Positions 1-64,000 of a stretch of 64,000 nt of DNA are shown in pieces; position 1 is the first letter of the stretch, and the number at the start of each line of letters is the position of its first letter. A program made the position numbers and the translations under genes. The notes below the pieces were generated by a model that worked only from the letters and a program-made list of their open reading frames with translations, was not told where the DNA came from and searched no databases. Source of the DNA: Caulobacter sp. FWC2. GTDB lineage: Bacteria > Pseudomonadota > Alphaproteobacteria > Caulobacterales > Caulobacteraceae. The stretch is taken from the NCBI RefSeq assembly GCF_002742625.1, contig NZ_PEBF01000001.1:3100001-3164000 (forward strand), read 5' to 3'.

Positions 1-24
1 TCGGCGTTGACCGGTGGTGCGCAT
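1..24 (-). CDS. Start of a gene running off the left edge
   Basis: Only the first eight codons (MRTTGQRR) are inside the window. The case for a real start is a perfect AAGGAG ribosome binding site eight bases upstream of the ATG on the minus strand (about positions 33-38). Nothing can be said about function. It lies upstream of the hairpin-rich stretch at 61-261, which may be its leader or promoter region. Confidence 0.4.
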
Positions 25-60
25 GAGGGTGCTCCTTCACCGCCCCAAAACCCCACATCC

Positions 61-261
61 TTTCCCCGGAAAGGGGGGTGGGCGGCGAAGAAGCCGGTTA
101 GGCCCGCCGCAAGGGGCGGCGGCACCCGAAGGGCCGGAACGCAGTGGAGGAGCCGGCCCCTTGGCCGGCTTGCCGCCGACCCTGGCGGGCCTATACCGGC
201 GCGCCGCCCACCCCGCTTTCTGGGGAAGGCAAGCAAAAAAGCCATCGCGCGAAGCGCGATG
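61..261. repeat. Cluster of perfect short hairpins in a gene-free leader
   Basis: The stretch 25-374 has no convincing gene. It holds at least four perfect inverted repeats: TTTCC/GGAAA at 61-72; CCGCCGC/GCGGCGG at 104-122 with a 5-base loop; AGCCGGCC/GGCCGGCT at 151-170 with a 4-base loop; and CATCGCGC/GCGCGATG at 243-261 with a 3-base loop. An A-run precedes the last one. The density is higher than chance in ordinary intergenic DNA. It could be a structured 5' leader of the gene at the left edge, or a plasmid/ICE-type control region. Function is not known. Confidence 0.45.
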
Positions 262-374
262 ACCGCTTGAGGCCCACGTCCTTGGCCTGCGGCGGTCGTG
301 GGAGTGGAACGGCTAGGCGCAGCGACGATGGAGCGCCAAAAGCCGCCCTTATCTCCCCTCCAGAAACGAGACAT

Positions 375-1196
375 TCAGATGTCAGGACGTCCGTCTGGCA
401 CCGAGGCGTCGAAATTCGCGATCGCCTCGATTTGCTCGACTACGAGCGCCTGAAACTTCTCGAAGGCCGCGTAACAGAGATCGCGTTCCTTCGACAGAAG
501 ATCGGCGATCTGCGCCAGTTGCAGCGGCTCGCGCCCGCCATAGCCGTAGGCGACAGAGCCATCCTTAGCCACGATACGACGCATCATCGCCGTTATGCCG
601 ACCAGGAAGCGGCTGGAGAAGCCGTGATTGTAGGCGTTGCGGAAATCGGCCGTGTCGGCCTTGAACGCCCTGCCGGCCAAGGGTTCGACCTTGAGCTTGA
701 AGCCGCGGAACGCCTTCCAGCCCTGGCAGTGGGGATCGATGTCATTGAGGTAGAAGGCGCGCTTGTCGGGTAGAACATCGACCCAGCCTTCCATGTCCTT
801 AGCGCGATTGGCCTGGTGGCACAGGGCGAGGGCGGCAAGCGTGAACCGGGACTTGATCGCGTAGGGCAGCCCCAGGGCCACCGTCCCAAGGTCATCGACA
901 AATTCATGCGCGACCGCCAGCTTGTCATCGGCTGACAGAGGCTCGACCACGATGCTCCAGGCTCTTAGGCGCGCGACATGATGGGTCAGGCTGTTGATGA
1001 TATTGGCCAGGTCGGTGGCGTACTCGTCCAGCTGGGTGGCGTAGACCATCCAAAGGCCGCTGAGCGGCTGGGGCAGTGACCACCAGCGATATGGCATCAT
1101 CCGCCCGCCCTTCGGCGCGGCGTCCAGTTGCTTGCGAAATTCGCCATAGAGCCTGATCGCCAGCACCGACTGTTGCTGTTGCAGCTCGTCAGGCAT
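375..1196 (-). CDS. Unknown protein, third gene of a nuclease operon
   Basis: A 273-residue protein that I do not recognise. It is rich in helices and charged residues with no signal peptide, membrane segment or clear catalytic motif, so it is probably cytoplasmic. The start chosen is ATG at 1196 (MPDELQQQQ), which overlaps the last codons of the preceding nuclease gene by 8 bases. That overlap argues for translational coupling in a three-gene operon (2489 to 375). A longer reading with an arginine-rich N-terminus looks like an artefact of GC-rich DNA. Context next to a PD-(D/E)xK protein suggests a partner in a restriction or defence module, but this is inference. Confidence 0.7.
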   Translation of the reverse strand: MPDELQQQQSVLAIRLYGEFRKQLDAAPKGGRMMPYRWWSLPQPLSGLWMVYATQLDEYATDLANIINSLTHHVARLRAWSIVVEPLSADDKLAVAHEFVDDLGTVALGLPYAIKSRFTLAALALCHQANRAKDMEGWVDVLPDKRAFYLNDIDPHCQGWKAFRGFKLKVEPLAGRAFKADTADFRNAYNHGFSSRFLVGITAMMRRIVAKDGSVAYGYGGREPLQLAQIADLLSKERDLCYAAFEKFQALVVEQIEAIANFDASVPDGRPDI

Positions 1197-1980
1197 GTCG
1201 TCGCGCCCAGTTGACCACCGACCACACCAAGTCCTCGACGGCCGCGCCGCCCGCGACGATGTTCTGGTGCGGTTCGATCTGATGGTAGGCCGCCAGGGGT
1301 GCGACACCGCTGACGAAGCCGGTCCGCCGCGCGATGATGTTCTTGGTGCGGCGGTTTTCTTGGCGATAGGTCAGCACTGCGCGGTGAGCCGGACCACTGG
1401 GGCTGCCGGGATGCAAGGCCTGAGGCGGCCCCGGCAGCAGCAGATGGGGATGGTGCGAGCGCAGCAAGGTCACGTCGTAGAGGCGCGCGACGAACGCGCG
1501 CATTTCGTCCAGGCTGCCGGCGGCGCCGACGTCCTTGCACTCGATGGCCACTCGAGGGCGACCGGTCGGCGTTCCGCCGGCCAAGCGCAGTTGCGCCCCG
1601 ACGCTCTGAGGGACGATCGCCAGATCGATCTCGTGCTGAGCGTAGCTTCGCCCCTCGAACTGTATGCCGTTCCAGATTTCCCAGGCCGGGTATTGGCGCC
1701 AGCGAAAGCCAATGACGCTGGCGTTGTCAGGTCCCGCCCAAGCCGCGGCCACCCCGGTCGGCGCACCGCCGCGCTGAATGAAACGCCGGTAAGTGTCGGT
1801 CGGCTCGATGATCGATCCATCGGATCGCTGCAGCCAGACCGCGAAGCCCGCGTCCATGGGGCCACGCGCCACACTGCTCATCAGGAAGAGCTCGAAAATC
1901 CGGCCCGCGCCGTTGGCGTGTTGCAGCACCGTGGCCTGGCCGACGATCGCCTCCAGCGCATCGGAGATTTCCGGGATCAT
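1189..1980 (-). CDS. PD-(D/E)xK nuclease-like protein, middle gene of operon
   Basis: A 263-residue protein. The centre carries a PD-(D/E)xK nuclease-like signature: HEIDLAIV with Asp119, then a strand VAIECKD with Glu147 and Lys149. These are the acidic and lysine residues that coordinate metal in restriction endonuclease-fold proteins. The N-terminal third is unassigned, and the C-terminal part (after about residue 175) is basic. Its ATG overlaps the stop of the upstream gene by 4 bases (ATGA), and its end overlaps the downstream start, so three proteins are probably made together. Likely role is DNA cleavage in a defence module. The exact family is not recognised and the target is unknown. 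Confidence 0.72.
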   Translation of the reverse strand: MIPEISDALEAIVGQATVLQHANGAGRIFELFLMSSVARGPMDAGFAVWLQRSDGSIIEPTDTYRRFIQRGGAPTGVAAAWAGPDNASVIGFRWRQYPAWEIWNGIQFEGRSYAQHEIDLAIVPQSVGAQLRLAGGTPTGRPRVAIECKDVGAAGSLDEMRAFVARLYDVTLLRSHHPHLLLPGPPQALHPGSPSGPAHRAVLTYRQENRRTKNIIARRTGFVSGVAPLAAYHQIEPHQNIVAGGAAVEDLVWSVVNWARRHA

Positions 1981-2489
1981 GTGATTTCGATTCCCGCCTC
2001 GCCGATGCGCCAGATGGCGATCGCCTGGCGCAGGTCAGCCAACGCCAGCCGCGCGGTATGGACCGCTTCTCGATCCGTCTTTCGTGCAACCTCATCGTCA
2101 ATGACGACGGTCATTGGTCCAACATGCTGAACATCGGAGAAGCTTTTCAGTCGCTCGCGCCCGTGGCGGCAGACGTCCTCAAGATTGCCGATCGACGCAT
2201 CCAGCTGGCCGAGCGCATCGTCCAGGCGCATGACGACGTAGTCCGCTGCCCACTTGATCTGATCTTCCAACGCGGTGGCTTTGACCGGCGTTTCGGCGGC
2301 ACCCGATTCCCAACTTGCCCCCTCCTGCCCCGAGCGCACCACTGTCCGGGCCACGTCCAAGTTTTCTTCGCTTTCCAGAGGTTGCTCGCCACGCCGGATT
2401 CCTTCGATCAGTTCGAAGGCCAACCAGTCCAGGCCGCTGGCGGACAGGGTCTCAATCAGGTCCAGAAGTCTCGGGTCCAGCCCTAGCAT
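1977..2489 (-). CDS. Unknown 170-residue protein, first gene of nuclease operon
   Basis: A small acidic, mostly helical protein with no recognised domain. It has no signal sequence and only moderate hydrophobic stretches. Helices in the second half (about residues 75-125, with a predicted coiled appearance) could serve in oligomerisation or partner binding. It is the first cistron of the 2489-375 operon and overlaps the nuclease-like gene by 4 bases. In small defence operons such a first gene is often a regulatory or recognition subunit. That is an inference from position only. Confidence 0.65.
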   Translation of the reverse strand: MLGLDPRLLDLIETLSASGLDWLAFELIEGIRRGEQPLESEENLDVARTVVRSGQEGASWESGAAETPVKATALEDQIKWAADYVVMRLDDALGQLDASIGNLEDVCRHGRERLKSFSDVQHVGPMTVVIDDEVARKTDREAVHTARLALADLRQAIAIWRIGEAGIEIT

Positions 2490-2585
2490 TTGGTGTCCAG
2501 CTCCCCAGCGCGCCGGCCTCGCCGGATCGCCGACGCACGTTTTACGCTTCCAACATTAGACGGCTCGCCATCTTTTGCGAGGTCG

Positions 2586-3053
2586 TCAGTCGAGATTTGC
2601 CGTGAGTTTCGGTTCAGACAGCGTCGTCGCCGGGGGCTTGGCGATCTCGATGTAGCGGTTGGCGAAGCTGGCGATCAGCGCGCTGACAGCTCGTTGTTCG
2701 TCCTGCACCATGACGAACAGGTTGGGGCGACATTGGCTGCCCCACCAAAAATCAGCGTCCCCCCATGACAGGTCTCGAATGTCTGTCGCGGTGGAGTCGG
2801 CGATCTGCGACTTGGCGTGTTTGGTTCCGTTGGCGATGTGCCGCAAAGCTCCCCATTCAGGGAACACGGCTTTAAACGCTTCGTGTCCGGCCGGCGACCA
2901 GTCTCCGAGATCGTGCCAATCGCGGACGTGGCTGCAGAGCATCGCCGCGCCAAGCTCCAGGGCCATGATCGTCGAGACCTCCAGATCGGGGCGGCCGGCC
3001 AGGTCCAGAAGATCGAGCGCGGCCCTGGCCATGGTTCTGGGGTCGTTAAACAT
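2586..3053 (-). CDS. HEPN-like hypothetical protein
   Basis: A 155-residue soluble protein. The middle contains LRHIANGTKHAKSQ (about residues 70-83), a pattern common in helical HEPN-like or abortive-infection type proteins (ALR.ANA.KH). The canonical R-x4-6-H ribonuclease motif is only approximate here, so RNase activity is not claimed. It stands alone, separated by about 100 bases from the nuclease operon on the same strand. Its position in a defence-rich block is the main hint to its role. Confidence 0.6.
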   Translation of the reverse strand: MFNDPRTMARAALDLLDLAGRPDLEVSTIMALELGAAMLCSHVRDWHDLGDWSPAGHEAFKAVFPEWGALRHIANGTKHAKSQIADSTATDIRDLSWGDADFWWGSQCRPNLFVMVQDEQRAVSALIASFANRYIEIAKPPATTLSEPKLTANLD

Positions 3054-3269
3054 CAGCCCGCTGGTGGCGGCTTCCGCACCGCCCTCCCCCTAAAACTCCG
3101 GCCAGGCGCTTGACGGTCCGGGGCCACGCTCTCATCCTTCGATTCACGGACCGCAGTTCCAGACGAGTCGTCGGGTCAAACGCTGCTCTATTGAACCCTT
3201 CGCACCGCAGTCCTCATGACCACGGTTGCTGCATAATCGACGATCTGCAACCGGCCATAGAGGCCTGTT

Positions 3270-4019
3270 ATGAACGTTACCCTAGATCTCGCCGCCCTTG
3301 AATCCGTCAAGGCGGATTTGCGCTCGGCGCTTCCCAAGATCCCATCGACCCAAAGGATTGAAGCCTTCGCTCGCGGCGCAGGCTTCAACGCCTACGCGGC
3401 CATGCGCGCCGCGCTCAGGGACGGCCCCGTCAGGGTGGTCCCGCATGACGAGGCGTTCGAGCGCTATCTCTCGGACCATGATCTGCACGCCAATGATCGC
3501 GCCTTGCGGCGAACCTTGGCGCGCGTCGGGCTGCGTCGGGCCATGGCGCATGATTCCATGCTGACCACGACGGGCTATGGGATTGCCTGGCAGCTCTACA
3601 AGACCAACGCCGAGGCGCGCGCTGCCTCCGTCCAGTTGCGCGCGGACCTCCTCGACGACTGGTCGGCCGATCAGTTCGAGTTGGCGAGCCTCTATCTTAG
3701 TCAACTGGAGCCGCGCAAATCCCTCAATCGCGACTACAGCACCTATAATCTCAAGCACCAAGCCGAGCGTCTCTCACGGGAACGCGGCATCGCCACCCAC
3801 CTTGGCAACTATGTCTGCAACGGCGTCTTCATCGCCGCGGCGCTGTCGGCCGGGTTCCATGTGCGGCAGATTGATTGGAGTTCACTCAACGGCTTCATCA
3901 ACGCCACCACGCGCAGCATCAAGGCCGCCCGTACCGGCCAATTGATCAACCGCTCGACCATGTCGGCGCTCTGGCGTCTGGTGACCGCGCCCGATCCAGA
4001 GGTCTCCGAGGCCGCCTAA
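3270..4019 (+). CDS. Conserved hypothetical protein of accessory DNA
   Basis: A 249-residue protein beginning MNVTLDLAALESVKADLRSALP. Its first 50 residues resemble a helical N-terminal region often seen in proteins carried on plasmids and islands (KIPSTQRIEAFARGAGF). The part around residues 150-195 (NRDYSTYNLKHQAE, then GNYVCNGVFIAAALSAGF) matches a pattern I associate with hypothetical proteins of proteobacterial mobile DNA. No catalytic motif is evident. It is transcribed alone, divergent from the gene at 2586-3053 and convergent with the one at 4147-4905. Confidence 0.68.
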   Translation: MNVTLDLAALESVKADLRSALPKIPSTQRIEAFARGAGFNAYAAMRAALRDGPVRVVPHDEAFERYLSDHDLHANDRALRRTLARVGLRRAMAHDSMLTTTGYGIAWQLYKTNAEARAASVQLRADLLDDWSADQFELASLYLSQLEPRKSLNRDYSTYNLKHQAERLSRERGIATHLGNYVCNGVFIAAALSAGFHVRQIDWSSLNGFINATTRSIKAARTGQLINRSTMSALWRLVTAPDPEVSEAA

Positions 4020-4146
4020 CCACGGCGGACCAAGTCGGATCGACCGCCTAACGAGCGCCCCCAAGTTCCGCAGCCCTGCGGCGTTGGGACTTGGGGATGC
4101 TTGAGCCAATTTGCGGCATCCACTTCACCCGGTTGAAGATGCTACG

Positions 4147-4905
4147 TTAGCCGCCGTCAGCTGGTGTCGAGACACCATTTGCCGCGCCATAACGGACGAC
4201 TTCTGGCTTGAGCTTGGCCAACAGCGCATCGACCCGATCCAGGTGCTCCTGGCTCTCAATGATCGAGGCATGGGCGCGTAGCGTAGCCAGCATGGTGGGA
4301 AGCATCCACAACACCACGCGCCGACGATCGGCCTGCGCCGTTTCGGTGGCGGCGGATGGTTCCTCCTCGGCGTCGATGAAGGGCGTGTGGCGGCCGATGG
4401 AGACGCCCGTGATGTGTACGGCCACGCCCGATAACACCCGGTGGTAGGTATAGAGGTCGGCGACGTCGGCTTGTCGAGCAAGCACCTCAAGATCCAGTCG
4501 TTTGCCGGTGCTCTCCAGTTCCCGAGCCCACTCCGCAGCGATGATCTCCGAGAACCCGAACTGGGCCTTACGCATCATTCTCACCTGGCCGTTCATCGTG
4601 GCCGAGACGTCGTTGGTCAGATCGGCGATGAAATCGCCGCGCCTGGCATCCAAGTTGGCCAGGCAGATGGCGACCTCGATGCTGGATCTCAGAATGATCT
4701 CGCACTCGAGAATCTGGTCCGCCTGCCACAGTACCGTGAATGCTCGAAAATGGCTCGTCGCCCGCCAAAAGAGCGCCGTCGAAATGACTGCGGGGTCGTC
4801 GGCTACGCCCTGGACGTTGAGGCTAGCTTCACCCAAGTCGTTGCCGATTTCGGCGATCTCGGCGAGGGCCGCTTGAAAGGTTTCGTACGAAGTCGTGGTG
4901 GTCAT
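4147..4905 (-). CDS. DUF5677-like helical protein
   Basis: A 252-residue, largely helical protein without membrane segments. Residues about 65-100 read as a LILRSSIEVAICLANLDARRGDF-type segment, which resembles DUF5677/HEPN-like proteins (RS..EA....L). These proteins are frequent in defence islands, and their biochemistry is mostly unknown. No clean R-x4-6-H pair was found, so a catalytic HEPN assignment is tentative. It is divergent from the larger HEPN-like gene at 5227, with which it shares the 320-base region between their starts. Confidence 0.6.
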   Translation of the reverse strand: MTTTTSYETFQAALAEIAEIGNDLGEASLNVQGVADDPAVISTALFWRATSHFRAFTVLWQADQILECEIILRSSIEVAICLANLDARRGDFIADLTNDVSATMNGQVRMMRKAQFGFSEIIAAEWARELESTGKRLDLEVLARQADVADLYTYHRVLSGVAVHITGVSIGRHTPFIDAEEEPSAATETAQADRRRVVLWMLPTMLATLRAHASIIESQEHLDRVDALLAKLKPEVVRYGAANGVSTPADGG

Positions 4906-5226
4906 GGTTTAGGAGGTCTTTTGACGAACTTGACGAATGAAGGCCGCGGCGGCGGTAAGTGGGTTCAGCAGCGCCATTTGCAGACATTGGTGTCACTCCA
5001 ATCTCCGGACGTTCGGCCGACGGCTTCTATGCTTGGGTCGACGCCTTTGCGGCCGCCCTCCAATATCCGTTAAGCGTCGCGCCTAGCGGCAGCAATCGGA
5101 GCAAAAGACCTCTGCTGTGGGAGCGGTCAGAAAGCCGCTGGCTCGATGCAGCCGCACCAACGACAGATACCTCCGCAGCGGCAAGCGATCTCGCAAGGCG
5201 CGAAGAATCCAGGAAGACCAAATGAC
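4906..5226. promoter_or_regulatory. Divergent intergenic region, presumed promoters
   Basis: A stretch of 321 bases between the starts of the genes at 4905 (minus) and 5227 (plus). It must carry both promoters, but no clear -35/-10 pair or operator repeat was seen. Short open frames here are typical GC-rich noise. Confidence 0.35.
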
Positions 5227-6723
5227 ATGACCCCACAGGAAATAGCCGACGCCCAGATCCTTGCCGCGGCGATCAAGGTCGTGGTCCCGCCAGCGGAAGA
5301 CCTCCCTCTGGATGGCGATGGCCTGTCGCGGCTGTTGCGGACAGCGGGCGTTGTTACCGGCGGGATCGATCCAGTTAGGGGCGCGGTAGTCGGCCTCACG
5401 GTCCCGGGGGTGCAAGCCTCGGAAGCGCTGGCCCGCAGTCTCCGAGACCGGCACGGGGACCTCGGCAAGCGGGCCGCCAACACCACGGTTGCCAACCTAA
5501 TCCGCGGCTATGCTCTGAAGGCATGGTCCGCGCACGGCGGGCGCCTCACCGCCGCCGACTGCACGGCGCTCGAACAGGCGGTCCTCTCATGGCTGTCCGC
5601 CCAGGGGCAGACCCGCCGCCATTACGTCCCTTGCACCCTCTTCGCCTATCGGATCGAGAGCTTCCCGGTCGGCCCGGTTCGTTTCCACCACCTGCACGAC
5701 ATGCCGACAGCCAGCATGATCGGCACGCGGGAGGAATTTTGGCCCACCCCTCCCAAGCCCGTCTGGCGGGACCGGCTGCGGAACGCCTTCGCTATCCTCC
5801 GCGGAAAGGACCTCGCGGTGCCGCAAGCCGACACGTTCGGCCAAGTGCCGGGCGGCTTCTACTACCGGGACCTCGTCCGGCTCTGCCAAGAGCGCCATGC
5901 CTGGTGGATCGCCGAGGTAGAGGTGCCCGGCCGGGAGGAAGCGCAATCGGTCGTCACAGCGGACTTCGCGGCCAACATCGCCCTGGCGGCCCTGACCCTG
6001 GCTTTGCCGGGCGATGAACTCCGGACCATCGCTCGCGCCAGTGAACGCGCGCGGTCTGTGTGGCGTGTCGATGTCTGGACAGGCACCGAGACACACGGAT
6101 CGCGAAACAGCAACCACGAGCCGGGTCGCACCCTGTCGCCCGACGTCATTGCCCGCGGCCTGCAGAGCCAGGCAAGGTTGCTGGAATCAATGGGACGCCG
6201 GCTCGAAAGCTACGTAGCGGGACGGGGTGCGCTGCCGAACCTCAACGAGAGCTGGTGCAACGCCGCTTACTGGTTCCACGAGGCGCTCCTTGAGAACGTC
6301 GAAGGCGTTGCGGTAGCGCAGTTCGAGACCGCCATGGAAGTGCTGTTCAGCACCGCCAGCACAAAGATCAGCACCGGGCGCTTGATGGAGGCAATGGCCG
6401 GGCTCCTCGGGATGGCGGAAGGGGACCCCATCGCACCGAACTCGCCCGTCACAGTGAAAACCTTCGTTTCCTCTATCGTCACAGCAAGGTCGCGGGTTCT
6501 TCACGGCACCTGGCCCACCCTGAGCGGCGAACTTCCGCTGAGCGTTCGCATCAGCGATGTGGAGACCCTCGCACGCACTCTTCTTACCGCTATGTCGCTT
6601 ACCCTCGATGCCTACGAGGCGGCGGGCCGGACGGAGGACGACATAAGAGACTTCCTGGACTGGGCGACCGCACAACGAATCGCGGCGGCAGCAGCGTCGA
6701 CAAGCCCTTCCGCTGAGCGTTGA
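5227..6723 (+). CDS. Large protein with C-terminal Apea-like HEPN motif
   Basis: A 498-residue soluble protein. The start used is ATG 5227 (MTPQEIADAQ); the upstream extension is Gln/Pro-rich and unlikely. The last third contains a segment typical of Apea-like HEPN domains, in which a helix with AQFETAMEVLF is followed by the motif R421-S-R-V-L-H426 (R-x4-H) and G427. The R/H pair is the ribonuclease site in active HEPN proteins. The N-terminal 300 residues are not recognised and may be the sensing part. It is probably an RNA-cleaving or RNA-binding stress/defence protein, but no partner gene is adjacent on the same strand. Confidence 0.65.
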   Translation: MTPQEIADAQILAAAIKVVVPPAEDLPLDGDGLSRLLRTAGVVTGGIDPVRGAVVGLTVPGVQASEALARSLRDRHGDLGKRAANTTVANLIRGYALKAWSAHGGRLTAADCTALEQAVLSWLSAQGQTRRHYVPCTLFAYRIESFPVGPVRFHHLHDMPTASMIGTREEFWPTPPKPVWRDRLRNAFAILRGKDLAVPQADTFGQVPGGFYYRDLVRLCQERHAWWIAEVEVPGREEAQSVVTADFAANIALAALTLALPGDELRTIARASERARSVWRVDVWTGTETHGSRNSNHEPGRTLSPDVIARGLQSQARLLESMGRRLESYVAGRGALPNLNESWCNAAYWFHEALLENVEGVAVAQFETAMEVLFSTASTKISTGRLMEAMAGLLGMAEGDPIAPNSPVTVKTFVSSIVTARSRVLHGTWPTLSGELPLSVRISDVETLARTLLTAMSLTLDAYEAAGRTEDDIRDFLDWATAQRIAAAAASTSPSAER

Positions 6724-6937
6724 AAGGACTCTTGCGGGTAGTACGTGGTCTCGCCGAGCGCCGACGCTCCAACCCTGCTCCGGGCTCGGGCCTTCACCTC
6801 CGCGCCATGAGCGGAAGTTGAGATACTCCCCCGAACGAGACCTTCGGGACCAGTTGGCGCCGGGAATTTGTCGTCTGTAGGGGCGCTAGAACGATCGACT
6901 ATGCCTACGGGGCCACGCCCGAGCCCTGACTTGACCG

Positions 6938-9229
6938 CTAGCTGTCCGAGCGCAGCGAACCGAAGAGATCACGGACACTGCCGTCGCTGGCGCGCCCTTC
7001 ACGCATGCGGTCCTTGTATTCGTCCATCATGGAGTCGGCGTAGGCTTCCTCGCGTTCCTGATACTCGGTCTCGGTCTCTTCCAGGACGTCCATGGCGCGG
7101 GCGACCTCCAGTTCCAGGTGTTCGGCGATGAACTCGATATCATCGCGAAGATCCGAAAAGTCCTCGCCCGTGCGGCACTCCAAGAGCTCGCTGCTGATCG
7201 CAGCCAAGGCCTCAGCCCCCGCCTCCTTCAGCGTCACGGCCAGGGCTTGGCTTTCCGGCTCGTCTAGATCCAGAAGGCTGACCAGTTCGCTGACATCCCG
7301 GATCGAGGGTTCCTTGGCCGTCTGCGCCACGAGATAGGCCGACATGGTCTCGACGATCCGACGCGATGCCGTGTCTTCGGGCGCAAGCCCGTCTAGGGCG
7401 CGCACCATGTCGACTCCGTTCGAGACGTAGATGTAGGCGCCAGCTTCCATGTTCTCGACGATCTCGGCGGCATATTGCTCGCGCAGGGCTCGAAACTCAG
7501 GGCTGCGAACATGGAAACGCAGCTTGAGCAGCGTCAGGAGTCGGCTGGAGGCCGTGAAGCCCTCGATGGAGCTCTTGCCGCTACGGATGACAATTCGACC
7601 CTTGCGTCCCAGGCAGCGGCCAACAGCTTCCATAAAGGCCTGAGGCTCGCGCTCTAGGCCAGCGAAAACGCCCTTGCCGCCGGCCGCGCCCCCGAGGGCC
7701 ATAACCCGTTCAATCTGCCCGTACTCGATCGCCCCCAGAACCACGGCAACGGCGTCGTCCGGGTCGCGACGCAGGACCGCATTCATCAGGTCCAGGACCG
7801 ACGGGTCCAACACGGCAAAGCCCTTGGTACCGTCCGGACGAACGAAGGCGTTGATCACCTGGGACATGGCCAACCGAAAGTCAGCGGCCTCGCGCGCGAA
7901 GCCATAGCGTTCCGCCCGCAAGCCGTGGAGGCGCCGGAAGGCCGGTTCCAGAACGGCGCCGTCGGCTTCGCCGCCGAAACTGAAGAGCGCCAGCAGCAGC
8001 GAGCGCCCGGCCTCGCCGATCTGCTCGTCATAGGCATGCAGCCAGAGCTTGGATGGGTCGCGTAAAAGTTTCTCGACGTGCGCAGCGAACTCCTCGGCCG
8101 GCACATGCGCCACCCGATTGTAGGTCGAGAGCCAAGCCACGAGACGTGGGTTGAACTTCTCGTGCTGAATGATGCGCAGGTAAAAGTCGTTGGCGAGCAG
8201 CGCCTCGCGATACGCGTCCGGCAGATCGCTGTAGTAGAGATGATTGTAAAGGATCAGGGCGCGTTCCCTTCGGGTGTAGTCGGAGACCCGCAGCACGAGC
8301 TTCCGGCTGTCCAGGCCGGCGTCGCGCAGCCGCTCTGAAGCGGCCAAGGCTTGGCCAAATATGTGCTCGCGGGTCGTCAGGATCAGTCGGGCCGAAGGTG
8401 TCTCGCCGATCAGTCCCATGAAATCGACCAGGGCGCGGTCGTCCTGCTTCATCCCCACCGCGCCACGGTCGCCCAGGAAGGTCGCGCCCATGAAGTCGTC
8501 GAAATAGAAAACCTGGCGCTTGCCGGATTGCAGGAGCCGGGCGCCCTCGGCGACATCGCGCCGGATGACCACCGGCTCCCAACCGTTGGCCAGGTGATTA
8601 TAGAGCAGCAGTTCAGCCAGGGTGGTTTTGCCCACGCCGGGCGGCCCCGACAGGATCACTAGCCGATCCCGCTCCAGGACCTGCAGCGCCTGCCCGTAGG
8701 CGCTGCTGGGTACGTACTTGGGGATGTCTTTCTGGATCCGCCGGACTTGGAAGTCGGTCTGGACCAGGACTTCATTGTGGATGACCCGGTCGAGCACCGC
8801 ACGACTGCCAAGCCACAGCTTGAAGTGCTGCTGGTGGATGCTGGGATGGCGCTCCAAGAGATTGTTGAGGTCCTCCGCGCCCAAGACGTCGGCGACTTTC
8901 AGGTGTTGCCCGCCGACGGCGTCGACGATCTGAACCTTGTTTTTCGGCGTCAAGGAGACCGAGGTGATCACCATGTAGCGGTCGGGCTTGAGCCCGGGAA
9001 TCTTGCCGGCTTCTTTGCGTAGCGCCGCCAGTAGGCCTGACAGGCCGGTCTTTGCGAAATGCTTGACCTGCACGATGAGCGTACCGGCCCGCGCGTATCG
9101 AAGGTCGATCCCGCCGTCGCGCCCGGACCTGAAGCTCTCAAGCACGATGCCGTGCTCGGCCTGAAGCAGGTCCCGCGAGAGCAGTTCCATGTCATGGGGC
9201 GAAAGCTGGTGAAAGTCGTAGTCCGCCAT
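6938..9229 (-). CDS. Mrr-like nuclease fused to nSTAND NTPase
   Basis: A 763-residue protein with a three-part layout. Residues 1-110 form an Mrr/restriction-endonuclease-like domain (RDGGIDL with Asp38/Asp42, then QVKH with Gln54 and Lys56). Residues about 165-420 form a STAND-type P-loop NTPase: Walker A GPPGVGKT at 195-202, Walker B FYFDDF at 241-246, and a sensor-like RLILTTRE. The remaining about 340 residues are helical repeats. STAND NTPases with nuclease effectors (Avs-like antiviral proteins) bind a phage protein through the repeats, oligomerise and switch on the effector. The domain order supports this for a single-gene defence system, although the sensor part has no family I can name. 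It is transcribed alone. Confidence 0.8.
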   Translation of the reverse strand: MADYDFHQLSPHDMELLSRDLLQAEHGIVLESFRSGRDGGIDLRYARAGTLIVQVKHFAKTGLSGLLAALRKEAGKIPGLKPDRYMVITSVSLTPKNKVQIVDAVGGQHLKVADVLGAEDLNNLLERHPSIHQQHFKLWLGSRAVLDRVIHNEVLVQTDFQVRRIQKDIPKYVPSSAYGQALQVLERDRLVILSGPPGVGKTTLAELLLYNHLANGWEPVVIRRDVAEGARLLQSGKRQVFYFDDFMGATFLGDRGAVGMKQDDRALVDFMGLIGETPSARLILTTREHIFGQALAASERLRDAGLDSRKLVLRVSDYTRRERALILYNHLYYSDLPDAYREALLANDFYLRIIQHEKFNPRLVAWLSTYNRVAHVPAEEFAAHVEKLLRDPSKLWLHAYDEQIGEAGRSLLLALFSFGGEADGAVLEPAFRRLHGLRAERYGFAREAADFRLAMSQVINAFVRPDGTKGFAVLDPSVLDLMNAVLRRDPDDAVAVVLGAIEYGQIERVMALGGAAGGKGVFAGLEREPQAFMEAVGRCLGRKGRIVIRSGKSSIEGFTASSRLLTLLKLRFHVRSPEFRALREQYAAEIVENMEAGAYIYVSNGVDMVRALDGLAPEDTASRRIVETMSAYLVAQTAKEPSIRDVSELVSLLDLDEPESQALAVTLKEAGAEALAAISSELLECRTGEDFSDLRDDIEFIAEHLELEVARAMDVLEETETEYQEREEAYADSMMDEYKDRMREGRASDGSVRDLFGSLRSDS

Positions 9230-9416
9230 GGATCAGCCAATCGTAACGCGACGGCGTGAATCGCTCGCGCGCACTAAGTGTATGGCCGATCATGGCGGAC
9301 TTTGAGGATTCCTAAAGCAGCGTCAACAGGCGACATTTGTGCCTCCGGAAGCAGACGTTCAATTGGACGGTTTCATCGACAGCGACAACCTTCACCGTCC
9401 GAAGTAGAACCGAGGC

Positions 9417-10304
9417 ATGACCGAGAGGGCCTGCTTCATCATCGCGCCAATAGGCGCCAAGCTCAGCGCCCTGGCCGAGGTCATCGTCCAGAGCGGCTGG
9501 CGCGTTCTGAATTCAGAAGAGGACGCAGTCGCCAGTTCACGCCGGGGGGCACCCGATTTGATCGCGCGCGCCGACGCAGTGATCGTTGTCGATCCCTGGG
9601 TGTCTTCGAACCTGTTGGTCGAGACCGGATATGCACTGGGTCGAGGGCTTCCGGTGCTGCTGGTGGCGGTCGACGGCGCGTCCTCCCCAGCGTTCGAGAA
9701 CGAGCCTACTCTGGCAATGTTGCCGCGAGTGCGCACCAAGATCACCGATGCAGCGGCCTTGCGCTTCCATATTCCGGCCTTTCTGGATGGGGTGGAGAAA
9801 GCACCTCACGCGGTTTTCCTGCCGCCGCAGACTGCCCCGCTTAAGCCGAAGTCCAGCTCTCAGAAATCGCGTTCGATCTATCCGCAGTCGGCCTTGGAAC
9901 AGCGCCTGCTCGACCTCTTCGACCGTTCGCCCGAGATAGCGGGCGTGGCGCAGGACCCTTATCGGCCCGCGCCCGGAAACACGAGCTACAGACCCGACTT
10001 CGCCATCTGGCTTGCCGATCCCGTCTCGACCACGATCAACCCGGTTTTGGTCGAAGTCACCCGAAGACTGGAGCCAAACGAGTTCGCCCGAAAGCTCAAC
10101 GGCCTGCGCGACTACGCGCGTGAGGCCAGCGCGGGAATGGCCCTGCTGATCGAAGACAACCCTGTCCTGCCGTTGACGCTGGTCGAACTCAACCCGGTCA
10201 TCGTGCGGGTGGGCCTCCTCTCATTTGAGCACCTCATCCTTGAGGGACGCCTCATCCGCACCGTCACCCAGGCGCGTAATCGCGCAGTGCACGGGTTCGA
10301 GTAA
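9417..10304 (+). CDS. Nucleotide-Rossmann (NDT/TIR-like) and nuclease-like fusion
   Basis: A 295-residue protein. Residues 1-90 (CFIIAPIG, then ADAVIVVDPW, then NLLVETGYALGRGLPVLLV) look like a nucleoside deoxyribosyltransferase/TIR-like Rossmannoid fold. Glu69 sits where the catalytic Glu of such enzymes lies. Residues about 165-235 resemble a PD-(D/E)xK core (YRPDFAIW with Asp194, then PVLVEVT with Glu213). The expected Lys is replaced by Thr215, so activity is uncertain. The C-terminus ends in ARNRAVHG, an R-x4-H pair. This combination suggests a nucleotide-sensing or NAD-consuming effector in a defence setting. It is followed within 6 bases by the broken nuclease at 10310 and may be co-transcribed with it. 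Confidence 0.6.
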   Translation: MTERACFIIAPIGAKLSALAEVIVQSGWRVLNSEEDAVASSRRGAPDLIARADAVIVVDPWVSSNLLVETGYALGRGLPVLLVAVDGASSPAFENEPTLAMLPRVRTKITDAAALRFHIPAFLDGVEKAPHAVFLPPQTAPLKPKSSSQKSRSIYPQSALEQRLLDLFDRSPEIAGVAQDPYRPAPGNTSYRPDFAIWLADPVSTTINPVLVEVTRRLEPNEFARKLNGLRDYAREASAGMALLIEDNPVLPLTLVELNPVIVRVGLLSFEHLILEGRLIRTVTQARNRAVHGFE

Positions 10305-10309
10305 CCGGG

Positions 10310-10788
10310 ATGGATCCGGATCCGGGCTACATTGCCACGATCGCCGAGGCCTGGGCGCGGAGTGACGCGGCCTGCCTGGCTTCTCGCACTGGAAGAGCCG
10401 GCATGTCACCAACCTGGGCGACGCCGAGTTCGACGTCTGCTTCCACAATGACATACGTTTGAGCCCCTTCCCCTTCGCCGAGCCGGCGATGGTGATCGAG
10501 TGCAAGAACACCGGTAATCCTATTGGCAGTGCCGAGGTGCGCAACTTCGTCGCCAAGATGGAGGACGTGCAGCTCAGCTGGGCCGTGCTTGTCGCCGCTA
10601 ATGGCATCACAGGCAGCGGCCAGCGGGACAGTCACGCACACGCCGTCATCCAGGCCGCGCGGGTCCGCAAGGTCAATGTTCTGGTCCTGACCCGGGCAGA
10701 ACTGGCAGCCCTGCAGAGCCATGAGGTATTCGCAGATCTCATCCGGGAGAAAATAATGCGCCACTCCCTGAACGCGCCTTTCTTCTGA
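10310..10788 (+). pseudogene. PD-(D/E)xK restriction nuclease, frameshifted
   Basis: The ATG at 10310 opens a frame reading MDPDPGYIATIAEAWARSD, which looks like the start of a nuclease protein, but that frame soon ends (TGA at about 10460). The homologous continuation lies in another frame: FSHWKSRHVTNLGDAEFDVCF from about 10381, then MVIECKNTG with the E-x-K pair, continuing to 10788. The Asp in DAEFDV and the Glu/Lys in ECK form a complete PD-(D/E)xK site. A stop at 10363-10365 in the second frame means no single frame gives the whole protein. A single indel near 10365-10385, or a sequencing error, explains it. The remaining open part is 109-130 codons long. Confidence 0.6.
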
Positions 10789-10906
10789 AGTACGTAGTAG
10801 TCGAGCTTCCAGAAGATCCGCGTGTTTCATCTCAAGCAACAGATCCAGGCTCGTCGCGCCAACAGCAGTCGTTGGTTTCGATCCAGAAAAAAGACATTCA
10901 CAAAGC

Positions 10907-13900
10907 CTACCCGCCCTCCTCCAACGTGGAGAGCAGCGTCTTAGCGGTACTGACCGTCACCTGCTCGCGCAGGCGGTCCAGGGCGAACTGCATGGGCACC
11001 GGGTTCTTGAAAACGAGGTGGCTTTCGAGCTTATCGACGACGTCCCACCCGATGAAACGCGCGATCTCCGCGTGGTGCTGGTCGAGAAGCTCGATACGAT
11101 CGAGATGCTTGCGCAGATAGTCGCGCTTGCCGTCTTGGGTCATCTCGCCCCGGAAGTCGGCCAGTTGTTCGGCGATCTCTCCGAGGTTCTTCTTGAACTG
11201 TAGATCTTTGCACTCGATGATCAGCACACGTCGATCCGCGGGGCGCCAGGCGAGGACATCGACGTCGCCATGGTCGCGCTCGAAACCCTTGCGCAAGAGC
11301 TTGGTGATCTTGAGATCTGGCTCTGCGATCTGCCAGCCGTTGGCAGTGAGCAACTCGCCGATAGACACCGAAAACGCCTTGCCTCGCTTGTCCGCAGTCA
11401 CGGCCGCCCACGAGGTCATCGCCTTGCCCAACTGCCAGCTGGGGAAGCTACCGTCATAGAAACTGCCGAGCGTATAGCCAAAGCCCTGACGCGCCAGACC
11501 AGGCGAGATCAGGAAGCTGGGATCGTCAGTGTCGTCTATTTGCAGGAGGGGCCGGCGCAGGACGCTTAAACGCCGGCGAAAGCGCCAGATCTCCAGGTCG
11601 CGCGGATCGATGTCGTTGTCCGGCGAGCGCCACCCGGCGCGGGGCGTTAGGGTCAGCGTCGAGAGAATGGCGGGCATGTGCTCAGGGCGCAATCGTCCCC
11701 GTGCGTCGCCTGGGGCCAGCAAGAGTTGGCTCTTCTTCATCTTCAGCACAGCCTTACCCGCGTCGATGGCCCGATTTTCCAGCCAGTCAACGAACTGTCG
11801 ATAGGCGTCGATCGGCGCCCCAAGCTCCTCGGCCAGAGCAGTCGTGAACTTGCCTTCGAACAGGTGCTCGACAGCCGGGGTGATGTCCGCCTCTTCAAGA
11901 TTCTTGGCGTATTTGGCGACCGAGGCGTCGACCGACACGTCGCTGAAGGCCCGCGCGAACGGCGCCAAGATCTCCTCGACGAAGTCCAGCTTGGCTAGGA
12001 CGTCGCCCAGCGGCGAGATCTTTAGCGTCGGCTCCATCACGTCCCAGCGGATCGCGCCCGACCAGCCGCTAGCGACGAGGATCAACCCCATCTTGGCCAT
12101 TAGGCGGGAAAGGTCGAGCGCGCCGGGCGCACGCCCCTCCAGCGGCGCCTCGCAGAGCGCCAGCTCTACGAGCGAGCGCGAAGTCTGCGAAACCTCGGCC
12201 CGTTCGGAAACCTCCTTGCTGATGACGTCGCGAACCGCGTCCTTGTCCTTGCGCAACGCCAATATGGCGGCCGCAGTCCGTCCCCAACGCTGGCCTTCGG
12301 CGGCCGCGGCTTCGTGATTATAGAGCAGCGCCCGGATCAGGGCCTCTCGGCCAAAGTGGCGTAGATCCGCGCACAACTCCTCTTCGAGGAGCCGCACCGT
12401 GCGATTGAGGAACCGCATGGCGTCAGCCTTGCCGCGGATCCAGGCTCCTTCGGAGCGCTCATGGGCTCGCCAGCCCAGGCCAAGACGCAGCAGGGCGTCG
12501 TCATCGCGATCCACGCGCACCGTGACTTTGGGAATATCGGCGCGAACCTGGTCGAGGAAGGTCGCCACCGCGAAGGTGTGGCGATGACGCGCCTTTGGGT
12601 CGGGGCAGATCTCGTCGACGAGCTGGCGCTCGGCAGCCGCGTCGAGGGTTTCGCCGGCCAGGCCCGCGACGCCTACGGCGATAGCTGCCACCAGGGCTTG
12701 CTCAGCTATATTGTCGACATGAAAGCCACCGCGCTCGAACGCCTCGGACGCCTTGATCACGACGGTGCGTCGCTCTAGATCGGCCGTGACGACCAGTCCC
12801 GCTCGGACCTGAGGATAGTTGAGTGGCGCGGGACGTGCCTCACCATTCCGCATGCAATCGGTGAAGTCGCCTTCGATCAGTAAGGAAGACGTTCCAAGGC
12901 CCGGGAAGCACCGATCGAGAACCGGCGCTGCCCTGACGATCCACATCCGCAGCATCAGCCAGTAGTCGTGAGCCGGGGTCGCGGGCAGATCATCGGGGAC
13001 GAGGATGTCAAACCACCAGTCCCGCGCCGGCGTGATGAAGACACCAGCCGATCCGCGTCGTTCGCGGTCTTCGTCGCTGACATAGACACGCTCGGCGTCG
13101 TCCTCGGCGAAAATCCTGTCCTTTTGCCAGCGCACGGTCAGCTGGCGGCCGGTGACATCGGCGCGGACGTGGACGTCGAAGTCCATCGCCACCTCATGGC
13201 GAAGATCGCGCAGGAGGTTCTGAGGCACCATCAACGTGTCGGCATGGTCTCCCCCACCGAAATCGTCCGGCAATTGCCCATGGGGCACGAGGTGGCCGCC
13301 CAGGGACCTTGACCAGGCCACGAGGTTCAAAAGCCCGTTGATGCTTTGCAAGGCCACGCCGCCGCGTTCGAGCGCCTCTTGACCGTCCAGCAGCCGCCAC
13401 AATGACAACGGGCTGAAACCGTGCGCCCAGCTTAGGGTACAAAGCTCGGGCGCGGATAGGAACTCCAGCCGCCAGTTGCGGGCGGCGGGATCCGGCAAGG
13501 CGTGCGCGGCCGCCCGGCCGACACCGCAACCGACAATGACCGTCAAACCATCGACGAAATTGGGATCGTGCTGTGCCTGGCGATACGCGTTCCCGATCCA
13601 GGTCTGAAGCACGTCGGTGACTTGCCCTGGATCGGGGTTGGGGTCGATAAGGCCCGTCGTCTCGATGCCTTCGAGCGTGTCCAAGAGTAGAACGAGATTC
13701 AAATAGCGGCCCTGATCGGCTTCGATCGTGCCGCCGGCGAGCGCGAAACGCTCGCCGCGATGGAAGTGCAGGCGCGCGCCCATGCGGCCGCCTAGCAACG
13801 GCATCGACTCGATGAGTGCGAGATAGTCCCGGCCCAGTGCAGCCAGAAACGTTTCTCGCGCTCCCAGGGCGTCAAGCCTTTCGAGCAAGAACCGTCGGAT

Positions 13901-14698
13901 GGCGGCGCTGGCGGCTGTGGGCAGGACAAAGAAGACCTCTTGGCCTTTGATGACGAGCGGCCGCCGCTCAAGATCCGTATGTCCGAGTTTCTGGTTCAGC
14001 AGCTCCTCGCGGCCATCCTGACGGAACGCAAAAGGTGCAAGGCCCCTGAGCGAGACACCGGCAGAGCGAAGCTCGTCCAGGGTGAACCGCACCCGCCGCT
14101 GGAGCGAGGCGGCGCGGCTCAGGACGGACCTTGGAATCGTGTCCTGCGGGTACGCCGATCCCAACTGATTGCGCCATAGCTTAGATCGTTCGCAGACCAG
14201 ATCGGAAAGCCGCAAAAGGGAGAAGATCGCGACGCGCAGTTCATCATAGGGCGCGCCCTCGGGCATGCCTTCGACCACGTTGACGAACCGCTGGAGGTAG
14301 AAGCCCGCGCCCTCCCATATCCCCTCAAGAATTCGAAAGTCTCCCCGCGAGGTGCAGATCAGGCTGACGAAAACGTCCTCGGCCGGATCCTCAAGGCGGC
14401 CGACTCTGCCTTCGCCGATCTTGCGGAAACGCGACGCGAGCCAGGTTTCGGAGGGCTTCTTGCTGCCCTTCCCAAGCGCCAGTGCCTGATGGACGAGCAT
14501 TTCCAGTCGCGCGCAGTTGCTCTGCAACTCGGGAGCCGTCAACAGCGCGCCAAATATTGTCGCGGCTCGCACGGGATCCATTTGCGTCAGGACGGCCGCC
14601 TCGCTCGCTTCGTCGGGGGCGACGCGGCTCATGTGCCGTTGCATTTCGAACATCCCCGGAAGTCCGAGGAAATCCTGAAGGTCAATGCGGTCGTCCAT
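10907..14698 (-). CDS. Giant 1263-residue protein with C-terminal PD-(D/E)xK nuclease
   Basis: A very long soluble protein with no match I recognise over its first 1100 residues. These look alpha/beta mixed without P-loop, helicase or methyltransferase motifs. Near the C-terminus is a clear PD-(D/E)xK core: GDVDVLAW with Asp1147, then VLIIECKDL with Glu1162 and Lys1164, followed by helices (KKNLGEIAEQLADFRG). This arrangement resembles large defence proteins whose effector is a nuclease at one end and whose body is the sensor. The start ATG at 14698 gives MDDRIDLQDFLG. It is transcribed alone, convergent with the broken nuclease at 10788. The complete open frame over 3.8 kb argues strongly that it is functional. 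Confidence 0.78.
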   Translation of the reverse strand: MDDRIDLQDFLGLPGMFEMQRHMSRVAPDEASEAAVLTQMDPVRAATIFGALLTAPELQSNCARLEMLVHQALALGKGSKKPSETWLASRFRKIGEGRVGRLEDPAEDVFVSLICTSRGDFRILEGIWEGAGFYLQRFVNVVEGMPEGAPYDELRVAIFSLLRLSDLVCERSKLWRNQLGSAYPQDTIPRSVLSRAASLQRRVRFTLDELRSAGVSLRGLAPFAFRQDGREELLNQKLGHTDLERRPLVIKGQEVFFVLPTAASAAIRRFLLERLDALGARETFLAALGRDYLALIESMPLLGGRMGARLHFHRGERFALAGGTIEADQGRYLNLVLLLDTLEGIETTGLIDPNPDPGQVTDVLQTWIGNAYRQAQHDPNFVDGLTVIVGCGVGRAAAHALPDPAARNWRLEFLSAPELCTLSWAHGFSPLSLWRLLDGQEALERGGVALQSINGLLNLVAWSRSLGGHLVPHGQLPDDFGGGDHADTLMVPQNLLRDLRHEVAMDFDVHVRADVTGRQLTVRWQKDRIFAEDDAERVYVSDEDRERRGSAGVFITPARDWWFDILVPDDLPATPAHDYWLMLRMWIVRAAPVLDRCFPGLGTSSLLIEGDFTDCMRNGEARPAPLNYPQVRAGLVVTADLERRTVVIKASEAFERGGFHVDNIAEQALVAAIAVGVAGLAGETLDAAAERQLVDEICPDPKARHRHTFAVATFLDQVRADIPKVTVRVDRDDDALLRLGLGWRAHERSEGAWIRGKADAMRFLNRTVRLLEEELCADLRHFGREALIRALLYNHEAAAAEGQRWGRTAAAILALRKDKDAVRDVISKEVSERAEVSQTSRSLVELALCEAPLEGRAPGALDLSRLMAKMGLILVASGWSGAIRWDVMEPTLKISPLGDVLAKLDFVEEILAPFARAFSDVSVDASVAKYAKNLEEADITPAVEHLFEGKFTTALAEELGAPIDAYRQFVDWLENRAIDAGKAVLKMKKSQLLLAPGDARGRLRPEHMPAILSTLTLTPRAGWRSPDNDIDPRDLEIWRFRRRLSVLRRPLLQIDDTDDPSFLISPGLARQGFGYTLGSFYDGSFPSWQLGKAMTSWAAVTADKRGKAFSVSIGELLTANGWQIAEPDLKITKLLRKGFERDHGDVDVLAWRPADRRVLIIECKDLQFKKNLGEIAEQLADFRGEMTQDGKRDYLRKHLDRIELLDQHHAEIARFIGWDVVDKLESHLVFKNPVPMQFALDRLREQVTVSTAKTLLSTLEEGG

Positions 14699-15075
14699 GT
14701 CCCCTCCGAAATGCCGCGTCCGACCGTCTATCTCCCACGATCCGATAGGACGGAGCGCCTAGAAAGCACTGCCATGGCTGCGCCGCCTTCGATCGTTCTA
14801 TCATCAAGCTACGTCACAGAGGGTCGTACCTCATTGCATGCGATCGCGGTCTCGAGAGCCTTAGTGTTCGGCCCGCCCGACGAGCTGGCACGTCCGGCTG
14901 CTCAGCTGCGCTTTAGCAATAGCGGACTCGGACAGCGCAGGGAGCTGATAGGTGTGGCCACTCCCCCCTCAATTGTGTCGCGACTTTTGTCCTCGCGGTA
15001 GGTGCGACAGTCGATCGGCCGCACGTGCGCCACTCCATTGCAGAAAGATGCAGGATGCTTGTCGATCGTCGCGTG
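14699..15075. other. Gene-free spacer
   Basis: A stretch of 377 bases between the start of the giant nuclease gene and the end of the ABC ATPase gene, both on the minus strand. It should hold the promoter of the former. Short frames on both strands lack start signals and codon structure. No repeat or tRNA was seen. Confidence 0.4.
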
Positions 15076-18000
15076 TCAGGCTGACGCCGCGTGAGATTTG
15101 CCAGGCAAAGACGACTGGAGAGTCCATTCGACTCCTTCCTTGCCAATGCCCAGCAGGTTCAAGGTCGTGCAGGGAATGCGGCGCGAGCGGAATTTCCGCT
15201 GAAGGAACTCCGCTTGGCCGACATCATGGGTCGACAGAAAGACCTGGTAGCCCTCCGCGCTGACAAGATTGCCCATCAGGTCGGCGAAAGCGGCCGCATG
15301 GATCGAGTCATTGTGTTGCAAGGGATCGTCGAGCACGAGGGCCTTCCAGCGAGACCAGGGGAACGTGAGGCTGGCGGCCGTCAACATGCTGACGGCCAAC
15401 GCGGCCATTTGCCCCTCGCTGTGAACGAGCACCGGATCAATTTCTCCGAGCGCCTTAGGTACTTCGCCGCGCTTGACCGCGCTCTGCTCGATCTTCTTGC
15501 GCTTTACGTGCAGATCGATCCCGATGCGCGGATCGCAAAGGATTGCCTGGTTGATTTGAGCCATCAGGAAGCTCAGCGGCTTGATGTATTCGGCGTTGAA
15601 GCTGTCGAGTTCCGTTGTAATGTCGGCGCTCGCCGCCCGGGCTGTCTCCTTGACTTGCCGCACATCCTCTAACTGCGCTGCCAGCTGGGCTCGAAACGCG
15701 AGGGCCGCGTCGCGCACCTCTTCACGCAGCGCGCTTGGTGGCGCGTCGACCGAGGCGCGCAAATGTTCGAAAACTCCGCGGTGAGTGAGCTGACGTGACC
15801 ACGCCAGACGTCCCTCACGCAGACGCGACAACTTGCCCAGCGACGCCCTGACCACTGACCGGGACGCCGAAAGCCGATCCTCCACCTGAGCGATAACGTC
15901 GAGCCCCGGTTGGGAGCCGAAGCTTGATAGATCGACCCAACGGCGAACCAGTTTTTCGTTTTCGATGTCTAGGTTCGCTTTACGCCCCGACAGCTCTACT
16001 TGACGCGCGTGTAACGCCGCGTTCTCGGCGTCAAGACCGGCGGTGATGCCCTCAGCAGCAGCTAAGGCCTCATTGGCGAGCCCCACCCGTTCCTGCGCTC
16101 GCTCGACAGAGGTTTCTGCCTCTCCAAGCTTCGCGGCGAGCTGATCGGCATTTATCGCTTCGCCGGGCTTGACTGCGGCCTCGGCATTCGCCGCCTCCGC
16201 TCGCGCGCTGTCTAGTCTGGCGGCGGCGAGGTCTGCGGCCCGGCGAGCGGCCGCCTCCGCGCGCTGCGCGACGTCGCGCTCGCGCACCGCCCGGCTATGA
16301 TCGCTGCTGACCGCGCCGTCAGCCGCGAGGCGTTTGAGCCAGCGCTGTTTTCTACCTCGGCGCGCGTCCAAGGCGCGGAGCTCTGAAAGCGCCCGCGCGC
16401 GCGCCGCGACGAGCGCGTCAGGGGTTATAGTTGTAGCAGCGTCAAGTCGCGCTAAGAGACGCGCCCGCTGCTCGCGCGCTGAGGCCACCGCTTCACGCGC
16501 TGCATGAATCGCCGTCTGAGCTCGCCTCAGACGTTGAACGGCTAGGCTCGCCGCCTCCCGGCCAGCCGTCAGGCTCTGAAGCGCTTCCTCTTGCACAAGC
16601 AGGTTCGGCGCGAGACGGCCGGCCGCGCTCGAAATCCGAGCCTGGAGTTCAGGGGCGGTTCCAAACGATGTCGCGCAGAGCGGACAGTCGCATGCGTCTG
16701 CCGGAAGGTTGGCGGCGATCGAGGTGATAGCGGCCGACAGGCTGTCGACGGCGTCGCGCAGCCCTTCGACGATAGATGTTTGCAAGGCGGCACGTTCTAC
16801 TGCCGCTTTCCACTCCAAGTCAGCGGACTGCACCGCTTGATCGATCCTTGGGTCGGCGGCTTCAAGCGCAGCAAGCGCAGCGACTTGCTGCTGCAATCGC
16901 TCGTCGAGCTCCAGAGTCTCATCAATTGTCGCCAGGGCCTGCCGCGCGCCATCGTACTCTTTGCCCGCTCGATCGAGCTCTGCGGACAAGCGCTGAGAGA
17001 TGTCTCGCCGGCGCGCCTCTGCCGCGACACGGCGTTCGGCGGCGGCGGTCGCCGCCGTACTCGAGACCAGCGTAGAAGCAACGATCTCCATTTCCGTCGC
17101 GATCCGGGTCGCGAGGTCACGCGCGTCACGCAGGGCCTGTAGTTGGCCGCGAGCGGTCAGGGCGAGTGCCAAGGTTTCCTGCGCACCGGTGAGCGCGTGG
17201 CGGCGCGTCTCGCTCTCAGAACGCGCCTGCTCCAACGCCCCGCTCAACGCAGCCAGACGGGTGTCGGCTGCGGCTTTAGACGCCGAGATCTCTCCGAGTT
17301 CGGCTAAATGGCGCTGCCGCGCGGCGTATAGCCTGCGAGCCGTATCGACCCGGCCTTCAATGGTCAGGCAGGTCGCCTCGATCGCGTCGGCGATTGCCTG
17401 CAACTGCTCTAAGGTCGGTTCGGGATCGACGCTCGGAACTTGCGTGTTTGGCGGAACACCAATCCACGCGTTCGCTAGCTCCGCCGATAGCCGTCGCGCC
17501 TCGCCCAAAGCGGCCGCCTCATCGAGCGATCCGGCCGCTTGCGCGTCGATCCAAAGCGCCGCTTCCTGCTCAAACAGATCATCGACACTTTTAATGTCGC
17601 GCTCGAGCTGTTCGGTTCGTCGTGCATAGGCGCGCACCACCGTGGTGTTGCCCTGACCGTGAAGCGCGTTGGCGATGGCCTGGATCGAGGTGCTCTGGGC
17701 AGCTTCCTTCAGGATGTCGAACCGTTCGGTGGCGCTGCGATTGGTGAGACGCGAGAGAGTCGATTGGCCGAGGAAATGGGTTAGCAACAGATAGCGTTCG
17801 AGACCCGAGATGCTTTGCTGCCAGTCCGGTGCCCGGAGAAAGTCCGTTATGTCTGGAACGTTCCCGCCGAGGGTGGAGCTCGTCGCCTTGGCGTTCAGCA
17901 GACTGCGTTCGATGTGGCTCCCGTCCGAGAACGTCATTGCTGCGCTGGTCGGGCCCGGCGCTCCCTCGCGCCATCGACACAGATAGGTTCCAGGCTTATT

Positions 18001-18195
18001 GGCACCAACGGCGTCGCGGAAGTGGTCGATCCGGTCGGCAAAAGCCCATTCAAGAGCGTCAAATAGAGAGGATTTTCCCAGGCCGTTGCTACCGTGGACG
18101 ATGAGCACGCCCGGCTCCGGCGCCAGTGCGACATCAAGACTCGCGAAGCTCCGAAACTGTCGAAGCGCGATCTGTTGCAGATAGAGCGCCGTCAT
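15076..18195 (-). CDS. SMC/Rad50-like ABC ATPase of an ABC-3C system
   Basis: A 1039-residue protein. The N-terminus is an SMC/Rad50-type ATPase half (RQFRSFASLDV, Walker A GSNGLGKSS with Lys41). A long Ala/Arg/Glu-rich coiled coil follows. In the middle is a zinc-hook-like CDCPLC (Cys502, Cys504, Cys507), then a second coiled coil. The C-terminal half has the signature HSEGQ, Walker B WKALVLDDP and the H-loop STHD. Such proteins dimerise and act on DNA ends or loops. The start overlaps the stop of the preceding small gene by 4 bases, making it the last gene of a three-gene operon (21211-15076). The layout fits the ATPase subunit of ABC-three-component systems. Confidence 0.85.
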   Translation of the reverse strand: MTALYLQQIALRQFRSFASLDVALAPEPGVLIVHGSNGLGKSSLFDALEWAFADRIDHFRDAVGANKPGTYLCRWREGAPGPTSAAMTFSDGSHIERSLLNAKATSSTLGGNVPDITDFLRAPDWQQSISGLERYLLLTHFLGQSTLSRLTNRSATERFDILKEAAQSTSIQAIANALHGQGNTTVVRAYARRTEQLERDIKSVDDLFEQEAALWIDAQAAGSLDEAAALGEARRLSAELANAWIGVPPNTQVPSVDPEPTLEQLQAIADAIEATCLTIEGRVDTARRLYAARQRHLAELGEISASKAAADTRLAALSGALEQARSESETRRHALTGAQETLALALTARGQLQALRDARDLATRIATEMEIVASTLVSSTAATAAAERRVAAEARRRDISQRLSAELDRAGKEYDGARQALATIDETLELDERLQQQVAALAALEAADPRIDQAVQSADLEWKAAVERAALQTSIVEGLRDAVDSLSAAITSIAANLPADACDCPLCATSFGTAPELQARISSAAGRLAPNLLVQEEALQSLTAGREAASLAVQRLRRAQTAIHAAREAVASAREQRARLLARLDAATTITPDALVAARARALSELRALDARRGRKQRWLKRLAADGAVSSDHSRAVRERDVAQRAEAAARRAADLAAARLDSARAEAANAEAAVKPGEAINADQLAAKLGEAETSVERAQERVGLANEALAAAEGITAGLDAENAALHARQVELSGRKANLDIENEKLVRRWVDLSSFGSQPGLDVIAQVEDRLSASRSVVRASLGKLSRLREGRLAWSRQLTHRGVFEHLRASVDAPPSALREEVRDAALAFRAQLAAQLEDVRQVKETARAASADITTELDSFNAEYIKPLSFLMAQINQAILCDPRIGIDLHVKRKKIEQSAVKRGEVPKALGEIDPVLVHSEGQMAALAVSMLTAASLTFPWSRWKALVLDDPLQHNDSIHAAAFADLMGNLVSAEGYQVFLSTHDVGQAEFLQRKFRSRRIPCTTLNLLGIGKEGVEWTLQSSLPGKSHAASA

Positions 18196-18839
18196 TCAGG
18201 GTCCTTCCGGGCTTCAATCAGCTGCGGAATGAGGCCATCCGGGTCATCTTTATACGCCTCCGCGAGGGCGACCCAACGATCCGCCGCAGCCTTTGAAAGG
18301 CCATGGCGTACCAGGATGCGCTCCGCTAGGCCCTGGTTGTGGTCTAGAGGTGCGTCCAAGACCGCGGCGTGAGACCTCCAGGGCTGGGCGAGGAACGTCC
18401 GAGCGATGAAGTTGCGATAGGAGGTCTCGATATCCTTCGTGTCGGGCATCCAGATCACCTTCCGGCTGACGGACTCGTCGCGCTCCGCATAGTCGATGAC
18501 GCCTCGCCAGTCGGACGATGAGTCCGTCGCCGTCACATAGAGCATGATGTGGGCATTAACGACCTCTTCTGCGCGCATGTAGGAACGGGCTATCACCATC
18601 TGGTTGTGGAGAGCTCGGAGCGACGTTTGCATCTGCTCGCTACCTTCCAGGACGATGGGCGCGACCAGAACGGGATAGGCGCCCAGGCGAAGACCGACTA
18701 CGCCGTCGGGCAGCAACACTTCCGCGGGATCGAGCCGCCCCCGAAAGCTTCGCGCAGAGAACGTCGCCTCTACACTAGCAGGCCACTCGAGGGCCATGGC
18801 GGACGCCAGGAGCTTGTCGGCGAAAAGGTTGGCCGTCAT
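18192..18839 (-). CDS. ABC-3C middle component-like protein
   Basis: A 215-residue protein starting at ATG 18839 (MTANLFADKLLAS). Its features match the middle component type 1 of ABC-3C systems as I know it: a region with LRALHNQMVIARSYM, then a segment with YAERDESVSRKVIWMP, then FIARTFLAQPW (about residues 110-175). The middle component is thought to bridge the ATPase and the effector subunit. It overlaps the upstream flavin-Rossmann gene by 4 bases and the downstream ATPase gene by 4 bases, so the three should be made in fixed proportion. It has no enzymatic motif. Confidence 0.72.
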   Translation of the reverse strand: MTANLFADKLLASAMALEWPASVEATFSARSFRGRLDPAEVLLPDGVVGLRLGAYPVLVAPIVLEGSEQMQTSLRALHNQMVIARSYMRAEEVVNAHIMLYVTATDSSSDWRGVIDYAERDESVSRKVIWMPDTKDIETSYRNFIARTFLAQPWRSHAAVLDAPLDHNQGLAERILVRHGLSKAAADRWVALAEAYKDDPDGLIPQLIEARKDPE

Positions 18840-21211
18840 TGGGGCAGCTCCGCCAGTTCTTGATCCTGCCGGGCGCGAAGGGCTTCGAACTCCGCCGTCA
18901 CGGCACCTTGCCAAGCGATCATGCCCTCAGCCAGCCGAGCGCGCCAAACCTTGTCGTTCCGGATCACCACCGGCCGCACCCGCCGGGCCGCCGCAATGCC
19001 TGTCGTCGGCGCGCCCGCATCCAACACCCGTCCGGGCACATCCATAACCTCAACCTCGGCTGAGCCCGACAAGATGAGGGCGTCGACATCCCACTGGTCG
19101 GGGTGGGTCCAGACCGCGATCGGTTGATGGCCCACCCACTGACAGCCCGATCCGAGCGCCACGGCACCATGACCGAACATCAGATTACCGCGCTCAACCA
19201 GGGCCGGCGCGAGGGGCTCGCCGTGGTGGGTCGCCAGGATCATCAGCAGCGCGGCCGCAAGCTGCGGAAGGTGAGCATGGTCACCGCTCCATGGCGTCGG
19301 TTCACGCTGCTCGACGTTGGCCAGCCAGCGCAAGAAATCGGCCAGGAGCTGCGGGTTGGCCGCAAGCGCCACCTTCCAAGCGGCCCAAGTTGGGCCGATC
19401 GCCGTCGCGATCGTCGCATGAATTGGGCCCAGAGTCGCGCAGGAGTGGCTCGTCAACGCGAGTTGGAGGGCACCGTCCAGTAGACGGAGCAGGCAGCTGT
19501 CAACGGCTTGGCTGAGGCCTGCCACGTTGGACGGAGCGGGATGCCAATGCGACAGCACCGCTGACGTCGCCGAAGCGATGTTCGGCACCACCGTGCGCCA
19601 GTCCGCGACTGTCTCTGGACTCGCTGAGAGCAAGATCCGCCCGCTGCTTGCCAGGGCCAGCCGGGCGATATTGGCCCATTGCGGCGTATCCTTGGGCGGT
19701 GCGTTGAACTGCACGGTAAAAGTCGTCGTAAGGCGTTCGCACTGATCGGCGACATCGAGCAGGCTTCGGCTCCCCTGTTCGGTTGCCACGTGGGCCGCGG
19801 GATCGACGCCCAGGGTCAAGATAGCCCGCTCGGCGGAAACGGTCGCTTTCAGGGCCGGCCGCGCGGCGTGATCTTCGAGGTGGTTGATGCGCAGATCTTG
19901 GAACAGATCGTAAGTCTCTGCGGCGAGAACCGGCGGCGCGGCCAGTTCGGGTTTGGCCTTTAGAAGATCGGTGACATGGAGGCGATAGGCCCCCAAATGG
20001 TCGCCGGCTGGCTGATAGCGCAGGTTGCGGTTGGGGCCGTGCCTGAGAATGACGGTCTGGAACGACGCCGTCAGGGGCTTGCCGGAGACCGAAACCCCCT
20101 CCAACTGGAAATGCCCCGCGTGCCCCGTCACGTCTGTGACCTTCCCGGCGCTCCGCGCAACCGGCCGACCGGCCGACCGGGCCGCCTCAAGCACGGCGAA
20201 CGCCATGACCTGATTGAGCTGCGCCGCCTGACCCGCTGCCAAGAGCGGGCCAACGCTGTTAATTGTCACTTGCCGGTCGGTGCGAAGGCGGCGCCCCAAG
20301 CGATCGATGACGCTTCGATCCGTCAATAGCGGCAGCAAATGTGTCGTGAAGGCCGGTTCAAGATCGGCGCCGGAGAGGACGCCGGTACACGCCGCGTTCG
20401 TGCCGGCGCGCAAGGCGTCGTCTTGAAAATAATCCAGGAACCCGCGGGTAAAGGCGACGTGTTCAAAGTCCTCGATCAGCAGATTGAGGAGGTCGGTCAG
20501 CCCACCATCTCCGTTTCCGCTGACAATATAGGTGGCTGGGCTAATGGCCTCCGCCGCCGCCGATCCCGTGGAGTTCTGCTTCCAGTAGTGAAGGGGAACC
20601 GCCGTGCCGCAAGGAATCTCATCGCCGAAACCCATCGCCAGAACTACGCGATCGAAGGTGCGCCCAATGGCGCCATTGTTCGATTGAAGTGTGAGGCGCC
20701 ATCTCGCCCCCTCCTTCTCGACAGCGGTCAAGCGGTGTTCCGGGTGGAACACGAGGGTATTCAAACGCGTCTCCGCTGCCGCGAAGTCCGCCTTCAGTTG
20801 GGCGCAGACAACACCGCCGTTGTTCGCAGACCAGTCGAGAATAGGCAGCCCGGCGCGGTCCCCTAGCGATCCCAACGCAGGCCACTCGTAGATGTGGGGG
20901 TGCAGCAGCCGCGGCGACGCGCTCTGCAGCTGTAGGATCGACGTCGCCGGATCGTACAAGGCCACCTCATAACCAAGCAGCGCCAACGCTAGGGCGGCTG
21001 TTACGCCGGCGGCGCCCGCGCCAACCACTGCGACGTGGTCGGTCGACTTGAAGCGGCCAGGTTGGGCTAGAGCGTGTGCAAAGCGCAGGGCCCGAACCTG
21101 CTGGGAATAGAAGGTAATTCGGCGATCAAAGGCCCCAATGAAATGGAGACCCGGGTCCTGAGGGCTGCCCGATAGAGCGAACCAATCATCATAGTCCGAC
21201 TGATGTACCAT
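18836..21211 (-). CDS. FAD/NAD(P)-Rossmann protein, third component of ABC-3C
   Basis: A 791-residue protein. Residues about 58-90 form a classical dinucleotide-binding Rossmann start (VAVVGAGAAG at 61-70, ending in an acidic ...VALYDP), as in FAD-dependent oxidoreductases. A second glycine-rich strand (YIVSGNGDGG) lies near residue 230, as in two-dinucleotide-binding-domain flavoproteins. The C-terminal half (about 480-791) is not a known oxidoreductase part and probably docks to the ATPase/middle component. It is the first gene of a three-gene operon with 4-base overlaps to the next. A flavoenzyme-like effector in this position is unusual. The expected biochemical output is unknown, with cofactor sensing or an oxidative effector being the obvious options. 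Confidence 0.75.
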   Translation of the reverse strand: MVHQSDYDDWFALSGSPQDPGLHFIGAFDRRITFYSQQVRALRFAHALAQPGRFKSTDHVAVVGAGAAGVTAALALALLGYEVALYDPATSILQLQSASPRLLHPHIYEWPALGSLGDRAGLPILDWSANNGGVVCAQLKADFAAAETRLNTLVFHPEHRLTAVEKEGARWRLTLQSNNGAIGRTFDRVVLAMGFGDEIPCGTAVPLHYWKQNSTGSAAAEAISPATYIVSGNGDGGLTDLLNLLIEDFEHVAFTRGFLDYFQDDALRAGTNAACTGVLSGADLEPAFTTHLLPLLTDRSVIDRLGRRLRTDRQVTINSVGPLLAAGQAAQLNQVMAFAVLEAARSAGRPVARSAGKVTDVTGHAGHFQLEGVSVSGKPLTASFQTVILRHGPNRNLRYQPAGDHLGAYRLHVTDLLKAKPELAAPPVLAAETYDLFQDLRINHLEDHAARPALKATVSAERAILTLGVDPAAHVATEQGSRSLLDVADQCERLTTTFTVQFNAPPKDTPQWANIARLALASSGRILLSASPETVADWRTVVPNIASATSAVLSHWHPAPSNVAGLSQAVDSCLLRLLDGALQLALTSHSCATLGPIHATIATAIGPTWAAWKVALAANPQLLADFLRWLANVEQREPTPWSGDHAHLPQLAAALLMILATHHGEPLAPALVERGNLMFGHGAVALGSGCQWVGHQPIAVWTHPDQWDVDALILSGSAEVEVMDVPGRVLDAGAPTTGIAAARRVRPVVIRNDKVWRARLAEGMIAWQGAVTAEFEALRARQDQELAELPQ

Positions 21212-21637
21212 CTGCGCTCTTGAGGGATCACACTAGGAGGCGCCGACAATCGCGCGTCGAGGTGGTTCGAGTCGGAAACTTAACCAATAGGAGACTGGAT
21301 ACAAGCTCGGTCACTCAACGACTGCTGGGGCCGCCTGCCCCTCCGGGACTTCTGACCACAAGAGCTCGCACGGCCAAACGCCTAAATTAGCAACGAACCT
21401 CCCTGCTCATCGCAAGGCCGGCGCCACCGGCCGCCAACGAGCGGACCTTCCCAAGTTCAGCAATGAGTCATGAACAGCCTAAGTCGTGACGATCAGTGTT
21501 CCGGCCGGCCGCGTCAGCGATCGTCACCCGAATGGGCCGAGACCGCGCAGCGGGCTCGGCGGCGGCCGGCGCGGCTTGCCGCGTCCGGCGCCGTAGAGCG
21601 CGGTCGCGCGCGCAGCGCGCGAGACGCCCAGCTCTGA
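21212..21637. other. Gene-free region with one inverted repeat
   Basis: A stretch of 426 bases between the ABC-3C operon start and the first XRE gene. It should hold the operon promoter near 21230. A perfect 9-base inverted repeat (GTGACGATC at 21486-21494, GATCGTCAC at 21519-21527) may be an operator or weak terminator of the XRE gene. No credible gene was found. Confidence 0.4.
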
Positions 21638-21853
21638 CTAGCGGTCCTTGCGCCGGACAAGCTCCGCCTCGGTCACTGCCAACGCGGCGGCCAGTCGCTC
21701 GAGGACCCGCAAGCTAATGTTGCGCTTCCCGTTTTCGATGCCAGACAGATACGTCGTATGAATCTCGGCGATATGGGCGAGCTCGTCCTGCGGGACGCCA
21801 CGCGCCTCCCGCACGGCGCGAATATTCGCCCCTACGACCACTCGGAGATCCAT
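21638..21853 (-). CDS. XRE-family regulator (copy A), controller-like
   Basis: A 71-residue single-domain helix-turn-helix protein. The fold covers nearly the entire chain (REARGVPQDELAHIAEIH, then TYLSGIENGKRNIS), as in restriction-modification controller (C) proteins and small phage-type repressors. It is a close paralogue of the neighbour at 21946-22155. A 22-bp element identical to one upstream of that neighbour lies 33 bases before its start. No methylase or restriction gene is adjacent. Its natural target is presumably its own promoter and perhaps the ABC-3C operon. Confidence 0.8.
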   Translation of the reverse strand: MDLRVVVGANIRAVREARGVPQDELAHIAEIHTTYLSGIENGKRNISLRVLERLAAALAVTEAELVRRKDR

Positions 21854-21885
21854 GCTCCGATGGCGCGCTATCCGAGCGCAATGCG

Positions 21886-21907
21886 GAATAGACTATGAGT
21901 AAAGTGG
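21886..21907 (-). promoter_or_regulatory. Repeated 22-bp operator/promoter element (copy 1)
   Basis: The element GAATAGACTATGAGTAAAGTGG occurs exactly here and at 22188-22209, each time just upstream of a paralogous XRE gene on the minus strand. It contains the dyad ACT-ATG-AGT and an adjacent AAGT/ACTT pattern, which resembles controller-protein boxes (ACT...AGT). Most likely it is the autoregulatory operator overlapping the promoter. Confidence 0.55.
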
Positions 21908-21945
21908 GAATAAAAGCTGCAGGACCCTTTTGAACGATCCGCCGG

Positions 21946-22155
21946 CTACCGTCGGATCACTAAATCGGTCTCTGGCACCCTAAGAGCGAGGGCTAGGCGC
22001 TCAAGCACGTTCATGCTGATATTTCTTTTGCCTGTCTCAACACCTGAAAGATAGGTCACGTGGATACCTGCCAAGTGTGCGAGTTCGTCCTGCGGAAGGC
22101 CCCTCGCCTCCCGCAGGGCGCGAACGTTCGCTCCCACCACGGCTAGAAAATCCAT
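21946..22155 (-). CDS. XRE-family regulator (copy B), controller-like
   Basis: A 69-residue helix-turn-helix protein, start ATG 22155 (MDFLAVVGANVRAL). It is very similar to the copy at 21638-21853 in both the recognition helix region (HVTYLSGVETGKRNIS) and the flanks, so one arose by duplication. It is divergent from the sigma factor gene that starts at 22288. The shared 22-bp element lies in the interval between them. Whether it controls the lasso cluster or only itself cannot be told. Confidence 0.8.
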   Translation of the reverse strand: MDFLAVVGANVRALREARGLPQDELAHLAGIHVTYLSGVETGKRNISMNVLERLALALRVPETDLVIRR

Positions 22156-22187
22156 GCCGTGAAGGCGCACGGTCGATGCTGGACAGT

Positions 22188-22209
22188 GAATAGACTATGA
22201 GTAAAGTGG
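22188..22209 (-). promoter_or_regulatory. Repeated 22-bp operator/promoter element (copy 2)
   Basis: An exact second copy of the element at 21886-21907, again 33 bases upstream of an XRE start. Because it lies between the XRE gene and the divergent sigma factor gene, a bound repressor here could also affect the sigma gene. Confidence 0.55.
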
Positions 22210-22287
22210 AAAAATATCGTCGTGCGTCCGCGACGTCCACGCGGGCACGGCTCGATCCGGATTCCGTCCCGCCCCCATCGGCTTGGA

Positions 22288-22821
22288 ATGCGGCTTATGC
22301 CCCCGCTCAACGCTCAGATCATCGTCCCCGACGACGACCCGCCCCCTGCCCCGCCGGCCCCGCCCCTGGCCGCTGAGTACCTGCGCCATCGCGCCTGGCT
22401 GACCTCGGTGCTGACCCTGCGCTATGGCCGCGAGGACGCCGCCGACATCGCCCAGGACACTTATCTGCGGGTGCATGCCTACGTCCCCTCGGCCCCGATC
22501 CGCCGCCCTCGGTCGCTGCTGATGCGCATCGCCCTGAACCTGGCGTCCAACCGCCACCGCAAAGCGGCCTGGGAGCACGTCACCGATCCCCAGGATCCTT
22601 GCCTTGACCGGCGTACCACCGAGGGCGACCAGGACGCGGCGGCCATTTTTGCGGAGATGCTGCTCGCCTTACCGTCAAAGTTGCGCGATGTTTTCGTTCA
22701 GGCGCACGTCGAAGGCAAAAGCTACGAGGAGATCGCGCGGACGTGCGGGATCTCGCTCGGCGCGGTGGAAAAGCGAATGAGGCAGGCGGTCGCCAGATGC
22801 GATGCGTTCATCGGGAGCTAG
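22288..22821 (+). CDS. FecI-like ECF sigma factor
   Basis: A protein of about 177 residues with sigma-70 region 2 (LTLRYGREDAADIAQDTYLRV) and region 4 (LPSKLRDVFVQAHVEGKSYEEIA, then AVEKRMRQAV). Region 3 is absent, as in extracytoplasmic-function sigma factors of the FecI group. The ATG at 22297 is an alternative start; upstream residues are arginine/proline-rich and unlikely. It is followed 12 bases later by a FecR anti-sigma and then a TonB receptor with a signalling domain. In such sets the sigma factor is released when the receptor binds its ligand and then drives the receptor gene. Here the presumed ligand is the lasso peptide. Confidence 0.85.
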   Translation: MRLMPPLNAQIIVPDDDPPPAPPAPPLAAEYLRHRAWLTSVLTLRYGREDAADIAQDTYLRVHAYVPSAPIRRPRSLLMRIALNLASNRHRKAAWEHVTDPQDPCLDRRTTEGDQDAAAIFAEMLLALPSKLRDVFVQAHVEGKSYEEIARTCGISLGAVEKRMRQAVARCDAFIGS

Positions 22822-22833
22822 GCGGATCACGCC

Positions 22834-23889
22834 ATGAGCGATAACCGGACCCGGAACCCCACGCAGGCCCAGCCCAGCGCGCCGACGCGCGAGCAGCAGC
22901 AGCGCGCGCGCGACGAGGCCGCCGCCTGGTACGCCAAGATGCGCGGTCCGAGGATCAGCCACCGCGAGGTGACGGACTTCTACGCCTGGCGCGAGGACAG
23001 CCTCAACGACGCGGCCTATGGCCGAATCGAAGCCCTGACCGCCGGGGTGCGCGTCCATGCCGGCGATCCTCGGCTACAGGCGATCGCCCAGGCGGCCAAT
23101 GATCGCCGCGCCGCCTCGGCCCCGCTCGCGTGGCTGCGGCGCGGCGCCACGCCGTGGATCACCGGCATGGCCGTGGCGGCCGCGGTGGTGGTCGGCGCCG
23201 TGACCCTCGTCCATCCCTTCGGCCAGACCTACCGCACGGGCGTGGGCGAACACCGGCTGGTGGCCCTGGCCGACGGCTCGACGATCGATCTCAACACCGA
23301 CAGCGTCGTCCGGGTGCGGCTGACGCGGGAGCGGCGCGCGATCAGCCTGGACAAGGGCCAGGCCTTGTTCGCCGTGGCCCACGACGCCGCGCGCCCGTTC
23401 ATCGTCACGGCCGGCGACACCGCCGTGCGGGCGGTGGGCACCCGGTTCGAAGTCTACAGGACCGGCGCGGTGGTGCGGGTCACCCTGGCCGAGGGCAAGG
23501 TGCAGGTGACGCAAGGCAACGCCCCCTCCCCGACGATGATGCGCGCCGGGACCCGCCTGGACGTGGGCGGCAAAGCCCCTGCCCGGCCCGTCGCCGTCGA
23601 TGTCGCCGCCGCCACCGGCTGGACGGACGGACGCCTGACCTTCCAGGACACGCCGCTGGCCCAAGCGGTGGCCGAGGCCAACCGCTACAGCCGCAAGAAG
23701 GTGGCGCTGGGTCCGGGCGCCCCGGCCGACGAGCGGGTGACGGCGATCTTCAATGCCGGCGACACCACCGCCTTCGTCGACGGCGTCAGCAAGCTGCTGG
23801 ACCTGAAGAGCGCCATCCGCGCCGACGGCACGATCGAGCTGACCGGCCTGGAGCGGCCTGTCGCCGCGCCGGTCGCGCCGGAGTCCTGA
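22834..23889 (+). CDS. FecR-family anti-sigma / periplasmic sensor
   Basis: A 351-residue single-pass membrane protein. Residues 20-75 are the cytoplasmic FecR N-terminal (DUF4880) domain (AWYAKMRGPRISHREVTDFYAW). A transmembrane helix lies at about 108-126 (WITGMAVAAAVVVGAVTLV). The periplasmic FecR domain follows (YRTGVGEHRLVALADGSTIDLN), and the C-terminus has an STN-like DUF4974 segment (LTFQDTPLAQAVAEANRYS). It holds FecI inactive until the TonB receptor signals. It lies 12 bases after the sigma gene. It probably reports peptide uptake to the cell. Confidence 0.88.
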   Translation: MSDNRTRNPTQAQPSAPTREQQQRARDEAAAWYAKMRGPRISHREVTDFYAWREDSLNDAAYGRIEALTAGVRVHAGDPRLQAIAQAANDRRAASAPLAWLRRGATPWITGMAVAAAVVVGAVTLVHPFGQTYRTGVGEHRLVALADGSTIDLNTDSVVRVRLTRERRAISLDKGQALFAVAHDAARPFIVTAGDTAVRAVGTRFEVYRTGAVVRVTLAEGKVQVTQGNAPSPTMMRAGTRLDVGGKAPARPVAVDVAAATGWTDGRLTFQDTPLAQAVAEANRYSRKKVALGPGAPADERVTAIFNAGDTTAFVDGVSKLLDLKSAIRADGTIELTGLERPVAAPVAPES

Positions 23890-23914
23890 TCCCTTTTCGA
23901 TTCCACGCCCAGAG

Positions 23915-23937
23915 CGTCCACGCGCCCTGCGTGGACG
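23915..23937 (+). terminator. Hairpin after fecR-like gene
   Basis: A perfect 9-base inverted repeat (CGTCCACGC / GCGTGGACG) with a 5-base loop, 26 bases after the fecR stop. There is no T-run after it, so it is a weak terminator or attenuator at best. It separates the sigma/anti-sigma pair from the receptor gene. Confidence 0.4.
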
Positions 23938-24100
23938 GCGCCGGTTCACGTCGACTTTCGGCGTTCGCCGACCACCGTCATATTTTTTTCACAGGCCGGT
24001 AAGGTCAGCCGCCCCCTGGCGGGTCTCCACTGTAGGCGCCCGAGAAAAAGCGTTCGTCACCTTGGCGAACCCGGCGCGCCCTTGGGGGATTATCGCCGTC

Positions 24101-27100
24101 ATGGTTGAGTCGCTTCGTCGGGGCCTCTTGGGCCTTTCTCTTCTGGCCCTGACCACCGGCGTCGCCGGTCACGTCCACGCCGCCCAGGCGCCGTCGGCGC
24201 AGTCGCCCGCCGTGGCGGTGCGCACGCCGAAGGGGCCGCTGAAAGACGCCTTGCTGGAACTGGGCCGCCAGACCGGCGTCCAGATCATCTTCGCCAGCCG
24301 GGCGGTGGAGGGTCGCCAGGCCCCCGCGCTCGACGGCGCCTTCAGCGTCGAGGCGGCGCTCGCCCGCCTGCTGGCGGGCAGCGACCTGGAGGCGCAACGC
24401 GCCGGCCCGTCCTTGCTGGTCATCCGGCCGCGCGCCGGCCTGACGCCGACCTCGGCCATCGCGTCGCCCGCATCGGATCTGCTGGCCTCGCCAACGCCTG
24501 AACCCTTAACGGCGGCCCCGCCCGTCCAGGCGAGCGACAGCGCCACGATGCTGTCGGAGGTCGTGGTCGGCAGCCGCATCCGAGGCGTCAAGGACACCGC
24601 CTCACCGGTCGTCGTCCTAGGCCGTGAGGAGATCGACCGGGCCGGCTACGCCAGTGTCGCCGAAGCCCTGACCTCCCTGCCGCAGGCCTCGGGCGGAAGC
24701 GCCAGCGAGGACAGCCTGGCCACCGGGGCCGATTCCAACTTCAACAACACCATGCGCGGCACGGGCGTGGACCTGCGGGGCCTCGGCGCGGACGCCACGC
24801 TGGTGCTGTTCAACGGCAAGCGCCTGGCCGGCGCGGGCCTCTATGGCGACTTCTCCGACATCTCGTCCATTCCGTACGCCGCCATCGGTCGGGTCGAGGT
24901 GCTGCTGGACGGGGCCTCGGCGCTTTATGGCTCCGACGCCGTCGGCGGGGTGGTCGACATGCGCCTGCGCACGGACCTCGACGGCGGCGAGACCCGGCTT
25001 TCGACCGGCGCGGCGACCCAGGGCGGCTACGCGCGGTACCTGGCCAGCCAGGCGTTCGGCAAGACCTGGTCCGGCGGCCACATCCTGGCCGCCTACGAGT
25101 ACACCCGCAACGACGCCCTGCACGGCCTGGACCGGGACTACACCGGCAACGCCGACCTGCGCCCTTGGGGCGGCACGGACCGACGCAGCGCCGTCGCGGC
25201 CCAACCCGCCAACATCCTGCGGCTCAATTCGGCGGGCGCCTATGTCTCGACCTACGCTGTTCCGGCCGGCCAGAACGGCGTGGGCCTGAAGCCGAGCGAT
25301 TTCATCCTCGGCACGGTCAACTATCAGAACCAGAAAGCGGCCTATGACGTGATCCCGCGCTCCAGCCGCCACAGCGCGGTGGTCTCGGTCGCCCAGTCCG
25401 CCGGCCCGGTGGAGCTGTCGGGGGATTTCCGGTTCGCCCATCGCGAGATCTTCGCGCGCAACGTGGCGCCGACCACCGCACTGATCCTCAACGCGGCCAA
25501 CCCCTACTATGTCTCGCCCACCGGCCAGGCGTCCGAACGGATCGCCTATTCGTTCCTGAACGAGCGCGGCGGGGTGAAGAACTGGGGCACCTCGGAGAGC
25601 CTGGGCGCGGCGCTCGGCGCCAAGACCCGACTGGGGGACTGGACCGCCGACCTGTCGGGGACCTACGCCCAGGAACTGGGGATCAGCCGCACGCGCGGCC
25701 AGATCAACGCCACCAACCTCAGCGAGGCCGCGGGCCTCACCGCCGACAATCCGCTGACGTCGTTCAGCGCCGCCCGGGACGGCTATTTCAACCCCTATAT
25801 CGGGGCGGGCTATTCCAACCCGGCCGCCGTGCTCGACTTCATCCTGTCGGGTTGGGACCTGACCAAGACCCGCAGCGAGTTCAAGTCGGCCAATCTCGAC
25901 TTCGAGGGCCCGCTCCTGCGACTGCCCGGCGGCACGCTGCGGCTGGCGGTCGGCGGCCAGGTTCGCCGCGAGGAAGTGCGCACGGGCGGCGCGCGGCTGC
26001 TGTCGGGGTCCGCGCCCTTCGAGAAGGCCACGACCCGCTACAGCCGCGACGTCAAGGCCGTCTATGCCGAGCTGAACGCGCCCCTGGTCGGCCCCGACAA
26101 CGCCCTGCCCCTGGTCGAACGCCTGGAGCTGTCGCTGGCCGGACGGATCGAGGACTATGACGACACCGGCTCGACCCGCAATCCCAAGGTCGGGTTGATC
26201 TGGGCGCCCAGCAAAACCCTGACCTTCAAGGCCAGCTACGGCACGTCATTCCGGGCGCCGTCGCTCTACGAGCTGCATCTGCCCTACACGATCACCCCGA
26301 TCCCGGTGACCTATCAGGGCGGCCTGTTGCCGGCCCTCGTCTATCAGGGCGGCAATCCCGACCTCAAGCCGGAGACCGCCACGTCGTGGACGGCGGGGCT
26401 CAGCTACAGCCCGGCCGCCGCGCCCGAGCTGACCGTCGGCCTCAACGTCTACCGGACCCTGTTCAAGAACCGGGTCGGCCAGCCGGTGGTGATCAACCAG
26501 GCCCTGACCTCGGACGAATATGCCGCGTTCCGCACCCGCGTCAGCCCGGCGACCAATCCCGCCGACCGCGCAAAGGTCCTGGCGGTGATCGCCGACCCCA
26601 ATGCGTCGGGAACCAACGCCTACGACGTCGACACCTATGGCGCGATCATCGACGCCCGCGAGGTCAACACCGGCAGCCTCGAGGTCGAGGGCCTGGACGC
26701 CACCGCCGGCTATAGGACGAGCCTTCGCGGCGACCCGCTGGTGCTCAACGCCAGCCTGTCGTGGCTGACCCACTACAAGCGCAAACTGACCCCGACCTCG
26801 GCCCACACCGAACTGGCTGGCCAGGCCGGCTATCCGGCCGACCTGCGCGGCCGGGTCTCGGCGACCTGGATCCATGGCCCCGTGTCGGTGACCACCGGGC
26901 TCAACCATGTCGGCGACAGCTACGCCGACACCGGCCGGCGGGTCCATCCCTGGACGACCTTCGACTTGCAGGGGCGCTGGCAAGGCAAGATCCTGGCGGT
27001 TGACGGCTTGGCGGTGACGCTGAACGTCCAGAACCTGTTCGATCAGGATCCGCCCTTCTACGACAACCCGCTGGCGGTCGGCTACGACCCGGTCAACGCC

Positions 27101-27148
27101 GACCCGCTCGGCCGTGTGATCAGCCTGACCCTGACCAAGGCCTGGTAG
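24101..27148 (+). CDS. TonB-dependent receptor with STN signalling domain (lasso locus)
   Basis: A protein of about 1015 residues. The start used is ATG 24101 (MVESLRRGLLGLSLLAL), which gives a clean signal peptide ending near Ala-Ala. Next comes a secretin/TonB N-terminal (STN) domain (about 40-105), used by FecA-type receptors to signal to FecR. The plug domain follows (about 145-265, SEVVVGSRIRGVK...), then a long 22-strand-type barrel ending in a terminal aromatic (TKAW). In lasso peptide loci of Caulobacteraceae and sphingomonads this receptor is thought to import the peptide. It sits between the sigma/anti-sigma genes and the isopeptidase gene. Confidence 0.9.
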   Translation: MVESLRRGLLGLSLLALTTGVAGHVHAAQAPSAQSPAVAVRTPKGPLKDALLELGRQTGVQIIFASRAVEGRQAPALDGAFSVEAALARLLAGSDLEAQRAGPSLLVIRPRAGLTPTSAIASPASDLLASPTPEPLTAAPPVQASDSATMLSEVVVGSRIRGVKDTASPVVVLGREEIDRAGYASVAEALTSLPQASGGSASEDSLATGADSNFNNTMRGTGVDLRGLGADATLVLFNGKRLAGAGLYGDFSDISSIPYAAIGRVEVLLDGASALYGSDAVGGVVDMRLRTDLDGGETRLSTGAATQGGYARYLASQAFGKTWSGGHILAAYEYTRNDALHGLDRDYTGNADLRPWGGTDRRSAVAAQPANILRLNSAGAYVSTYAVPAGQNGVGLKPSDFILGTVNYQNQKAAYDVIPRSSRHSAVVSVAQSAGPVELSGDFRFAHREIFARNVAPTTALILNAANPYYVSPTGQASERIAYSFLNERGGVKNWGTSESLGAALGAKTRLGDWTADLSGTYAQELGISRTRGQINATNLSEAAGLTADNPLTSFSAARDGYFNPYIGAGYSNPAAVLDFILSGWDLTKTRSEFKSANLDFEGPLLRLPGGTLRLAVGGQVRREEVRTGGARLLSGSAPFEKATTRYSRDVKAVYAELNAPLVGPDNALPLVERLELSLAGRIEDYDDTGSTRNPKVGLIWAPSKTLTFKASYGTSFRAPSLYELHLPYTITPIPVTYQGGLLPALVYQGGNPDLKPETATSWTAGLSYSPAAAPELTVGLNVYRTLFKNRVGQPVVINQALTSDEYAAFRTRVSPATNPADRAKVLAVIADPNASGTNAYDVDTYGAIIDAREVNTGSLEVEGLDATAGYRTSLRGDPLVLNASLSWLTHYKRKLTPTSAHTELAGQAGYPADLRGRVSATWIHGPVSVTTGLNHVGDSYADTGRRVHPWTTFDLQGRWQGKILAVDGLAVTLNVQNLFDQDPPFYDNPLAVGYDPVNADPLGRVISLTLTKAW

Positions 27149-27197
27149 GCGGGGGCTCAAGCCCCCCAACACCCCTTCCCATCCGGAGACCACACCC

Positions 27198-29639
27198 ATG
27201 CGACGCTTCGCGGCGCTCGCGGTCGGCTGCGCGCTGATCGCTCCCCTCGCCCTGCCCCTCGGGGCACGGGCCGCCCCCTACACGGTCGATCGCCTGCTTG
27301 CGGTCGAGCAGCTCGTCTCGGCCAAGCTGGATCCAAGCCACCGCTGGCTGGTGGTCCAGCGCACCGCGCGCTGGGACCGCGCCCCGCGCTACGACCTGGA
27401 TTTCAACACCAAGCTGGGCTTGGGCCGGATCCAGGTGTTCGACGTCGCCCAAGGCGGCGTCGAGCGCCGGCTCGACCTGCCGGAGGGTCCTGGCTACACC
27501 GCCTTGGGCGTCTCGCCGGGCGGGCGGCGGCTGGCGGTGGCGCGGCTGACCGGCCATGACTACGAGCTGGGCGTCGTCGACCTGGAGAGCGGCCAGGCCC
27601 GATGGTTGGGCCTCAGTCCTCGCCAGGAGGTCTGGGGGCCGAGCGTGGTCTGGCGGTCGGATGACGAGCTGCTGGTGGCGGCGCGGCCCTCCGGCTTTCC
27701 CGACCCGATCATGGGCTTCGGGTTCTTTGGCCATCAAAGGCTGATCCAGCAGTGGGACGCCACCGCCCACGGGGATTTGGGCGCCAGCGTCCTGGGCAGC
27801 GGCCCGTCGCGTGGCCTCCGCCCCCAGGCGCCGGTGGTCGGCCTGGTCCAGGTCAAGTTGAAGACCGGCGAGCAGCGCATCCTGACGCCCGGAAACGTAC
27901 GCGACCTGTCGCTGTCTCCGGACGGGCGGACGGCGGCGGCGATCGTCGAGGGGGAAGACATCCAATATCCGCTCGCGGAGCCGACAACGCCGGCCTCGGA
28001 AGCCAGCGTCAAGCGTCTGGTCATGGTCGATCTCGACAGCGCACGCGCGACGACGCCCTGCCCCGACTGCGATCTGATGGCTCGGTTCCTCGCTTGGTCG
28101 GACGACGGCCGCGACCTGCTGGTCTTTGCCCGCCAGGGCGAGGTCGGCTTCTCGCGGGGGCGCTTCTGGCGCATGCCGTCGACCGGGCCCGGCGCGCCGC
28201 TGAACCTGGGCGACCTCGCACCCGCGCTCGGCGAAACCTATGACACCGCCGGGCTGCCGCTCGGCGGCTGGCTGGACGGCGCGCCGGTGGTCTACGCCCG
28301 CCCGGCGGCCGGCGGCCGCGCCGACTACTGGCGCCTGGACGGCGATCGCCGCACCAATCTGACGACGCGCTTGCCGGCCGAAAGCCGGGCGATCGGCGCC
28401 GACGCCGATGTCTGGGCCGTGGCGGCGGCGGGTCAGGTCTGGCGGGTCACCGCCAGGTCCGCCCAAAGCTGGGGCCTGACCCAGGCCTCCGTCCGCGCGT
28501 TCGGTCCGGCGCCCGCCGGGTTTCGGGGCGACCAGAATTTCGTGCCGGCCCTGAAGGACCTGGCCCTGGCCGATCCGGCGGCACGTCCGGCCCTGCCCTG
28601 GCCCGGAACGCGCCTGCCCGCGCCGCTCGCCGATGTCCGCGTCACCGACGTTGCGCCGAAGGTCCGCGTCGAGGTCGCCCAGGACCGCCATGGCGTGGAG
28701 ACGGTGCGGCTCATCCCGCCAGCCGACGGGCCCAAGGCGCTGGTCACGGTCAACGCGGCCCTGGCCGACGTCGATTTCGCCGCGCCGGTCGCGATTCGTC
28801 ACAAGGGCCTCGATGGCAAGGCCTTGACCAGCTGGCTCTATCTGCCGCCCGGGCTGCCGACCGGCGCGCGGCCGCCGGTGGTCGTCCTGCCCTACCCTGG
28901 GGCGGCCTCGGCCAGCCCGCCGCGCGCTCAGGGACCTGGCGTCTTCAGTCCGACGGTCAACGCCCAGATCCTGGCCGCGCGCGGCTACGCCGCCATCGTC
29001 CCGGCCATGCCCTATCTGTCCGGTCGCGAGCCGATCGAGGGCCTGGCCGACCAGATGCTGGCCCCGGTCGACGCCGCCGCCGCCCTGGGCCTGGTCGATC
29101 CCGACCGCGTGGCGATCTGGGGCCATAGCTATGGCGGCTACGGCGTGATCGCCGCGGCCACCCAGAGCGTCCGGTTCAAGGCGGTGATCGCGACCGCCCC
29201 AACCGTCAATCTCGCCAGCGCCTATGGGCGCCTGGGGCCCGTGGTCTACGCGGTTCCCGAGGACGGACTGACGGTGTTCGCCTCGACCGGATGGCAGGAG
29301 AGCGGCCAGGCGCGCATGGGCGCGCCGCCCTGGAAGGACCCGCAGCTCTACCTGCGCAACAGCCCGATCACCTTCGTCGACAGGATCACCGCGCCGGTGG
29401 CGATCTTCCACGGCGACAACGACAAGGGCCTGGACCAGTCGGCCGCCCTGTTCGGCGCCCTTTACCGCCAGAACAAGGACGCGATCTTCGTGACCTATCG
29501 CGGCGAGGGTCACGTCTTCTATTCACCGGGCAATATCCGCGACTATCTCCAGCGGGTTCTGGAGCTTCTCGACCGCACGGTGGGCGAAAGTTCAGGAGGC
29601 CCTGGCCTGGCGCGCGCCGTCGCCGGCAGCGGCGGCTAG
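27198..29639 (+). CDS. Lasso peptide isopeptidase
   Basis: An 813-residue exported protein (signal peptide about 1-26, ending ARA). It has an N-terminal beta-propeller-like region and a C-terminal prolyl-oligopeptidase hydrolase domain with the nucleophile motif GHSYGG (Ser644). A later Asp (HGDNDKG) and His (RGEGHVF) complete the triad. Isopeptidases of this family cut the isopeptide bond that closes the lasso ring and linearise the imported peptide. It lies 49 bases after the receptor gene on the same strand. Its 3' end overlaps the cyclase gene tail-to-tail by 48 bases. In known clusters it is specific for the peptides made by the same cluster. Confidence 0.88.
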   Translation: MRRFAALAVGCALIAPLALPLGARAAPYTVDRLLAVEQLVSAKLDPSHRWLVVQRTARWDRAPRYDLDFNTKLGLGRIQVFDVAQGGVERRLDLPEGPGYTALGVSPGGRRLAVARLTGHDYELGVVDLESGQARWLGLSPRQEVWGPSVVWRSDDELLVAARPSGFPDPIMGFGFFGHQRLIQQWDATAHGDLGASVLGSGPSRGLRPQAPVVGLVQVKLKTGEQRILTPGNVRDLSLSPDGRTAAAIVEGEDIQYPLAEPTTPASEASVKRLVMVDLDSARATTPCPDCDLMARFLAWSDDGRDLLVFARQGEVGFSRGRFWRMPSTGPGAPLNLGDLAPALGETYDTAGLPLGGWLDGAPVVYARPAAGGRADYWRLDGDRRTNLTTRLPAESRAIGADADVWAVAAAGQVWRVTARSAQSWGLTQASVRAFGPAPAGFRGDQNFVPALKDLALADPAARPALPWPGTRLPAPLADVRVTDVAPKVRVEVAQDRHGVETVRLIPPADGPKALVTVNAALADVDFAAPVAIRHKGLDGKALTSWLYLPPGLPTGARPPVVVLPYPGAASASPPRAQGPGVFSPTVNAQILAARGYAAIVPAMPYLSGREPIEGLADQMLAPVDAAAALGLVDPDRVAIWGHSYGGYGVIAAATQSVRFKAVIATAPTVNLASAYGRLGPVVYAVPEDGLTVFASTGWQESGQARMGAPPWKDPQLYLRNSPITFVDRITAPVAIFHGDNDKGLDQSAALFGALYRQNKDAIFVTYRGEGHVFYSPGNIRDYLQRVLELLDRTVGESSGGPGLARAVAGSGG

Positions 29640-31370
29640 ACGGTCGGTCCAGCACCGCGCCCAGGCCTCCAGCGCCAGGATGACGAACACTTCCGAGGAA
29701 ATGTTGGTCCACACCAGGCGCTCGGGGCTCAAGGCCGCGTCGAGCCGCGCGCGATCCAGCAGGCCCGCCGCCGCCAATCGCCCGTCGAGCAGGTAGGGGC
29801 GCAGCGCCTTCAAGCTCCCGCGCAGACTCTGGGCGAAATAGGTCGTCAGATCGCCCTTGCCGCGCCGGTTCAGCACCAGGGACGGCAGGCGGTCGGCGAA
29901 GGCGGCGCGGGCGAACGGCCGATCGTTGTCGCCGACGGCCAGCCGCCCGGCCGCCACCGACAGGCAGAACTCGACAACCGGCTGGCTCATCAGCGGGTCG
30001 ATGACATCGCCTGCCCGGTGCCGCTGGCTCTCGCCGAACGAACTGAGGCCGTTGACCAGCGCCAGGACCTGCAGCTGCTTGGCCGGAGCCAGGCCACGCG
30101 CCTCCTCCAGCCAAGGATGTCGCGTGGTCGCGGCCGCGGCGGTGGGGTCCGACAGGAAGGCCTGCACCCCCAGGCCAGCGGTCAGGTCCTTGGTCGACAA
30201 TCCCCGACGCAGCAGGTCCCACACCGTCGTGGCGTTGCGCCGGGCCAGCAGCGACAGGCCGCGCCGCCGTCCACCGGCCGACGCGCCGCGCAGCACGTCA
30301 CGGACCAGGCTCGGATGAGCCATCTGATAGAGCATCCCGTCCCCGCCTCGTCCGGTGAACATCGCGTCCACGCCTGGCGCCGACAGCCGCGCGGCCAGAT
30401 CGGCGTCATGGTCGGGATCGCCGCCGACATAGTTGGGACGCGGTCCGCCGGCCGCCCCGCGAAGCTTCTCCGGGGCGATGATCAGCATCTGGCGATCGAC
30501 CACCTCGATGGGGACGCCGATCTTTTCGGCCACGGCCCGCGCATAAAGACGCTCATCGCTCTCGTCCCTCGGAAAGCTGTGGTTGACGCCGTAGACCAGG
30601 GGCGCGCCGACGGACTTCAGGCTGGCCGCGACGATCGCCGAGTCCAGGCCTCCGGAGATTTCACAGAACACGCCTTCACGGCCCAGCGCCCAGGCGGCGG
30701 TCACCCCGTCAACGAGGTGGCGCAGTTCGCCGGGGTCGGCCTTGGGCCTGGGCCGGCGCGCGAAGAACGACGGCGACCACAGGCGCGGCCCCGCGCCATC
30801 GGGTCCCGCCAGGACCCCGGGCGGGTAGCTGGTCACGCCGACCAGGGGGCAGATCAGGCTGGCGAGATTCTTCTGGCGCAGGATGGCGGCCAGGCCGTCC
30901 CAGTCGATGGCCAAGGTCTCGGGCCACAGGGCCGGCAGGTCGGGCAGGCGCGAGGCGATGAAGCGCAAGGCCCCCCGACGCCAGCCGATCGCCTCCATCA
31001 CGCCCAGTGGATCGCGCGGCACGCGCGCCGCGCCCTGTTCGTCGCTGAAGATGGCGACGTATCGGCCAAAGGCGCGGCCGACCAGGCGCGCGGCGATGTC
31101 CTGGGGGTCTCCGCCGACGCCCAGCAGTTCGAAGTCCCGCCCAAGACCTTGGCGGGCGGCGTCGGCGTCGAACACATCGCCGATCAAGCCGCCGGCGACG
31201 TTGGGCAGATGCCGGTAGGACGGCGGCCGCTCCGCCTCCAGGAAGATCGAGAACCGGCGACGCTCGGCGACCTTGGTCCAGGCGCCGGTCTCGAGAACCC
31301 GCGCTTCGGCGGTCCGCCAGGCCGACGGATCGGCGCCAACATCGACTTCAATGACGAGATAGTCGCGCAT
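29592..31370 (-). CDS. Lasso cyclase, asparagine synthetase-like (C protein)
   Basis: A 592-residue protein. The start chosen is ATG 31370 (MRDYLVIEV), 4 bases after the B gene stop; an in-frame ATG at 31418 would overlap the B gene. The N-terminal half resembles the glutamine amidotransferase part of asparagine synthetase B but lacks the Cys2 nucleophile. The synthetase half has the ATP-pyrophosphatase loop SGGLDS at about 239-244. In lasso peptide synthesis it adenylates the side-chain carboxylate (here Glu9) and joins it to the freed N-terminus. It is last in the order precursors-B-cyclase on this strand. Confidence 0.88.
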   Translation of the reverse strand: MRDYLVIEVDVGADPSAWRTAEARVLETGAWTKVAERRRFSIFLEAERPPSYRHLPNVAGGLIGDVFDADAARQGLGRDFELLGVGGDPQDIAARLVGRAFGRYVAIFSDEQGAARVPRDPLGVMEAIGWRRGALRFIASRLPDLPALWPETLAIDWDGLAAILRQKNLASLICPLVGVTSYPPGVLAGPDGAGPRLWSPSFFARRPRPKADPGELRHLVDGVTAAWALGREGVFCEISGGLDSAIVAASLKSVGAPLVYGVNHSFPRDESDERLYARAVAEKIGVPIEVVDRQMLIIAPEKLRGAAGGPRPNYVGGDPDHDADLAARLSAPGVDAMFTGRGGDGMLYQMAHPSLVRDVLRGASAGGRRRGLSLLARRNATTVWDLLRRGLSTKDLTAGLGVQAFLSDPTAAAATTRHPWLEEARGLAPAKQLQVLALVNGLSSFGESQRHRAGDVIDPLMSQPVVEFCLSVAAGRLAVGDNDRPFARAAFADRLPSLVLNRRGKGDLTTYFAQSLRGSLKALRPYLLDGRLAAAGLLDRARLDAALSPERLVWTNISSEVFVILALEAWARCWTDRLAAAAGDGARQARAS

Positions 31371-31374
31371 GAGC

Positions 31375-32031
31375 TCAGACCACCAGGATTGGGGTGAAGC
31401 CAGCGGCGTGGTCGACATGATCGTCGAGCACCACCGTCCCGGCCTGAAGCCAGCAATGGGCCTCGAACGGCCAGGTGCGCACCCCGAACACCCAGGCGGC
31501 GTGATGGCCCCGACGCTGGAGATAGAGCCGCTGCTGCAGGCTGCGCATCAGGCACAGACCCGCCCTGGGCAGCCATGGTGACAGGCGATCAAACCGCCCG
31601 GCCTCCGCCAGCAAGCGGGCGTCCGGCGGGTCGAAGGCGCTCGGCGCCAGCGGCCCGGCCAGGTCCAGGACCGCACTAAAGGGAAGTTCGGCCATCGCCT
31701 TGGCGGCGCGGAGATTGGCGACGGCCGCGTCGAAAAAGGCCCGGGGCGTGACAGTCTTGGTCTCGCCTTCCAGACCGCGCGTGACGGCGGGCGCGCTGCG
31801 CTCGAACGCGCTGGACGCCGCCCCCGTCAGCAATTGGGCCGTCAGCAAACCAGCGGCGATCAGGTCATCGGCGGCCTGCGGCGGGCTGGCCTCAACTTGG
31901 CGGCCTGGACCGAGACGAAGGTGGTCGCGCGCACCCACCAGACAAAAGTAAGCGTCCGAAACGACGTCGAGCATCACGACGTCGGTTTCGACCTGCGCGG
32001 CGTGAACCTGCTCCCCCAGCCAAACCTTCAT
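31375..32031 (-). CDS. Lasso B protein, RRE (PqqD-like) fused to protease
   Basis: A 218-residue protein. Residues 1-75 form a PqqD-like recognition element (RRE) that binds the leader. Residues 95-218 form the transglutaminase-like cysteine protease that removes the leader. The catalytic Cys160 (LCLMRSL), His192 (EAHCW) and Asp203/Asp204 (VLDDHVD) are all visible. So this is a fused B protein, not the split B1/B2 pair. It starts 74 bases after the second precursor and is followed after 4 bases by the cyclase. Confidence 0.88.
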   Translation of the reverse strand: MKVWLGEQVHAAQVETDVVMLDVVSDAYFCLVGARDHLRLGPGRQVEASPPQAADDLIAAGLLTAQLLTGAASSAFERSAPAVTRGLEGETKTVTPRAFFDAAVANLRAAKAMAELPFSAVLDLAGPLAPSAFDPPDARLLAEAGRFDRLSPWLPRAGLCLMRSLQQRLYLQRRGHHAAWVFGVRTWPFEAHCWLQAGTVVLDDHVDHAAGFTPILVV

Positions 32032-32104
32032 CGCCTCACTCCCTGATCCTGGCGTCGTCGCGTGGAATCGGGCCGGGCGCCACGGGGACGCCCGGCCTTC
32101 CGGG

Positions 32105-32221
32105 TCAGCCCCAGCAGTCGGTGATGTCGACGCCTTCCTGCAGGCCGGACGGCTGTTGCGCCTGGGTCAGGGCCTTGGCGGAGCCGAGGTTCAGAAGGCG
32201 GAATTGGAACACCTTGGTCAT
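32105..32221 (-). CDS. Lasso precursor peptide 2
   Basis: A 38-residue peptide. The leader is about 20 residues (MTKVFQFRLLNLGSAKALTQ), with Thr19 at position -2 as required for leader removal. The core is AQQPSGLQEGVDITDCWG. Ala1 and Glu9 of the core would form a nine-residue ring. The tail carries Cys16 and Trp17. Shine-Dalgarno AAGGA lies at the right distance. It follows the first precursor by 79 bases and precedes the B gene. This is a family call by leader and ring geometry; maturation is not proven. Confidence 0.85.
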   Translation of the reverse strand: MTKVFQFRLLNLGSAKALTQAQQPSGLQEGVDITDCWG

Positions 32222-32300
32222 TGGACCAGATCCTTGATGGGAGGGACGTGAAGGCACGGCGCCGCCGACGTCACGGACGCTGGCGGCGCAGCGTCGGCGA

Positions 32301-32420
32301 TCAGACGTAGCGGTCGCTGATGTCGCCGGGCTCCTGCTTGCCGAACGGCAGGCCGGCCTGGGTCAGGGTCTTGGCCGAGCCGAAGCGCAGCAGGCGGAAC
32401 GCGGTGTTGATCGGGGTCAT
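32301..32420 (-). CDS. Lasso precursor peptide 1
   Basis: A 39-residue peptide. The leader is 21 residues (MTPINTAFRLLRFGSAKTLTQ), sharing FRLL..GSAK.LTQ with precursor 2; Thr20 is at -2. The core is AGLPFGKQEPGDISDRYV with Ala1 and Glu9 giving a nine-residue ring. Asp12/Ser14/Asp15 and the bulky Arg16-Tyr17 lie in the tail, where plug residues usually sit. A strong AAGGAG site precedes the ATG. Ala at position 1 is known from caulonodin-type peptides but is less common than Gly. It is the first gene of the minus-strand biosynthetic operon. Confidence 0.88.
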   Translation of the reverse strand: MTPINTAFRLLRFGSAKTLTQAGLPFGKQEPGDISDRYV

Positions 32421-32480
32421 GACAGGCTCCTTCTTGAGATCGCCGCCAATCGCGGCCTCTCAAGGGGGCGCCCCGGATGT

Positions 32481-32510
32481 TCGATATTCAAACCATATCC
32501 GCTCGATATT
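32481..32510 (-). promoter_or_regulatory. Direct repeat TCGATATT, 22 bp apart, upstream of precursors
   Basis: TCGATATT occurs at 32481-32488 and 32503-32510, exactly 22 bp (two helical turns) apart, 60-90 bases upstream of the first precursor start. One copy overlaps the last codons of the GntR gene. Two-turn spacing suits binding of a dimeric or cooperating regulator, possibly that GntR protein, or may be part of the promoter of the lasso operon. Confidence 0.4.
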
Positions 32511-33147
32511 TTTCACCCAGGGCGAGGTTGGAGATCGCCCCGGCCGCGGCGATGCGCCGGCGATGATAGGCCTTGGCGCCCAGGATCAGCGCGCGTGGTT
32601 CGTCGGCCTCGAACGCGCCGATCAGGCTTGAGGCCTCCGTGTCCAGATCGGGAAGCACCTGACCCTCAAACCGCTGATACGGCGCCAAGCGCTCGGTGGT
32701 CGACTGGTAGGTCTGCGCCAGGATCAGGTCGCCGGCCGCCAGGACCAGCTCGAAGAACAGGTTGGCCACGAGATCGGCGGGCGTCCGGCGCCGCGTCGCG
32801 AGGTCATGGCCAAGGGCCAGCCCGGGGCGCTCGGGGAAGGTGCGCCGCCTGGCGCGTCGTCCGGCGTCCGGGGTCATGGCGGTTTCAAGGAGAAGCGCCC
32901 GCAGGGCATAGAGCTCGGCCAGGGTCGGACCGTCCAGATGCGGCCGCGTGTAGACCGGGCCTTGCTTTTCAACGAGGTGTTCGCCGGCCAGACGCGACAG
33001 GACCTCCCGCACCGGGGTCGTGGACAGGCGCAGCTCCGAGGCGATCAGCTGGATCGGCAGGGCGGCTCCGGGCGCATCGCTCCCTTGCCGAAGCCGGCTT
33101 CGCAGGGCGCCCAGGGCCAGGGCGAAGGCGTCGCGTTTTGGAGGCAC
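32488..33147 (-). CDS. GntR-family transcription regulator (lasso locus)
   Basis: A protein of about 220 residues using the GTG at 33147 (VPPKRDAFALALG). A longer reading from ATG 33300 adds an Arg/Gly/Ala-rich tail that looks non-coding, so the start is uncertain. The N-terminal winged helix (LPIQLIASELRLSTTPVREVLSRLAGEHLVEKQG) is clear. The C-terminal helical domain (TLAELYALRALLLET...) resembles the FCD-type effector domain. It lies directly upstream of the two precursors on the same strand, ending 68 bases before the first. A role in control of the biosynthetic operon is likely by position. Confidence 0.7.
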   Translation of the reverse strand: MPPKRDAFALALGALRSRLRQGSDAPGAALPIQLIASELRLSTTPVREVLSRLAGEHLVEKQGPVYTRPHLDGPTLAELYALRALLLETAMTPDAGRRARRRTFPERPGLALGHDLATRRRTPADLVANLFFELVLAAGDLILAQTYQSTTERLAPYQRFEGQVLPDLDTEASSLIGAFEADEPRALILGAKAYHRRRIAAAGAISNLALGEKYRADMV

Positions 33148-33465
33148 GGCACGGACTCGAGCGGTGGACGCGCCACTATCACCTGACGTTGCGCCACACG
33201 CCGCCCTCCACGCGCCGTTTCGTCCGCCATCGGAGCGACAATCGCTGGCTTTCGGCCTTCGAACGCCAGCCTGGAGACGCCGCAAACCGTTACGCGGCAT
33301 GGTGCGCGCCAAAAGTCGGGAAACGCTTCCCGTTTATTGGCATCAACCAGGGGAACGCGCTCGCGCCCAGGCCCAAGAAACTGCACGCGAGAGGTGTTTT
33401 TTCGAATGATACGCAGGGTTGTGCTTTGACGTACGGTTCGCTTTGCCGCCTGATAGGCAGAGCAA
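33148..33465. other. Divergent intergenic region
   Basis: About 318 bases between the divergent GntR and XRE starts. The AT-richer part near 33397-33456 (GTGTTTTTTCGAATGATACG, then TTGACG at 33426 and TGATAG at 33451) may be promoter for the XRE gene. No clear operator was found. Confidence 0.3.
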
Positions 33466-33960
33466 GTGCCGAGTATCGTTTTGGTCAAACGCGCATCCGA
33501 GGAGCTGAGGCGCCAGGGCCAGCTCCTGTCCCAAATCCTGAAGCACATCCGCGAGCTGAGACACATGTCGGCGCGGCAGGTGGCCGACGCCATGGGCTTG
33601 CCCCTGCGCACCTACTACAATTTCGAGTCTGGAACGGGCGCGCTGGACATCGCCCGGCTGTGGCGCTTCGCCGACGCGACGGGCAGCGATCCGGTGAGCA
33701 TCCTGGAATCCTTGATGCATGGCTCGATCGATCATGCCTTGCGCTGCATCGACAACCAGGCCGCCTCCATCCAGCGCGCCTCGTTCCAGAAGTTCGAGGA
33801 CAAGGTGGGCGACCGCATGACCAATATCGCGCCGCAGTTCTTCATCGAGGCCTTCAAGCGTTCATTCGACAGCTTGGAGAGCCACATGGACAAGACCGAT
33901 CAGGGCGCCGAGCGCTGGCTGGCGGAGAACCTTCCCAAGATTGGTCCATCCGACAAATAG
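33466..33960 (+). CDS. XRE-family regulator (164 residues)
   Basis: A 164-residue protein with an N-terminal helix-turn-helix (HIRELRHMSARQVADAMGLPLRTYYNFESG, about residues 26-55, given here only as the family landmark) and an unassigned helical C-terminal region (about 85-164). The start is GTG 33466; no ATG alternative fits before the HTH. The region matches phage- or ICE-type repressors with an added oligomerisation part. Its end overlaps the divergent minus-strand gene at 33854-34264 by 107 bases. It sits beside DUF6499/DUF2285 proteins, which suggests a mobile-element control locus. Confidence 0.72.
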   Translation: MPSIVLVKRASEELRRQGQLLSQILKHIRELRHMSARQVADAMGLPLRTYYNFESGTGALDIARLWRFADATGSDPVSILESLMHGSIDHALRCIDNQAASIQRASFQKFEDKVGDRMTNIAPQFFIEAFKRSFDSLESHMDKTDQGAERWLAENLPKIGPSDK

Positions 33961-34264
33961 TCCGCCGCTCCGACGGGCGCTCGCGCCGCTCGCCCCCACG
34001 CTCGGACGGTTCGGCGCGCCAGATGGCGCTGGCGTCGATGTCCTGGCGATCGGGATCGATCGGTGCGCGCAGACCCCAGTGCTCCGCCAGATCCGGCGTC
34101 GCGCCGGTCCGCCAGTTGCGGTAGGCGCTGCGGTATTCGGGATTTCGTCTCAGGAACTCCCAGGCCAATCGGGCCTGGTCGGGATCGAGGCGGTTCGTCC
34201 GCGCCGAGGCGGGCTGAGGGGCGATCGGCGCGAGGTGACAGTGGGCGACGCGGGACTTGGCCAT
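33854..34264 (-). CDS. DUF6499-type protein, apparently shortened activator
   Basis: A 136-residue frame. Residues about 25-80 carry the DUF6499 pattern (LAWEFLRRNPEYRSAYRNW), found at the N-terminus of ICE regulators. In known cases this part is joined, sometimes by programmed frameshifting, to a DUF2285 domain. No DUF2285 part follows here. The chain instead runs into Arg/Ser-rich residues and overlaps the XRE gene on the other strand. It is either a short stand-alone form or the remnant of a longer activator. It is preceded after 15 bases by the full-length DUF2285 protein gene. Confidence 0.6.
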   Translation of the reverse strand: MAKSRVAHCHLAPIAPQPASARTNRLDPDQARLAWEFLRRNPEYRSAYRNWRTGATPDLAEHWGLRAPIDPDRQDIDASAIWRAEPSERGGERRERPSERRTICRMDQSWEGSPPASARRPDRSCPCGSPSCRMNA

Positions 34265-34279
34265 GGCCCATTGAGCGCC

Positions 34280-35308
34280 TCATGTCGCCAGGCTGGAATC
34301 TTCGCCGGGCTCTCGCGCCTGAGGCGATCGACAATTTTCCGATGCGGCGGTCACGCGCGCCATGATCCGGGAGGGCTCTACCGATTTTTGGCGCGCCGCC
34401 CCTGAAGATTGGCATGCAGCGTGCCATGGAACAGTTGGCGAAAAAGATGTCCCCAGGAAAGTAAGGGCGCAGAACAGCCCCGCGAGCCGGCCGCCAAGCC
34501 AGGCCGGAGAGCGCCAGACCTCGACCAAACGCGAGGGCTCCAGCCCGGTCGCGCGAATCCCGAAGAGCGCGCGATAGCCTCCGGTCACCGTCTGCTCGGC
34601 CGCCCGCACCAGCCGCTGGACGCGCATCCGCATGTAGTCCGATCCCGCGCCCCAGTCCTCCCGAACACGGCGCTCGCCAAACAGGGACAAGGCGATGTCG
34701 CGATGGCTGGCCCCGGCCTGGCGCGCGTCATGGACCCGCAGGATCTGAAGCCATCGGGGCGCCTTGGCGAGGGGACGATCTCCCGACCCAACCAGGCGCC
34801 CGGTGTCGCGCAGCGCCATCAGGCGACGGAGATTGTCGAGCGCCCGCTGCCCGCCGCCGAGGGGCGGAAGATGGAACCGAAACACCGCCGGGCCCGAGAG
34901 AACATCGCCTTCGACCACCGCCAAACGCAGGCGGCGCGACCCGTGGCTGATCAGGACGTGCTGGTCGCCATCGGCCGTCCGCGCCACAAGGATCGCGGCG
35001 TCCAGGCTGGCCAGATCCATGGCGGCGGGATCGCCGGCGCTGGCCGCCTGAACGCTGAGGACCGGCACCGCCCCATCCGCTTGCCAGCGCCACAGGGCCG
35101 TGGGCAGCGGGTCGCCCGGCGGTCCTTCTCCCACGAAACACAGCTCGGGCGCCCTACCCGGCGCCGCCGGGTCGCCGCCCTCCAGTGTGTCATTCACCAG
35201 CCCTCGCCGCGCGAATTCCCAGGCCCAGACCGACGGGTCGGCGCCCAGGAGCGGCAGATAGGTTTGCGCCTTTCGCCAGTCAGGCTTAGAGGCGTGGACC
35301 TCGTCCAT
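34280..35308 (-). CDS. DUF2285-family regulator (FseA-like)
   Basis: A 342-residue protein from ATG 35308 (MDEVHASKPDW). Its N-terminus has a DUF6499-like stretch (WAWEFARRGL). The later part has the DUF2285 helix-turn-helix variant (LRVHDARQAGASHRDIALSLFG, then RMRVQRLVRAAEQTVTGGYRALF). DUF2285 proteins activate or antagonise transfer of integrative conjugative elements (the FseA/QseM type in Mesorhizobium). The tail after GYRALF is unusual and may be a readthrough. It is divergent from the small DUF2285-like gene at 35465. Confidence 0.72.
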   Translation of the reverse strand: MDEVHASKPDWRKAQTYLPLLGADPSVWAWEFARRGLVNDTLEGGDPAAPGRAPELCFVGEGPPGDPLPTALWRWQADGAVPVLSVQAASAGDPAAMDLASLDAAILVARTADGDQHVLISHGSRRLRLAVVEGDVLSGPAVFRFHLPPLGGGQRALDNLRRLMALRDTGRLVGSGDRPLAKAPRWLQILRVHDARQAGASHRDIALSLFGERRVREDWGAGSDYMRMRVQRLVRAAEQTVTGGYRALFGIRATGLEPSRLVEVWRSPAWLGGRLAGLFCALTFLGTSFSPTVPWHAACQSSGAARQKSVEPSRIMARVTAASENCRSPQAREPGEDSSLAT

Positions 35309-35464
35309 GGCGGCAGCTCGTCGTTCCACCAAGCCAGTGTTTCGGACGTCGCGACGTCTGTCGAGCCGATGCGGTCGGGCGGAGCTGTCGTACCGTTTGC
35401 GGTGGACGCCGCCGGCGCCTTGCCGCTAGGGCGTTGGATCACGCGCCTGATAGAGTGGCGCGCC

Positions 35465-35764
35465 ATGGCATCCGCACGCAGAGACGCAAGGTTGACCTCC
35501 CAGATCGAACATCCCGTGGCCGACGAGCCGCCGTGGTCGGAGACGCTCACCGACTACGACCAGTGTCATCTGTTGACCTATCTGCGCCTGCTCGACGCCG
35601 ATCAGGACGGCGCCGACTGGCGAGAGGCGACCCGCCTCGTCCTGGGCCGCGATCCAGACCAGCCGCCCGAGCTTGGCCGTCGGTGCTGGGAAACACATCT
35701 GGCGCGCGCCCGTTGGATGACCCAGACCGGCTACCATCACCTGCTCGCGCCACGCAAACTCTGA
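35465..35764 (+). CDS. Small DUF2285-like protein (QseM-like)
   Basis: A 99-residue protein with YDQCHLLTYLRLLDADQDGADWREA, then WETHLARARWMTQTGYHHLL (family landmark, not full sequence), a pattern found in short DUF2285 proteins near ICE regulators. In Mesorhizobium the similar QseM is an antiactivator of transfer. It is transcribed away from the larger DUF2285 gene. The function here is an inference from family and position. Confidence 0.66.
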   Translation: MASARRDARLTSQIEHPVADEPPWSETLTDYDQCHLLTYLRLLDADQDGADWREATRLVLGRDPDQPPELGRRCWETHLARARWMTQTGYHHLLAPRKL

Positions 35765-36714
35765 CTTCGGTGACTGCGTCGTGACCGCCACGGCCTTCAA
35801 CCGGGGTCAACGCCTCGAACGAGAATCAATTTGCTGTCGCACAACACGTGCATATCCATGGCGGCGATCACTCGTCCGTCGCCGCACTGCTCGCGCCGTC
35901 GAACGGAGATCCGGGGTCGAGCCAACGCCTGATCCCATCGATCGCCCCGGCGGGCAGCGACCAGGCCACGCTTCACCGCCCCTCGCTCTGGGCCAGCGTC
36001 TCTACTCGGCCATCGCCGCTCCTGACGCGCTCGACAACCTGGTGGTCGGTACGACCGGCTGTGCGCGGCGGCGCAGAACATAGATTATCAGAAATCCAAA
36101 TTTGCTGGATGCTGGATGCTGGATGCCATCCGAAGCGTGTACTGACCCTGACCTGCGTCTGAAGCGGGTCATTCCCGTACCGCGCCTTCGCGCGCCCTCC
36201 TACCATCACGTCCAGGATCCGAGCTCGCCACCATCACTCCCGCCGCGGTTCTGGCGCTTGGGCCTGTTGCTGGCCGCCAAGGTACTCGACCTTCGCTTCG
36301 GGACTTTCGCCATCGTGGTTTCCCTGTCGGCCAATCTGGTCACGGCGTTCTTGGTGATCGTCGCCAGCCGCCTGGGCATGCCGTCTCCACGACCCAGGTC
36401 AGCGCCGGCGCGATCGCAGGATTGGCTTGGCTAATGGACGGCCAACCGCAACCTAAAACTCGAAGCGGTCGGCGAGCCTATCAGCACGCTCGCCGACACG
36501 CTTCTCGAAGACCGCAGGCGTTGTAAAATTGGTTCTGGGCAAGCATAGCTGTTTAGAATAGTCTTCCCTTCTGCGTTGTGTTTTGATGCCGCGCAACCAG
36601 CGTTGCCGCGGCGGCTCGGTGCGAATTTTGACCGTCCAATAGCCTGGGGGAGGCGATTGAGTTGGCGAGCATGGCCGAGCGTCCTTCGAGCATGCCTGGT
36701 CGTGAGTCCACGCG
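35765..36714. other. Long gene-free stretch with a short tandem repeat
   Basis: About 950 bases without a credible gene. A frame at 36102-36434 could encode hydrophobic segments but has no start signal. Three exact tandem copies of GCTGGAT lie at 36104-36124. This is the boundary between ICE-like control genes and the arsJ block. It may be decayed element DNA, though no att-like direct repeat was recognised. Confidence 0.45.
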
Positions 36715-38445
36715 ATGAGCGCGCTGGAGGAAGCCTCGTATCGGCGACGGATCCCGCCGCCTCGGGATAGCGCGCCCCGTGATCGGCGACACGAAACGTC
36801 CTATCGCAAGCGCCCTGGCGCCGGACCTTCCGCGGCCAGTGGAGCATCCTATGTCGCCGGCTTTGCGATCTCGTTCGCGACGAAGCTGATCAAGAGCCTG
36901 ACTTCCAATAGCTCCGACGCCACGAGCGAGCCGGCGCCGCCCCAGAAAACACCTCAGACCCCGACGCGCGGCAAGCGCGCCAACCCAAGCCACGCCCGTC
37001 GACCGGCTGGACCGGCTGCGCGAGGTCCGAAGCCCAAGACCGCGCCGCACGTTGCGCCGCCCAAGCCAACGTCGATCGGCGAGTTCTTCCGCGCGGCTCT
37101 GGATTGGGTACGGCGTAAACATGAAGCGATGAGGGAGCGCCTGCGCGCGCTGGTCGCAGCGCTCTCGTCCCGCAAGGACGGCGTCTGGGAATACGCCCTG
37201 GTGACCCTGGCCTATTGGGGCCTGACCATCACGGACGGCGCGATCCGGATGCTGATCCTGTTCCAGGTCTATCTGATGGGGTACTCGGCGATGCAAATCG
37301 CCTCGCTGTTCCTGTTCTATGAGATCTTCGGGGTCCTCACCAATCTGTTCGGCGGCTGGATCGGCGCCAACTTCGGCCTGAGGGTCACCCTGTTTGGCGG
37401 CATCGGCATCCAGGTCGTGGCCTTGGCCATGCTCGCCCTGCTCAATCCGGCATGGCCGGTCTGGCTGGTGATCAGCTACGTGATGGTCAGCCAGGCGCTG
37501 TCGGGCATCGCCAAGGACCTCACGAAGATGAGCTCCAAGAGCGCGATCAAGGCGGTCGTGCCCAAGGACGCCGACGCCACCATGTACCGCTGGGTCTCGC
37601 TCCTGACCGGCTCGAAGAACGCGCTGAAGGGCGTGGGCTTCTTCGTCGGGGCGCTGCTGCTGACGGTGGTCGGCTTCAACATGTCGCTGCTGATCATGGC
37701 CGCCGGACTTCTCTTCGTCCTGACCAGCCTGTGGCGCCACCTGCCCGACGATCTTGGCAAGACCAAGCAGAAGTCGAAGTTCACCTCGATGTTCTCGATG
37801 GACCGGCGGATCAACATCCTGTCGGCCGCCCGCTTCTTCCTGTTCGGGGCCCGCGACGTCTGGTTCGTCGTCGCCCTCCCCGTCTATCTGGCGGCGGTCT
37901 TCGGCTGGTCGCCGATGGTGGTGGGCGCCTATCTGGCGCTCTGGACCATCGGCTACGGCATCGTGCAGTCGCTCGCTCCGAAGTTCATCGCCTCCAAGCC
38001 CGGCGAAGCGCCCAAGGGCTACACCGTCTTCCTGTGGTCGGCGATCCTAACGGCTGTGCCAGTCGCTATCGCGATCGCTCTGGGCGCCGGCATTTTCCCC
38101 GGCTTCTCGCTGGTCGTGGGCCTGGCCGCCTTCGGCGTCGTCTTCGCCGTGAACTCGGCCGTGCACTCCTACATGATCGTCAACTATGCGGAATCCGAGA
38201 AGGTCGCGATGACCATCGGCTTCTACTACATGGCCAACGCCGGAGGGCGCCTGGCCGGCACCGTGCTTTCCGGGCTAGTCTATCAATATGCGGGCGGCAT
38301 CGTCGCCTGCCTCTGGCTCTCGGCGGTGTTCGTCGGATCGGCCGCGCTGATCTCGACAGGCCTCTCGCTTCCCGAAGACCGCAAGGCGCTCGGCTCGGCC
38401 CGTCAGGGCCAGCTCGCGCTCAGCCACGCCGCCGCCCCCGCCTAG
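36715..38445 (+). CDS. arsJ: ArsJ-type MFS exporter (1-arseno-3-phosphoglycerate)
   Basis: A 576-residue membrane protein. The MFS part (about residue 150 onwards) has the ArsJ sequence character (TITDGAIRMLILFQVYLMGYS, then SQALSGIAKDLTKMSSKSAIK, then GSKNALKGVGFF), landmarks of this family. ArsJ exports the unstable product made by the partner GAPDH from arsenate, and that GAPDH gene lies 3.6 kb downstream in the same direction. The first about 150 residues are a Pro/Lys/Arg-rich extension not found in the usual family length of about 400. A shorter start (ATG near 37129) is possible. Four genes, including the HMA2 ATPase, lie between arsJ and the end of the block at 43110. Confidence 0.85.
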   Translation: MSALEEASYRRRIPPPRDSAPRDRRHETSYRKRPGAGPSAASGASYVAGFAISFATKLIKSLTSNSSDATSEPAPPQKTPQTPTRGKRANPSHARRPAGPAARGPKPKTAPHVAPPKPTSIGEFFRAALDWVRRKHEAMRERLRALVAALSSRKDGVWEYALVTLAYWGLTITDGAIRMLILFQVYLMGYSAMQIASLFLFYEIFGVLTNLFGGWIGANFGLRVTLFGGIGIQVVALAMLALLNPAWPVWLVISYVMVSQALSGIAKDLTKMSSKSAIKAVVPKDADATMYRWVSLLTGSKNALKGVGFFVGALLLTVVGFNMSLLIMAAGLLFVLTSLWRHLPDDLGKTKQKSKFTSMFSMDRRINILSAARFFLFGARDVWFVVALPVYLAAVFGWSPMVVGAYLALWTIGYGIVQSLAPKFIASKPGEAPKGYTVFLWSAILTAVPVAIAIALGAGIFPGFSLVVGLAAFGVVFAVNSAVHSYMIVNYAESEKVAMTIGFYYMANAGGRLAGTVLSGLVYQYAGGIVACLWLSAVFVGSAALISTGLSLPEDRKALGSARQGQLALSHAAAPA

Positions 38446-38499
38446 TCCCCCACTCTCTTGCCTCTAGAAGGCGACACAACAGGAACCCGAGGAGCTATC

Positions 38500-38943
38500 A
38501 TGGCCAAGCCCCCCAAAGACGCTTCCGAACCGACCGCCGGCGCGCCGGACGCGCAAGCCGCCCAGGCGGCCGCCGCCGAAGCCCCCAAGGCTAGCGCCGA
38601 CGCCGGGGCCAGCGCCGGGCCCGGCCCCGAGCCGCTGAAGAAGGACGCACACCCCGGCGCTGAGAAGGCCGAGGACGTGTTCCGCGCCTTCGAAAAGGGC
38701 CGCGACGACGCCATCGAGGCGGCCGCCAAGGTCGCCCCTGGCCTCAAGCGGGCCGCGGCCAAGGGCGCCTACATGTTCTGCTATTACCTGGCGTTCGGGG
38801 CCGTCTACTCGGCCGAGCTGGTGATGACGGCGGTGCCGGAAAACTCGCCCATCCGGCACGGCTTCAGCGACGGGGCCGAGGCGGCCAAGGCCGCTCACAC
38901 CCAGCACAAGACCGCCGGCGGCGGCCTGGTTCAGGCCGCATAG
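38500..38943 (+). CDS. Small protein with one hydrophobic segment, in arsJ operon
   Basis: A 147-residue protein from ATG 38500 with GGAG eight bases upstream. The first 70 residues are Ala/Pro/Lys-rich and probably disordered. Residues about 85-110 (AYMFCYYLAFGAVYSAELVMT) form one hydrophobic segment, and the tail is polar. No family is named with confidence. Small single-span proteins of this type often accompany HMA2-type P-type ATPases. Here the ATPase is two genes downstream, so a helper role is suggested by position only. Confidence 0.65.
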   Translation: MAKPPKDASEPTAGAPDAQAAQAAAAEAPKASADAGASAGPGPEPLKKDAHPGAEKAEDVFRAFEKGRDDAIEAAAKVAPGLKRAAAKGAYMFCYYLAFGAVYSAELVMTAVPENSPIRHGFSDGAEAAKAAHTQHKTAGGGLVQAA

Positions 38944-39000
38944 GACCTCGCCATCCGACGCTTCGGCTTCGAGGCGCCATTCCAATGCGGCCATCACCCC

Positions 39001-39022
39001 GCCCCGGCCGCAAGGCCGGGGC
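39001..39022. repeat. Perfect GC-rich hairpin between small genes
   Basis: GCCCCGGCC and GGCCGGGGC (9-bp arms) flank the loop GCAA. It lies between the 147-residue and 67-residue genes. With no T-run it is more likely an mRNA-stability or attenuation element, or a REP-like repeat, than a terminator. Confidence 0.5.
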
Positions 39023-39037
39023 CATGAGGACATCGTC

Positions 39038-39241
39038 ATGCCTTACCTGATCGTCTTGGCGGCCGGCTTCATCCTCGGCAAGGAATGGCGTCGCGTCCGA
39101 CGCGCCATCGACCCCGTCTCCGACGCGGCCTCCGCGCGCTTCGACCAGCTCTATTCGGGCGTCGCCCGCGACGTCGGCCAGAAGGTCGAATATCTGGAAG
39201 ACCGCATCGCGATGCGACAGGCCCGCAGCGCCGGCCGCTGA
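39038..39241 (+). CDS. 67-residue membrane-anchored protein, PacL-like topology
   Basis: A small protein with an N-terminal hydrophobic segment (MPYLIVLAAGFILGKEW) and a polar, charged tail (residues 18-67, helical). This is the topology of the small P-ATPase-associated proteins (PacL, DUF1490 type) that scaffold metal-exporting ATPases in mycobacteria. The metal-binding DLHDHDH-type tail of PacL1 is absent, so only the topology and position match. The start is 10 bases after a weak site. The stop precedes the ATPase start by 10 bases, so they are translationally close. Confidence 0.6.
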   Translation: MPYLIVLAAGFILGKEWRRVRRAIDPVSDAASARFDQLYSGVARDVGQKVEYLEDRIAMRQARSAGR

Positions 39242-39251
39242 TCGCCCCAGC

Positions 39252-42068
39252 ATGCAGGTCTCTTATCCTCGCGACGGCGCGCTTCGGATCGCCGAACTGG
39301 GCTTCCTGGCCCAGCCCGAAGGCGTGGAAGCCAAGCGCTTCCTCTCCACCCTGTTCCGGATGCCCGAAGTGCGGAGCGTCGAGATCGCGCCGAACCGGGC
39401 CAGCGCCGACATCCTCTTCGACCGCCCGCTGGCCCCGGCCGAAATGGCGCGCCGGATGGGCGCCCAGAGTGTCGTGGGCGAACTGGACGAGGACGCCAAG
39501 CTGCCCGTGCTGTCGCCCGACCAGACGGGCCGCGTGCAGCTCCACCGATATGGCTCGGTGGTCTCCACCTGGTCCATCGTCAGCGACATCCCTGGCCGCA
39601 TGCGGTTTCGCAATGACCATCTCTTTCGCAAGAAGCAGCTCTGCCAGGACATCGAACGCGAGCTGATGACGGTGTTCGGGATCGACCGCTTCAAGGTCAA
39701 TCCGCAGACCTGCTCGTTGCTGGTCCACTTCGACCCCACCGCGATCGACCGCTGGCAGCTGTTGGAGTTCCTCGACCAGGCGCTGCGCAACGCCCAGGAC
39801 TATCCGTCACCCGACAAGAACAACCACGAACTGCTGGTCTGCACCGCGGCGGCTGGCCTGGCCGCCGTCGCCCAGTTCGCCGCGCCCGCGCTCGTGCTGC
39901 CGGCGGCGGCGCTCTTTCTATATTGCGCGGTGCCCACCCTGATCGGCGGGTGGGACACGATCTTCAAGGAGCGACGGATCGGCGTCGATGTGCTCGACGC
40001 CATCGTCGTGGTCATGTGCCTCTTCACCCTGGAGATCTTCGCGGGCGCGGTCCTGGCCTGGTGTCTCGCCTTTGGCCGGGCGCTGCTTGAGCGCGCGCAG
40101 GAAGATTCCCGCCGCCGCCTGGTCAACGTCTTCGGAAAGCAGCCCCGCACCGCCTATCTCTATCGCGACGGCGTCGAGATCCTCGTGCCCCTCGACCAGA
40201 TCCAGCCTGGCGACGTCATCGCCGCCCACACGGGCGAAGTCATCGCCGCCGACGGCGTGGTGTGGGACGGCAACGCGCTCGTCGACCAGCACGCCCTGAC
40301 CGGCGAGTCCGTGCCGGTGGAAAAGCAGGCCGGCAGCAAGGTCTACGCCTCGACCCTGGTGATCGGCGGCAGGCTGCTGATCACCGTGGAAAGCGCCGGT
40401 CGCGAAACCGCCACCGCCAAGATCAGCGCGATCCTCAACGACACCGCCGCCTTCCGCCTCACCTCGCAGTCGAAGGGCGAAGCGCTCGCCGACAAGGCCG
40501 TCCTTCCGACGCTGGGCCTGGCCTCCCTGGGCCTAGGCCTAGTCGGCCTGCAGGGCGCCACCGCGATCGTCAATTGCGACTTCGGCACTGGGATCAGGAT
40601 GGCCGCGCCGTTGGCGCTGCTCAGTTCGCTCTCGGTCTGCGCGGGTCGCGGCATCCTGATCAAGGACGGCCGCGCGCTCGAGGAGATGGAAGGGGTCGAC
40701 ACCGTCCTCTTCGACAAGACCGGCACGCTGACGCACGAGCGGCCTGAACTCTATCGCATCCACTGTTTCGGCGGCCTCACCGAAGAGCAGGTGCTGACCT
40801 ATGCCGCCGCCGCCGAGCAGCGGCTGGAGCATCCGATCGCCGCGGCCATCGTCGAAAGCTTCCGCAAGCTCGACAAGCCGTTCCTGAAGACCGACCAGTC
40901 CTCGTTCAAGATCGGCTACGGCATCAGCGTCCTCATCGACGCCAAGCCCGTGCTGGTCGGCAGCAGCCGGTTCATGGCGCTGGAAAACACGTCCGCGCCG
41001 ACCAGTGTCGGCCAGATCGAGCAGGACGCCCACGATGAAGGCCACTCGATCGTCTTCGTGGCGGTCGACGGCGAAGTGGTCGGGGGGATCGAACTGGCCC
41101 CCAAGCTGCGGGACGGCGTGCGCGAGGTCATGGCGGGCCTGCGCGCCAGGGGCGTGCGCCAGATCGTCATCATCTCCGGCGACCACGACAAGCCGACCCG
41201 CAAGCTGGCCGAAGCCCTGGGCGTCGACCGCTACTTCGCCGAGGTCCTGCCCCAGGACAAGGCGCGCTACGTCGAACTGCTGCAGGCCGAGGGCCGCAAG
41301 GTGTGTTTCGTCGGCGACGGCATCAACGACTCCATCGCCCTGAAGCGCGCCAACGTCTCGGTGTCGTTGCGGGGCGCCTCGACGGTGGCCACCGACACCG
41401 CCCAGCTGATCTTCATGGAGAACGATCTCTGGAAGCTCTGCGAGTTCCGGGACATTTCGCGCGAGCTGGACAAGAACGTGAACCTGAGCTGGCAGATCAT
41501 CCTGGTGCCGAACCTGCTGTGCATCGGCGGGGCGTTCTTCCTGGGTTTCGGCGTGATGGCGTCGGTGCTCGCCAACAACGTCGCGGCCATCGCGGCCCTG
41601 GCCAACGGCCTGCGGCCGCGCGGCATGTACCCCAACGGCAGCGACGTCGCCTCGCCCACGTTCGCTCCGGCCGCCATGGCCCGGTCCCTCGTGCGCGCGC
41701 TGCCATGGGGCGGTGACGCGCCTGACGCGGCGGCGCCATCGGCCGACGATGAGAGCCTCAACAAGCTCCTGGCCAGTTCGCCGACGCTCCGTCGAAGCCG
41801 GTCGTTCTTCATCTGGGCCGGCCTGGCGGGCCTCGCCTTGCCGGGCGTGCCGGGATGGCCGCTGCTGATCGTGGCCGTGGCGCTCGGCGCGGCCGGCAAA
41901 CCTGGCGGATCGGCTCTGGACCGCTGGGTCCACAACCGCTTTCCCGGACCCAGGCGCGAGGCCCTGCGCTTCGCCAAGACCCTGATGGACGACCTGGATC
42001 GGCGCTTTCCCGAGGCGGAGCAGACCATCGCGCCGACCAGGCGGCTTCAAGCCCGGCTGGCCGACTGA
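39252..42068 (+). CDS. HMA2-type P-type ATPase with atypical ion-site motif
   Basis: A 938-residue P1B-like ATPase. Residues 101-185 look like an HMA2 domain ([10 protein letters not shown]). Membrane helices follow, then TGES (350-353), the phosphorylation site DKTGTLT (488-494) and GDGINDS. The expected metal-site CPC before the phosphorylation domain is replaced by NCDFGTG (441-447), with only one Cys. The C-terminus (about 810-938) is extended and includes a PGPGW-like membrane segment ([16 protein letters not shown]). The transported ion is therefore not assigned. The gene lies between arsJ and the GAPDH gene, so a link to arsenic or to an associated metal is inferred. Confidence 0.82.
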
Positions 42069-42084
42069 CAGTAGAGAGACAACC

Positions 42085-43110
42085 ATGAAGACCAGAGTTG
42101 GCATCAACGGTTTTGGGCGCATGGGCCGCCTGGCGCTACGCCTGGGCTGGGACAATCCCGACCTGGAATTCACCCATATCAACGAGCCCAAGGGCGGCGC
42201 GCGCGTCTCGGCCCACCTGACCAAGTTCGACTCCGTCCATGGTCGTTGGCCGCATCAGGTCGAGGCCGCCGAGAACGCCATCGTCATCAACGGCAAGTCC
42301 GTCACCTTCACTGAGTCGAGCACCGTGGAGGGCATCGGCTGGCGTGACGTCGATGTCGTCCTCGAATGCAGCGGCAAGTTCCGCACGCCCGCGACGTTGC
42401 AGCCGCACTTGGCCGGCGGCGTGCGCAAGGTGATCGTCTCCGCGCCGGTCAAGGAAGACGTGCTCAACATCGTCATGGGCATCAACGACCATCTCTACGA
42501 CCCCGACGCCCATGACATCGTGACCGCCGCGTCCTGCACCACTAACTGCCTGGCCCCGATCGTCAAGGTGATCCACGAGAACCTTGGCATCCGCCACGGG
42601 GTGGTCACCACCATCCACGACATGACCAATACCCAGGCCGTGCACGATACGCCGCTCTCGGATCTGCGGCGCGCCCGCGCCGCCAGCCTGTCGCTGATCC
42701 CCACCACGACCGGCTCGGCGACCGCCATCGCGTTGATCTATCCCGAGCTTCAAGGCCGGCTGAACGGCTTGGCTGTCCGAGTGCCCCTGCTCAACGCCTC
42801 CCTGACCGACGCCGTCTTCGAGGTGGAAAAGCCGACGACGGTCACGGAGGTGAACGCCCTGTTCAAGACGGCTGCGCAAGGATCGCTGCAGGGCATCCTC
42901 GGCTACGAGGAGCTGCCGCTCGTCTCCGTCGACTTCAAGGGCGATACCCGGTCGACCATCATCGACGCGGACTCGACCATGGTCGTGGCCGGCACCCAGG
43001 TCAAAGTGTTGGGCTGGTACGACAACGAGATCGGCTACGTTTCCCGGATGATCGACCTCACCCGGAAAGTCGGCCACGCGTTGAGCCTCGACAGGCTGGC
43101 GGCGGAATAG
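42085..43110 (+). CDS. ArsJ-associated glyceraldehyde-3-phosphate dehydrogenase
   Basis: A 341-residue enzyme with N-terminal NAD-binding [10 protein letters not shown] and the catalytic motif SCTTNC (Cys151). It has near-canonical GAPDH length. In arsJ loci this enzyme uses arsenate in place of phosphate to make 1-arseno-3-phosphoglycerate, which ArsJ then exports. The pair confers arsenate resistance. It lies 16 bases after the ATPase stop and in the same direction as arsJ. A housekeeping GAPDH would normally lie in a glycolytic gene context, so the arsenic assignment is from neighbourhood. Confidence 0.85.
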
Positions 43111-43135
43111 CACCGCCGGGTCGGAGGGCGCGCTT

Positions 43136-44638
43136 TCAGACCTCCGTCGCCGGCTTGGCCTTCGATCCACGACGGATCGACAGCAGGCTGTTCTTCAGCG
43201 CGTCGTATCGTTCAAGGACGGCCGCTTCGCCGTATGCCCGCTCCAGCCGGCGCACGACGAAGTGACCTCGGGCCTTGCGTTCGAAATGGTCGGCGAAGGC
43301 GGAGTTGACGATCATGCCGGCGACGGCGCCGACCACGGCCACGCCCTGGCTCCCCAGCTTTGCGCTCACGAGAGGCGCGAACCGGCCCGAAACCCTCGCC
43401 GCGAGCGCCGGAACGATGTCGGCGATGGACTTCTCGACCAGCCGCGGCAGACCGGAGGCCAAGGCGACGCGCGTGGCGAAGTAGCCCTCGTTCTCCTCGT
43501 CGTCGCCCGAGCCCGGCCCACCGAAGGCGAACACCTTCAGGCACTCGAGCTTCGCCTCAGGCGTGGATAGGTCCTCCCCCTCGCTCGCCGCGATCTGGGC
43601 GATGCTTCGCATGAGGAGCGCCGTCGTGACGGGCAGCTCGACCAGTGTCCCCGGCAAACCGGCCAGACCGCCGCCGCCGCCGCTCAAGGCGACGCTGACG
43701 CGGGCAAACCAACTCGAAGAGGTCAGGCCCGATGGGTCCTGGTCCACCGTCAGCAGCACCTTGTCGAAGGTGAACTGCAGGATCTGGGCGAGCATGTCAC
43801 CGAGGCCCTCACCGATCTTGGCGGGCACGATCGCGCTGACGCCCCTCATCCCGGCGCTGGCGGCGGCGCCGGCCATGCCCAGCAGGGTGTCGATGAACGT
43901 CTCCTTTTCCAGCAGCCCGACGGCCACGGCCAGCGACGTCTCGTCCTCAGCGGTCCACTCGCGCTCGGCCAAGCTCGTATCCTTCTGTTCGCGAGACATT
44001 CGCAGGCGCGATCCTAGCGCGGAAACAAGGCCTCCTGCGGCGCGATCTCCAGGCCCGCGCCGCCCAGTTCGCATGCCAACCGGAGGGTCGGCATCCTCAA
44101 TGTAGCTCAGCAGGGTCTCGAGCGCGGCCAGCATGGCGACGCATCGAAAATCGCCGTCCGTCTTGCGCGCCCCGACGCCCACTCGCCGCGCGCTCAGGTC
44201 GACCTTGACCAGCCCACATCGCGCGAGCGCCTTTATGTTGAAGGTGACCGCGCTGCGTGTTGCGCCAGTCTCTCTGACGAGCTGGGCGCGATCCAACCCA
44301 TCCGACCCCGCGACCAGCAAGGTCCTGAACATCTGTAGCCTATTGGGCTGGGCCAGGGCCGTAAGCTGCAGGACCGTGACGGCCAACCGAGGATCTTGCG
44401 AGCGATATCGGCGCCGCTTTACGGCGTCGAGAGCGCACTCCTCTTCATCGGCCTTCACGGGTCCTGCAGCCAGCGGCGGCGCCTCGACCCGGTTTCCGAG
44501 ATGAACTCGAGCAAGACCCGTCGCCGCTCTGGCATGGTCGCGACCGGGAACGTCTTCACAACAAGGAGCAGCAGGTGGCCGGGCGGATCGGCGCGGCTGA
44601 CGACCGTCGCTGACGAAGGCTTGAGGCCTAGGTTTCAT
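43136..44638 (-). CDS. ArsR-like wHTH fused to EcsC-family protein
   Basis: An open frame of 500 codons with no internal stop. Residues about 85-150 look like an ArsR-type winged helix (LTALAQPNRLQMFRTLL, then RSAVTFNIKALARCGLVKV). From about residue 214 (MSREQK) it becomes an EcsC-family protein (LPGTLVELPVTTALLMRSIAQIAASEGEDL...). The first 80 residues are Arg/Pro/Cys-rich and of doubtful reality. The start could instead be GTG 44458, with AGGA close by. EcsC proteins are usually stand-alone and about 280 residues long, starting near 43999. The fused reading is unusual. It is convergent with the GAPDH gene. Confidence 0.68.
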   Translation of the reverse strand: MKPRPQAFVSDGRQPRRSARPPAAPCCEDVPGRDHARAATGLARVHLGNRVEAPPLAAGPVKADEEECALDAVKRRRYRSQDPRLAVTVLQLTALAQPNRLQMFRTLLVAGSDGLDRAQLVRETGATRSAVTFNIKALARCGLVKVDLSARRVGVGARKTDGDFRCVAMLAALETLLSYIEDADPPVGMRTGRRGPGDRAAGGLVSALGSRLRMSREQKDTSLAEREWTAEDETSLAVAVGLLEKETFIDTLLGMAGAAASAGMRGVSAIVPAKIGEGLGDMLAQILQFTFDKVLLTVDQDPSGLTSSSWFARVSVALSGGGGGLAGLPGTLVELPVTTALLMRSIAQIAASEGEDLSTPEAKLECLKVFAFGGPGSGDDEENEGYFATRVALASGLPRLVEKSIADIVPALAARVSGRFAPLVSAKLGSQGVAVVGAVAGMIVNSAFADHFERKARGHFVVRRLERAYGEAAVLERYDALKNSLLSIRRGSKAKPATEV

Positions 44639-44855
44639 CCCGCGGCTCCAAGCGCGCGGTCAGGAGGCGGCGGACACGCCGGTGAAACCGAATGGCTTCC
44701 ACGAATGCCGCTTCGTGCGCCGCATCCGAGGCGCGCCATCGCCCTAGCGCCTCGGCGTCCCCGGGTGTAAACGCCCCCGACAGCAGCCGATTGACCCAGA
44801 TTAGGCTCTCCTGTTCCAGCACGGAAAGCGACGGGGTGCTCGTGCTAGTCATCAT
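44628..44855 (-). CDS. FecR N-terminal (DUF4880) domain as a short protein
   Basis: A 75-residue protein: SLIWVNRLLSGAFTPGDAEALGRWRAS, then AHEAAFVEA. This is the cytoplasmic sigma-binding DUF4880 part of FecR anti-sigma factors, with no transmembrane or periplasmic part after it. GGAGG lies upstream of the ATGATG start. The stop overlaps the first ATG of the EcsC fusion, suggesting coupling. It is either a remnant of a FecR gene or a soluble sigma-binding peptide. Confidence 0.65.
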   Translation of the reverse strand: MMTSTSTPSLSVLEQESLIWVNRLLSGAFTPGDAEALGRWRASDAAHEAAFVEAIRFHRRVRRLLTARLEPRDET

Positions 44856-44919
44856 CGCCTCCCAGCCCGGCCTCGCAAGCGGCGCGACCGCTCACGAAAC
44901 GGGGCGCCAACGGGATCGC

Positions 44920-45960
44920 TTACCTAGCCGGCGCCGCCATGGGCGTCAGCTTGACGGCCGTCGTCTTGGTCGCCTGCTGCTGAGCCTGCGGCTCGGGCAC
45001 CAGGCCGCGCGACTGCAGATAGCCGCCGCGGCCGATCGCGGCGTCGGATACGAATTCGGCCACGAACTCCCGCAAACCGGCGGTGATGCCGACATTGGCC
45101 TTCTTCACGTAGATGTAGAGCGGGCGAGACAGCGGGTAGGACCCGTCGATGATGCTCCGCGGGGTCGGCTTGACGCCATTGATCGCCGCGGCCTTCAGCT
45201 GCCGGCTGTGCTCGACGAGGAACGAATAGCCGAACACGCCCAGCGTGCCGGGGGTCTTCTGGATCGTGCCGACGATGTCCTCGTCATTCTCGCCGCCGTC
45301 GACCCAGCCACCGTCGGACCGCATCGGATCGACCCTGGCCTTGAAAGCGGCCGGATCCTGCGCGCGCAACGCCTCGTTGGTCGGAAACTTCCGGGCCCCC
45401 GGCTCGATCGCCAGGTCCAACCAGGCGTCGCGGGTGCCCGAACTGGCCGGCGGGCCATAGACGATGATCCTGCCGGCCGGCAGTTCAGCCCCGACCTCGT
45501 TCCACTGCTTATAGGGGTTCTTCACGACCTCGCCGTTGCGCAGGACGTTGGCGGAGAGGCCCAGATACAGGTGCTCCAGCTTGAAGGCGTAGTCCGGCGA
45601 CTTGTCGTCGGTGGCGACCACGATGCCGTCCAGGCCGATTTTCAGCTCGACGATGTCCTTCACGCCAGCGGCCTGGCAGGCGGCGAACTCGGCCTTAGTC
45701 ATCGGGCGCGAAGCATTGGCGATGTCGGGAAACTTGTCGCCGGCTCCGGCGCAGAAGCGCTTGAAGCCGCCACCGGTGCCCAGGCTCTCGATGCGGGGCG
45801 GCTTGCGGCCGGTCTTCTTGTGGAAGGCTTCGGCCACCCGGATGGACAGCGGATAGACCGTCGAGGACCCAACGGCCCAGACGGTGTCTCGGGCGGCGTG
45901 GGCGACCGAGGCGGTCATGGCCAGCGCCGAGGCGACGGCGAAGGCGAGAAGCTTGTTCAT
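44920..45960 (-). CDS. PstS-like phosphate/arsenate-binding protein (second of pair)
   Basis: A 346-residue periplasmic binding protein with a signal peptide (MNKLLAFAVASALAMTASVAHA). It has the PstS-type anion site pattern AVGSSTVYP, later TGGGFKRFC, and GPPASSGTRDAW. It is a close paralogue of the protein encoded at 46023-47063. Strong AGGAGAG precedes it. Neither pstC/A nor pstB is present in the window. In arsenic islands such proteins are thought to keep phosphate uptake selective when arsenate is abundant. It is separated from the first copy by a hairpin terminator. Confidence 0.83.
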   Translation of the reverse strand: MNKLLAFAVASALAMTASVAHAARDTVWAVGSSTVYPLSIRVAEAFHKKTGRKPPRIESLGTGGGFKRFCAGAGDKFPDIANASRPMTKAEFAACQAAGVKDIVELKIGLDGIVVATDDKSPDYAFKLEHLYLGLSANVLRNGEVVKNPYKQWNEVGAELPAGRIIVYGPPASSGTRDAWLDLAIEPGARKFPTNEALRAQDPAAFKARVDPMRSDGGWVDGGENDEDIVGTIQKTPGTLGVFGYSFLVEHSRQLKAAAINGVKPTPRSIIDGSYPLSRPLYIYVKKANVGITAGLREFVAEFVSDAAIGRGGYLQSRGLVPEPQAQQQATKTTAVKLTPMAAPAR

Positions 45961-45980
45961 GGGACCTCTCCTAACGACAA

Positions 45981-46010
45981 TGGAAAAGGGCGGCCCTTCC
46001 GGGCCGCCCT
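45981..46010 (-). terminator. Hairpin terminator between the two pstS-like genes
   Basis: A perfect 10-bp stem (AGGGCGGCCC / GGGCCGCCCT) with loop TTCC, followed on the minus strand by a TTTTCC tract. It sits 12 bases after the stop of the first pstS-like gene and before the second, so the ars operon transcript may partly end here and expression of the second copy may be lower or separately started. Confidence 0.65.
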
Positions 46011-46022
46011 CCTTGCCTTGTT

Positions 46023-47063
46023 CTAGCTCTTGGGCGCGGCCATCGGCGGCAGCTTGCTCGCCGTGTCCTTGGCGGCCTGATGCTGGGCTGGCGGCAGCAG
46101 GATCAGGCCGCGGCCAGCCAGGTACCCGCCCCGGCCGGTGGCTGAATCGGAGACATACTCGCTGATGAAGTCCTTCAGGCCCGGCACGACGCCGACATTG
46201 GCCTTCTTGACGTAGATGTAGAGCGATCGCGACACCGGATAGGTCCCGTTGGCGATCGTCTGCGGGGTCGGCTTGACGCCGTTGACGCTGGCGCCCTTGA
46301 TGCGATTGGCGTTTTCCTCAAGGAAGGAATAGCCGAACACGCCCAAGGCGCCGGGGGTCTTCTCGATGGTGCCGACGATGGCGTTGTCGTTCTCGCCCGC
46401 GTCGATCCAGCCGCCGTCGGTGCGCATCGGGTCGACCTTGGCCTTGAAGGCCTTCTCGTCGGCTTCCTGGAGCGACTTGGCGGTCGGGAATTTCTTGGCG
46501 CCGCCCTCGATGGCCAGTTCGACCCAGGCGTCGCGGGTGCCGGAGGTGGGCGGCGGGCCGTAGACGACGATGCGGTTGGCCGGCAGGTTCGCCCCGACCT
46601 CTTTCCAGGTCTTGTAGGGATTGGCCACGAACTGGCCGCTCTTGAGGGTGTTCTGGGCCAGGCCCAGATAGAGGTGCTCGAGCTTGAAGTTGTAGTCGGG
46701 CGCCTTCTTGTCCATGGCGATAACGATGCCGTCGAAGCCGATCTTGATCTCGACGATGTCCTTGACGCCCTTGGCCTTGCAGGCCTCGAACTCGGACTTC
46801 TTCATCGGCCGCGAGGCGTTGGCGACGTCGGGGAAACCCTCGCCCGTGCCGCCGCAGAACATCTTGAAGCCGCCGCCCGTGCCCAGGCTCTCGACCTTGG
46901 GCGTCTTCTTGCCGGTCTTCTTGGAGAAGTTCTCGGCCACGCGCGTGGTGAAGGGAAACACGGTGGAGGAGCCGGCCGCCCAGACATAGTCGCGGGCGGC
47001 GTGGGCGCTGGAGGCGCCGGCCAGCAGAACCAGGGACGCGGTGACACCGAGCAGAGTCTTCAT
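46023..47063 (-). CDS. PstS-like phosphate/arsenate-binding protein (first of pair)
   Basis: A 346-residue exported binding protein (signal peptide MKTLLGVTASLVLLAGASSAHA). It shares AGSSTVFP, TGGGFKMFC and GPPPTSGTRDAW with the copy at 44920-45960 and lies 19 bases after the arsenate reductase gene, so it is probably part of the ars operon. The specificity (phosphate or arsenate) cannot be read from sequence alone. Confidence 0.85.
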   Translation of the reverse strand: MKTLLGVTASLVLLAGASSAHAARDYVWAAGSSTVFPFTTRVAENFSKKTGKKTPKVESLGTGGGFKMFCGGTGEGFPDVANASRPMKKSEFEACKAKGVKDIVEIKIGFDGIVIAMDKKAPDYNFKLEHLYLGLAQNTLKSGQFVANPYKTWKEVGANLPANRIVVYGPPPTSGTRDAWVELAIEGGAKKFPTAKSLQEADEKAFKAKVDPMRTDGGWIDAGENDNAIVGTIEKTPGALGVFGYSFLEENANRIKGASVNGVKPTPQTIANGTYPVSRSLYIYVKKANVGVVPGLKDFISEYVSDSATGRGGYLAGRGLILLPPAQHQAAKDTASKLPPMAAPKS

Positions 47064-47082
47064 AGCTTTGGTCCAGTCCTAG

Positions 47083-47508
47083 TTAGGGTTGGGCGGTCAA
47101 ATGAACGACTTCGCCGTCTTCCTTGGTGAAGCTCTCGGGCTTGCGCTCGAGGAGTTCGAAGACGATTTCCGAGGGGCGGCAGAGCTTCACGCCCAGCGGC
47201 GTGACGACCAGCGGCCGGTTCACGAGGATCGGATGGGCGACCATGGCGTCGAGGATCTGGTCCTCGGAGACGCCGTCGCGCAGCAGGCCCAGTTCCTCGG
47301 CGGGCGTGCCCTTCTCGCGCATCAGCTGGCTTAGGGTCAGGCCGGCCTCGCCGGCCAGTTCGCGCAGCTGCTCGTGCGACCAGCCCGCTTGCAGGTACTC
47401 GATCACCTTGGGCTCGTAGCCCACCGACCGCACCATGGAGAGGACGTTGCGGGACGTGCCGCAGTTGGGGTTGTGGTAGATGACGACCGGAAAATCAGCG
47501 TCGCTCAT
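47083..47508 (-). CDS. arsC: Arsenate reductase, glutaredoxin-dependent type
   Basis: A 141-residue protein with HNPNCGTSRN (catalytic Cys16) and a conserved Arg-rich later part (VNRPLVVTP). This is the ArsC of the glutaredoxin/glutathione-coupled family that reduces arsenate to arsenite. It starts 3 bases after the ACR3 gene stop, so pump and reductase are coupled. A second, unrelated arsenate reductase lies upstream in the same operon. Confidence 0.92.
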   Translation of the reverse strand: MSDADFPVVIYHNPNCGTSRNVLSMVRSVGYEPKVIEYLQAGWSHEQLRELAGEAGLTLSQLMREKGTPAEELGLLRDGVSEDQILDAMVAHPILVNRPLVVTPLGVKLCRPSEIVFELLERKPESFTKEDGEVVHLTAQP

Positions 47509-47511
47509 GGG

Positions 47512-48600
47512 TCACCGGACTTCGGATTTGAGGGAAGAAACGTCGGCGGCGCGAGCATCGGCGACCTTGCGGACCGCCAGGCCGCGCTCGTACCAGGGCT
47601 TGGAAGCGTTCACGATGGCGACGATCGAGAGCATGACCGGCACCTCGATCAGCACGCCCACGACGGTGGCCAGCGCCGCGCCCGACTGGAAGCCGAAGAC
47701 GCTGATGGCGGCCGCCACGGCCAACTCGAAGAAGTTGCTGGCGCCGATCAGGGCCGACGGACCGGCCACGCAGTGGGCTTCGCCGGTCACGCGATTGAGC
47801 AGATAGGCCAGGCCGGAGTTGAAATAGACCTGGATCAGGATCGGGACGGCCAGGATGGCGATGATCACCGGCTGCTTGAGAATCTGGTCGCCCTGGAAGC
47901 CGAACAGCATCACCAGGGTGGCGAGCAGGGCCAGCATCGACAGCGGCTGCAGCTTGGACAGCAGTCCGGTCAGCGCGGCCTGGCCGCCCGAGGCCAGCAG
48001 CGCCTTGCGGATCAGCTGGGCGGCGATCACCGGGACGAGGATATAAAGAACCACCGACAGGGTCAGGGTCGACCAGGGCACGGTGATGGACGACAGGCCC
48101 AGCAGAAGGCCTACGATCGGCGCGAAGGCCACGACCATGATGGTGTCGTTGAGCGCAACCTGGCTCAGGGTGAAATGCGGCTCGCCGTCGGTCAGATTGC
48201 TCCAGACGAACACCATCGCCGTGCAGGGCGCGGCCGCCAGCAGGATCAAGCCAGCCATGTAGCTGTCGATCTGATCGGCCGGCAGATAGGGTCGGAAGAC
48301 GTGGGCGACGAACACCCAGCCCAGCGCCGCCATGCCGAACGGCTTGACCACCCAGTTGATGAACAGGGTGACGCCGATGCCGCGCCAGTGGTTCTTGACC
48401 TCGCCCAGGGCGGCGAAGTCGACCTTGATCAACATCGGGATGATCATCAGCCAGATCAGGCCCGCCATCGGCAGGTTGACCTGGGCGACCTCGAGCGCGG
48501 CGATGGCGTGGAAGGCCGGCGCGAAGAAGTGGCCCAGGGCGACGCCCACGACGATGCATAGCCCCACCCAGACGGTGAGGTAGCGTTCGAAAACAGACAT
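47512..48600 (-). CDS. acr3: ACR3-family arsenite efflux pump
   Basis: A 362-residue protein with about ten membrane segments. The key Cys126 lies in the motif APCTAMVFVWS, typical of ACR3 (not ArsB) pumps. It exports arsenite produced by the two reductases beside it. AAGG precedes the ATG by about 8 bases. It lies 24 bases after the low-molecular-weight ArsC gene. Confidence 0.93.
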   Translation of the reverse strand: MSVFERYLTVWVGLCIVVGVALGHFFAPAFHAIAALEVAQVNLPMAGLIWLMIIPMLIKVDFAALGEVKNHWRGIGVTLFINWVVKPFGMAALGWVFVAHVFRPYLPADQIDSYMAGLILLAAAPCTAMVFVWSNLTDGEPHFTLSQVALNDTIMVVAFAPIVGLLLGLSSITVPWSTLTLSVVLYILVPVIAAQLIRKALLASGGQAALTGLLSKLQPLSMLALLATLVMLFGFQGDQILKQPVIIAILAVPILIQVYFNSGLAYLLNRVTGEAHCVAGPSALIGASNFFELAVAAAISVFGFQSGAALATVVGVLIEVPVMLSIVAIVNASKPWYERGLAVRKVADARAADVSSLKSEVR

Positions 48601-48624
48601 GGAAAACCTTGGTCGAGTAAAGCC

Positions 48625-49161
48625 TTAGGCGGCGGATTCGTCGGGCGCTCTTGACTTGCCGATATCGTCCAGCCGCTTTTGCAGCGACAGACGATCAAAC
48701 GAAGCCAGCGGCAGGGCGCAGAAGAGCGTGATGCGCGCGTTCAGCTGGCGATAGGCCTCGGCGAAAGCCAGGGCGACTTCCGCGTCGCTGCCCTCGGTGG
48801 AACCGGGATTGGGAATGCCCCAGTGGGCGCTCATCGGCTGGCCCGGCCAGATCGGGCAGACTTCCCCGGCCGCGTTGTCGCAGACGGTGAAGACGAAATC
48901 GAGTTCGGGGGCGTCCGGATTGTTCAGCGCGGCAAACTCGTCCCAGCCCTTGGACCGCAAATGATCGGTCTTGTAGTTGAGGTGCTGCAGCAGATTGATC
49001 GCGCGCGGATCCACGACGCCGCTCGGCATGGAGCCGGCCGAATAGGCCTTGAACCGCCCCGCCCCGACCCGGTTCATGATCGACTCGGCGATGACCGAGC
49101 GCGCCGAATTGTGCGTGCAGAGGAAAAGGACGTTCAGCGGGGGGCGTTGGGGGTCGGTCAT
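48625..49161 (-). CDS. arsC: Arsenate reductase, low-molecular-weight phosphatase type
   Basis: A 178-residue protein from ATG 49161 (MTDPQRPPLNVLFLCTHNSARS). The P-loop C15-x5-R21 defines the LMW-phosphatase-like ArsC family. The later Cys residues in VCDNAAGEVCP are those used in the disulfide relay. Its ATG overlaps the ArsR stop (ATGA), so it is the second gene of the arsR operon. A longer upstream start is less likely. Confidence 0.9.
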   Translation of the reverse strand: MTDPQRPPLNVLFLCTHNSARSVIAESIMNRVGAGRFKAYSAGSMPSGVVDPRAINLLQHLNYKTDHLRSKGWDEFAALNNPDAPELDFVFTVCDNAAGEVCPIWPGQPMSAHWGIPNPGSTEGSDAEVALAFAEAYRQLNARITLFCALPLASFDRLSLQKRLDDIGKSRAPDESAA

Positions 49162-49529
49162 GCCGTCTCCAATTCGGTAAGGCAGGTCCCATCGCACTCG
49201 GCAGCCCGGGTCACGATGGCGTTCAGCGGTGCGCAAATCTGCGGATTGCCGCCGCAGCAGTCTTCCATCAGGAAGCCGAGGAGATCGGTCATCACCCCGT
49301 ACCCGGCCGAATAGATGATCGAGCGCCCTTCACGGCGCGACTCGATCAACCCGGCGTGGCTGAGGATGTTGAGGCTGGCCGACAGCGTATTGGGCAGGAT
49401 GCCGGTCGCGCGGGCGATCTCGCCAGCCGCCATGCCCGTCGATCCTTGACGCACCAGCATCCGGAAGATGCCAAGGCGCCCCTCATGGGCCAGGGCGCTC
49501 AGCGCGGCTGCGGCGGCTTTCGATTCCAT
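49158..49529 (-). CDS. arsR: ArsR-family arsenite-responsive repressor (copy 1)
   Basis: A 123-residue repressor with a winged helix (about 10-80) and a C-terminal Cys cluster CCGGNPQIC (Cys91, Cys92, Cys99), the As(III) site layout of the Acidithiobacillus-type ArsR. It probably represses the operon from arsR to pstS and is released by arsenite. It shares an 11-bp upstream motif with the second ArsR gene at 52122. It is divergent from a small membrane protein gene. Confidence 0.9.
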   Translation of the reverse strand: MESKAAAAALSALAHEGRLGIFRMLVRQGSTGMAAGEIARATGILPNTLSASLNILSHAGLIESRREGRSIIYSAGYGVMTDLLGFLMEDCCGGNPQICAPLNAIVTRAAECDGTCLTELETA

Positions 49530-49540
49530 ATTTCGACCTT

Positions 49541-49551
49541 ACTAGAAATAT
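49541..49551 (-). promoter_or_regulatory. Shared ArsR-site motif upstream of arsR copy 1
   Basis: ACTAGAAATAT (reverse complement ATATTTCTAGT) lies just before the arsR start. The same 11 bases occur in the promoter of the second arsR (52132-52142). Exact sharing between two ArsR promoters suggests a common operator core, probably overlapping the promoter of the ars operon. Confidence 0.5.
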
Positions 49552-49626
49552 GAGACACTCTTACGACGATTGGTCAGTGGCTGCAAGCTCAGCCTCGCCG
49601 ACAATCTGGTTTCTAAGAGGGATTTC

Positions 49627-49854
49627 ATGACCCAGCATCGCCACAGCTTCCTGGTCGGACTGGGCTTTTCGCTAGCCTACGTCGCGGCCATGACCGCCAT
49701 GCTGGTCGTCGAGATGGGGCGACTGAATGCGCTGGCGCACGACCTTCTGCTGATGGCCTGCCTTCCAGCGTTCGTCGTTGGCGCGGCGCTTGTCCTAGTC
49801 GTCAAGCTGGTCCCGGTCCAGGATGACGGTTCAGCGGTTGTCACGCCGCGCTAG
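49627..49854 (+). CDS. Small two-span membrane protein near arsR
   Basis: A 75-residue protein from ATG 49627, with AGAGGG upstream. Two hydrophobic segments (SFLVGLGFSLAYVAAMTAMLVV and LLLMACLPAFVVGAALVLVV, landmarks only) suggest a hairpin membrane protein. No family is recognised. It is divergent from the arsR operon, so it shares its regulatory interval, and is convergent with the MFS pump gene (4-base overlap at the ends). Confidence 0.6.
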   Translation: MTQHRHSFLVGLGFSLAYVAAMTAMLVVEMGRLNALAHDLLLMACLPAFVVGAALVLVVKLVPVQDDGSAVVTPR

Positions 49855-51008
49855 CGCCGGAGCGCCAGCAAGCACCCGAGGCCCAGGACGCACAGACCCG
49901 CGAACACGGCGATGGCCAAACTCGACGACGCCTGCATCAGCAGGGCGAAGGCGAATGGCGCCGCCGCCTGGGCGATCCGCCCAGGGATGGCGATCAGACC
50001 CAGGCGAGCGCCGTAGCCCGCCGGGCCAAACAGGGCGAGCGGAACACTGCCTCGCGCGATCGTAACGAGGCCGTTGCCGCAGCCGTAGAGAATCGCGAAC
50101 GGCGCGGCGAATGCCGCGCCGCCGGCCAGCAGCAAAGCAGCGCCCACGGGAAAGAGCGCCAGGGCGATGCGGGCCGAGTCGAGCGGATGAATGCGCCGGA
50201 CGATCACGAATTCCCCAAGTCGCGCGGCGACCTGTGCCGGCCCAACCAAGGTGGCGGCGGCCAGCGCGGCGAGCGGCGCAGCGCCTACGGCGATCAGCAG
50301 AGGCGGCAGATGGGCGGAGATCGCCGAGCCGACCGCCGCAGCGCTGGCGAAAGCCACGGAAAGCAGGATCATCGCGCGCATCTCGCCCGAGGCGGGCTGG
50401 GTACGGACGGGCCCCGGATCGTTGCCGCGGCGGGCGCCGCCGGGAGGCAGGCTTAGATGTAGCGGCAGGGCGATCAGCAGATGCGCTCCCGCCCAGAACA
50501 GGCACGCTCCTCGCCACCCCTGGTGGTCGGCGACCCAGCTGGTCAAGGGCCAGCCGATGGTGCTGGCGAAGCCGGCGATTAGAGTGACCCCGGTGATCGG
50601 CCGCCTCCCCTCCGCCGCGAACCAGTCGACGAGGGCGGCGAAGGCGATGTCGTAAAGACCCAGGGCCATGCCCAGCCCCATGATCATCCACGCCGCGCAG
50701 AAGGCGATCGGGCTGTCGCAGAGAGCCAAACCGGCCAGGCCCGCCGCGAACACCAGGCTGGACGCCACGAGCAAACCCCGGCCGCCGACCCGGTCGACGT
50801 GCCGACCCAGGGGCTGGCCAAGGAAGGCCAGCACCAGCAGAGCAGCGGAGAAGGCGCCGAAGACGAAGGCCGGAGAAACCTTCAGATCGGCCGCCATCCG
50901 CGTGGCGAGGATGGCCGGCAGATAGGTGCTGGCCGCGTAGGCGATCGTCTGGGTGACGCCGAGGGTCACGCCGGCCCGGCGCGACCCCCAGGCGAACAGA
51001 TCCGTCAC
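49851..51008 (-). CDS. MFS transporter in ars cluster (ArsK-like)
   Basis: A 385-residue protein. The start is GTG 51008 ([17 protein letters not shown]), which overlaps the arsH stop (GTGA). The previous reading with a much longer N-terminus is out of register with a signal of membrane topology. Twelve likely membrane segments are visible ([16 protein letters not shown], then [14 protein letters not shown], and so on). MFS pumps next to arsH, such as ArsK, export arsenite or other metalloids. The substrate is inferred from neighbourhood. Confidence 0.8.
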
Positions 51009-51745
51009 GCCGGCAGGGCGGCGCGCTCGTGGGACATCGCCGCCTCGCCCAGCGCGACGTGCTCGGGGATGCGGCCGGCCGCCTTGCGCTCGCTGTAGCG
51101 GTCGACGAGGTAGTCGGCGCGGTCGCGGGTCAGCAGGGTGAACTTGAAGAGTTCTTCCATCACGTCGACGACGCGGTCGTAATAGGCTGAGGGCTTCATG
51201 CGGTCGTGTTCGTCGAACTCCTTGTAGGCCATGGCCACCGACGACTGGTTGGGGATGGTGATCATCCGCATCCACCGGCCCAGCAAGCGCAGGGTGTTGA
51301 CCGCATTGAACGACTGCGAGCCGCCGCTGACCTGCATCACCGCCAGGGTCCGGCCCTGGGTCGGGCGGACGCTGCCGATCTCCAGCGGGATCCAGTCGAT
51401 CTGCGACTTCATGATGCCGGTGATGGCGCCATGGCGCTCCGGGCTGCACCAGACCTGCCCCTCCGACCATTCCGACAGGGCCCGCAGTTCCTGAACCTTG
51501 GGGTGGTCGGGGCCCGTCGCGTCCGGCAGCGGCAGGCCGGCAGGATCGAAGACGCGGGTTTCGGCGCCCATGCGCTCAAGGATGCGCTGGGCCTCGAAGG
51601 TCAGCAGCCGGCTGAAGGAACGCTCGCGCAGCGATCCATAGAGCAGGAGGATGCGCGGCGGATGCGTCGAGACTGTCGGCGGCTCCAGCTTCTGGAGGGT
51701 CGGACGGTCGGCATAGTCGGCGTTCAAGGCGGGCAGGTCGGACAA
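51005..51745 (-). CDS. arsH: ArsH, NADPH-dependent FMN oxidoreductase for organoarsenicals
   Basis: A 246-residue flavodoxin-like protein. The TTG start at 51745 ([11 protein letters not shown]) has TAGGAG just upstream and gives the usual ArsH N-terminus. The FMN-binding [10 protein letters not shown] and the [10 protein letters not shown] loop are present, as in ArsH, which oxidises trivalent organoarsenicals. It is followed by the overlapping MFS gene and preceded by the second ArsR. Confidence 0.92.
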
Positions 51746-51795
51746 GTCGGCTCCTAACGGTATTCCCGATCGTGATGTCGGTGAGAGAAATGGGG

Positions 51796-52122
51796 TCAGG
51801 CCGCGGTCGTGACGCCGCACCCAAGGTCCAGGCCTACGCAACAGCTTTCGGTCAGATAGGCGGCCAGGGCGTTCACCCGCTCGTAGTCTGCGGTGCAGAT
51901 GACTTCTCGGCCGCGCCGCGCCTGGCGGACCAGGCCGGCCCGCGAAAGGGCGGCCAGGTGGTGCGACAGGGTCGAAGCCGGCGCTTCCATCAGCCTAACC
52001 AGGTCGGTGACATTGGCCCCCGCCTCCCCGGCCCGCACCAGCAAGCGAAAGAGGCGCAGGCGCACCGGACTTCCCAGGGCGGCGAGGCCAGCGGCGGCGT
52101 CGGTTTCGATCAGCGTTGACAT
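51796..52122 (-). CDS. arsR: ArsR-family repressor (copy 2)
   Basis: A 108-residue winged-helix repressor with C-terminal [12 protein letters not shown], giving Cys pairs suitable for As(III). It lies upstream of arsH and the MFS gene and probably controls them. A 7-bp inverted repeat and the shared ATATTTCTAGT motif lie in its promoter. It is divergent from the truncated arsN. Confidence 0.88.
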
Positions 52123-52125
52123 GAA

Positions 52126-52153
52126 ATAACGATATTTCTAGTGATGTCGTTAT
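52126..52153. promoter_or_regulatory. ArsR operator dyad
   Basis: ATAACGA (52126-52132) and TCGTTAT (52147-52153) form a perfect 7-bp inverted repeat around a centre that contains ATATTTCTAGT, the 11-bp motif also found before the first arsR. It is in the divergent space between arsR copy 2 and the arsN remnant, so it may control both directions. Confidence 0.6.
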
Positions 52154-52179
52154 GTCAACCTGAGCCGAAAGACGATCGC

Positions 52180-52395
52180 ATGCCCGACACTCTCACCGTC
52201 AGACCCGCGACCCTCCAGGACGCATTGGGGATGACCGAGATCTACAACGAGGGGATCGCTGATCGCATCGCCACCTTCGAAACCAATCCCCGCTCGCTCG
52301 AGGATGTGGCGGCCTGGTCGTCGGGGTCAAAAACCGGCCGGACAAGCCAGTCCCGCCGCCGCCCCCGAAGATGCATACGGTTGGCGAGAGATTGA
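52180..52395 (+). pseudogene. Truncated arsN-type N-acetyltransferase
   Basis: The first 45 residues (MPDTLTVRPATLQDALGMTEIYNEGIADRIATFETN..., shown here only as landmarks TVRPATLQDA and YNEGIADRIATFET) match the start of arsinothricin/phosphinothricin N-acetyltransferases (ArsN). After VAAW near 52316 the similarity stops and the frame continues in unrelated Arg/Ser-rich residues to 52395. The catalytic GNAT core is missing, so it is a remnant. The break lies just before the copper gene block, which suggests a deletion or recombination joint. Confidence 0.65.
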
Positions 52396-52468
52396 TCGGT
52401 CGCAATGAGGGAAGGCGCTCTGGGATGCGTAGTGCCCAGCGTGTCTTAGCGCGCGGAAGGCAAGGCGG

Positions 52469-54817
52469 ATGAGCGGTTCGAACTCGCACCAAGGCCATCA
52501 TCCTGACCCCGTCGCCCCGGTTGGCGAGCATCGCGATCCCGTCTGCGGCATGAGCGTGGATCCGGCCACTGCCCCGGAGCACCGACTGCATGGGGGCCAG
52601 CATTATCACTTCTGTTCGGCCGGCTGCGCTCGCAAGTTCGACGGCGAGCCCGAACGTTACCTGCAAGACGTCGGCACGCCGACGGCCGCATCGTCCGAGG
52701 CCACGCCGGGCGCGATCTATACTTGCCCGATGCACCCAGAAATCCGGCGGTCCGGCCCGGGCAGCTGCCCGATCTGCGGCATGGCCTTGGAGCCGCTAAC
52801 CGTCACAGCCGACAGCGGACCCAATCCCGAACTGCGCGATATGACGATCCGGTTCTGGATCGGTCTGGCCCTGGCCTTGCCCGTCTTCGCGCTGGAAATG
52901 GGCGGCCACGTCGGACTGATGGCGCTTCACCTGACGCCAGGGGTGTCCAATTGGGTCCAATTGGCCTTGGCCACACCCGTGGTGCTGGGCTGCGGCTGGC
53001 CCTTTTTCGAGCGTGGCGCGCGCTCGCTGGCGACGCGCCAGCTCAACATGTTCACGCTGATCGCCATGGGTATCGGCGTGGCCTGGACGTACAGCGTGGT
53101 CGCCACCCTCGCGCCCCAGTTCTTCCCGCCCGCCTTCCGCCGTCCAGACGGCTCAACACCGATCTATTTTGAGGCCGCCGCTGTGATCACGGTCCTTGTG
53201 CTGCTGGGCCAGGTGCTTGAGCTGCGCGCCCGCGAGAACACTTCGGGCGCGATCAAGGCCCTGCTGGACCTGTCGCCCAAGACCGCGCGCCGAATGTTCG
53301 ACGGCGAGGATTTCGAAATTCCCGTCGAGGACATTCAGGTCGGCTTCCACCTGCGCGTCCGCCCCGGCGAGAAGATCCCCGTCGACGGCCGGGTGCTGAT
53401 GGGCGAGGCCTCGGTCGACGAGTCCCTGGTGACCGGCGAGTCCATGCCTGTCCACAAAAAGCCCGGTGACAAGGTGATCGGCGGGGCCCTGAACAAGACC
53501 GGCTCTTTCCTGATGATCGCCGACAAGGTCGGCGCCGACACCCTGCTTTCGCAGATCGTGGCCATGGTGGCAGAGGCCCAGCGCAGCCGCGCGCCCATCC
53601 AGCGGATGGCCGACCGGGTATCGGGCTGGTTCGTGCCGGCCGTCATGCTTATCGCCCTGATCGCCTTCAGCGCCTGGGCGGCGTTCGGTCCGCCGCCGAG
53701 CATGGCCTTCGCGCTGGTGGCGGCGGTCTCGGTCTTGATCATCGCCTGTCCCTGCGCCCTGGGGCTAGCCACGCCGATCTCGATCATGGTCGGTGTCGGC
53801 CGCGGCGCGGCCGCCGGCGTGCTGATCAAGAACGCCGAGGCCCTGGAGCGCTTCGAGAAGATCGACACCCTCGTCGTCGACAAGACCGGCACGCTCACCG
53901 AAGGCCGACCGGCCGTCACGGCGATCCGCCCGGCGGCGGGCTTCACGGAGGAGGAGATCCTGCGTCTGGCCGCCAGCCTGGAGCGAGCCAGCGAGCACCC
54001 ACTGGCCGACGCGATCGTTCGGGCCGCGGCGGCGCGGGAGATGCCGTTGTCGCATCCCGAAGACTTCGACTCGCCCGTGGGCAAGGGCGTGGTCGGCAAG
54101 GTCGAGGGACGCGCCCTGGCGATCGGTTCGGCCCGCTTCCTGGACGAGCAAGGCGTGTCGTCCGGACCGCTCGCCGACCAGGCCGAAGCCCTGCGCCAGG
54201 ACGGCGCCACGGCGATCTATGTCGCCATCGACGGAGCGGTCGCCGCCGTGCTGGCCATCGCCGACCCGGTCAAGCCGACCACCCAGAAGGCCCTCGAAGC
54301 CCTGAAAGCCGATGGCGTGCGCGTGGTCATGCTGACCGGCGACAATCGCACGACCGCCCAGGCCGTGGCCAAGCGGCTGGGCATCGACGAGGTCGAGGCC
54401 GACGTCCTGCCCGACGAGAAGGCCGCCGTGATCAAGCGTCTGCGCGCCGAGGGCCGCAAGGTCGCCATGGCGGGCGATGGCGTCAACGACGCGCCGGCCC
54501 TGGCGGCGGCCGAGGTTGGCGTCGCCATGGGCGCGGGCTCGGACGTCGCTATCGAGAGCGCGGGGGTCACGCTGCTGCACGGGGATCTGGAGGGCCTCGT
54601 CAAGGCCCGGCGCCTCTCGCGAGCGGTGATGGACAACATCCGGCAGAACCTGTTCTTCGCGTTCGCTTACAATGTCGCGGGCGTGCCCATCGCGGCGGGG
54701 GTGCTCTTTCCCGTGTTCGGCTGGCTTTTGTCGCCCGCGATCGCGGCGGCGGCCATGGCCCTGTCCTCGGTCAGCGTCGTCGGCAACGCCCTGCGCCTCC
54801 GGGCGGTGCGGCTTTAG
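52469..54817 (+). CDS. Copper/silver P1B-type ATPase with YHS and metal-binding N-domains
   Basis: A 782-residue P-type ATPase. The N-terminus has a YHS-like domain ([13 protein letters not shown]...) and a Cys/His/Met region ([26 protein letters not shown], residues about 84-109, given as landmarks). Motifs TGES (322-325), CPC (427-429) and DKTGTLT (471-477) are all canonical for Cu(I)/Ag(I) export. It is the first gene of a plus-strand set with CopC and CopD. AAGG lies upstream of the ATG. Confidence 0.92.
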
Positions 54818-54906
54818 GCGCTGAATGGCGCGGGCGTTGTTGAGGGGTTGGCCCGCCGCCCGCGTAGGGACTTAGGACGAAGTCGCCCTTCAACAGGACC
54901 CGCCCC

Positions 54907-55269
54907 ATGACCTATCGCGCTTTCCTCGCCACCGCCGTTCTGTCAGCCTCGATCCTGGCCGGCGGCCAGGCCAGCGCCCACGCCAAGCTGGTGGCCTCCG
55001 ACCCCGCGGCCAACGCCACGGTCGCCGCGCCCAAGACCATCCGCCTGACCTTCAATGAAAAGCTCGCCCCGGCCTTCTCGAGTTTCGAGCTGGCCATGGC
55101 CGACGGCATGAAAATGTCGGTCAAGACCACCGTCTCGGCCGACCACAAGACCATCACCGGCATACCCAAGGGCCGGCTGATGGCGGGCGCCTACAAGCTC
55201 ACCTGGCATGCGGCCGCCGCCGATGACGGCCACCGCATGGATGGGACCCTGACCTTCACGGTGAAGTAG
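54907..55269 (+). CDS. copC: CopC-type periplasmic copper-binding protein
   Basis: A 120-residue exported protein (signal peptide about 1-25, ending ASA, with mature start HAKLVASDPAAN). The mature N-terminal His, the later RLTFNEKLA, and the His residues in the C-terminal half (HAAAADDGHRM) fit the CopC fold that binds copper. It is followed after 3 bases by copD, its usual membrane partner. Confidence 0.9.
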   Translation: MTYRAFLATAVLSASILAGGQASAHAKLVASDPAANATVAAPKTIRLTFNEKLAPAFSSFELAMADGMKMSVKTTVSADHKTITGIPKGRLMAGAYKLTWHAAAADDGHRMDGTLTFTVK

Positions 55270-55272
55270 CCG

Positions 55273-56199
55273 ATGGAGACCGCGGTCGTCCTCGTTCGCT
55301 GGGCGCAATATGTGACGAGCTTCGTTCTGGCGGGCGGGGCGCTCTTCGCGCTCTACGCCCTGCCGGCCGCGGGTCCGTCCAGCGCCGTGGCGCTGGGCTG
55401 GCCGCGTCGACTCCTGGCGGGCTGCGCCGCGCTGCTGGTCGTGGCTAGCCTCCTGGGTCTTGTGCTGCAAACGGCCGTGGTCTCCGGGTCGTTTTCCGCG
55501 GCGCTGGATCCCTCGATCCTGACCTCGGTGATCAGCGAGATGGCGATGGGCGTGGCCTCACTCGCACGGGCCCTGGCCGCGGTCGTGGCGCTGCACGTGC
55601 TTCTGCTCGCGCCGCCCGGCCGGGCCGCCTGGATCACCGCGTCAGCGCTCGGCGCCGTCGCGGCGGCGAGCATGGCCTGGATGGGCCATGGCGCGGCCAC
55701 CGAGGGTCCGGGCGGGGGGCTGCACTTAGCGGCCGACATCGCCCACCTCGCGGCGGCGGCCGTGTGGGTCGGCGCCCTGGTGTTCTTTCTGGGGCTGGCC
55801 CGGGTCAGTCGGCGTGACGCGCGACAGGCGCCGACCTTCCATGCCGCCTTGGCGGGCTTTTCGGGCATCGGCTCGGGCGTCGTCGGCGTGCTGGTCGCCA
55901 CCGGCCTGGTCAACAGCTGGTTCCTCGTCGGCCCCATGGGCGTTGCGGCCCTGGTCCGCACGCCCTACGGGCTTCTTCTGCTTCTCAAGCTCGCTCTCTT
56001 CGGCGCCATGGTCGTGCTGGCCGCCGCCAACCGGTGTCGCCTGACCCCGGCCCTGCGCAGGGCTCTGGTCGAACCGTCCAGCCCCGGCGCGACGGTAAAG
56101 GCGCTGCGCCGCAGTCTCGTGCTGGAACTGAGCGCGGCGATGGCGCTTGTCGCGGTGGTCGCCTGGCTTGGGCGTCTCGCGCCGATCAGCGCGCAATAG
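55273..56199 (+). CDS. copD: CopD-family copper membrane protein
   Basis: A 308-residue protein with about eight membrane segments and the CopD family character (AQYVTSFVLAGGALFALYAL, then MAWMGHGAA and LHLAADIAHLAAAAVWVGALV). CopC delivers copper to CopD for uptake across the inner membrane. It ends 9 bases from the convergent acyltransferase gene. Confidence 0.88.
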   Translation: METAVVLVRWAQYVTSFVLAGGALFALYALPAAGPSSAVALGWPRRLLAGCAALLVVASLLGLVLQTAVVSGSFSAALDPSILTSVISEMAMGVASLARALAAVVALHVLLLAPPGRAAWITASALGAVAAASMAWMGHGAATEGPGGGLHLAADIAHLAAAAVWVGALVFFLGLARVSRRDARQAPTFHAALAGFSGIGSGVVGVLVATGLVNSWFLVGPMGVAALVRTPYGLLLLLKLALFGAMVVLAAANRCRLTPALRRALVEPSSPGATVKALRRSLVLELSAAMALVAVVAWLGRLAPISAQ

Positions 56200-56208
56200 C
56201 CGCAACGT

Positions 56209-57312
56209 TCAGAGCACCGGTTCGTGCGCCGGCTCGGGCGTGGGGCGCCGCGCGAAGGGATCGCGCCCCCGCAACCAGTTACGCGCCGGCCGTTCGACAA
56301 GATGGTAGGCGACCATCGCGGCCAGCTGACAGGCCACGAACGCTCCTGCCCAGGCCAAGGCGATCCCCGCGCCAGACAGGCCTGGCGCCAGCTTTTCCAG
56401 GGCGTGGAAATAGACGATGTCGACTGGAAGGTGGACCATGTAGAGGCTGTAGGAGACCTCGCCGAGGTAGACGAGCGCCGGCGCCGACATCGCTCGTGGC
56501 TTCGCGGCCTTGGACGTCTCGGCTAGGCAGAAGATCAGCATCGCCAGGCCCGGCCAGATATAGAGATCGCTCAGTCGCAGGCTGGCGGCGATCGCCACCC
56601 AGGCCGTCGCGGCGAGCGCGCCGAATCCGGCCATGGCGGCCGGCAGGCTCAGGCTCGATCCCAAGCGATGCAGGGCCGCGCCCATCAGGAAGGCCGGGAT
56701 GATCCGCAAGGCGCCGATCTGGGCGCTCATGTCGGTGAACAGCACCCCGCGCTCCTGGGCCGTCAGGAACATGGCGACGAACAGGGCGAGTACGGCGAGG
56801 ACGAAGAGGCGTGGCCGACGCCTCAGCGCCATCGAGGCGATGGCCGCGACCGGAAAGCCGAGGTAGGCGAACCACTCAGCCGAGATCGACCAGGAGGGGA
56901 AGTTCCACTGCACGGTGGGCGTCGTGCCCCAGGCATGCACCAGCAACAGGTGCTGGGGGAGCATGCGCGGATCGAACGCCTGGGGATCGAAACCGACGCC
57001 TAGCTTCAAGGCCGCGAGCCAGATGGCGATCGTCGCGGCCAGGGTGACCAAATGGACGGGATAGACCCGCGCCAGGCGCGCCCAAAGGAAGGAGCCGTAG
57101 TTGAACCGGCGCTCGGCCCAGGCCCGCGTATAGACGTGGCTGAGGATGAACCCCGACAGGATGAAGAAGAGGTCGACGCCCAGGTAGCCCTTGGCGACTA
57201 GGCCAAAGCGCTCGAGACCAAGATCCAGGTGGTTGCGGAAATGATAGACGAGCACCCACAGCGCCGCGCAGATGCGCAACGACGTGAGCGGACGGATGTC
57301 CGACGGATACAT
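56209..57312 (-). CDS. Acyltransferase 3 family membrane protein
   Basis: A 367-residue protein with ten or so membrane segments and the acyltransferase-3 start (IRPLTSLRICAALWVLVYHFRNH). The conserved His of the WVLVYHF motif and the FFILSGFILSHVYTRAW region are present. Members O-acylate lipopolysaccharide, exopolysaccharide or antibiotics. A link to metal resistance is not obvious, so it may be a hitchhiker between cop genes. Confidence 0.85.
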   Translation of the reverse strand: MYPSDIRPLTSLRICAALWVLVYHFRNHLDLGLERFGLVAKGYLGVDLFFILSGFILSHVYTRAWAERRFNYGSFLWARLARVYPVHLVTLAATIAIWLAALKLGVGFDPQAFDPRMLPQHLLLVHAWGTTPTVQWNFPSWSISAEWFAYLGFPVAAIASMALRRRPRLFVLAVLALFVAMFLTAQERGVLFTDMSAQIGALRIIPAFLMGAALHRLGSSLSLPAAMAGFGALAATAWVAIAASLRLSDLYIWPGLAMLIFCLAETSKAAKPRAMSAPALVYLGEVSYSLYMVHLPVDIVYFHALEKLAPGLSGAGIALAWAGAFVACQLAAMVAYHLVERPARNWLRGRDPFARRPTPEPAHEPVL

Positions 57313-57337
57313 GGCCCCTCCCCCGAGGTGATGGTTG

Positions 57338-57357
57338 GGGCCGGCGAACGCCGGCCC
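57338..57357 (-). terminator. Hairpin after the cop operon
   Basis: A perfect 8-bp stem (GGGCCGGC / GCCGGCCC) with loop GAAC lies 9 bases after the CusF-like gene on the minus strand. No T-run follows. It may be a weak terminator of the cop operon. Confidence 0.4.
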
Positions 57358-57365
57358 GGTGGTCG

Positions 57366-57701
57366 CTAGAGCGCGGTCAGGCCGACGATGGTCTGGCCCT
57401 GTAGCTTGAAGCGCACCTTGATCCCGACGCTCAGGCCCTTCAGGAGGGCGGGATCAGAGACCTTGAAGGCCATGGTCATCGGCGGCCACTTCAGCGCCGG
57501 GATCGCTTCATGGGCCAGAGTGACCTTGGCGGCCTTGGCGTCGATGGCGCGCACGACGCCTACCGCCTCGACCGGCGCACTCGCCTCGGCCGCATGGCCT
57601 GCGTGGCCGGCATGATCGTCCATGCCGGCCATCTGCGCGGCGGCGGGCTGGCCGGCAAGCGCGAGCGTGGCGGTCGCGGCGGTGATGGTGAGTATCTTCA
57701 T
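57366..57701 (-). CDS. CusF-like periplasmic copper-binding protein
   Basis: A 111-residue exported protein from ATG 57701 (signal peptide MKILTITAATATLALAGQPAAA) with AAGGAG upstream. The core has the CusF pattern (VVRAIDAKAAKVTLAHEAIPALKWPPMTMAF, landmarks WPPMTM and the Lys/Trp before it). The Met residues bind Cu(I) or Ag(I) as a chaperone for efflux pumps. It follows CopB on the same strand. Confidence 0.85.
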   Translation of the reverse strand: MKILTITAATATLALAGQPAAAQMAGMDDHAGHAGHAAEASAPVEAVGVVRAIDAKAAKVTLAHEAIPALKWPPMTMAFKVSDPALLKGLSVGIKVRFKLQGQTIVGLTAL

Positions 57702-57729
57702 GAGCAGGCTCCTTGGGATCGTTGGCGGG

Positions 57730-58776
57730 CTAGAACCAGGCGCGCAGGCCGACAACCAGACTGGTGTCGGAAACGTCCCGCCCCAGGCCCCGCGCGTAGT
57801 CGACGCTCTGTCCGAAACGCTTGGCCCAGGTCACGCCGACATAGGGCGCCAAGTCGCGGCGGATCTCGTAGCGAAGGCGCAAGCCCAGCTCCGCGTCCGA
57901 CAGGCCAGAGCCGGTCTGGGTCTCGGGGATGTCCTGGGCCGAGAGGTTGAGTTCGGCGCGCGGCTGCAGGATCAGGCGTTGGGTCAGGCGCCAGTCGATC
58001 GCCCCTTCGACCCGGCCTAGCACGTCGCCCTTGTTCGACAAAAACAGCGCGCCGCCGGCCTCGATCCAGTAGGGAAGCAGGGTCTCGAAACCGACCGTAG
58101 CGTAGCTGCGTGATTTGGGCTGGACGTCCTGGCGCACGCCGACCTGCACGTCGGTGTAAAGGCCCACGGCGCGGGAGTAGAGCGCCTGGACCTCGCCGGC
58201 CTCGACGCCATGGCGGTCGCCTTCGCCCTCGGACTTCAGGACCAAGCGGTTGAGATCGCCGCCGAACCAGGCCTCGCCATCCCAGTGATAACCGTCGCCG
58301 CCCGAGCGCGCCTGGTATTCGAGAAGATTGACCATCACCTGCGAGGCCTGGGCGCCGCCATGCTCCTGCCGAAGCACGGCGCGAGCCCGGTCCATGGCGG
58401 CCGGATCGAAGACCTTGTCGGCCAGGTGGTCGGCGGGCGGCTGGGGCGGGGCCGTTTCGTGATCAGGCAGAGGCGGCGGCCCCATCGCTTCGGCCTGGCT
58501 TCTCGACTGGCCGGGGACGCCCATGCCGGACATTGCGCCCATGTCATGGCCCGCGTGGGGATCAGCCACCGGCACGGTCTGCGTCTTGGCCATGGCCATG
58601 TCCGGCATGGCGCCCATGTCGTGTCCGGCATGGGGGTCGGCGGCCGGGGCCGGGCTCGCCGGCGCGGGTTTGGGGCTGGAACTCGGCGCGGCTGGCGCGG
58701 TGGTGTGACCAGCGTGCTGGGCCAGGGCCGGCGCCGCCCACAGGACCGGCAGGAGGGCGATCAGCGGGGCTTTCAT
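57730..58776 (-). CDS. copB: CopB-type outer membrane copper resistance protein
   Basis: A 348-residue exported protein from ATG 58776 (signal peptide MKAPLIALLPVLWAAPALAQ). The first 100 residues hold repeated Met/His-rich ADPHAGHDMGAM units, and the rest is the CopB beta-barrel (DRARAVLRQEHGG... to VVGLRAWF). The ATG overlaps the CopA stop (ATGA). Confidence 0.9.
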   Translation of the reverse strand: MKAPLIALLPVLWAAPALAQHAGHTTAPAAPSSSPKPAPASPAPAADPHAGHDMGAMPDMAMAKTQTVPVADPHAGHDMGAMSGMGVPGQSRSQAEAMGPPPLPDHETAPPQPPADHLADKVFDPAAMDRARAVLRQEHGGAQASQVMVNLLEYQARSGGDGYHWDGEAWFGGDLNRLVLKSEGEGDRHGVEAGEVQALYSRAVGLYTDVQVGVRQDVQPKSRSYATVGFETLLPYWIEAGGALFLSNKGDVLGRVEGAIDWRLTQRLILQPRAELNLSAQDIPETQTGSGLSDAELGLRLRYEIRRDLAPYVGVTWAKRFGQSVDYARGLGRDVSDTSLVVGLRAWF

Positions 58777-60635
58777 CGCGCGCTCTCCGCTGGGGTGTCG
58801 CGCACGCTGAAGACCTGAAACATCCCCGCATGCATGTGGTAGAGCATGTGGCAGTGGAAGGCCCAGTCGCCGGTCTCGGGCGTGAAGTCGAAGCTGACGC
58901 GGCCACCTGGCAGCACGATGACCGTGTGCTTGCGCGGCATGTAGCCTGCCGGTCCGAACGCCAGCTCGAAGAAGTGGCCGTGCAGGTGGATGGGGTGGGC
59001 CATCATGGTGTCGTTGACCAGAGTGACCCGGACCCGCTCCCCGTGGCCGAAGGCGTAGGGAGGCGGCCGGTCGCTGAACTTGCGCCCGTCGAACCCCCAC
59101 ATGAACCGCTCCATGTTGCCGGTCAGGTGGATGTCGAGGGATCGCTGCGGGGCGCGGGTGTCGGGGTTCGGTTCGAGCGCCGCCAGATCGCGATAGACCA
59201 ACACCCGGTGGCCGACGCTTTCGAGGCCCTGGCCGGGCTCACCGGTGCGATCCATCGGCATCGGGGCGATGGTCTGGACGCCCGGGCCAAGCTTGACCTG
59301 TGGCGCGTTGTCCGGATTGCGCATGGACATGTCCATGCCGCCCATGTCCATCTTGCCCATCACGTCGCTTCCGCGCTGGCGCGGCGGCGCCATGCCGGGC
59401 GCGGGGCTGGCGGCCTTGGCGCCGTGCCCCATGGCCGCGTGGTCCATGCCGGACATGTCCGTGGAGCCGTGGTCCATGGCGCCCATCTGCATGCCGCTCA
59501 TATCCATGCCGCCCATATCCATGCCCATGTCACGCATGGTGGTCAGCGGCCGCTCCCGCAGCGGCGGAACCTCGGCGCTCATGCCCAGCCGCGGCGCCAG
59601 AGTGGCGCGGCCCAGTCCGGAGCGGTCGACTGACTCCGAGACGATGGTGAAAGCCTTGTCCTGCGTCGGTTGGACGATGACGTCATAGGTCTCGGCGTTG
59701 CCGATCTGGAACTCGTCGACCTCGACCGGCCGGACGTGCTGGCCGTCGGCGGCGACCACGGTCATGCGCAGGCCGGGAATCCGAACGTTGAAGACCGATT
59801 GGGCCGCGGCGTTGATGAACCTCAGGCGCACGCGCTCGCCCGGCGAGAACAGCGCCGTCCAGTTGTCCGCAGGGCCGTGGCCGTTGACCAGGAAGGTGTA
59901 GGCCGCGCCGGTGACGTCGGAGATGTCGGTCGGGTCCATCAGCATCTTGGCCCAGTCCAGGCGCTCGGCCAGGGTTTGATCCTTGCCGGCCATAAGCCCG
60001 CCGAGGGTCTGGCGCTGGTAGTTGAAGACTCCGCTCTGCTGCTTGAGCTTCTTGAAGATCTGATGGGGGTGCAGACGGCTGAAGTCCGACAGCACCACGA
60101 CGTGCTCGCGGTCGAAGGCCACCGGATCAGGACCGGCCGGGTCGATGATGATGGGCCCATAGTGGCCCATCTGCTCCTGCAGACCCGAATGGCTGTGGTA
60201 CCAGTAAGTCCCCGACTGGCGGACCTGGAATTCGTAGACGAAGGTCTCGCCCGGCTTGATCCCCGGGAAGCTGACGCCGGGCACGCCGTCCATCTGGAAG
60301 GGCACGAGCAGGCCGTGCCAGTGGATCGAGGTGTCCTCGTCAAGGTTGTTTGTCACCGAAAGGCGGACATTCTGGCCTTCCTTCAGCCGGATCAGCGGAC
60401 CTGGAACCGTGCCATTTATCGTCACGGCGTGGGCGGCCTTGCCGTCTACCGTGACCGGCGTGTGGCCGATGGTCAGCTTGATGTCGTCGCCGGAAAGAGC
60501 GGCCGGCGCGCGGCCGGGATCGCCCGCCGCCTGCGCCCAGGACGGCAGGAGGCTCGCGAGCGTGGCGCCGCCGCCGAGTATGGCGAGCGATTGGAGGAAA
60601 CGACGGCGATCGAAAGCCGCGCTGGATCGACGCAT
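58773..60635 (-). CDS. copA: CopA multicopper oxidase, Tat-exported
   Basis: A 620-residue protein from ATG 60635 with the Tat motif RRRFLQSLA. Copper sites are visible: IHWHGLL, WYHSHSG, HPIHLHGHFFEL and the terminal HCHMLYHMHAGM. A long Met/His-rich loop (DMGMDMGGMDMSGMQMGAMD region, about residues 365-430) adds copper binding. It oxidises Cu(I) in the periplasm. It is the first of three cop genes on the minus strand (CopA-CopB-CusF-like). Confidence 0.93.
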   Translation of the reverse strand: MRRSSAAFDRRRFLQSLAILGGGATLASLLPSWAQAAGDPGRAPAALSGDDIKLTIGHTPVTVDGKAAHAVTINGTVPGPLIRLKEGQNVRLSVTNNLDEDTSIHWHGLLVPFQMDGVPGVSFPGIKPGETFVYEFQVRQSGTYWYHSHSGLQEQMGHYGPIIIDPAGPDPVAFDREHVVVLSDFSRLHPHQIFKKLKQQSGVFNYQRQTLGGLMAGKDQTLAERLDWAKMLMDPTDISDVTGAAYTFLVNGHGPADNWTALFSPGERVRLRFINAAAQSVFNVRIPGLRMTVVAADGQHVRPVEVDEFQIGNAETYDVIVQPTQDKAFTIVSESVDRSGLGRATLAPRLGMSAEVPPLRERPLTTMRDMGMDMGGMDMSGMQMGAMDHGSTDMSGMDHAAMGHGAKAASPAPGMAPPRQRGSDVMGKMDMGGMDMSMRNPDNAPQVKLGPGVQTIAPMPMDRTGEPGQGLESVGHRVLVYRDLAALEPNPDTRAPQRSLDIHLTGNMERFMWGFDGRKFSDRPPPYAFGHGERVRVTLVNDTMMAHPIHLHGHFFELAFGPAGYMPRKHTVIVLPGGRVSFDFTPETGDWAFHCHMLYHMHAGMFQVFSVRDTPAESAR

Positions 60636-60743
60636 GACAGCCCTTTGACGATGACGCGCTGGCGCAGGCCATGACGGCCGCAACGCGATCTCAAGGGTGG
60701 CTACGCGCCGAAACTTCGCCCCCCTCATCGGCGGGCCAAAAAA

Positions 60744-61316
60744 TCAGGAGTCGACCAGCCAGTCGGCCAGGCGCTTGCGGGCGCGGTAGGCGCGCGTTTC
60801 GATCGTCTTGACGCTGACGCCCAGGAACGCCGCGGCGTCCTGCTGCGAGTAGCCTTCCAGATAGGTGAGGATCAGGGGCTCCTTGAGCTGGTCGGGAAGA
60901 CGCGCGATCGCCGCCTCCAGGCGCGACAATTGCTCGGCGCGCAGGCTCGCCGCCTCCGGGCCTGGCGTGGGGTCGGCAGGGTCGGGCGCGCCCGGCGCGT
61001 CGATCGACCGCTCGCCCAGGATCAGCCGGCGAACCAACAGGCGCCGCCCCCGGTCGCGGCACTTGTTGAGGACGATGGCCCGCATCCAGGCGCCGAACGG
61101 CCGGGCCGGATCATAGCGATCGAGCGCCTTCCAGGCGGCGACGAAGCTTTCCTGCACCACCTCATGGGCGGCTTCGGGTTCGCCGACATGGCGTCGGGCG
61201 AAGGCATGCAAGGGGCTCTTATGCCGGCGCATCAGCGTGCTGAAGGCGCGCTCGTCGCCCCGCGCCGCGCGCCTGGCCAGCGCGCCGTCTTCATCCTCGC
61301 CAAGACCGGCGGTCAC
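60744..61316 (-). CDS. ECF sigma factor of a CnrH-like metal sensing trio
   Basis: A 190-residue ECF sigma factor from GTG 61316 (GTGA overlap with the upstream gene). Region 2 (HKSPLHAFARRHVGEPEAAHEVVQESFVAAW) and region 4 (LPDQLKEPLILTYLEGYSQQDAAAFLGVS) landmarks are clear. Order on the minus strand is anti-sigma, periplasmic sensor, sigma, as in the CnrYXH set for metals. It lies just upstream of copA and may drive the cop operon. Confidence 0.88.
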   Translation of the reverse strand: MTAGLGEDEDGALARRAARGDERAFSTLMRRHKSPLHAFARRHVGEPEAAHEVVQESFVAAWKALDRYDPARPFGAWMRAIVLNKCRDRGRRLLVRRLILGERSIDAPGAPDPADPTPGPEAASLRAEQLSRLEAAIARLPDQLKEPLILTYLEGYSQQDAAAFLGVSVKTIETRAYRARKRLADWLVDS

Positions 61317-61753
61317 GGCGTCTCGTTCGTGAGCGCCTCGCTGACGCGACGGTCGAACTTGGCCGCCTGCTCGGGGGTCAGTACTTTGCGCATCGCCAGG
61401 ACGTGCTGGACCGTCTCCAACTGCAGCGCTCCCATGGCCGTATGGAAGCGCTCGACCGCGGCCTCGACCTCGGGCCCGTATTCGTGGCGCGCCTGGATGG
61501 CGGCGGCCAGTTGGGCGTTGGCCGCGCGCAGCTCGGCCTCCCGGGCGCGACGACGCACGGCGAAGTCCTGTTCGAGCGCCTCAAGCCGGCGATCCTGATC
61601 CGCGCTGAGCTTCAGCTCGTGGTGGACCATCTCATGCAGCGATTGGGCATGGGGCTTGGGCAGGAACCGGCCTGAGCCGAGCCAGCCTCCGGCGACCCCG
61701 GCCAGCAGGGCCAGGACGACGGTCAGCACGGCGCCGCGCGAGATCCGGCGCAT
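61313..61753 (-). CDS. CnrX-like periplasmic metal sensor
   Basis: A 146-residue protein with an N-terminal membrane anchor (about 8-28) and a helical domain typical of CnrX/ZraP-type heavy-metal resistors (SLHEMVHHELKLSADQDRRLEALE, the His/Glu segment). Helical repeats follow (FHTAMGALQLETVQHVLAMRKVL, TPEQAAKFDRRV). It binds metal in the periplasm and signals to the anti-sigma factor. It overlaps the sigma gene by 4 bases. Confidence 0.82.
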   Translation of the reverse strand: MRRISRGAVLTVVLALLAGVAGGWLGSGRFLPKPHAQSLHEMVHHELKLSADQDRRLEALEQDFAVRRRAREAELRAANAQLAAAIQARHEYGPEVEAAVERFHTAMGALQLETVQHVLAMRKVLTPEQAAKFDRRVSEALTNETP

Positions 61754-61754
61754 G

Positions 61755-62042
61755 TCAGCGACCGCCCAACAGGGTCGATGGCGCTAAATGCGCGTCCACC
61801 GAAAACGCGGAGATCTCGGAGGGCGCGCGCGCGGCGGCGTTGGCCGCGAGGCTGCCGCCGACCATGCCCAGGCCCAGGGCCGCGACGATTGAGGCCGCGC
61901 GCAGCGGCACGAGTGCGTTCGCCGCGCGCCGGCCGTCGCGCCAGGTGTCGATCCTGGCCCAGACCTGACCTTCCAGGCCGTGCAGCTGAGCGTGCGGTTG
62001 TCGCCGCAACGCCTCGAAAAGTTCGTCGAGCTTGTCGCTCAT
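61755..62042 (-). CDS. CnrY-like anti-sigma membrane protein
   Basis: A 95-residue protein from ATG 62042 (MSDKLDELFEALRRQPHAQ) with one transmembrane helix (about 47-68). The cytoplasmic N-terminus fits CnrY-type anti-sigma peptides that bind the sigma factor. The stop and the next start are one base apart. Together with the two genes after it, this gives a complete sensor/anti-sigma/sigma set. Confidence 0.75.
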   Translation of the reverse strand: MSDKLDELFEALRRQPHAQLHGLEGQVWARIDTWRDGRRAANALVPLRAASIVAALGLGMVGGSLAANAAARAPSEISAFSVDAHLAPSTLLGGR

Positions 62043-62224
62043 CGCCGATCCCCTGACTCTACATCCATGCATACGCAGCCCGCGGTCCGATCCCTCGGGT
62101 GAAGGATGACGCGCCCCGACGCAGAGTGTGACCGACGGATGGCGGGCGGGAAACGCCCTATGCGCAAGGCGGTCGTGCAAAGCCACAAGAGTGCGGGCCT
62201 GCCGGTCCGGCGGGCCGCCAAGGA

Positions 62225-62704
62225 TTAGCGGGCGCGCGCGAGCATGGCGCCCATCTGGTCGATCTCCTGCTGCTGGCCCTTGATGATCGTGGCGCAAAGG
62301 CGCCGGATCTCGGGGTCCTTCACAGGCGCGCGTCCGCACATCAGGATCGCGCCGGCGTGATGCGGGATCATCGAGCGCAGGAACTCGCGATCGCCGACCA
62401 GCCACTGGTGGCGGATGGCCGCGAAACACAAGACCCCGATGACGAGGCTGGACGCGACCAAGCCGCGATTGAGGCCCTTGCTCGGATACATCATGCCCAT
62501 GAGAAGAAGTTCGAGCAGCACCATCGGCGCGGTCATCAAGCCGGCCATGTAGGCCTGGTTGAAGCTTGGATGGATGTTCGCGGCCCTGTCGACCATGGCG
62601 TACATCAGGACGTACATGGCCAGGAACGACAGGGCGGTCATGACCGCCAGGCGCAGGTAGGGCCTATGGTGTTGATGATTTTCAGGCGCGTGCTGCTCGG
62701 CCAT
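62225..62704 (-). CDS. DUF305-family membrane protein
   Basis: A 159-residue protein from ATG 62704 (MAEQHAPENHQHH). It has three to four membrane segments and a C-terminal DUF305 motif (SMIPHHAGAILMCGRAP, with His-His). DUF305 proteins are common beside copper resistance genes. The N-terminal His-rich tail may bind metal. Confidence 0.82.
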   Translation of the reverse strand: MAEQHAPENHQHHRPYLRLAVMTALSFLAMYVLMYAMVDRAANIHPSFNQAYMAGLMTAPMVLLELLLMGMMYPSKGLNRGLVASSLVIGVLCFAAIRHQWLVGDREFLRSMIPHHAGAILMCGRAPVKDPEIRRLCATIIKGQQQEIDQMGAMLARAR

Positions 62705-62998
62705 GACTGTCTCCAGGAGACCCGAGCAGCCGCCGCCACGGTCGCGTCGCGCTGATGCCCAAACCGGGTCCGACGCTGCCAAAACCGGCGAACGGCGCCC
62801 CCGTTCCGCTTCTGAAAATATTCGCCACGATGGCGCGAAAGGGTCGAGGGATGATCCGGGCCAGCGCGTATTGGACCAGATCGGCGGCTTTCGGGGTTTG
62901 TCTCCAAGCCGTCACCAGTCCGCGCCGCGGTCGCGGCGAACCGCGTTCAGGAATTGTCCGTACATGACGACGCCGTGCGACTGCGCTAAGCTTACCCG

Positions 62999-63361
62999 AT
63001 GCTAAGGCATGCGCTCGCTTTCCTGGCCGCCGTGGCCCTCGCGTTCAGTCCGCTGGCGGTCAACGCCGCGCGGGCCGATTGCGACATGGCTGGCATGGAC
63101 GCGATGGCCATGGTCGCCATGGCCCCCGCCGGCGACGACGCGGCTCAGGCTGATCCTTGCTGTGACCACGGCAAGGCCATGTCGGCTAAGGATTGCGCCA
63201 AGGCTTGCGCGGTCAGTTGCGCCCTGTCCGTCGCCGCCCCCTGCGAGGGCTCGGCGATGCCGGTCGCCGTCAGCTATCGCGTCGAGACGAGCTGGTCGAA
63301 CACCAGCGGTCGCACGCACCGGCTCATCCTCGAAGATCCGCCTCCACGAACGATCGCCTAG
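62999..63361 (+). CDS. Small exported Cys/Met-rich protein
   Basis: A 120-residue protein with a signal peptide (MLRHALAFLAAVALAFSPLAVNAARA). The mature part is rich in Met (MAGMDAMAMVAMAP) and Cys (CCDHGKAMSAKDCAKACAVSCALS). The Cys/Met content suggests metal binding in the periplasm. It starts the plus-strand set that leads to the TolC-like gene at the right edge. No named family. Confidence 0.7.
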   Translation: MLRHALAFLAAVALAFSPLAVNAARADCDMAGMDAMAMVAMAPAGDDAAQADPCCDHGKAMSAKDCAKACAVSCALSVAAPCEGSAMPVAVSYRVETSWSNTSGRTHRLILEDPPPRTIA

Positions 63362-63430
63362 GACCGGCCCAAAGGCCGATCCACGTCCATCGCTCGTTTC
63401 ATGCGCCCGCCCTGCCGGGCGCGTGTGATC

Positions 63431-63448
63431 GCCCGCGCTCTCGCGGGC
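63431..63448 (+). terminator. Hairpin between two small exported-protein genes
   Basis: A perfect 7-bp stem (GCCCGCG / CGCGGGC) with loop CTCT, 70 bases after the stop of the Cys/Met-rich gene and 30 bases before the next start. Terminator-like but with no clear T-run; it may be an attenuator. Confidence 0.4.
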
Positions 63449-63477
63449 TGGCTTTCCGATCTTCAAGGATGACCCTC

Positions 63478-63708
63478 ATGTCTCCCCGCATCATCGCGCT
63501 GGCGCTCGTCGCCAGCCTTGCTTCCCTGGCGACGGCCTCGGCCGCCGCGCCACGCGCCTGCGGCCATCTGCAGGCCCTCCCCGCGCCCGCCAATCCCAAG
63601 GACGTCTTCCGGCGCGCCGCGTGGGTTTGCGACATGCCGGCCGATTGTATGCCGCACGCCGTCGCCGGCGTCGACGGCGCGTTCCAACCGGCCCGCTCGC
63701 CTCGCTAG
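63478..63708 (+). CDS. 76-residue exported hypothetical protein
   Basis: ATG 63478 has AAGGA seven bases upstream; the ATG nine bases earlier is too close to that site. A signal peptide (SPRIIALALVASLASLATASA) precedes a small mature part with three Cys (PRACGHLQ, AWVCDMPADCMPH). No family is recognised. It lies in the copper block and may be a periplasmic metal-binding peptide. Confidence 0.62.
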   Translation: MSPRIIALALVASLASLATASAAAPRACGHLQALPAPANPKDVFRRAAWVCDMPADCMPHAVAGVDGAFQPARSPR

Positions 63709-63760
63709 CTCGGGTGGGACGGGCGGGGACCGATCCCCTGTCGTCGCCCGTCCCGTCCGG

Positions 63761-63794
63761 CCCCGGCGAGGCGGCTGCAAACGCCTCGCCGGGG
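63761..63794. repeat. Large perfect hairpin before the TolC-like gene
   Basis: A 13-bp perfect stem (CCCCGGCGAGGCG / CGCCTCGCCGGGG) with an 8-base loop. It is stronger than the other hairpins of the window. With no T-run, a role in attenuation or transcript processing is as likely as termination. Confidence 0.5.
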
Positions 63795-63833
63795 CGCTGC
63801 CCCTTCACGGCTGCCTCCAGGATTTTCGTCCCC

Positions 63834-64000
63834 ATGCGTATTCTTCCTCTTCTGGCCGGACTGAGCTTGGCCAGCGCCGCCCAGGCCGCGCCCCTCACCT
63901 ACGCCCAGGCCCTCGACGCGGCCGCCGCCAACGCGCCGTCCCTGCGCGCCGCCGCCTTGCAGGTCGACGCCGCCAAGGCCTCGGCCAAGGCGGCCGGCGC
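63834..64000 (+). CDS. TolC-family outer membrane efflux protein, partial
   Basis: The first 55 residues are present: a signal peptide (MRILPLLAGLSLASAAQA) and APLTYAQALDAAAANAPSLRAAALQVDAA, which is the start of outer membrane efflux proteins of the CusC/CzcC type (family landmarks LTYAQALDAA and the following helix). It continues beyond the right edge. Presumably it begins a metal RND efflux operon. Confidence 0.75.
   Translation, partial: MRILPLLAGLSLASAAQAAPLTYAQALDAAAANAPSLRAAALQVDAAKASAKAAG

Follow-up and report, generated by a model that had tools for sequence, protein, structure and literature searches.

What does a flavoprotein do at the head of an operon whose other two genes encode a small middle component and a Rad50-like ATPase? 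Such an operon lies in Caulobacter sp. FWC2, within a window of 64,000 nucleotides (the whole stretch of DNA that was analysed). An initial annotation had read it as an ABC-three-component (ABC-3C) conflict system with a flavoenzyme as effector. Here, we consider which system the three genes form, how widely they occur together, which other genes accompany the flavin module and what the module may do.

Some background comes from earlier papers. A review that covers the Lamassu defence system (PMC10586767) describes LmuA effectors as likely bearing varied N-terminal enzyme domains, with a double-Rossmann dehydrogenase domain among those listed, and all Lamassu components as essential wherever tested. 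Lamassu type II, which includes LmuC, protects Escherichia coli from phage, according to the PADLOC paper (PMC8565338), and fused effectors, Lamassu included, are described in another paper as activated by clustering on infection (PMC12799240). No title or abstract opening on a flavin effector in defence was found in the literature searched, a body of work separate from the primary papers on Lamassu effectors.

Identity of the operon

The three genes are as follows.

18836..21211, minus strand: lmuA-like gene, 791 aa, flavin module and ABC-3C C-terminal domain 2 (CTD2) (Pfam, PADLOC)
18192..18839, minus strand: lmuC-like gene, middle component, 215 aa (MComp1 6.5e-10; LmuC 1.1e-62)
15076..18195, minus strand: lmuB-like gene, Rad50/SMC-like ATPase, 1039 aa (LmuB 2e-250)

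The operon thus has the order effector (lmuA), middle component (lmuC) and ATPase (lmuB), with the middle component between the other two. All three ORFs run from ATG to TGA with zero internal stops, and both junctions (18836-18839 and 18192-18195) are 4-base ATGA overlaps, so the sizes and overlaps described in the initial annotation were correct. A scan for sigma-70-like promoters over 14600-21500 found none, where 0.9 would be expected by chance.

PADLOC profiles match each protein over nearly its whole length: LmuA (PDLC03858, 4.3e-217) over residues 7-788, a single stretch that spans both flavin module and C-terminal part, LmuC (PDLC03876) at 1.1e-62, and LmuB (PDLC03868) at 2e-250 over residues 1-1029. 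Because of these near full-length matches, we regard the assignment of the trio to Lamassu, made from sequence profiles, as nearly certain. That the trio is real and beyond chance follows from E-values down to 2e-250 and from a gene order that recurs in four plasmid records and two genomes. ABC-3C is a broader name for this layout, and Lamassu is its experimentally named part. The proposed ABC-3C layout held up in Pfam: LmuA has CTD2 (9.3e-39), the middle protein has MComp1 and the 1039-residue ATPase has SMC_N/AAA_23.

The same assignment lowers the novelty of the locus. A flavoenzyme had been put forward as an uncommon effector of undescribed action. The novelty was overstated, since the set is Lamassu and the review cited above (PMC10586767) already includes a double-Rossmann effector, whereas an undescribed action is consistent with the literature searched. 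The operon is one more flavin-type Lamassu, of a kind already known. Its effector type has been called Lamassu-FMO; neither this label nor Lamassu together with FMO was found in the literature search.

The middle component and the ATPase

Features of LmuC and LmuB are given below.

18384..18647, minus strand: MComp1 match (PF20289), LmuC residues 65-152 (Pfam)
18067..18093, minus strand: Walker A GSNGLGKSS, LmuB residues 35-43
16675..16686, minus strand: zinc-hook-like CPLC, LmuB residues 504-507
15322..15339, minus strand: Walker B LVLDDP, LmuB residues 953-958, with Asp at the usual catalytic Glu

The relation of the 215-residue protein to middle-component families was one point on which the initial reading depended, and it is borne out by the MComp1 match (6.5e-10; 39.2 bits, cut-off 27.3). 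The zinc-hook-like motif noted earlier in the ATPase is likewise present, and such a hook is frequent in LmuB. Seven aligned LmuB proteins keep Walker A, the signature SEGQ, Walker B and the hook, with CPxC in 7/7. The catalytic Glu position of Walker B is Asp in all seven, whereas the review (PMC10586767) gives a change from Glu to Gln for Lamassu ATPases in general. LmuB may plausibly also hydrolyse ATP slowly, although its residue is altered to Asp and not to Gln. Searches by sequence for solved relatives returned none for LmuB (E 1e-3) and none for LmuC (E 1).

The flavin module of LmuA

LmuA contains the following elements.

19925..21046, minus strand: two-dinucleotide-binding-domain flavoprotein module, LmuA residues 56-429
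21005..21022, minus strand: GAGAAG, first Rossmann motif (presumed FAD), LmuA residues 64-69
20501..20518, minus strand: GNGDGG, second Rossmann motif (presumed NAD(P)H), LmuA residues 232-237
18905..19690, minus strand: ABC-3C C-terminal domain 2 (PF20278), LmuA residues 508-769 (E 9.3e-39)

Pfam placed FAD-type Rossmann domains and CTD2 on this protein. LmuA therefore joins an N-terminal enzyme domain to a C-terminal ABC-3C domain, as an effector of this kind does, and, like two-dinucleotide-binding-domain flavoproteins, combines Rossmann motifs of the FAD and NAD(P)H types within one chain. The GAGAAG motif noted in the initial annotation is the first of these. Structure prediction supports the flavin-type fold that had been suspected, in a model from which the cofactor is absent. 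Judging from the anatomy of the module, its binding of FAD and NAD(P)H is quite probable. A search by sequence for solved relatives of LmuA gave merely short Rossmann matches (E 0.012 or worse).

The possibility that LmuA is an orthologue of a housekeeping flavoenzyme was also considered. No such orthologue was found among the homologues listed: a protein search, which scored the 7995 candidates sharing most words, yielded 279, and CTD2 stood in the Pfam column of all 120 that were listed (by eye). On these 120, a housekeeping flavoenzyme was rejected.

Occurrence of the trio

Among 72,556 plasmid records there were 22 matches, 8 of which covered at least 80% of the query. The LmuA-LmuC-LmuB trio was present in four of the five records opened first, annotated there as ABC-three component system protein, middle component 1 and AAA family ATPase; the fifth holds a lone 371-aa piece. 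In these four annotated records and in two genomes, the genes follow the same order with ends that overlap or lie at most 2 bases apart. In an additional plasmid, gene sizes fit the trio and the third gene encodes an AAA ATPase, and three further records carry the flavin module in other settings. Carriage by phage was rejected, with no match in 50,697 phage records.

Three draws of genomes, which overlap in some genomes, were searched with two candidates scored per genome, so that the counts are lower bounds. The phylum draw (398 genomes) gave 6 matches at 1e-20, with the full trio in the genome of strain FWC2 itself and in two others (G645 and G655). In the class draw (385 genomes), the strain's own genome was the sole match. 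The order draw (398 genomes) gave 213 matches at E 1e-3, mostly short Rossmann matches, and 9 of 14 control genomes matched at this threshold too; at 1e-20 no control genome did, and we kept the 13 genomes, besides the strain's own, that scored above 100 bits. A scan of genome contigs also returned one locus with a short match, which was set aside.

Genomic setting

GC content is 0.61-0.67 across the operon stretch and 0.69-0.75 from 23 kb. An Upx-like anti-phage gene (10907-14698, minus strand), a different system, begins 377 bases downstream of lmuB; it matches PADLOC Upx at 4.7e-236 and scores 896 bits with NCBIfam Upx, below the cut-off of 1900. Further downstream (6938-9229, minus strand) is a gene for a protein of 763 aa that contains Mrr_cat (6e-6) and nSTAND3 (1e-44) and matches the candidate defence family PDC-S73 over residues 1-489. 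A TIR domain was rejected for this protein, as its PADLOC matches to TIR-bearing Aga span residues 3-194 only and are better explained by Mrr_cat and nSTAND3.

Several relatives within the genus share the right flank, which is conserved from about 21434. Relatives of the genus (L077, L078 and L079) carry other genes at the same right junction, including restriction-modification and OLD-like genes (judged by eye on the first 60 residues). When 3000-6900 was compared with 60 other genomes, only one (G1164) went beyond a short match, with about 810 bases at 68%. In one of the three relatives (L078), sequences matching window positions 2-265 and 21509 onward occur in the same order, about 9 kb apart as against 21 kb here. 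This is suggestive only, the left anchor being short and partly self-complementary. Taken as a whole, window positions 1 to about 21500, where GC content is lower, likely form a variable, defence-rich site or hotspot.

At the island edge, a GC-rich segment (21504-21643) is up to 93% alike within the genus and recurs weakly and in part at two other places in the strain's own genome. An RNA gene at this edge was rejected: Rfam gave no match up to E 1 over 14500-22300, and the window contains no tRNA.

Flavin modules outside Lamassu

Fifteen loci carry the module in other contexts: the 13 order-draw loci above 100 bits (L033-L045) and two from the phylum draw (L052 and L053). At phmmer E 1e-3, neither LmuB nor LmuC was found next to the module in any of the 13; in L038, the partial start of an LmuB-like ATPase (3.5e-8) lies about 8 kb further on and was not counted as adjacent. 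CTD2 was absent from the nine module proteins scanned among the 15.

Several arrangements recur in these loci. In two, an ORC-CDC6-like ATPase directly precedes the module (L033, 5856-9278; L035, 11656-14699); the Pfam ORC-CDC6 match is 1.3e-6 in the former, and the latter is a relative without a Pfam match. Six loci (L037-L040, L044 and L053) have a three-gene set, in which the flavin-module protein is accompanied by proteins of 253-296 and 779-917 aa, with spacing of at most 8 bases or overlap (ORF starts uncurated). A Ruegeria plasmid has this layout by size alone. The small partners of L037, L038, L044 and L053 match one another, as do the large partners of L039, L040, L044 and L053, and those of L037 and L038; the six sets are tied together partly by such transitive matches. 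The larger partner has a PIN-like start (by eye). Pfam gave no match in the three small and three large partners scanned of six each. The idea, drawn from one sequence, that the second protein is trypsin-like was rejected, as the six-sequence alignment shows no conservation of the serine (by eye) and the three scanned lack a Pfam match. In L041, L042 and L043, the module, with an insertion, is part of single proteins of 808-995 aa with long N-terminal fusions. The four remaining loci are L034, L036, L045 and L052, and the proteins of L034 and L052 (about 700 aa) are C-terminally extended. In L034, a 1055-aa protein (1635-4799, minus strand) that matches ThsA and an LmuA profile of another type (PDLC03856) is encoded near the 699-aa flavin-module protein.

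Comparison of 23 modules, drawn from every context, shows the following residues to be invariant: G26, Q38, R40, G64, G69, R101, P105, W110, P111, W127, Y209, W210, G232, G234, D235 and G236. Position 87 is always Asp or Glu. In a midpoint-rooted tree of these 23 sequences, the ABC-3C modules, that of strain FWC2 included, form one clade (96/96) together with the lone truncated module. The long fusions (100/100), the ORC pair (95/95) and L034 with L052 (100/100) each form a clade, and the three-gene sets group with L036 and L045 (100/100). The placement of L045 and L035, both on long branches, is unsure.

These data incline us, by a small degree, to view the module as an effector family in its own right, as yet without a name, which bacterial conflict systems have combined with no fewer than five sensing arrangements. 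With similar reserve, we count these as ABC-3C/Lamassu with CTD2, the ORC-CDC6-like pair, the three-gene set, the long N-terminal fusions and the C-terminally extended form. Two results count against a defence role of the other sets: PADLOC at 1e-10 matched just 1 of 10 neighbours of other-context modules (in L034), and it matched none of four scanned partner proteins. If the view is correct, the module would be a flavin counterpart of the TIR, SIR2 or trypsin modules common to several systems, and a single enzymology project would bear on the effectors of several unnamed gene sets.

Proposed action of LmuA

The explanation that we consider best, and reasonably probable, is a flavin-effector Lamassu in which an LmuB-LmuC sensor frees the flavin module of LmuA and oxidation of NAD(P)H stops the cell. 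By analogy with the family, LmuB and LmuC would sense foreign or damaged DNA, LmuA would be kept inactive by them through CTD2, and sensing would lead to its release or clustering. From the anatomy of the module, freed LmuA might then bind FAD and NAD(P)H and oxidise NAD(P)H with oxygen; reducing power in the infected cell would fall, peroxide would rise, and the cell, and with it the phage or plasmid, would be stopped. For its last part taken separately, killing through the oxidation or depletion of NAD(P)H, we put the chances a little short of even. The chemistry of the effector is what would matter most.

An argument against this explanation comes from two conserved motifs, R-x-x-H/D-P-x-x-x-x-W-P and YW, which point to a specific substrate and not to plain oxidase leakage. 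On the same side are the cofactor-free predicted model, the lack of a sigma-70-like promoter in 14600-21500 and the frequent Cys column described below. LmuA could instead be a specific flavin monooxygenase or hydroxylase that modifies one metabolite of the cell or phage (an amine, nucleotide or lipid) into a toxic product. Flavin monooxygenases and ornithine/putrescine N-hydroxylases are among its matches in the Foldseek and VIA lists, and R101, P105, W110, P111, W127, Y209 and W210 are kept in 23/23 modules; against this, the solved flavoproteins in those lists show 10-19% identity. The class B flavin monooxygenase signature is FxGxxxHxxx[W/Y/F]. Its strict form occurs in 0/104 LmuA homologues and 0/23 modules, and a looser form somewhere in 11/104, so a canonical class B enzyme is disfavoured and the broader monooxygenase reading appears rather unlikely.

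The module might also be a sensor or regulator of redox state or NAD(P) level, with killing exerted elsewhere, for example through DNA handling by LmuB. Its nucleotide-binding motifs are conserved and its chemistry is not evident, and the review assigns different N-terminal enzymes to other LmuA types; yet the same review treats the N-terminal domain of LmuA as the likely effector of Lamassu (PMC10586767), and the flavin module occupies that very place, which leaves a sensor role improbable. Least probable by far is that the operon has taken up a thiol-disulfide reductase of the thioredoxin reductase or YpdA type. An invariant Cys is absent: the best column holds Cys in 75/104 close LmuA homologues and 7/23 modules across contexts. 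A disulfide reductase is thereby disfavoured, and the 75/104 column keeps a thiol role within LmuA conceivable.

Comparison with known systems

Class B flavin-containing monooxygenases share two Rossmann motifs and a related fold with LmuA, which lacks their strict signature. In contrast to bacillithiol disulfide reductase (YpdA/Bdr) and thioredoxin reductases, the LmuA module has no invariant catalytic Cys and is fused to CTD2. The plant immune enzyme Bs3 is a functional analogue only. The unnamed flavin-module loci have the module and its invariant motifs in common with Lamassu, but adjacent LmuB or LmuC was not found there (phmmer E 1e-3). ABC-3C systems share CTD2 on LmuA, MComp1 on the middle protein and the SMC/Rad50-like ATPase with this operon and, ABC-3C being the broader name, are not a separate system from it. 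No difference of substance was found from Lamassu as defined by PADLOC profiles, which has the same three proteins in the same order of effector, middle component and ATPase.
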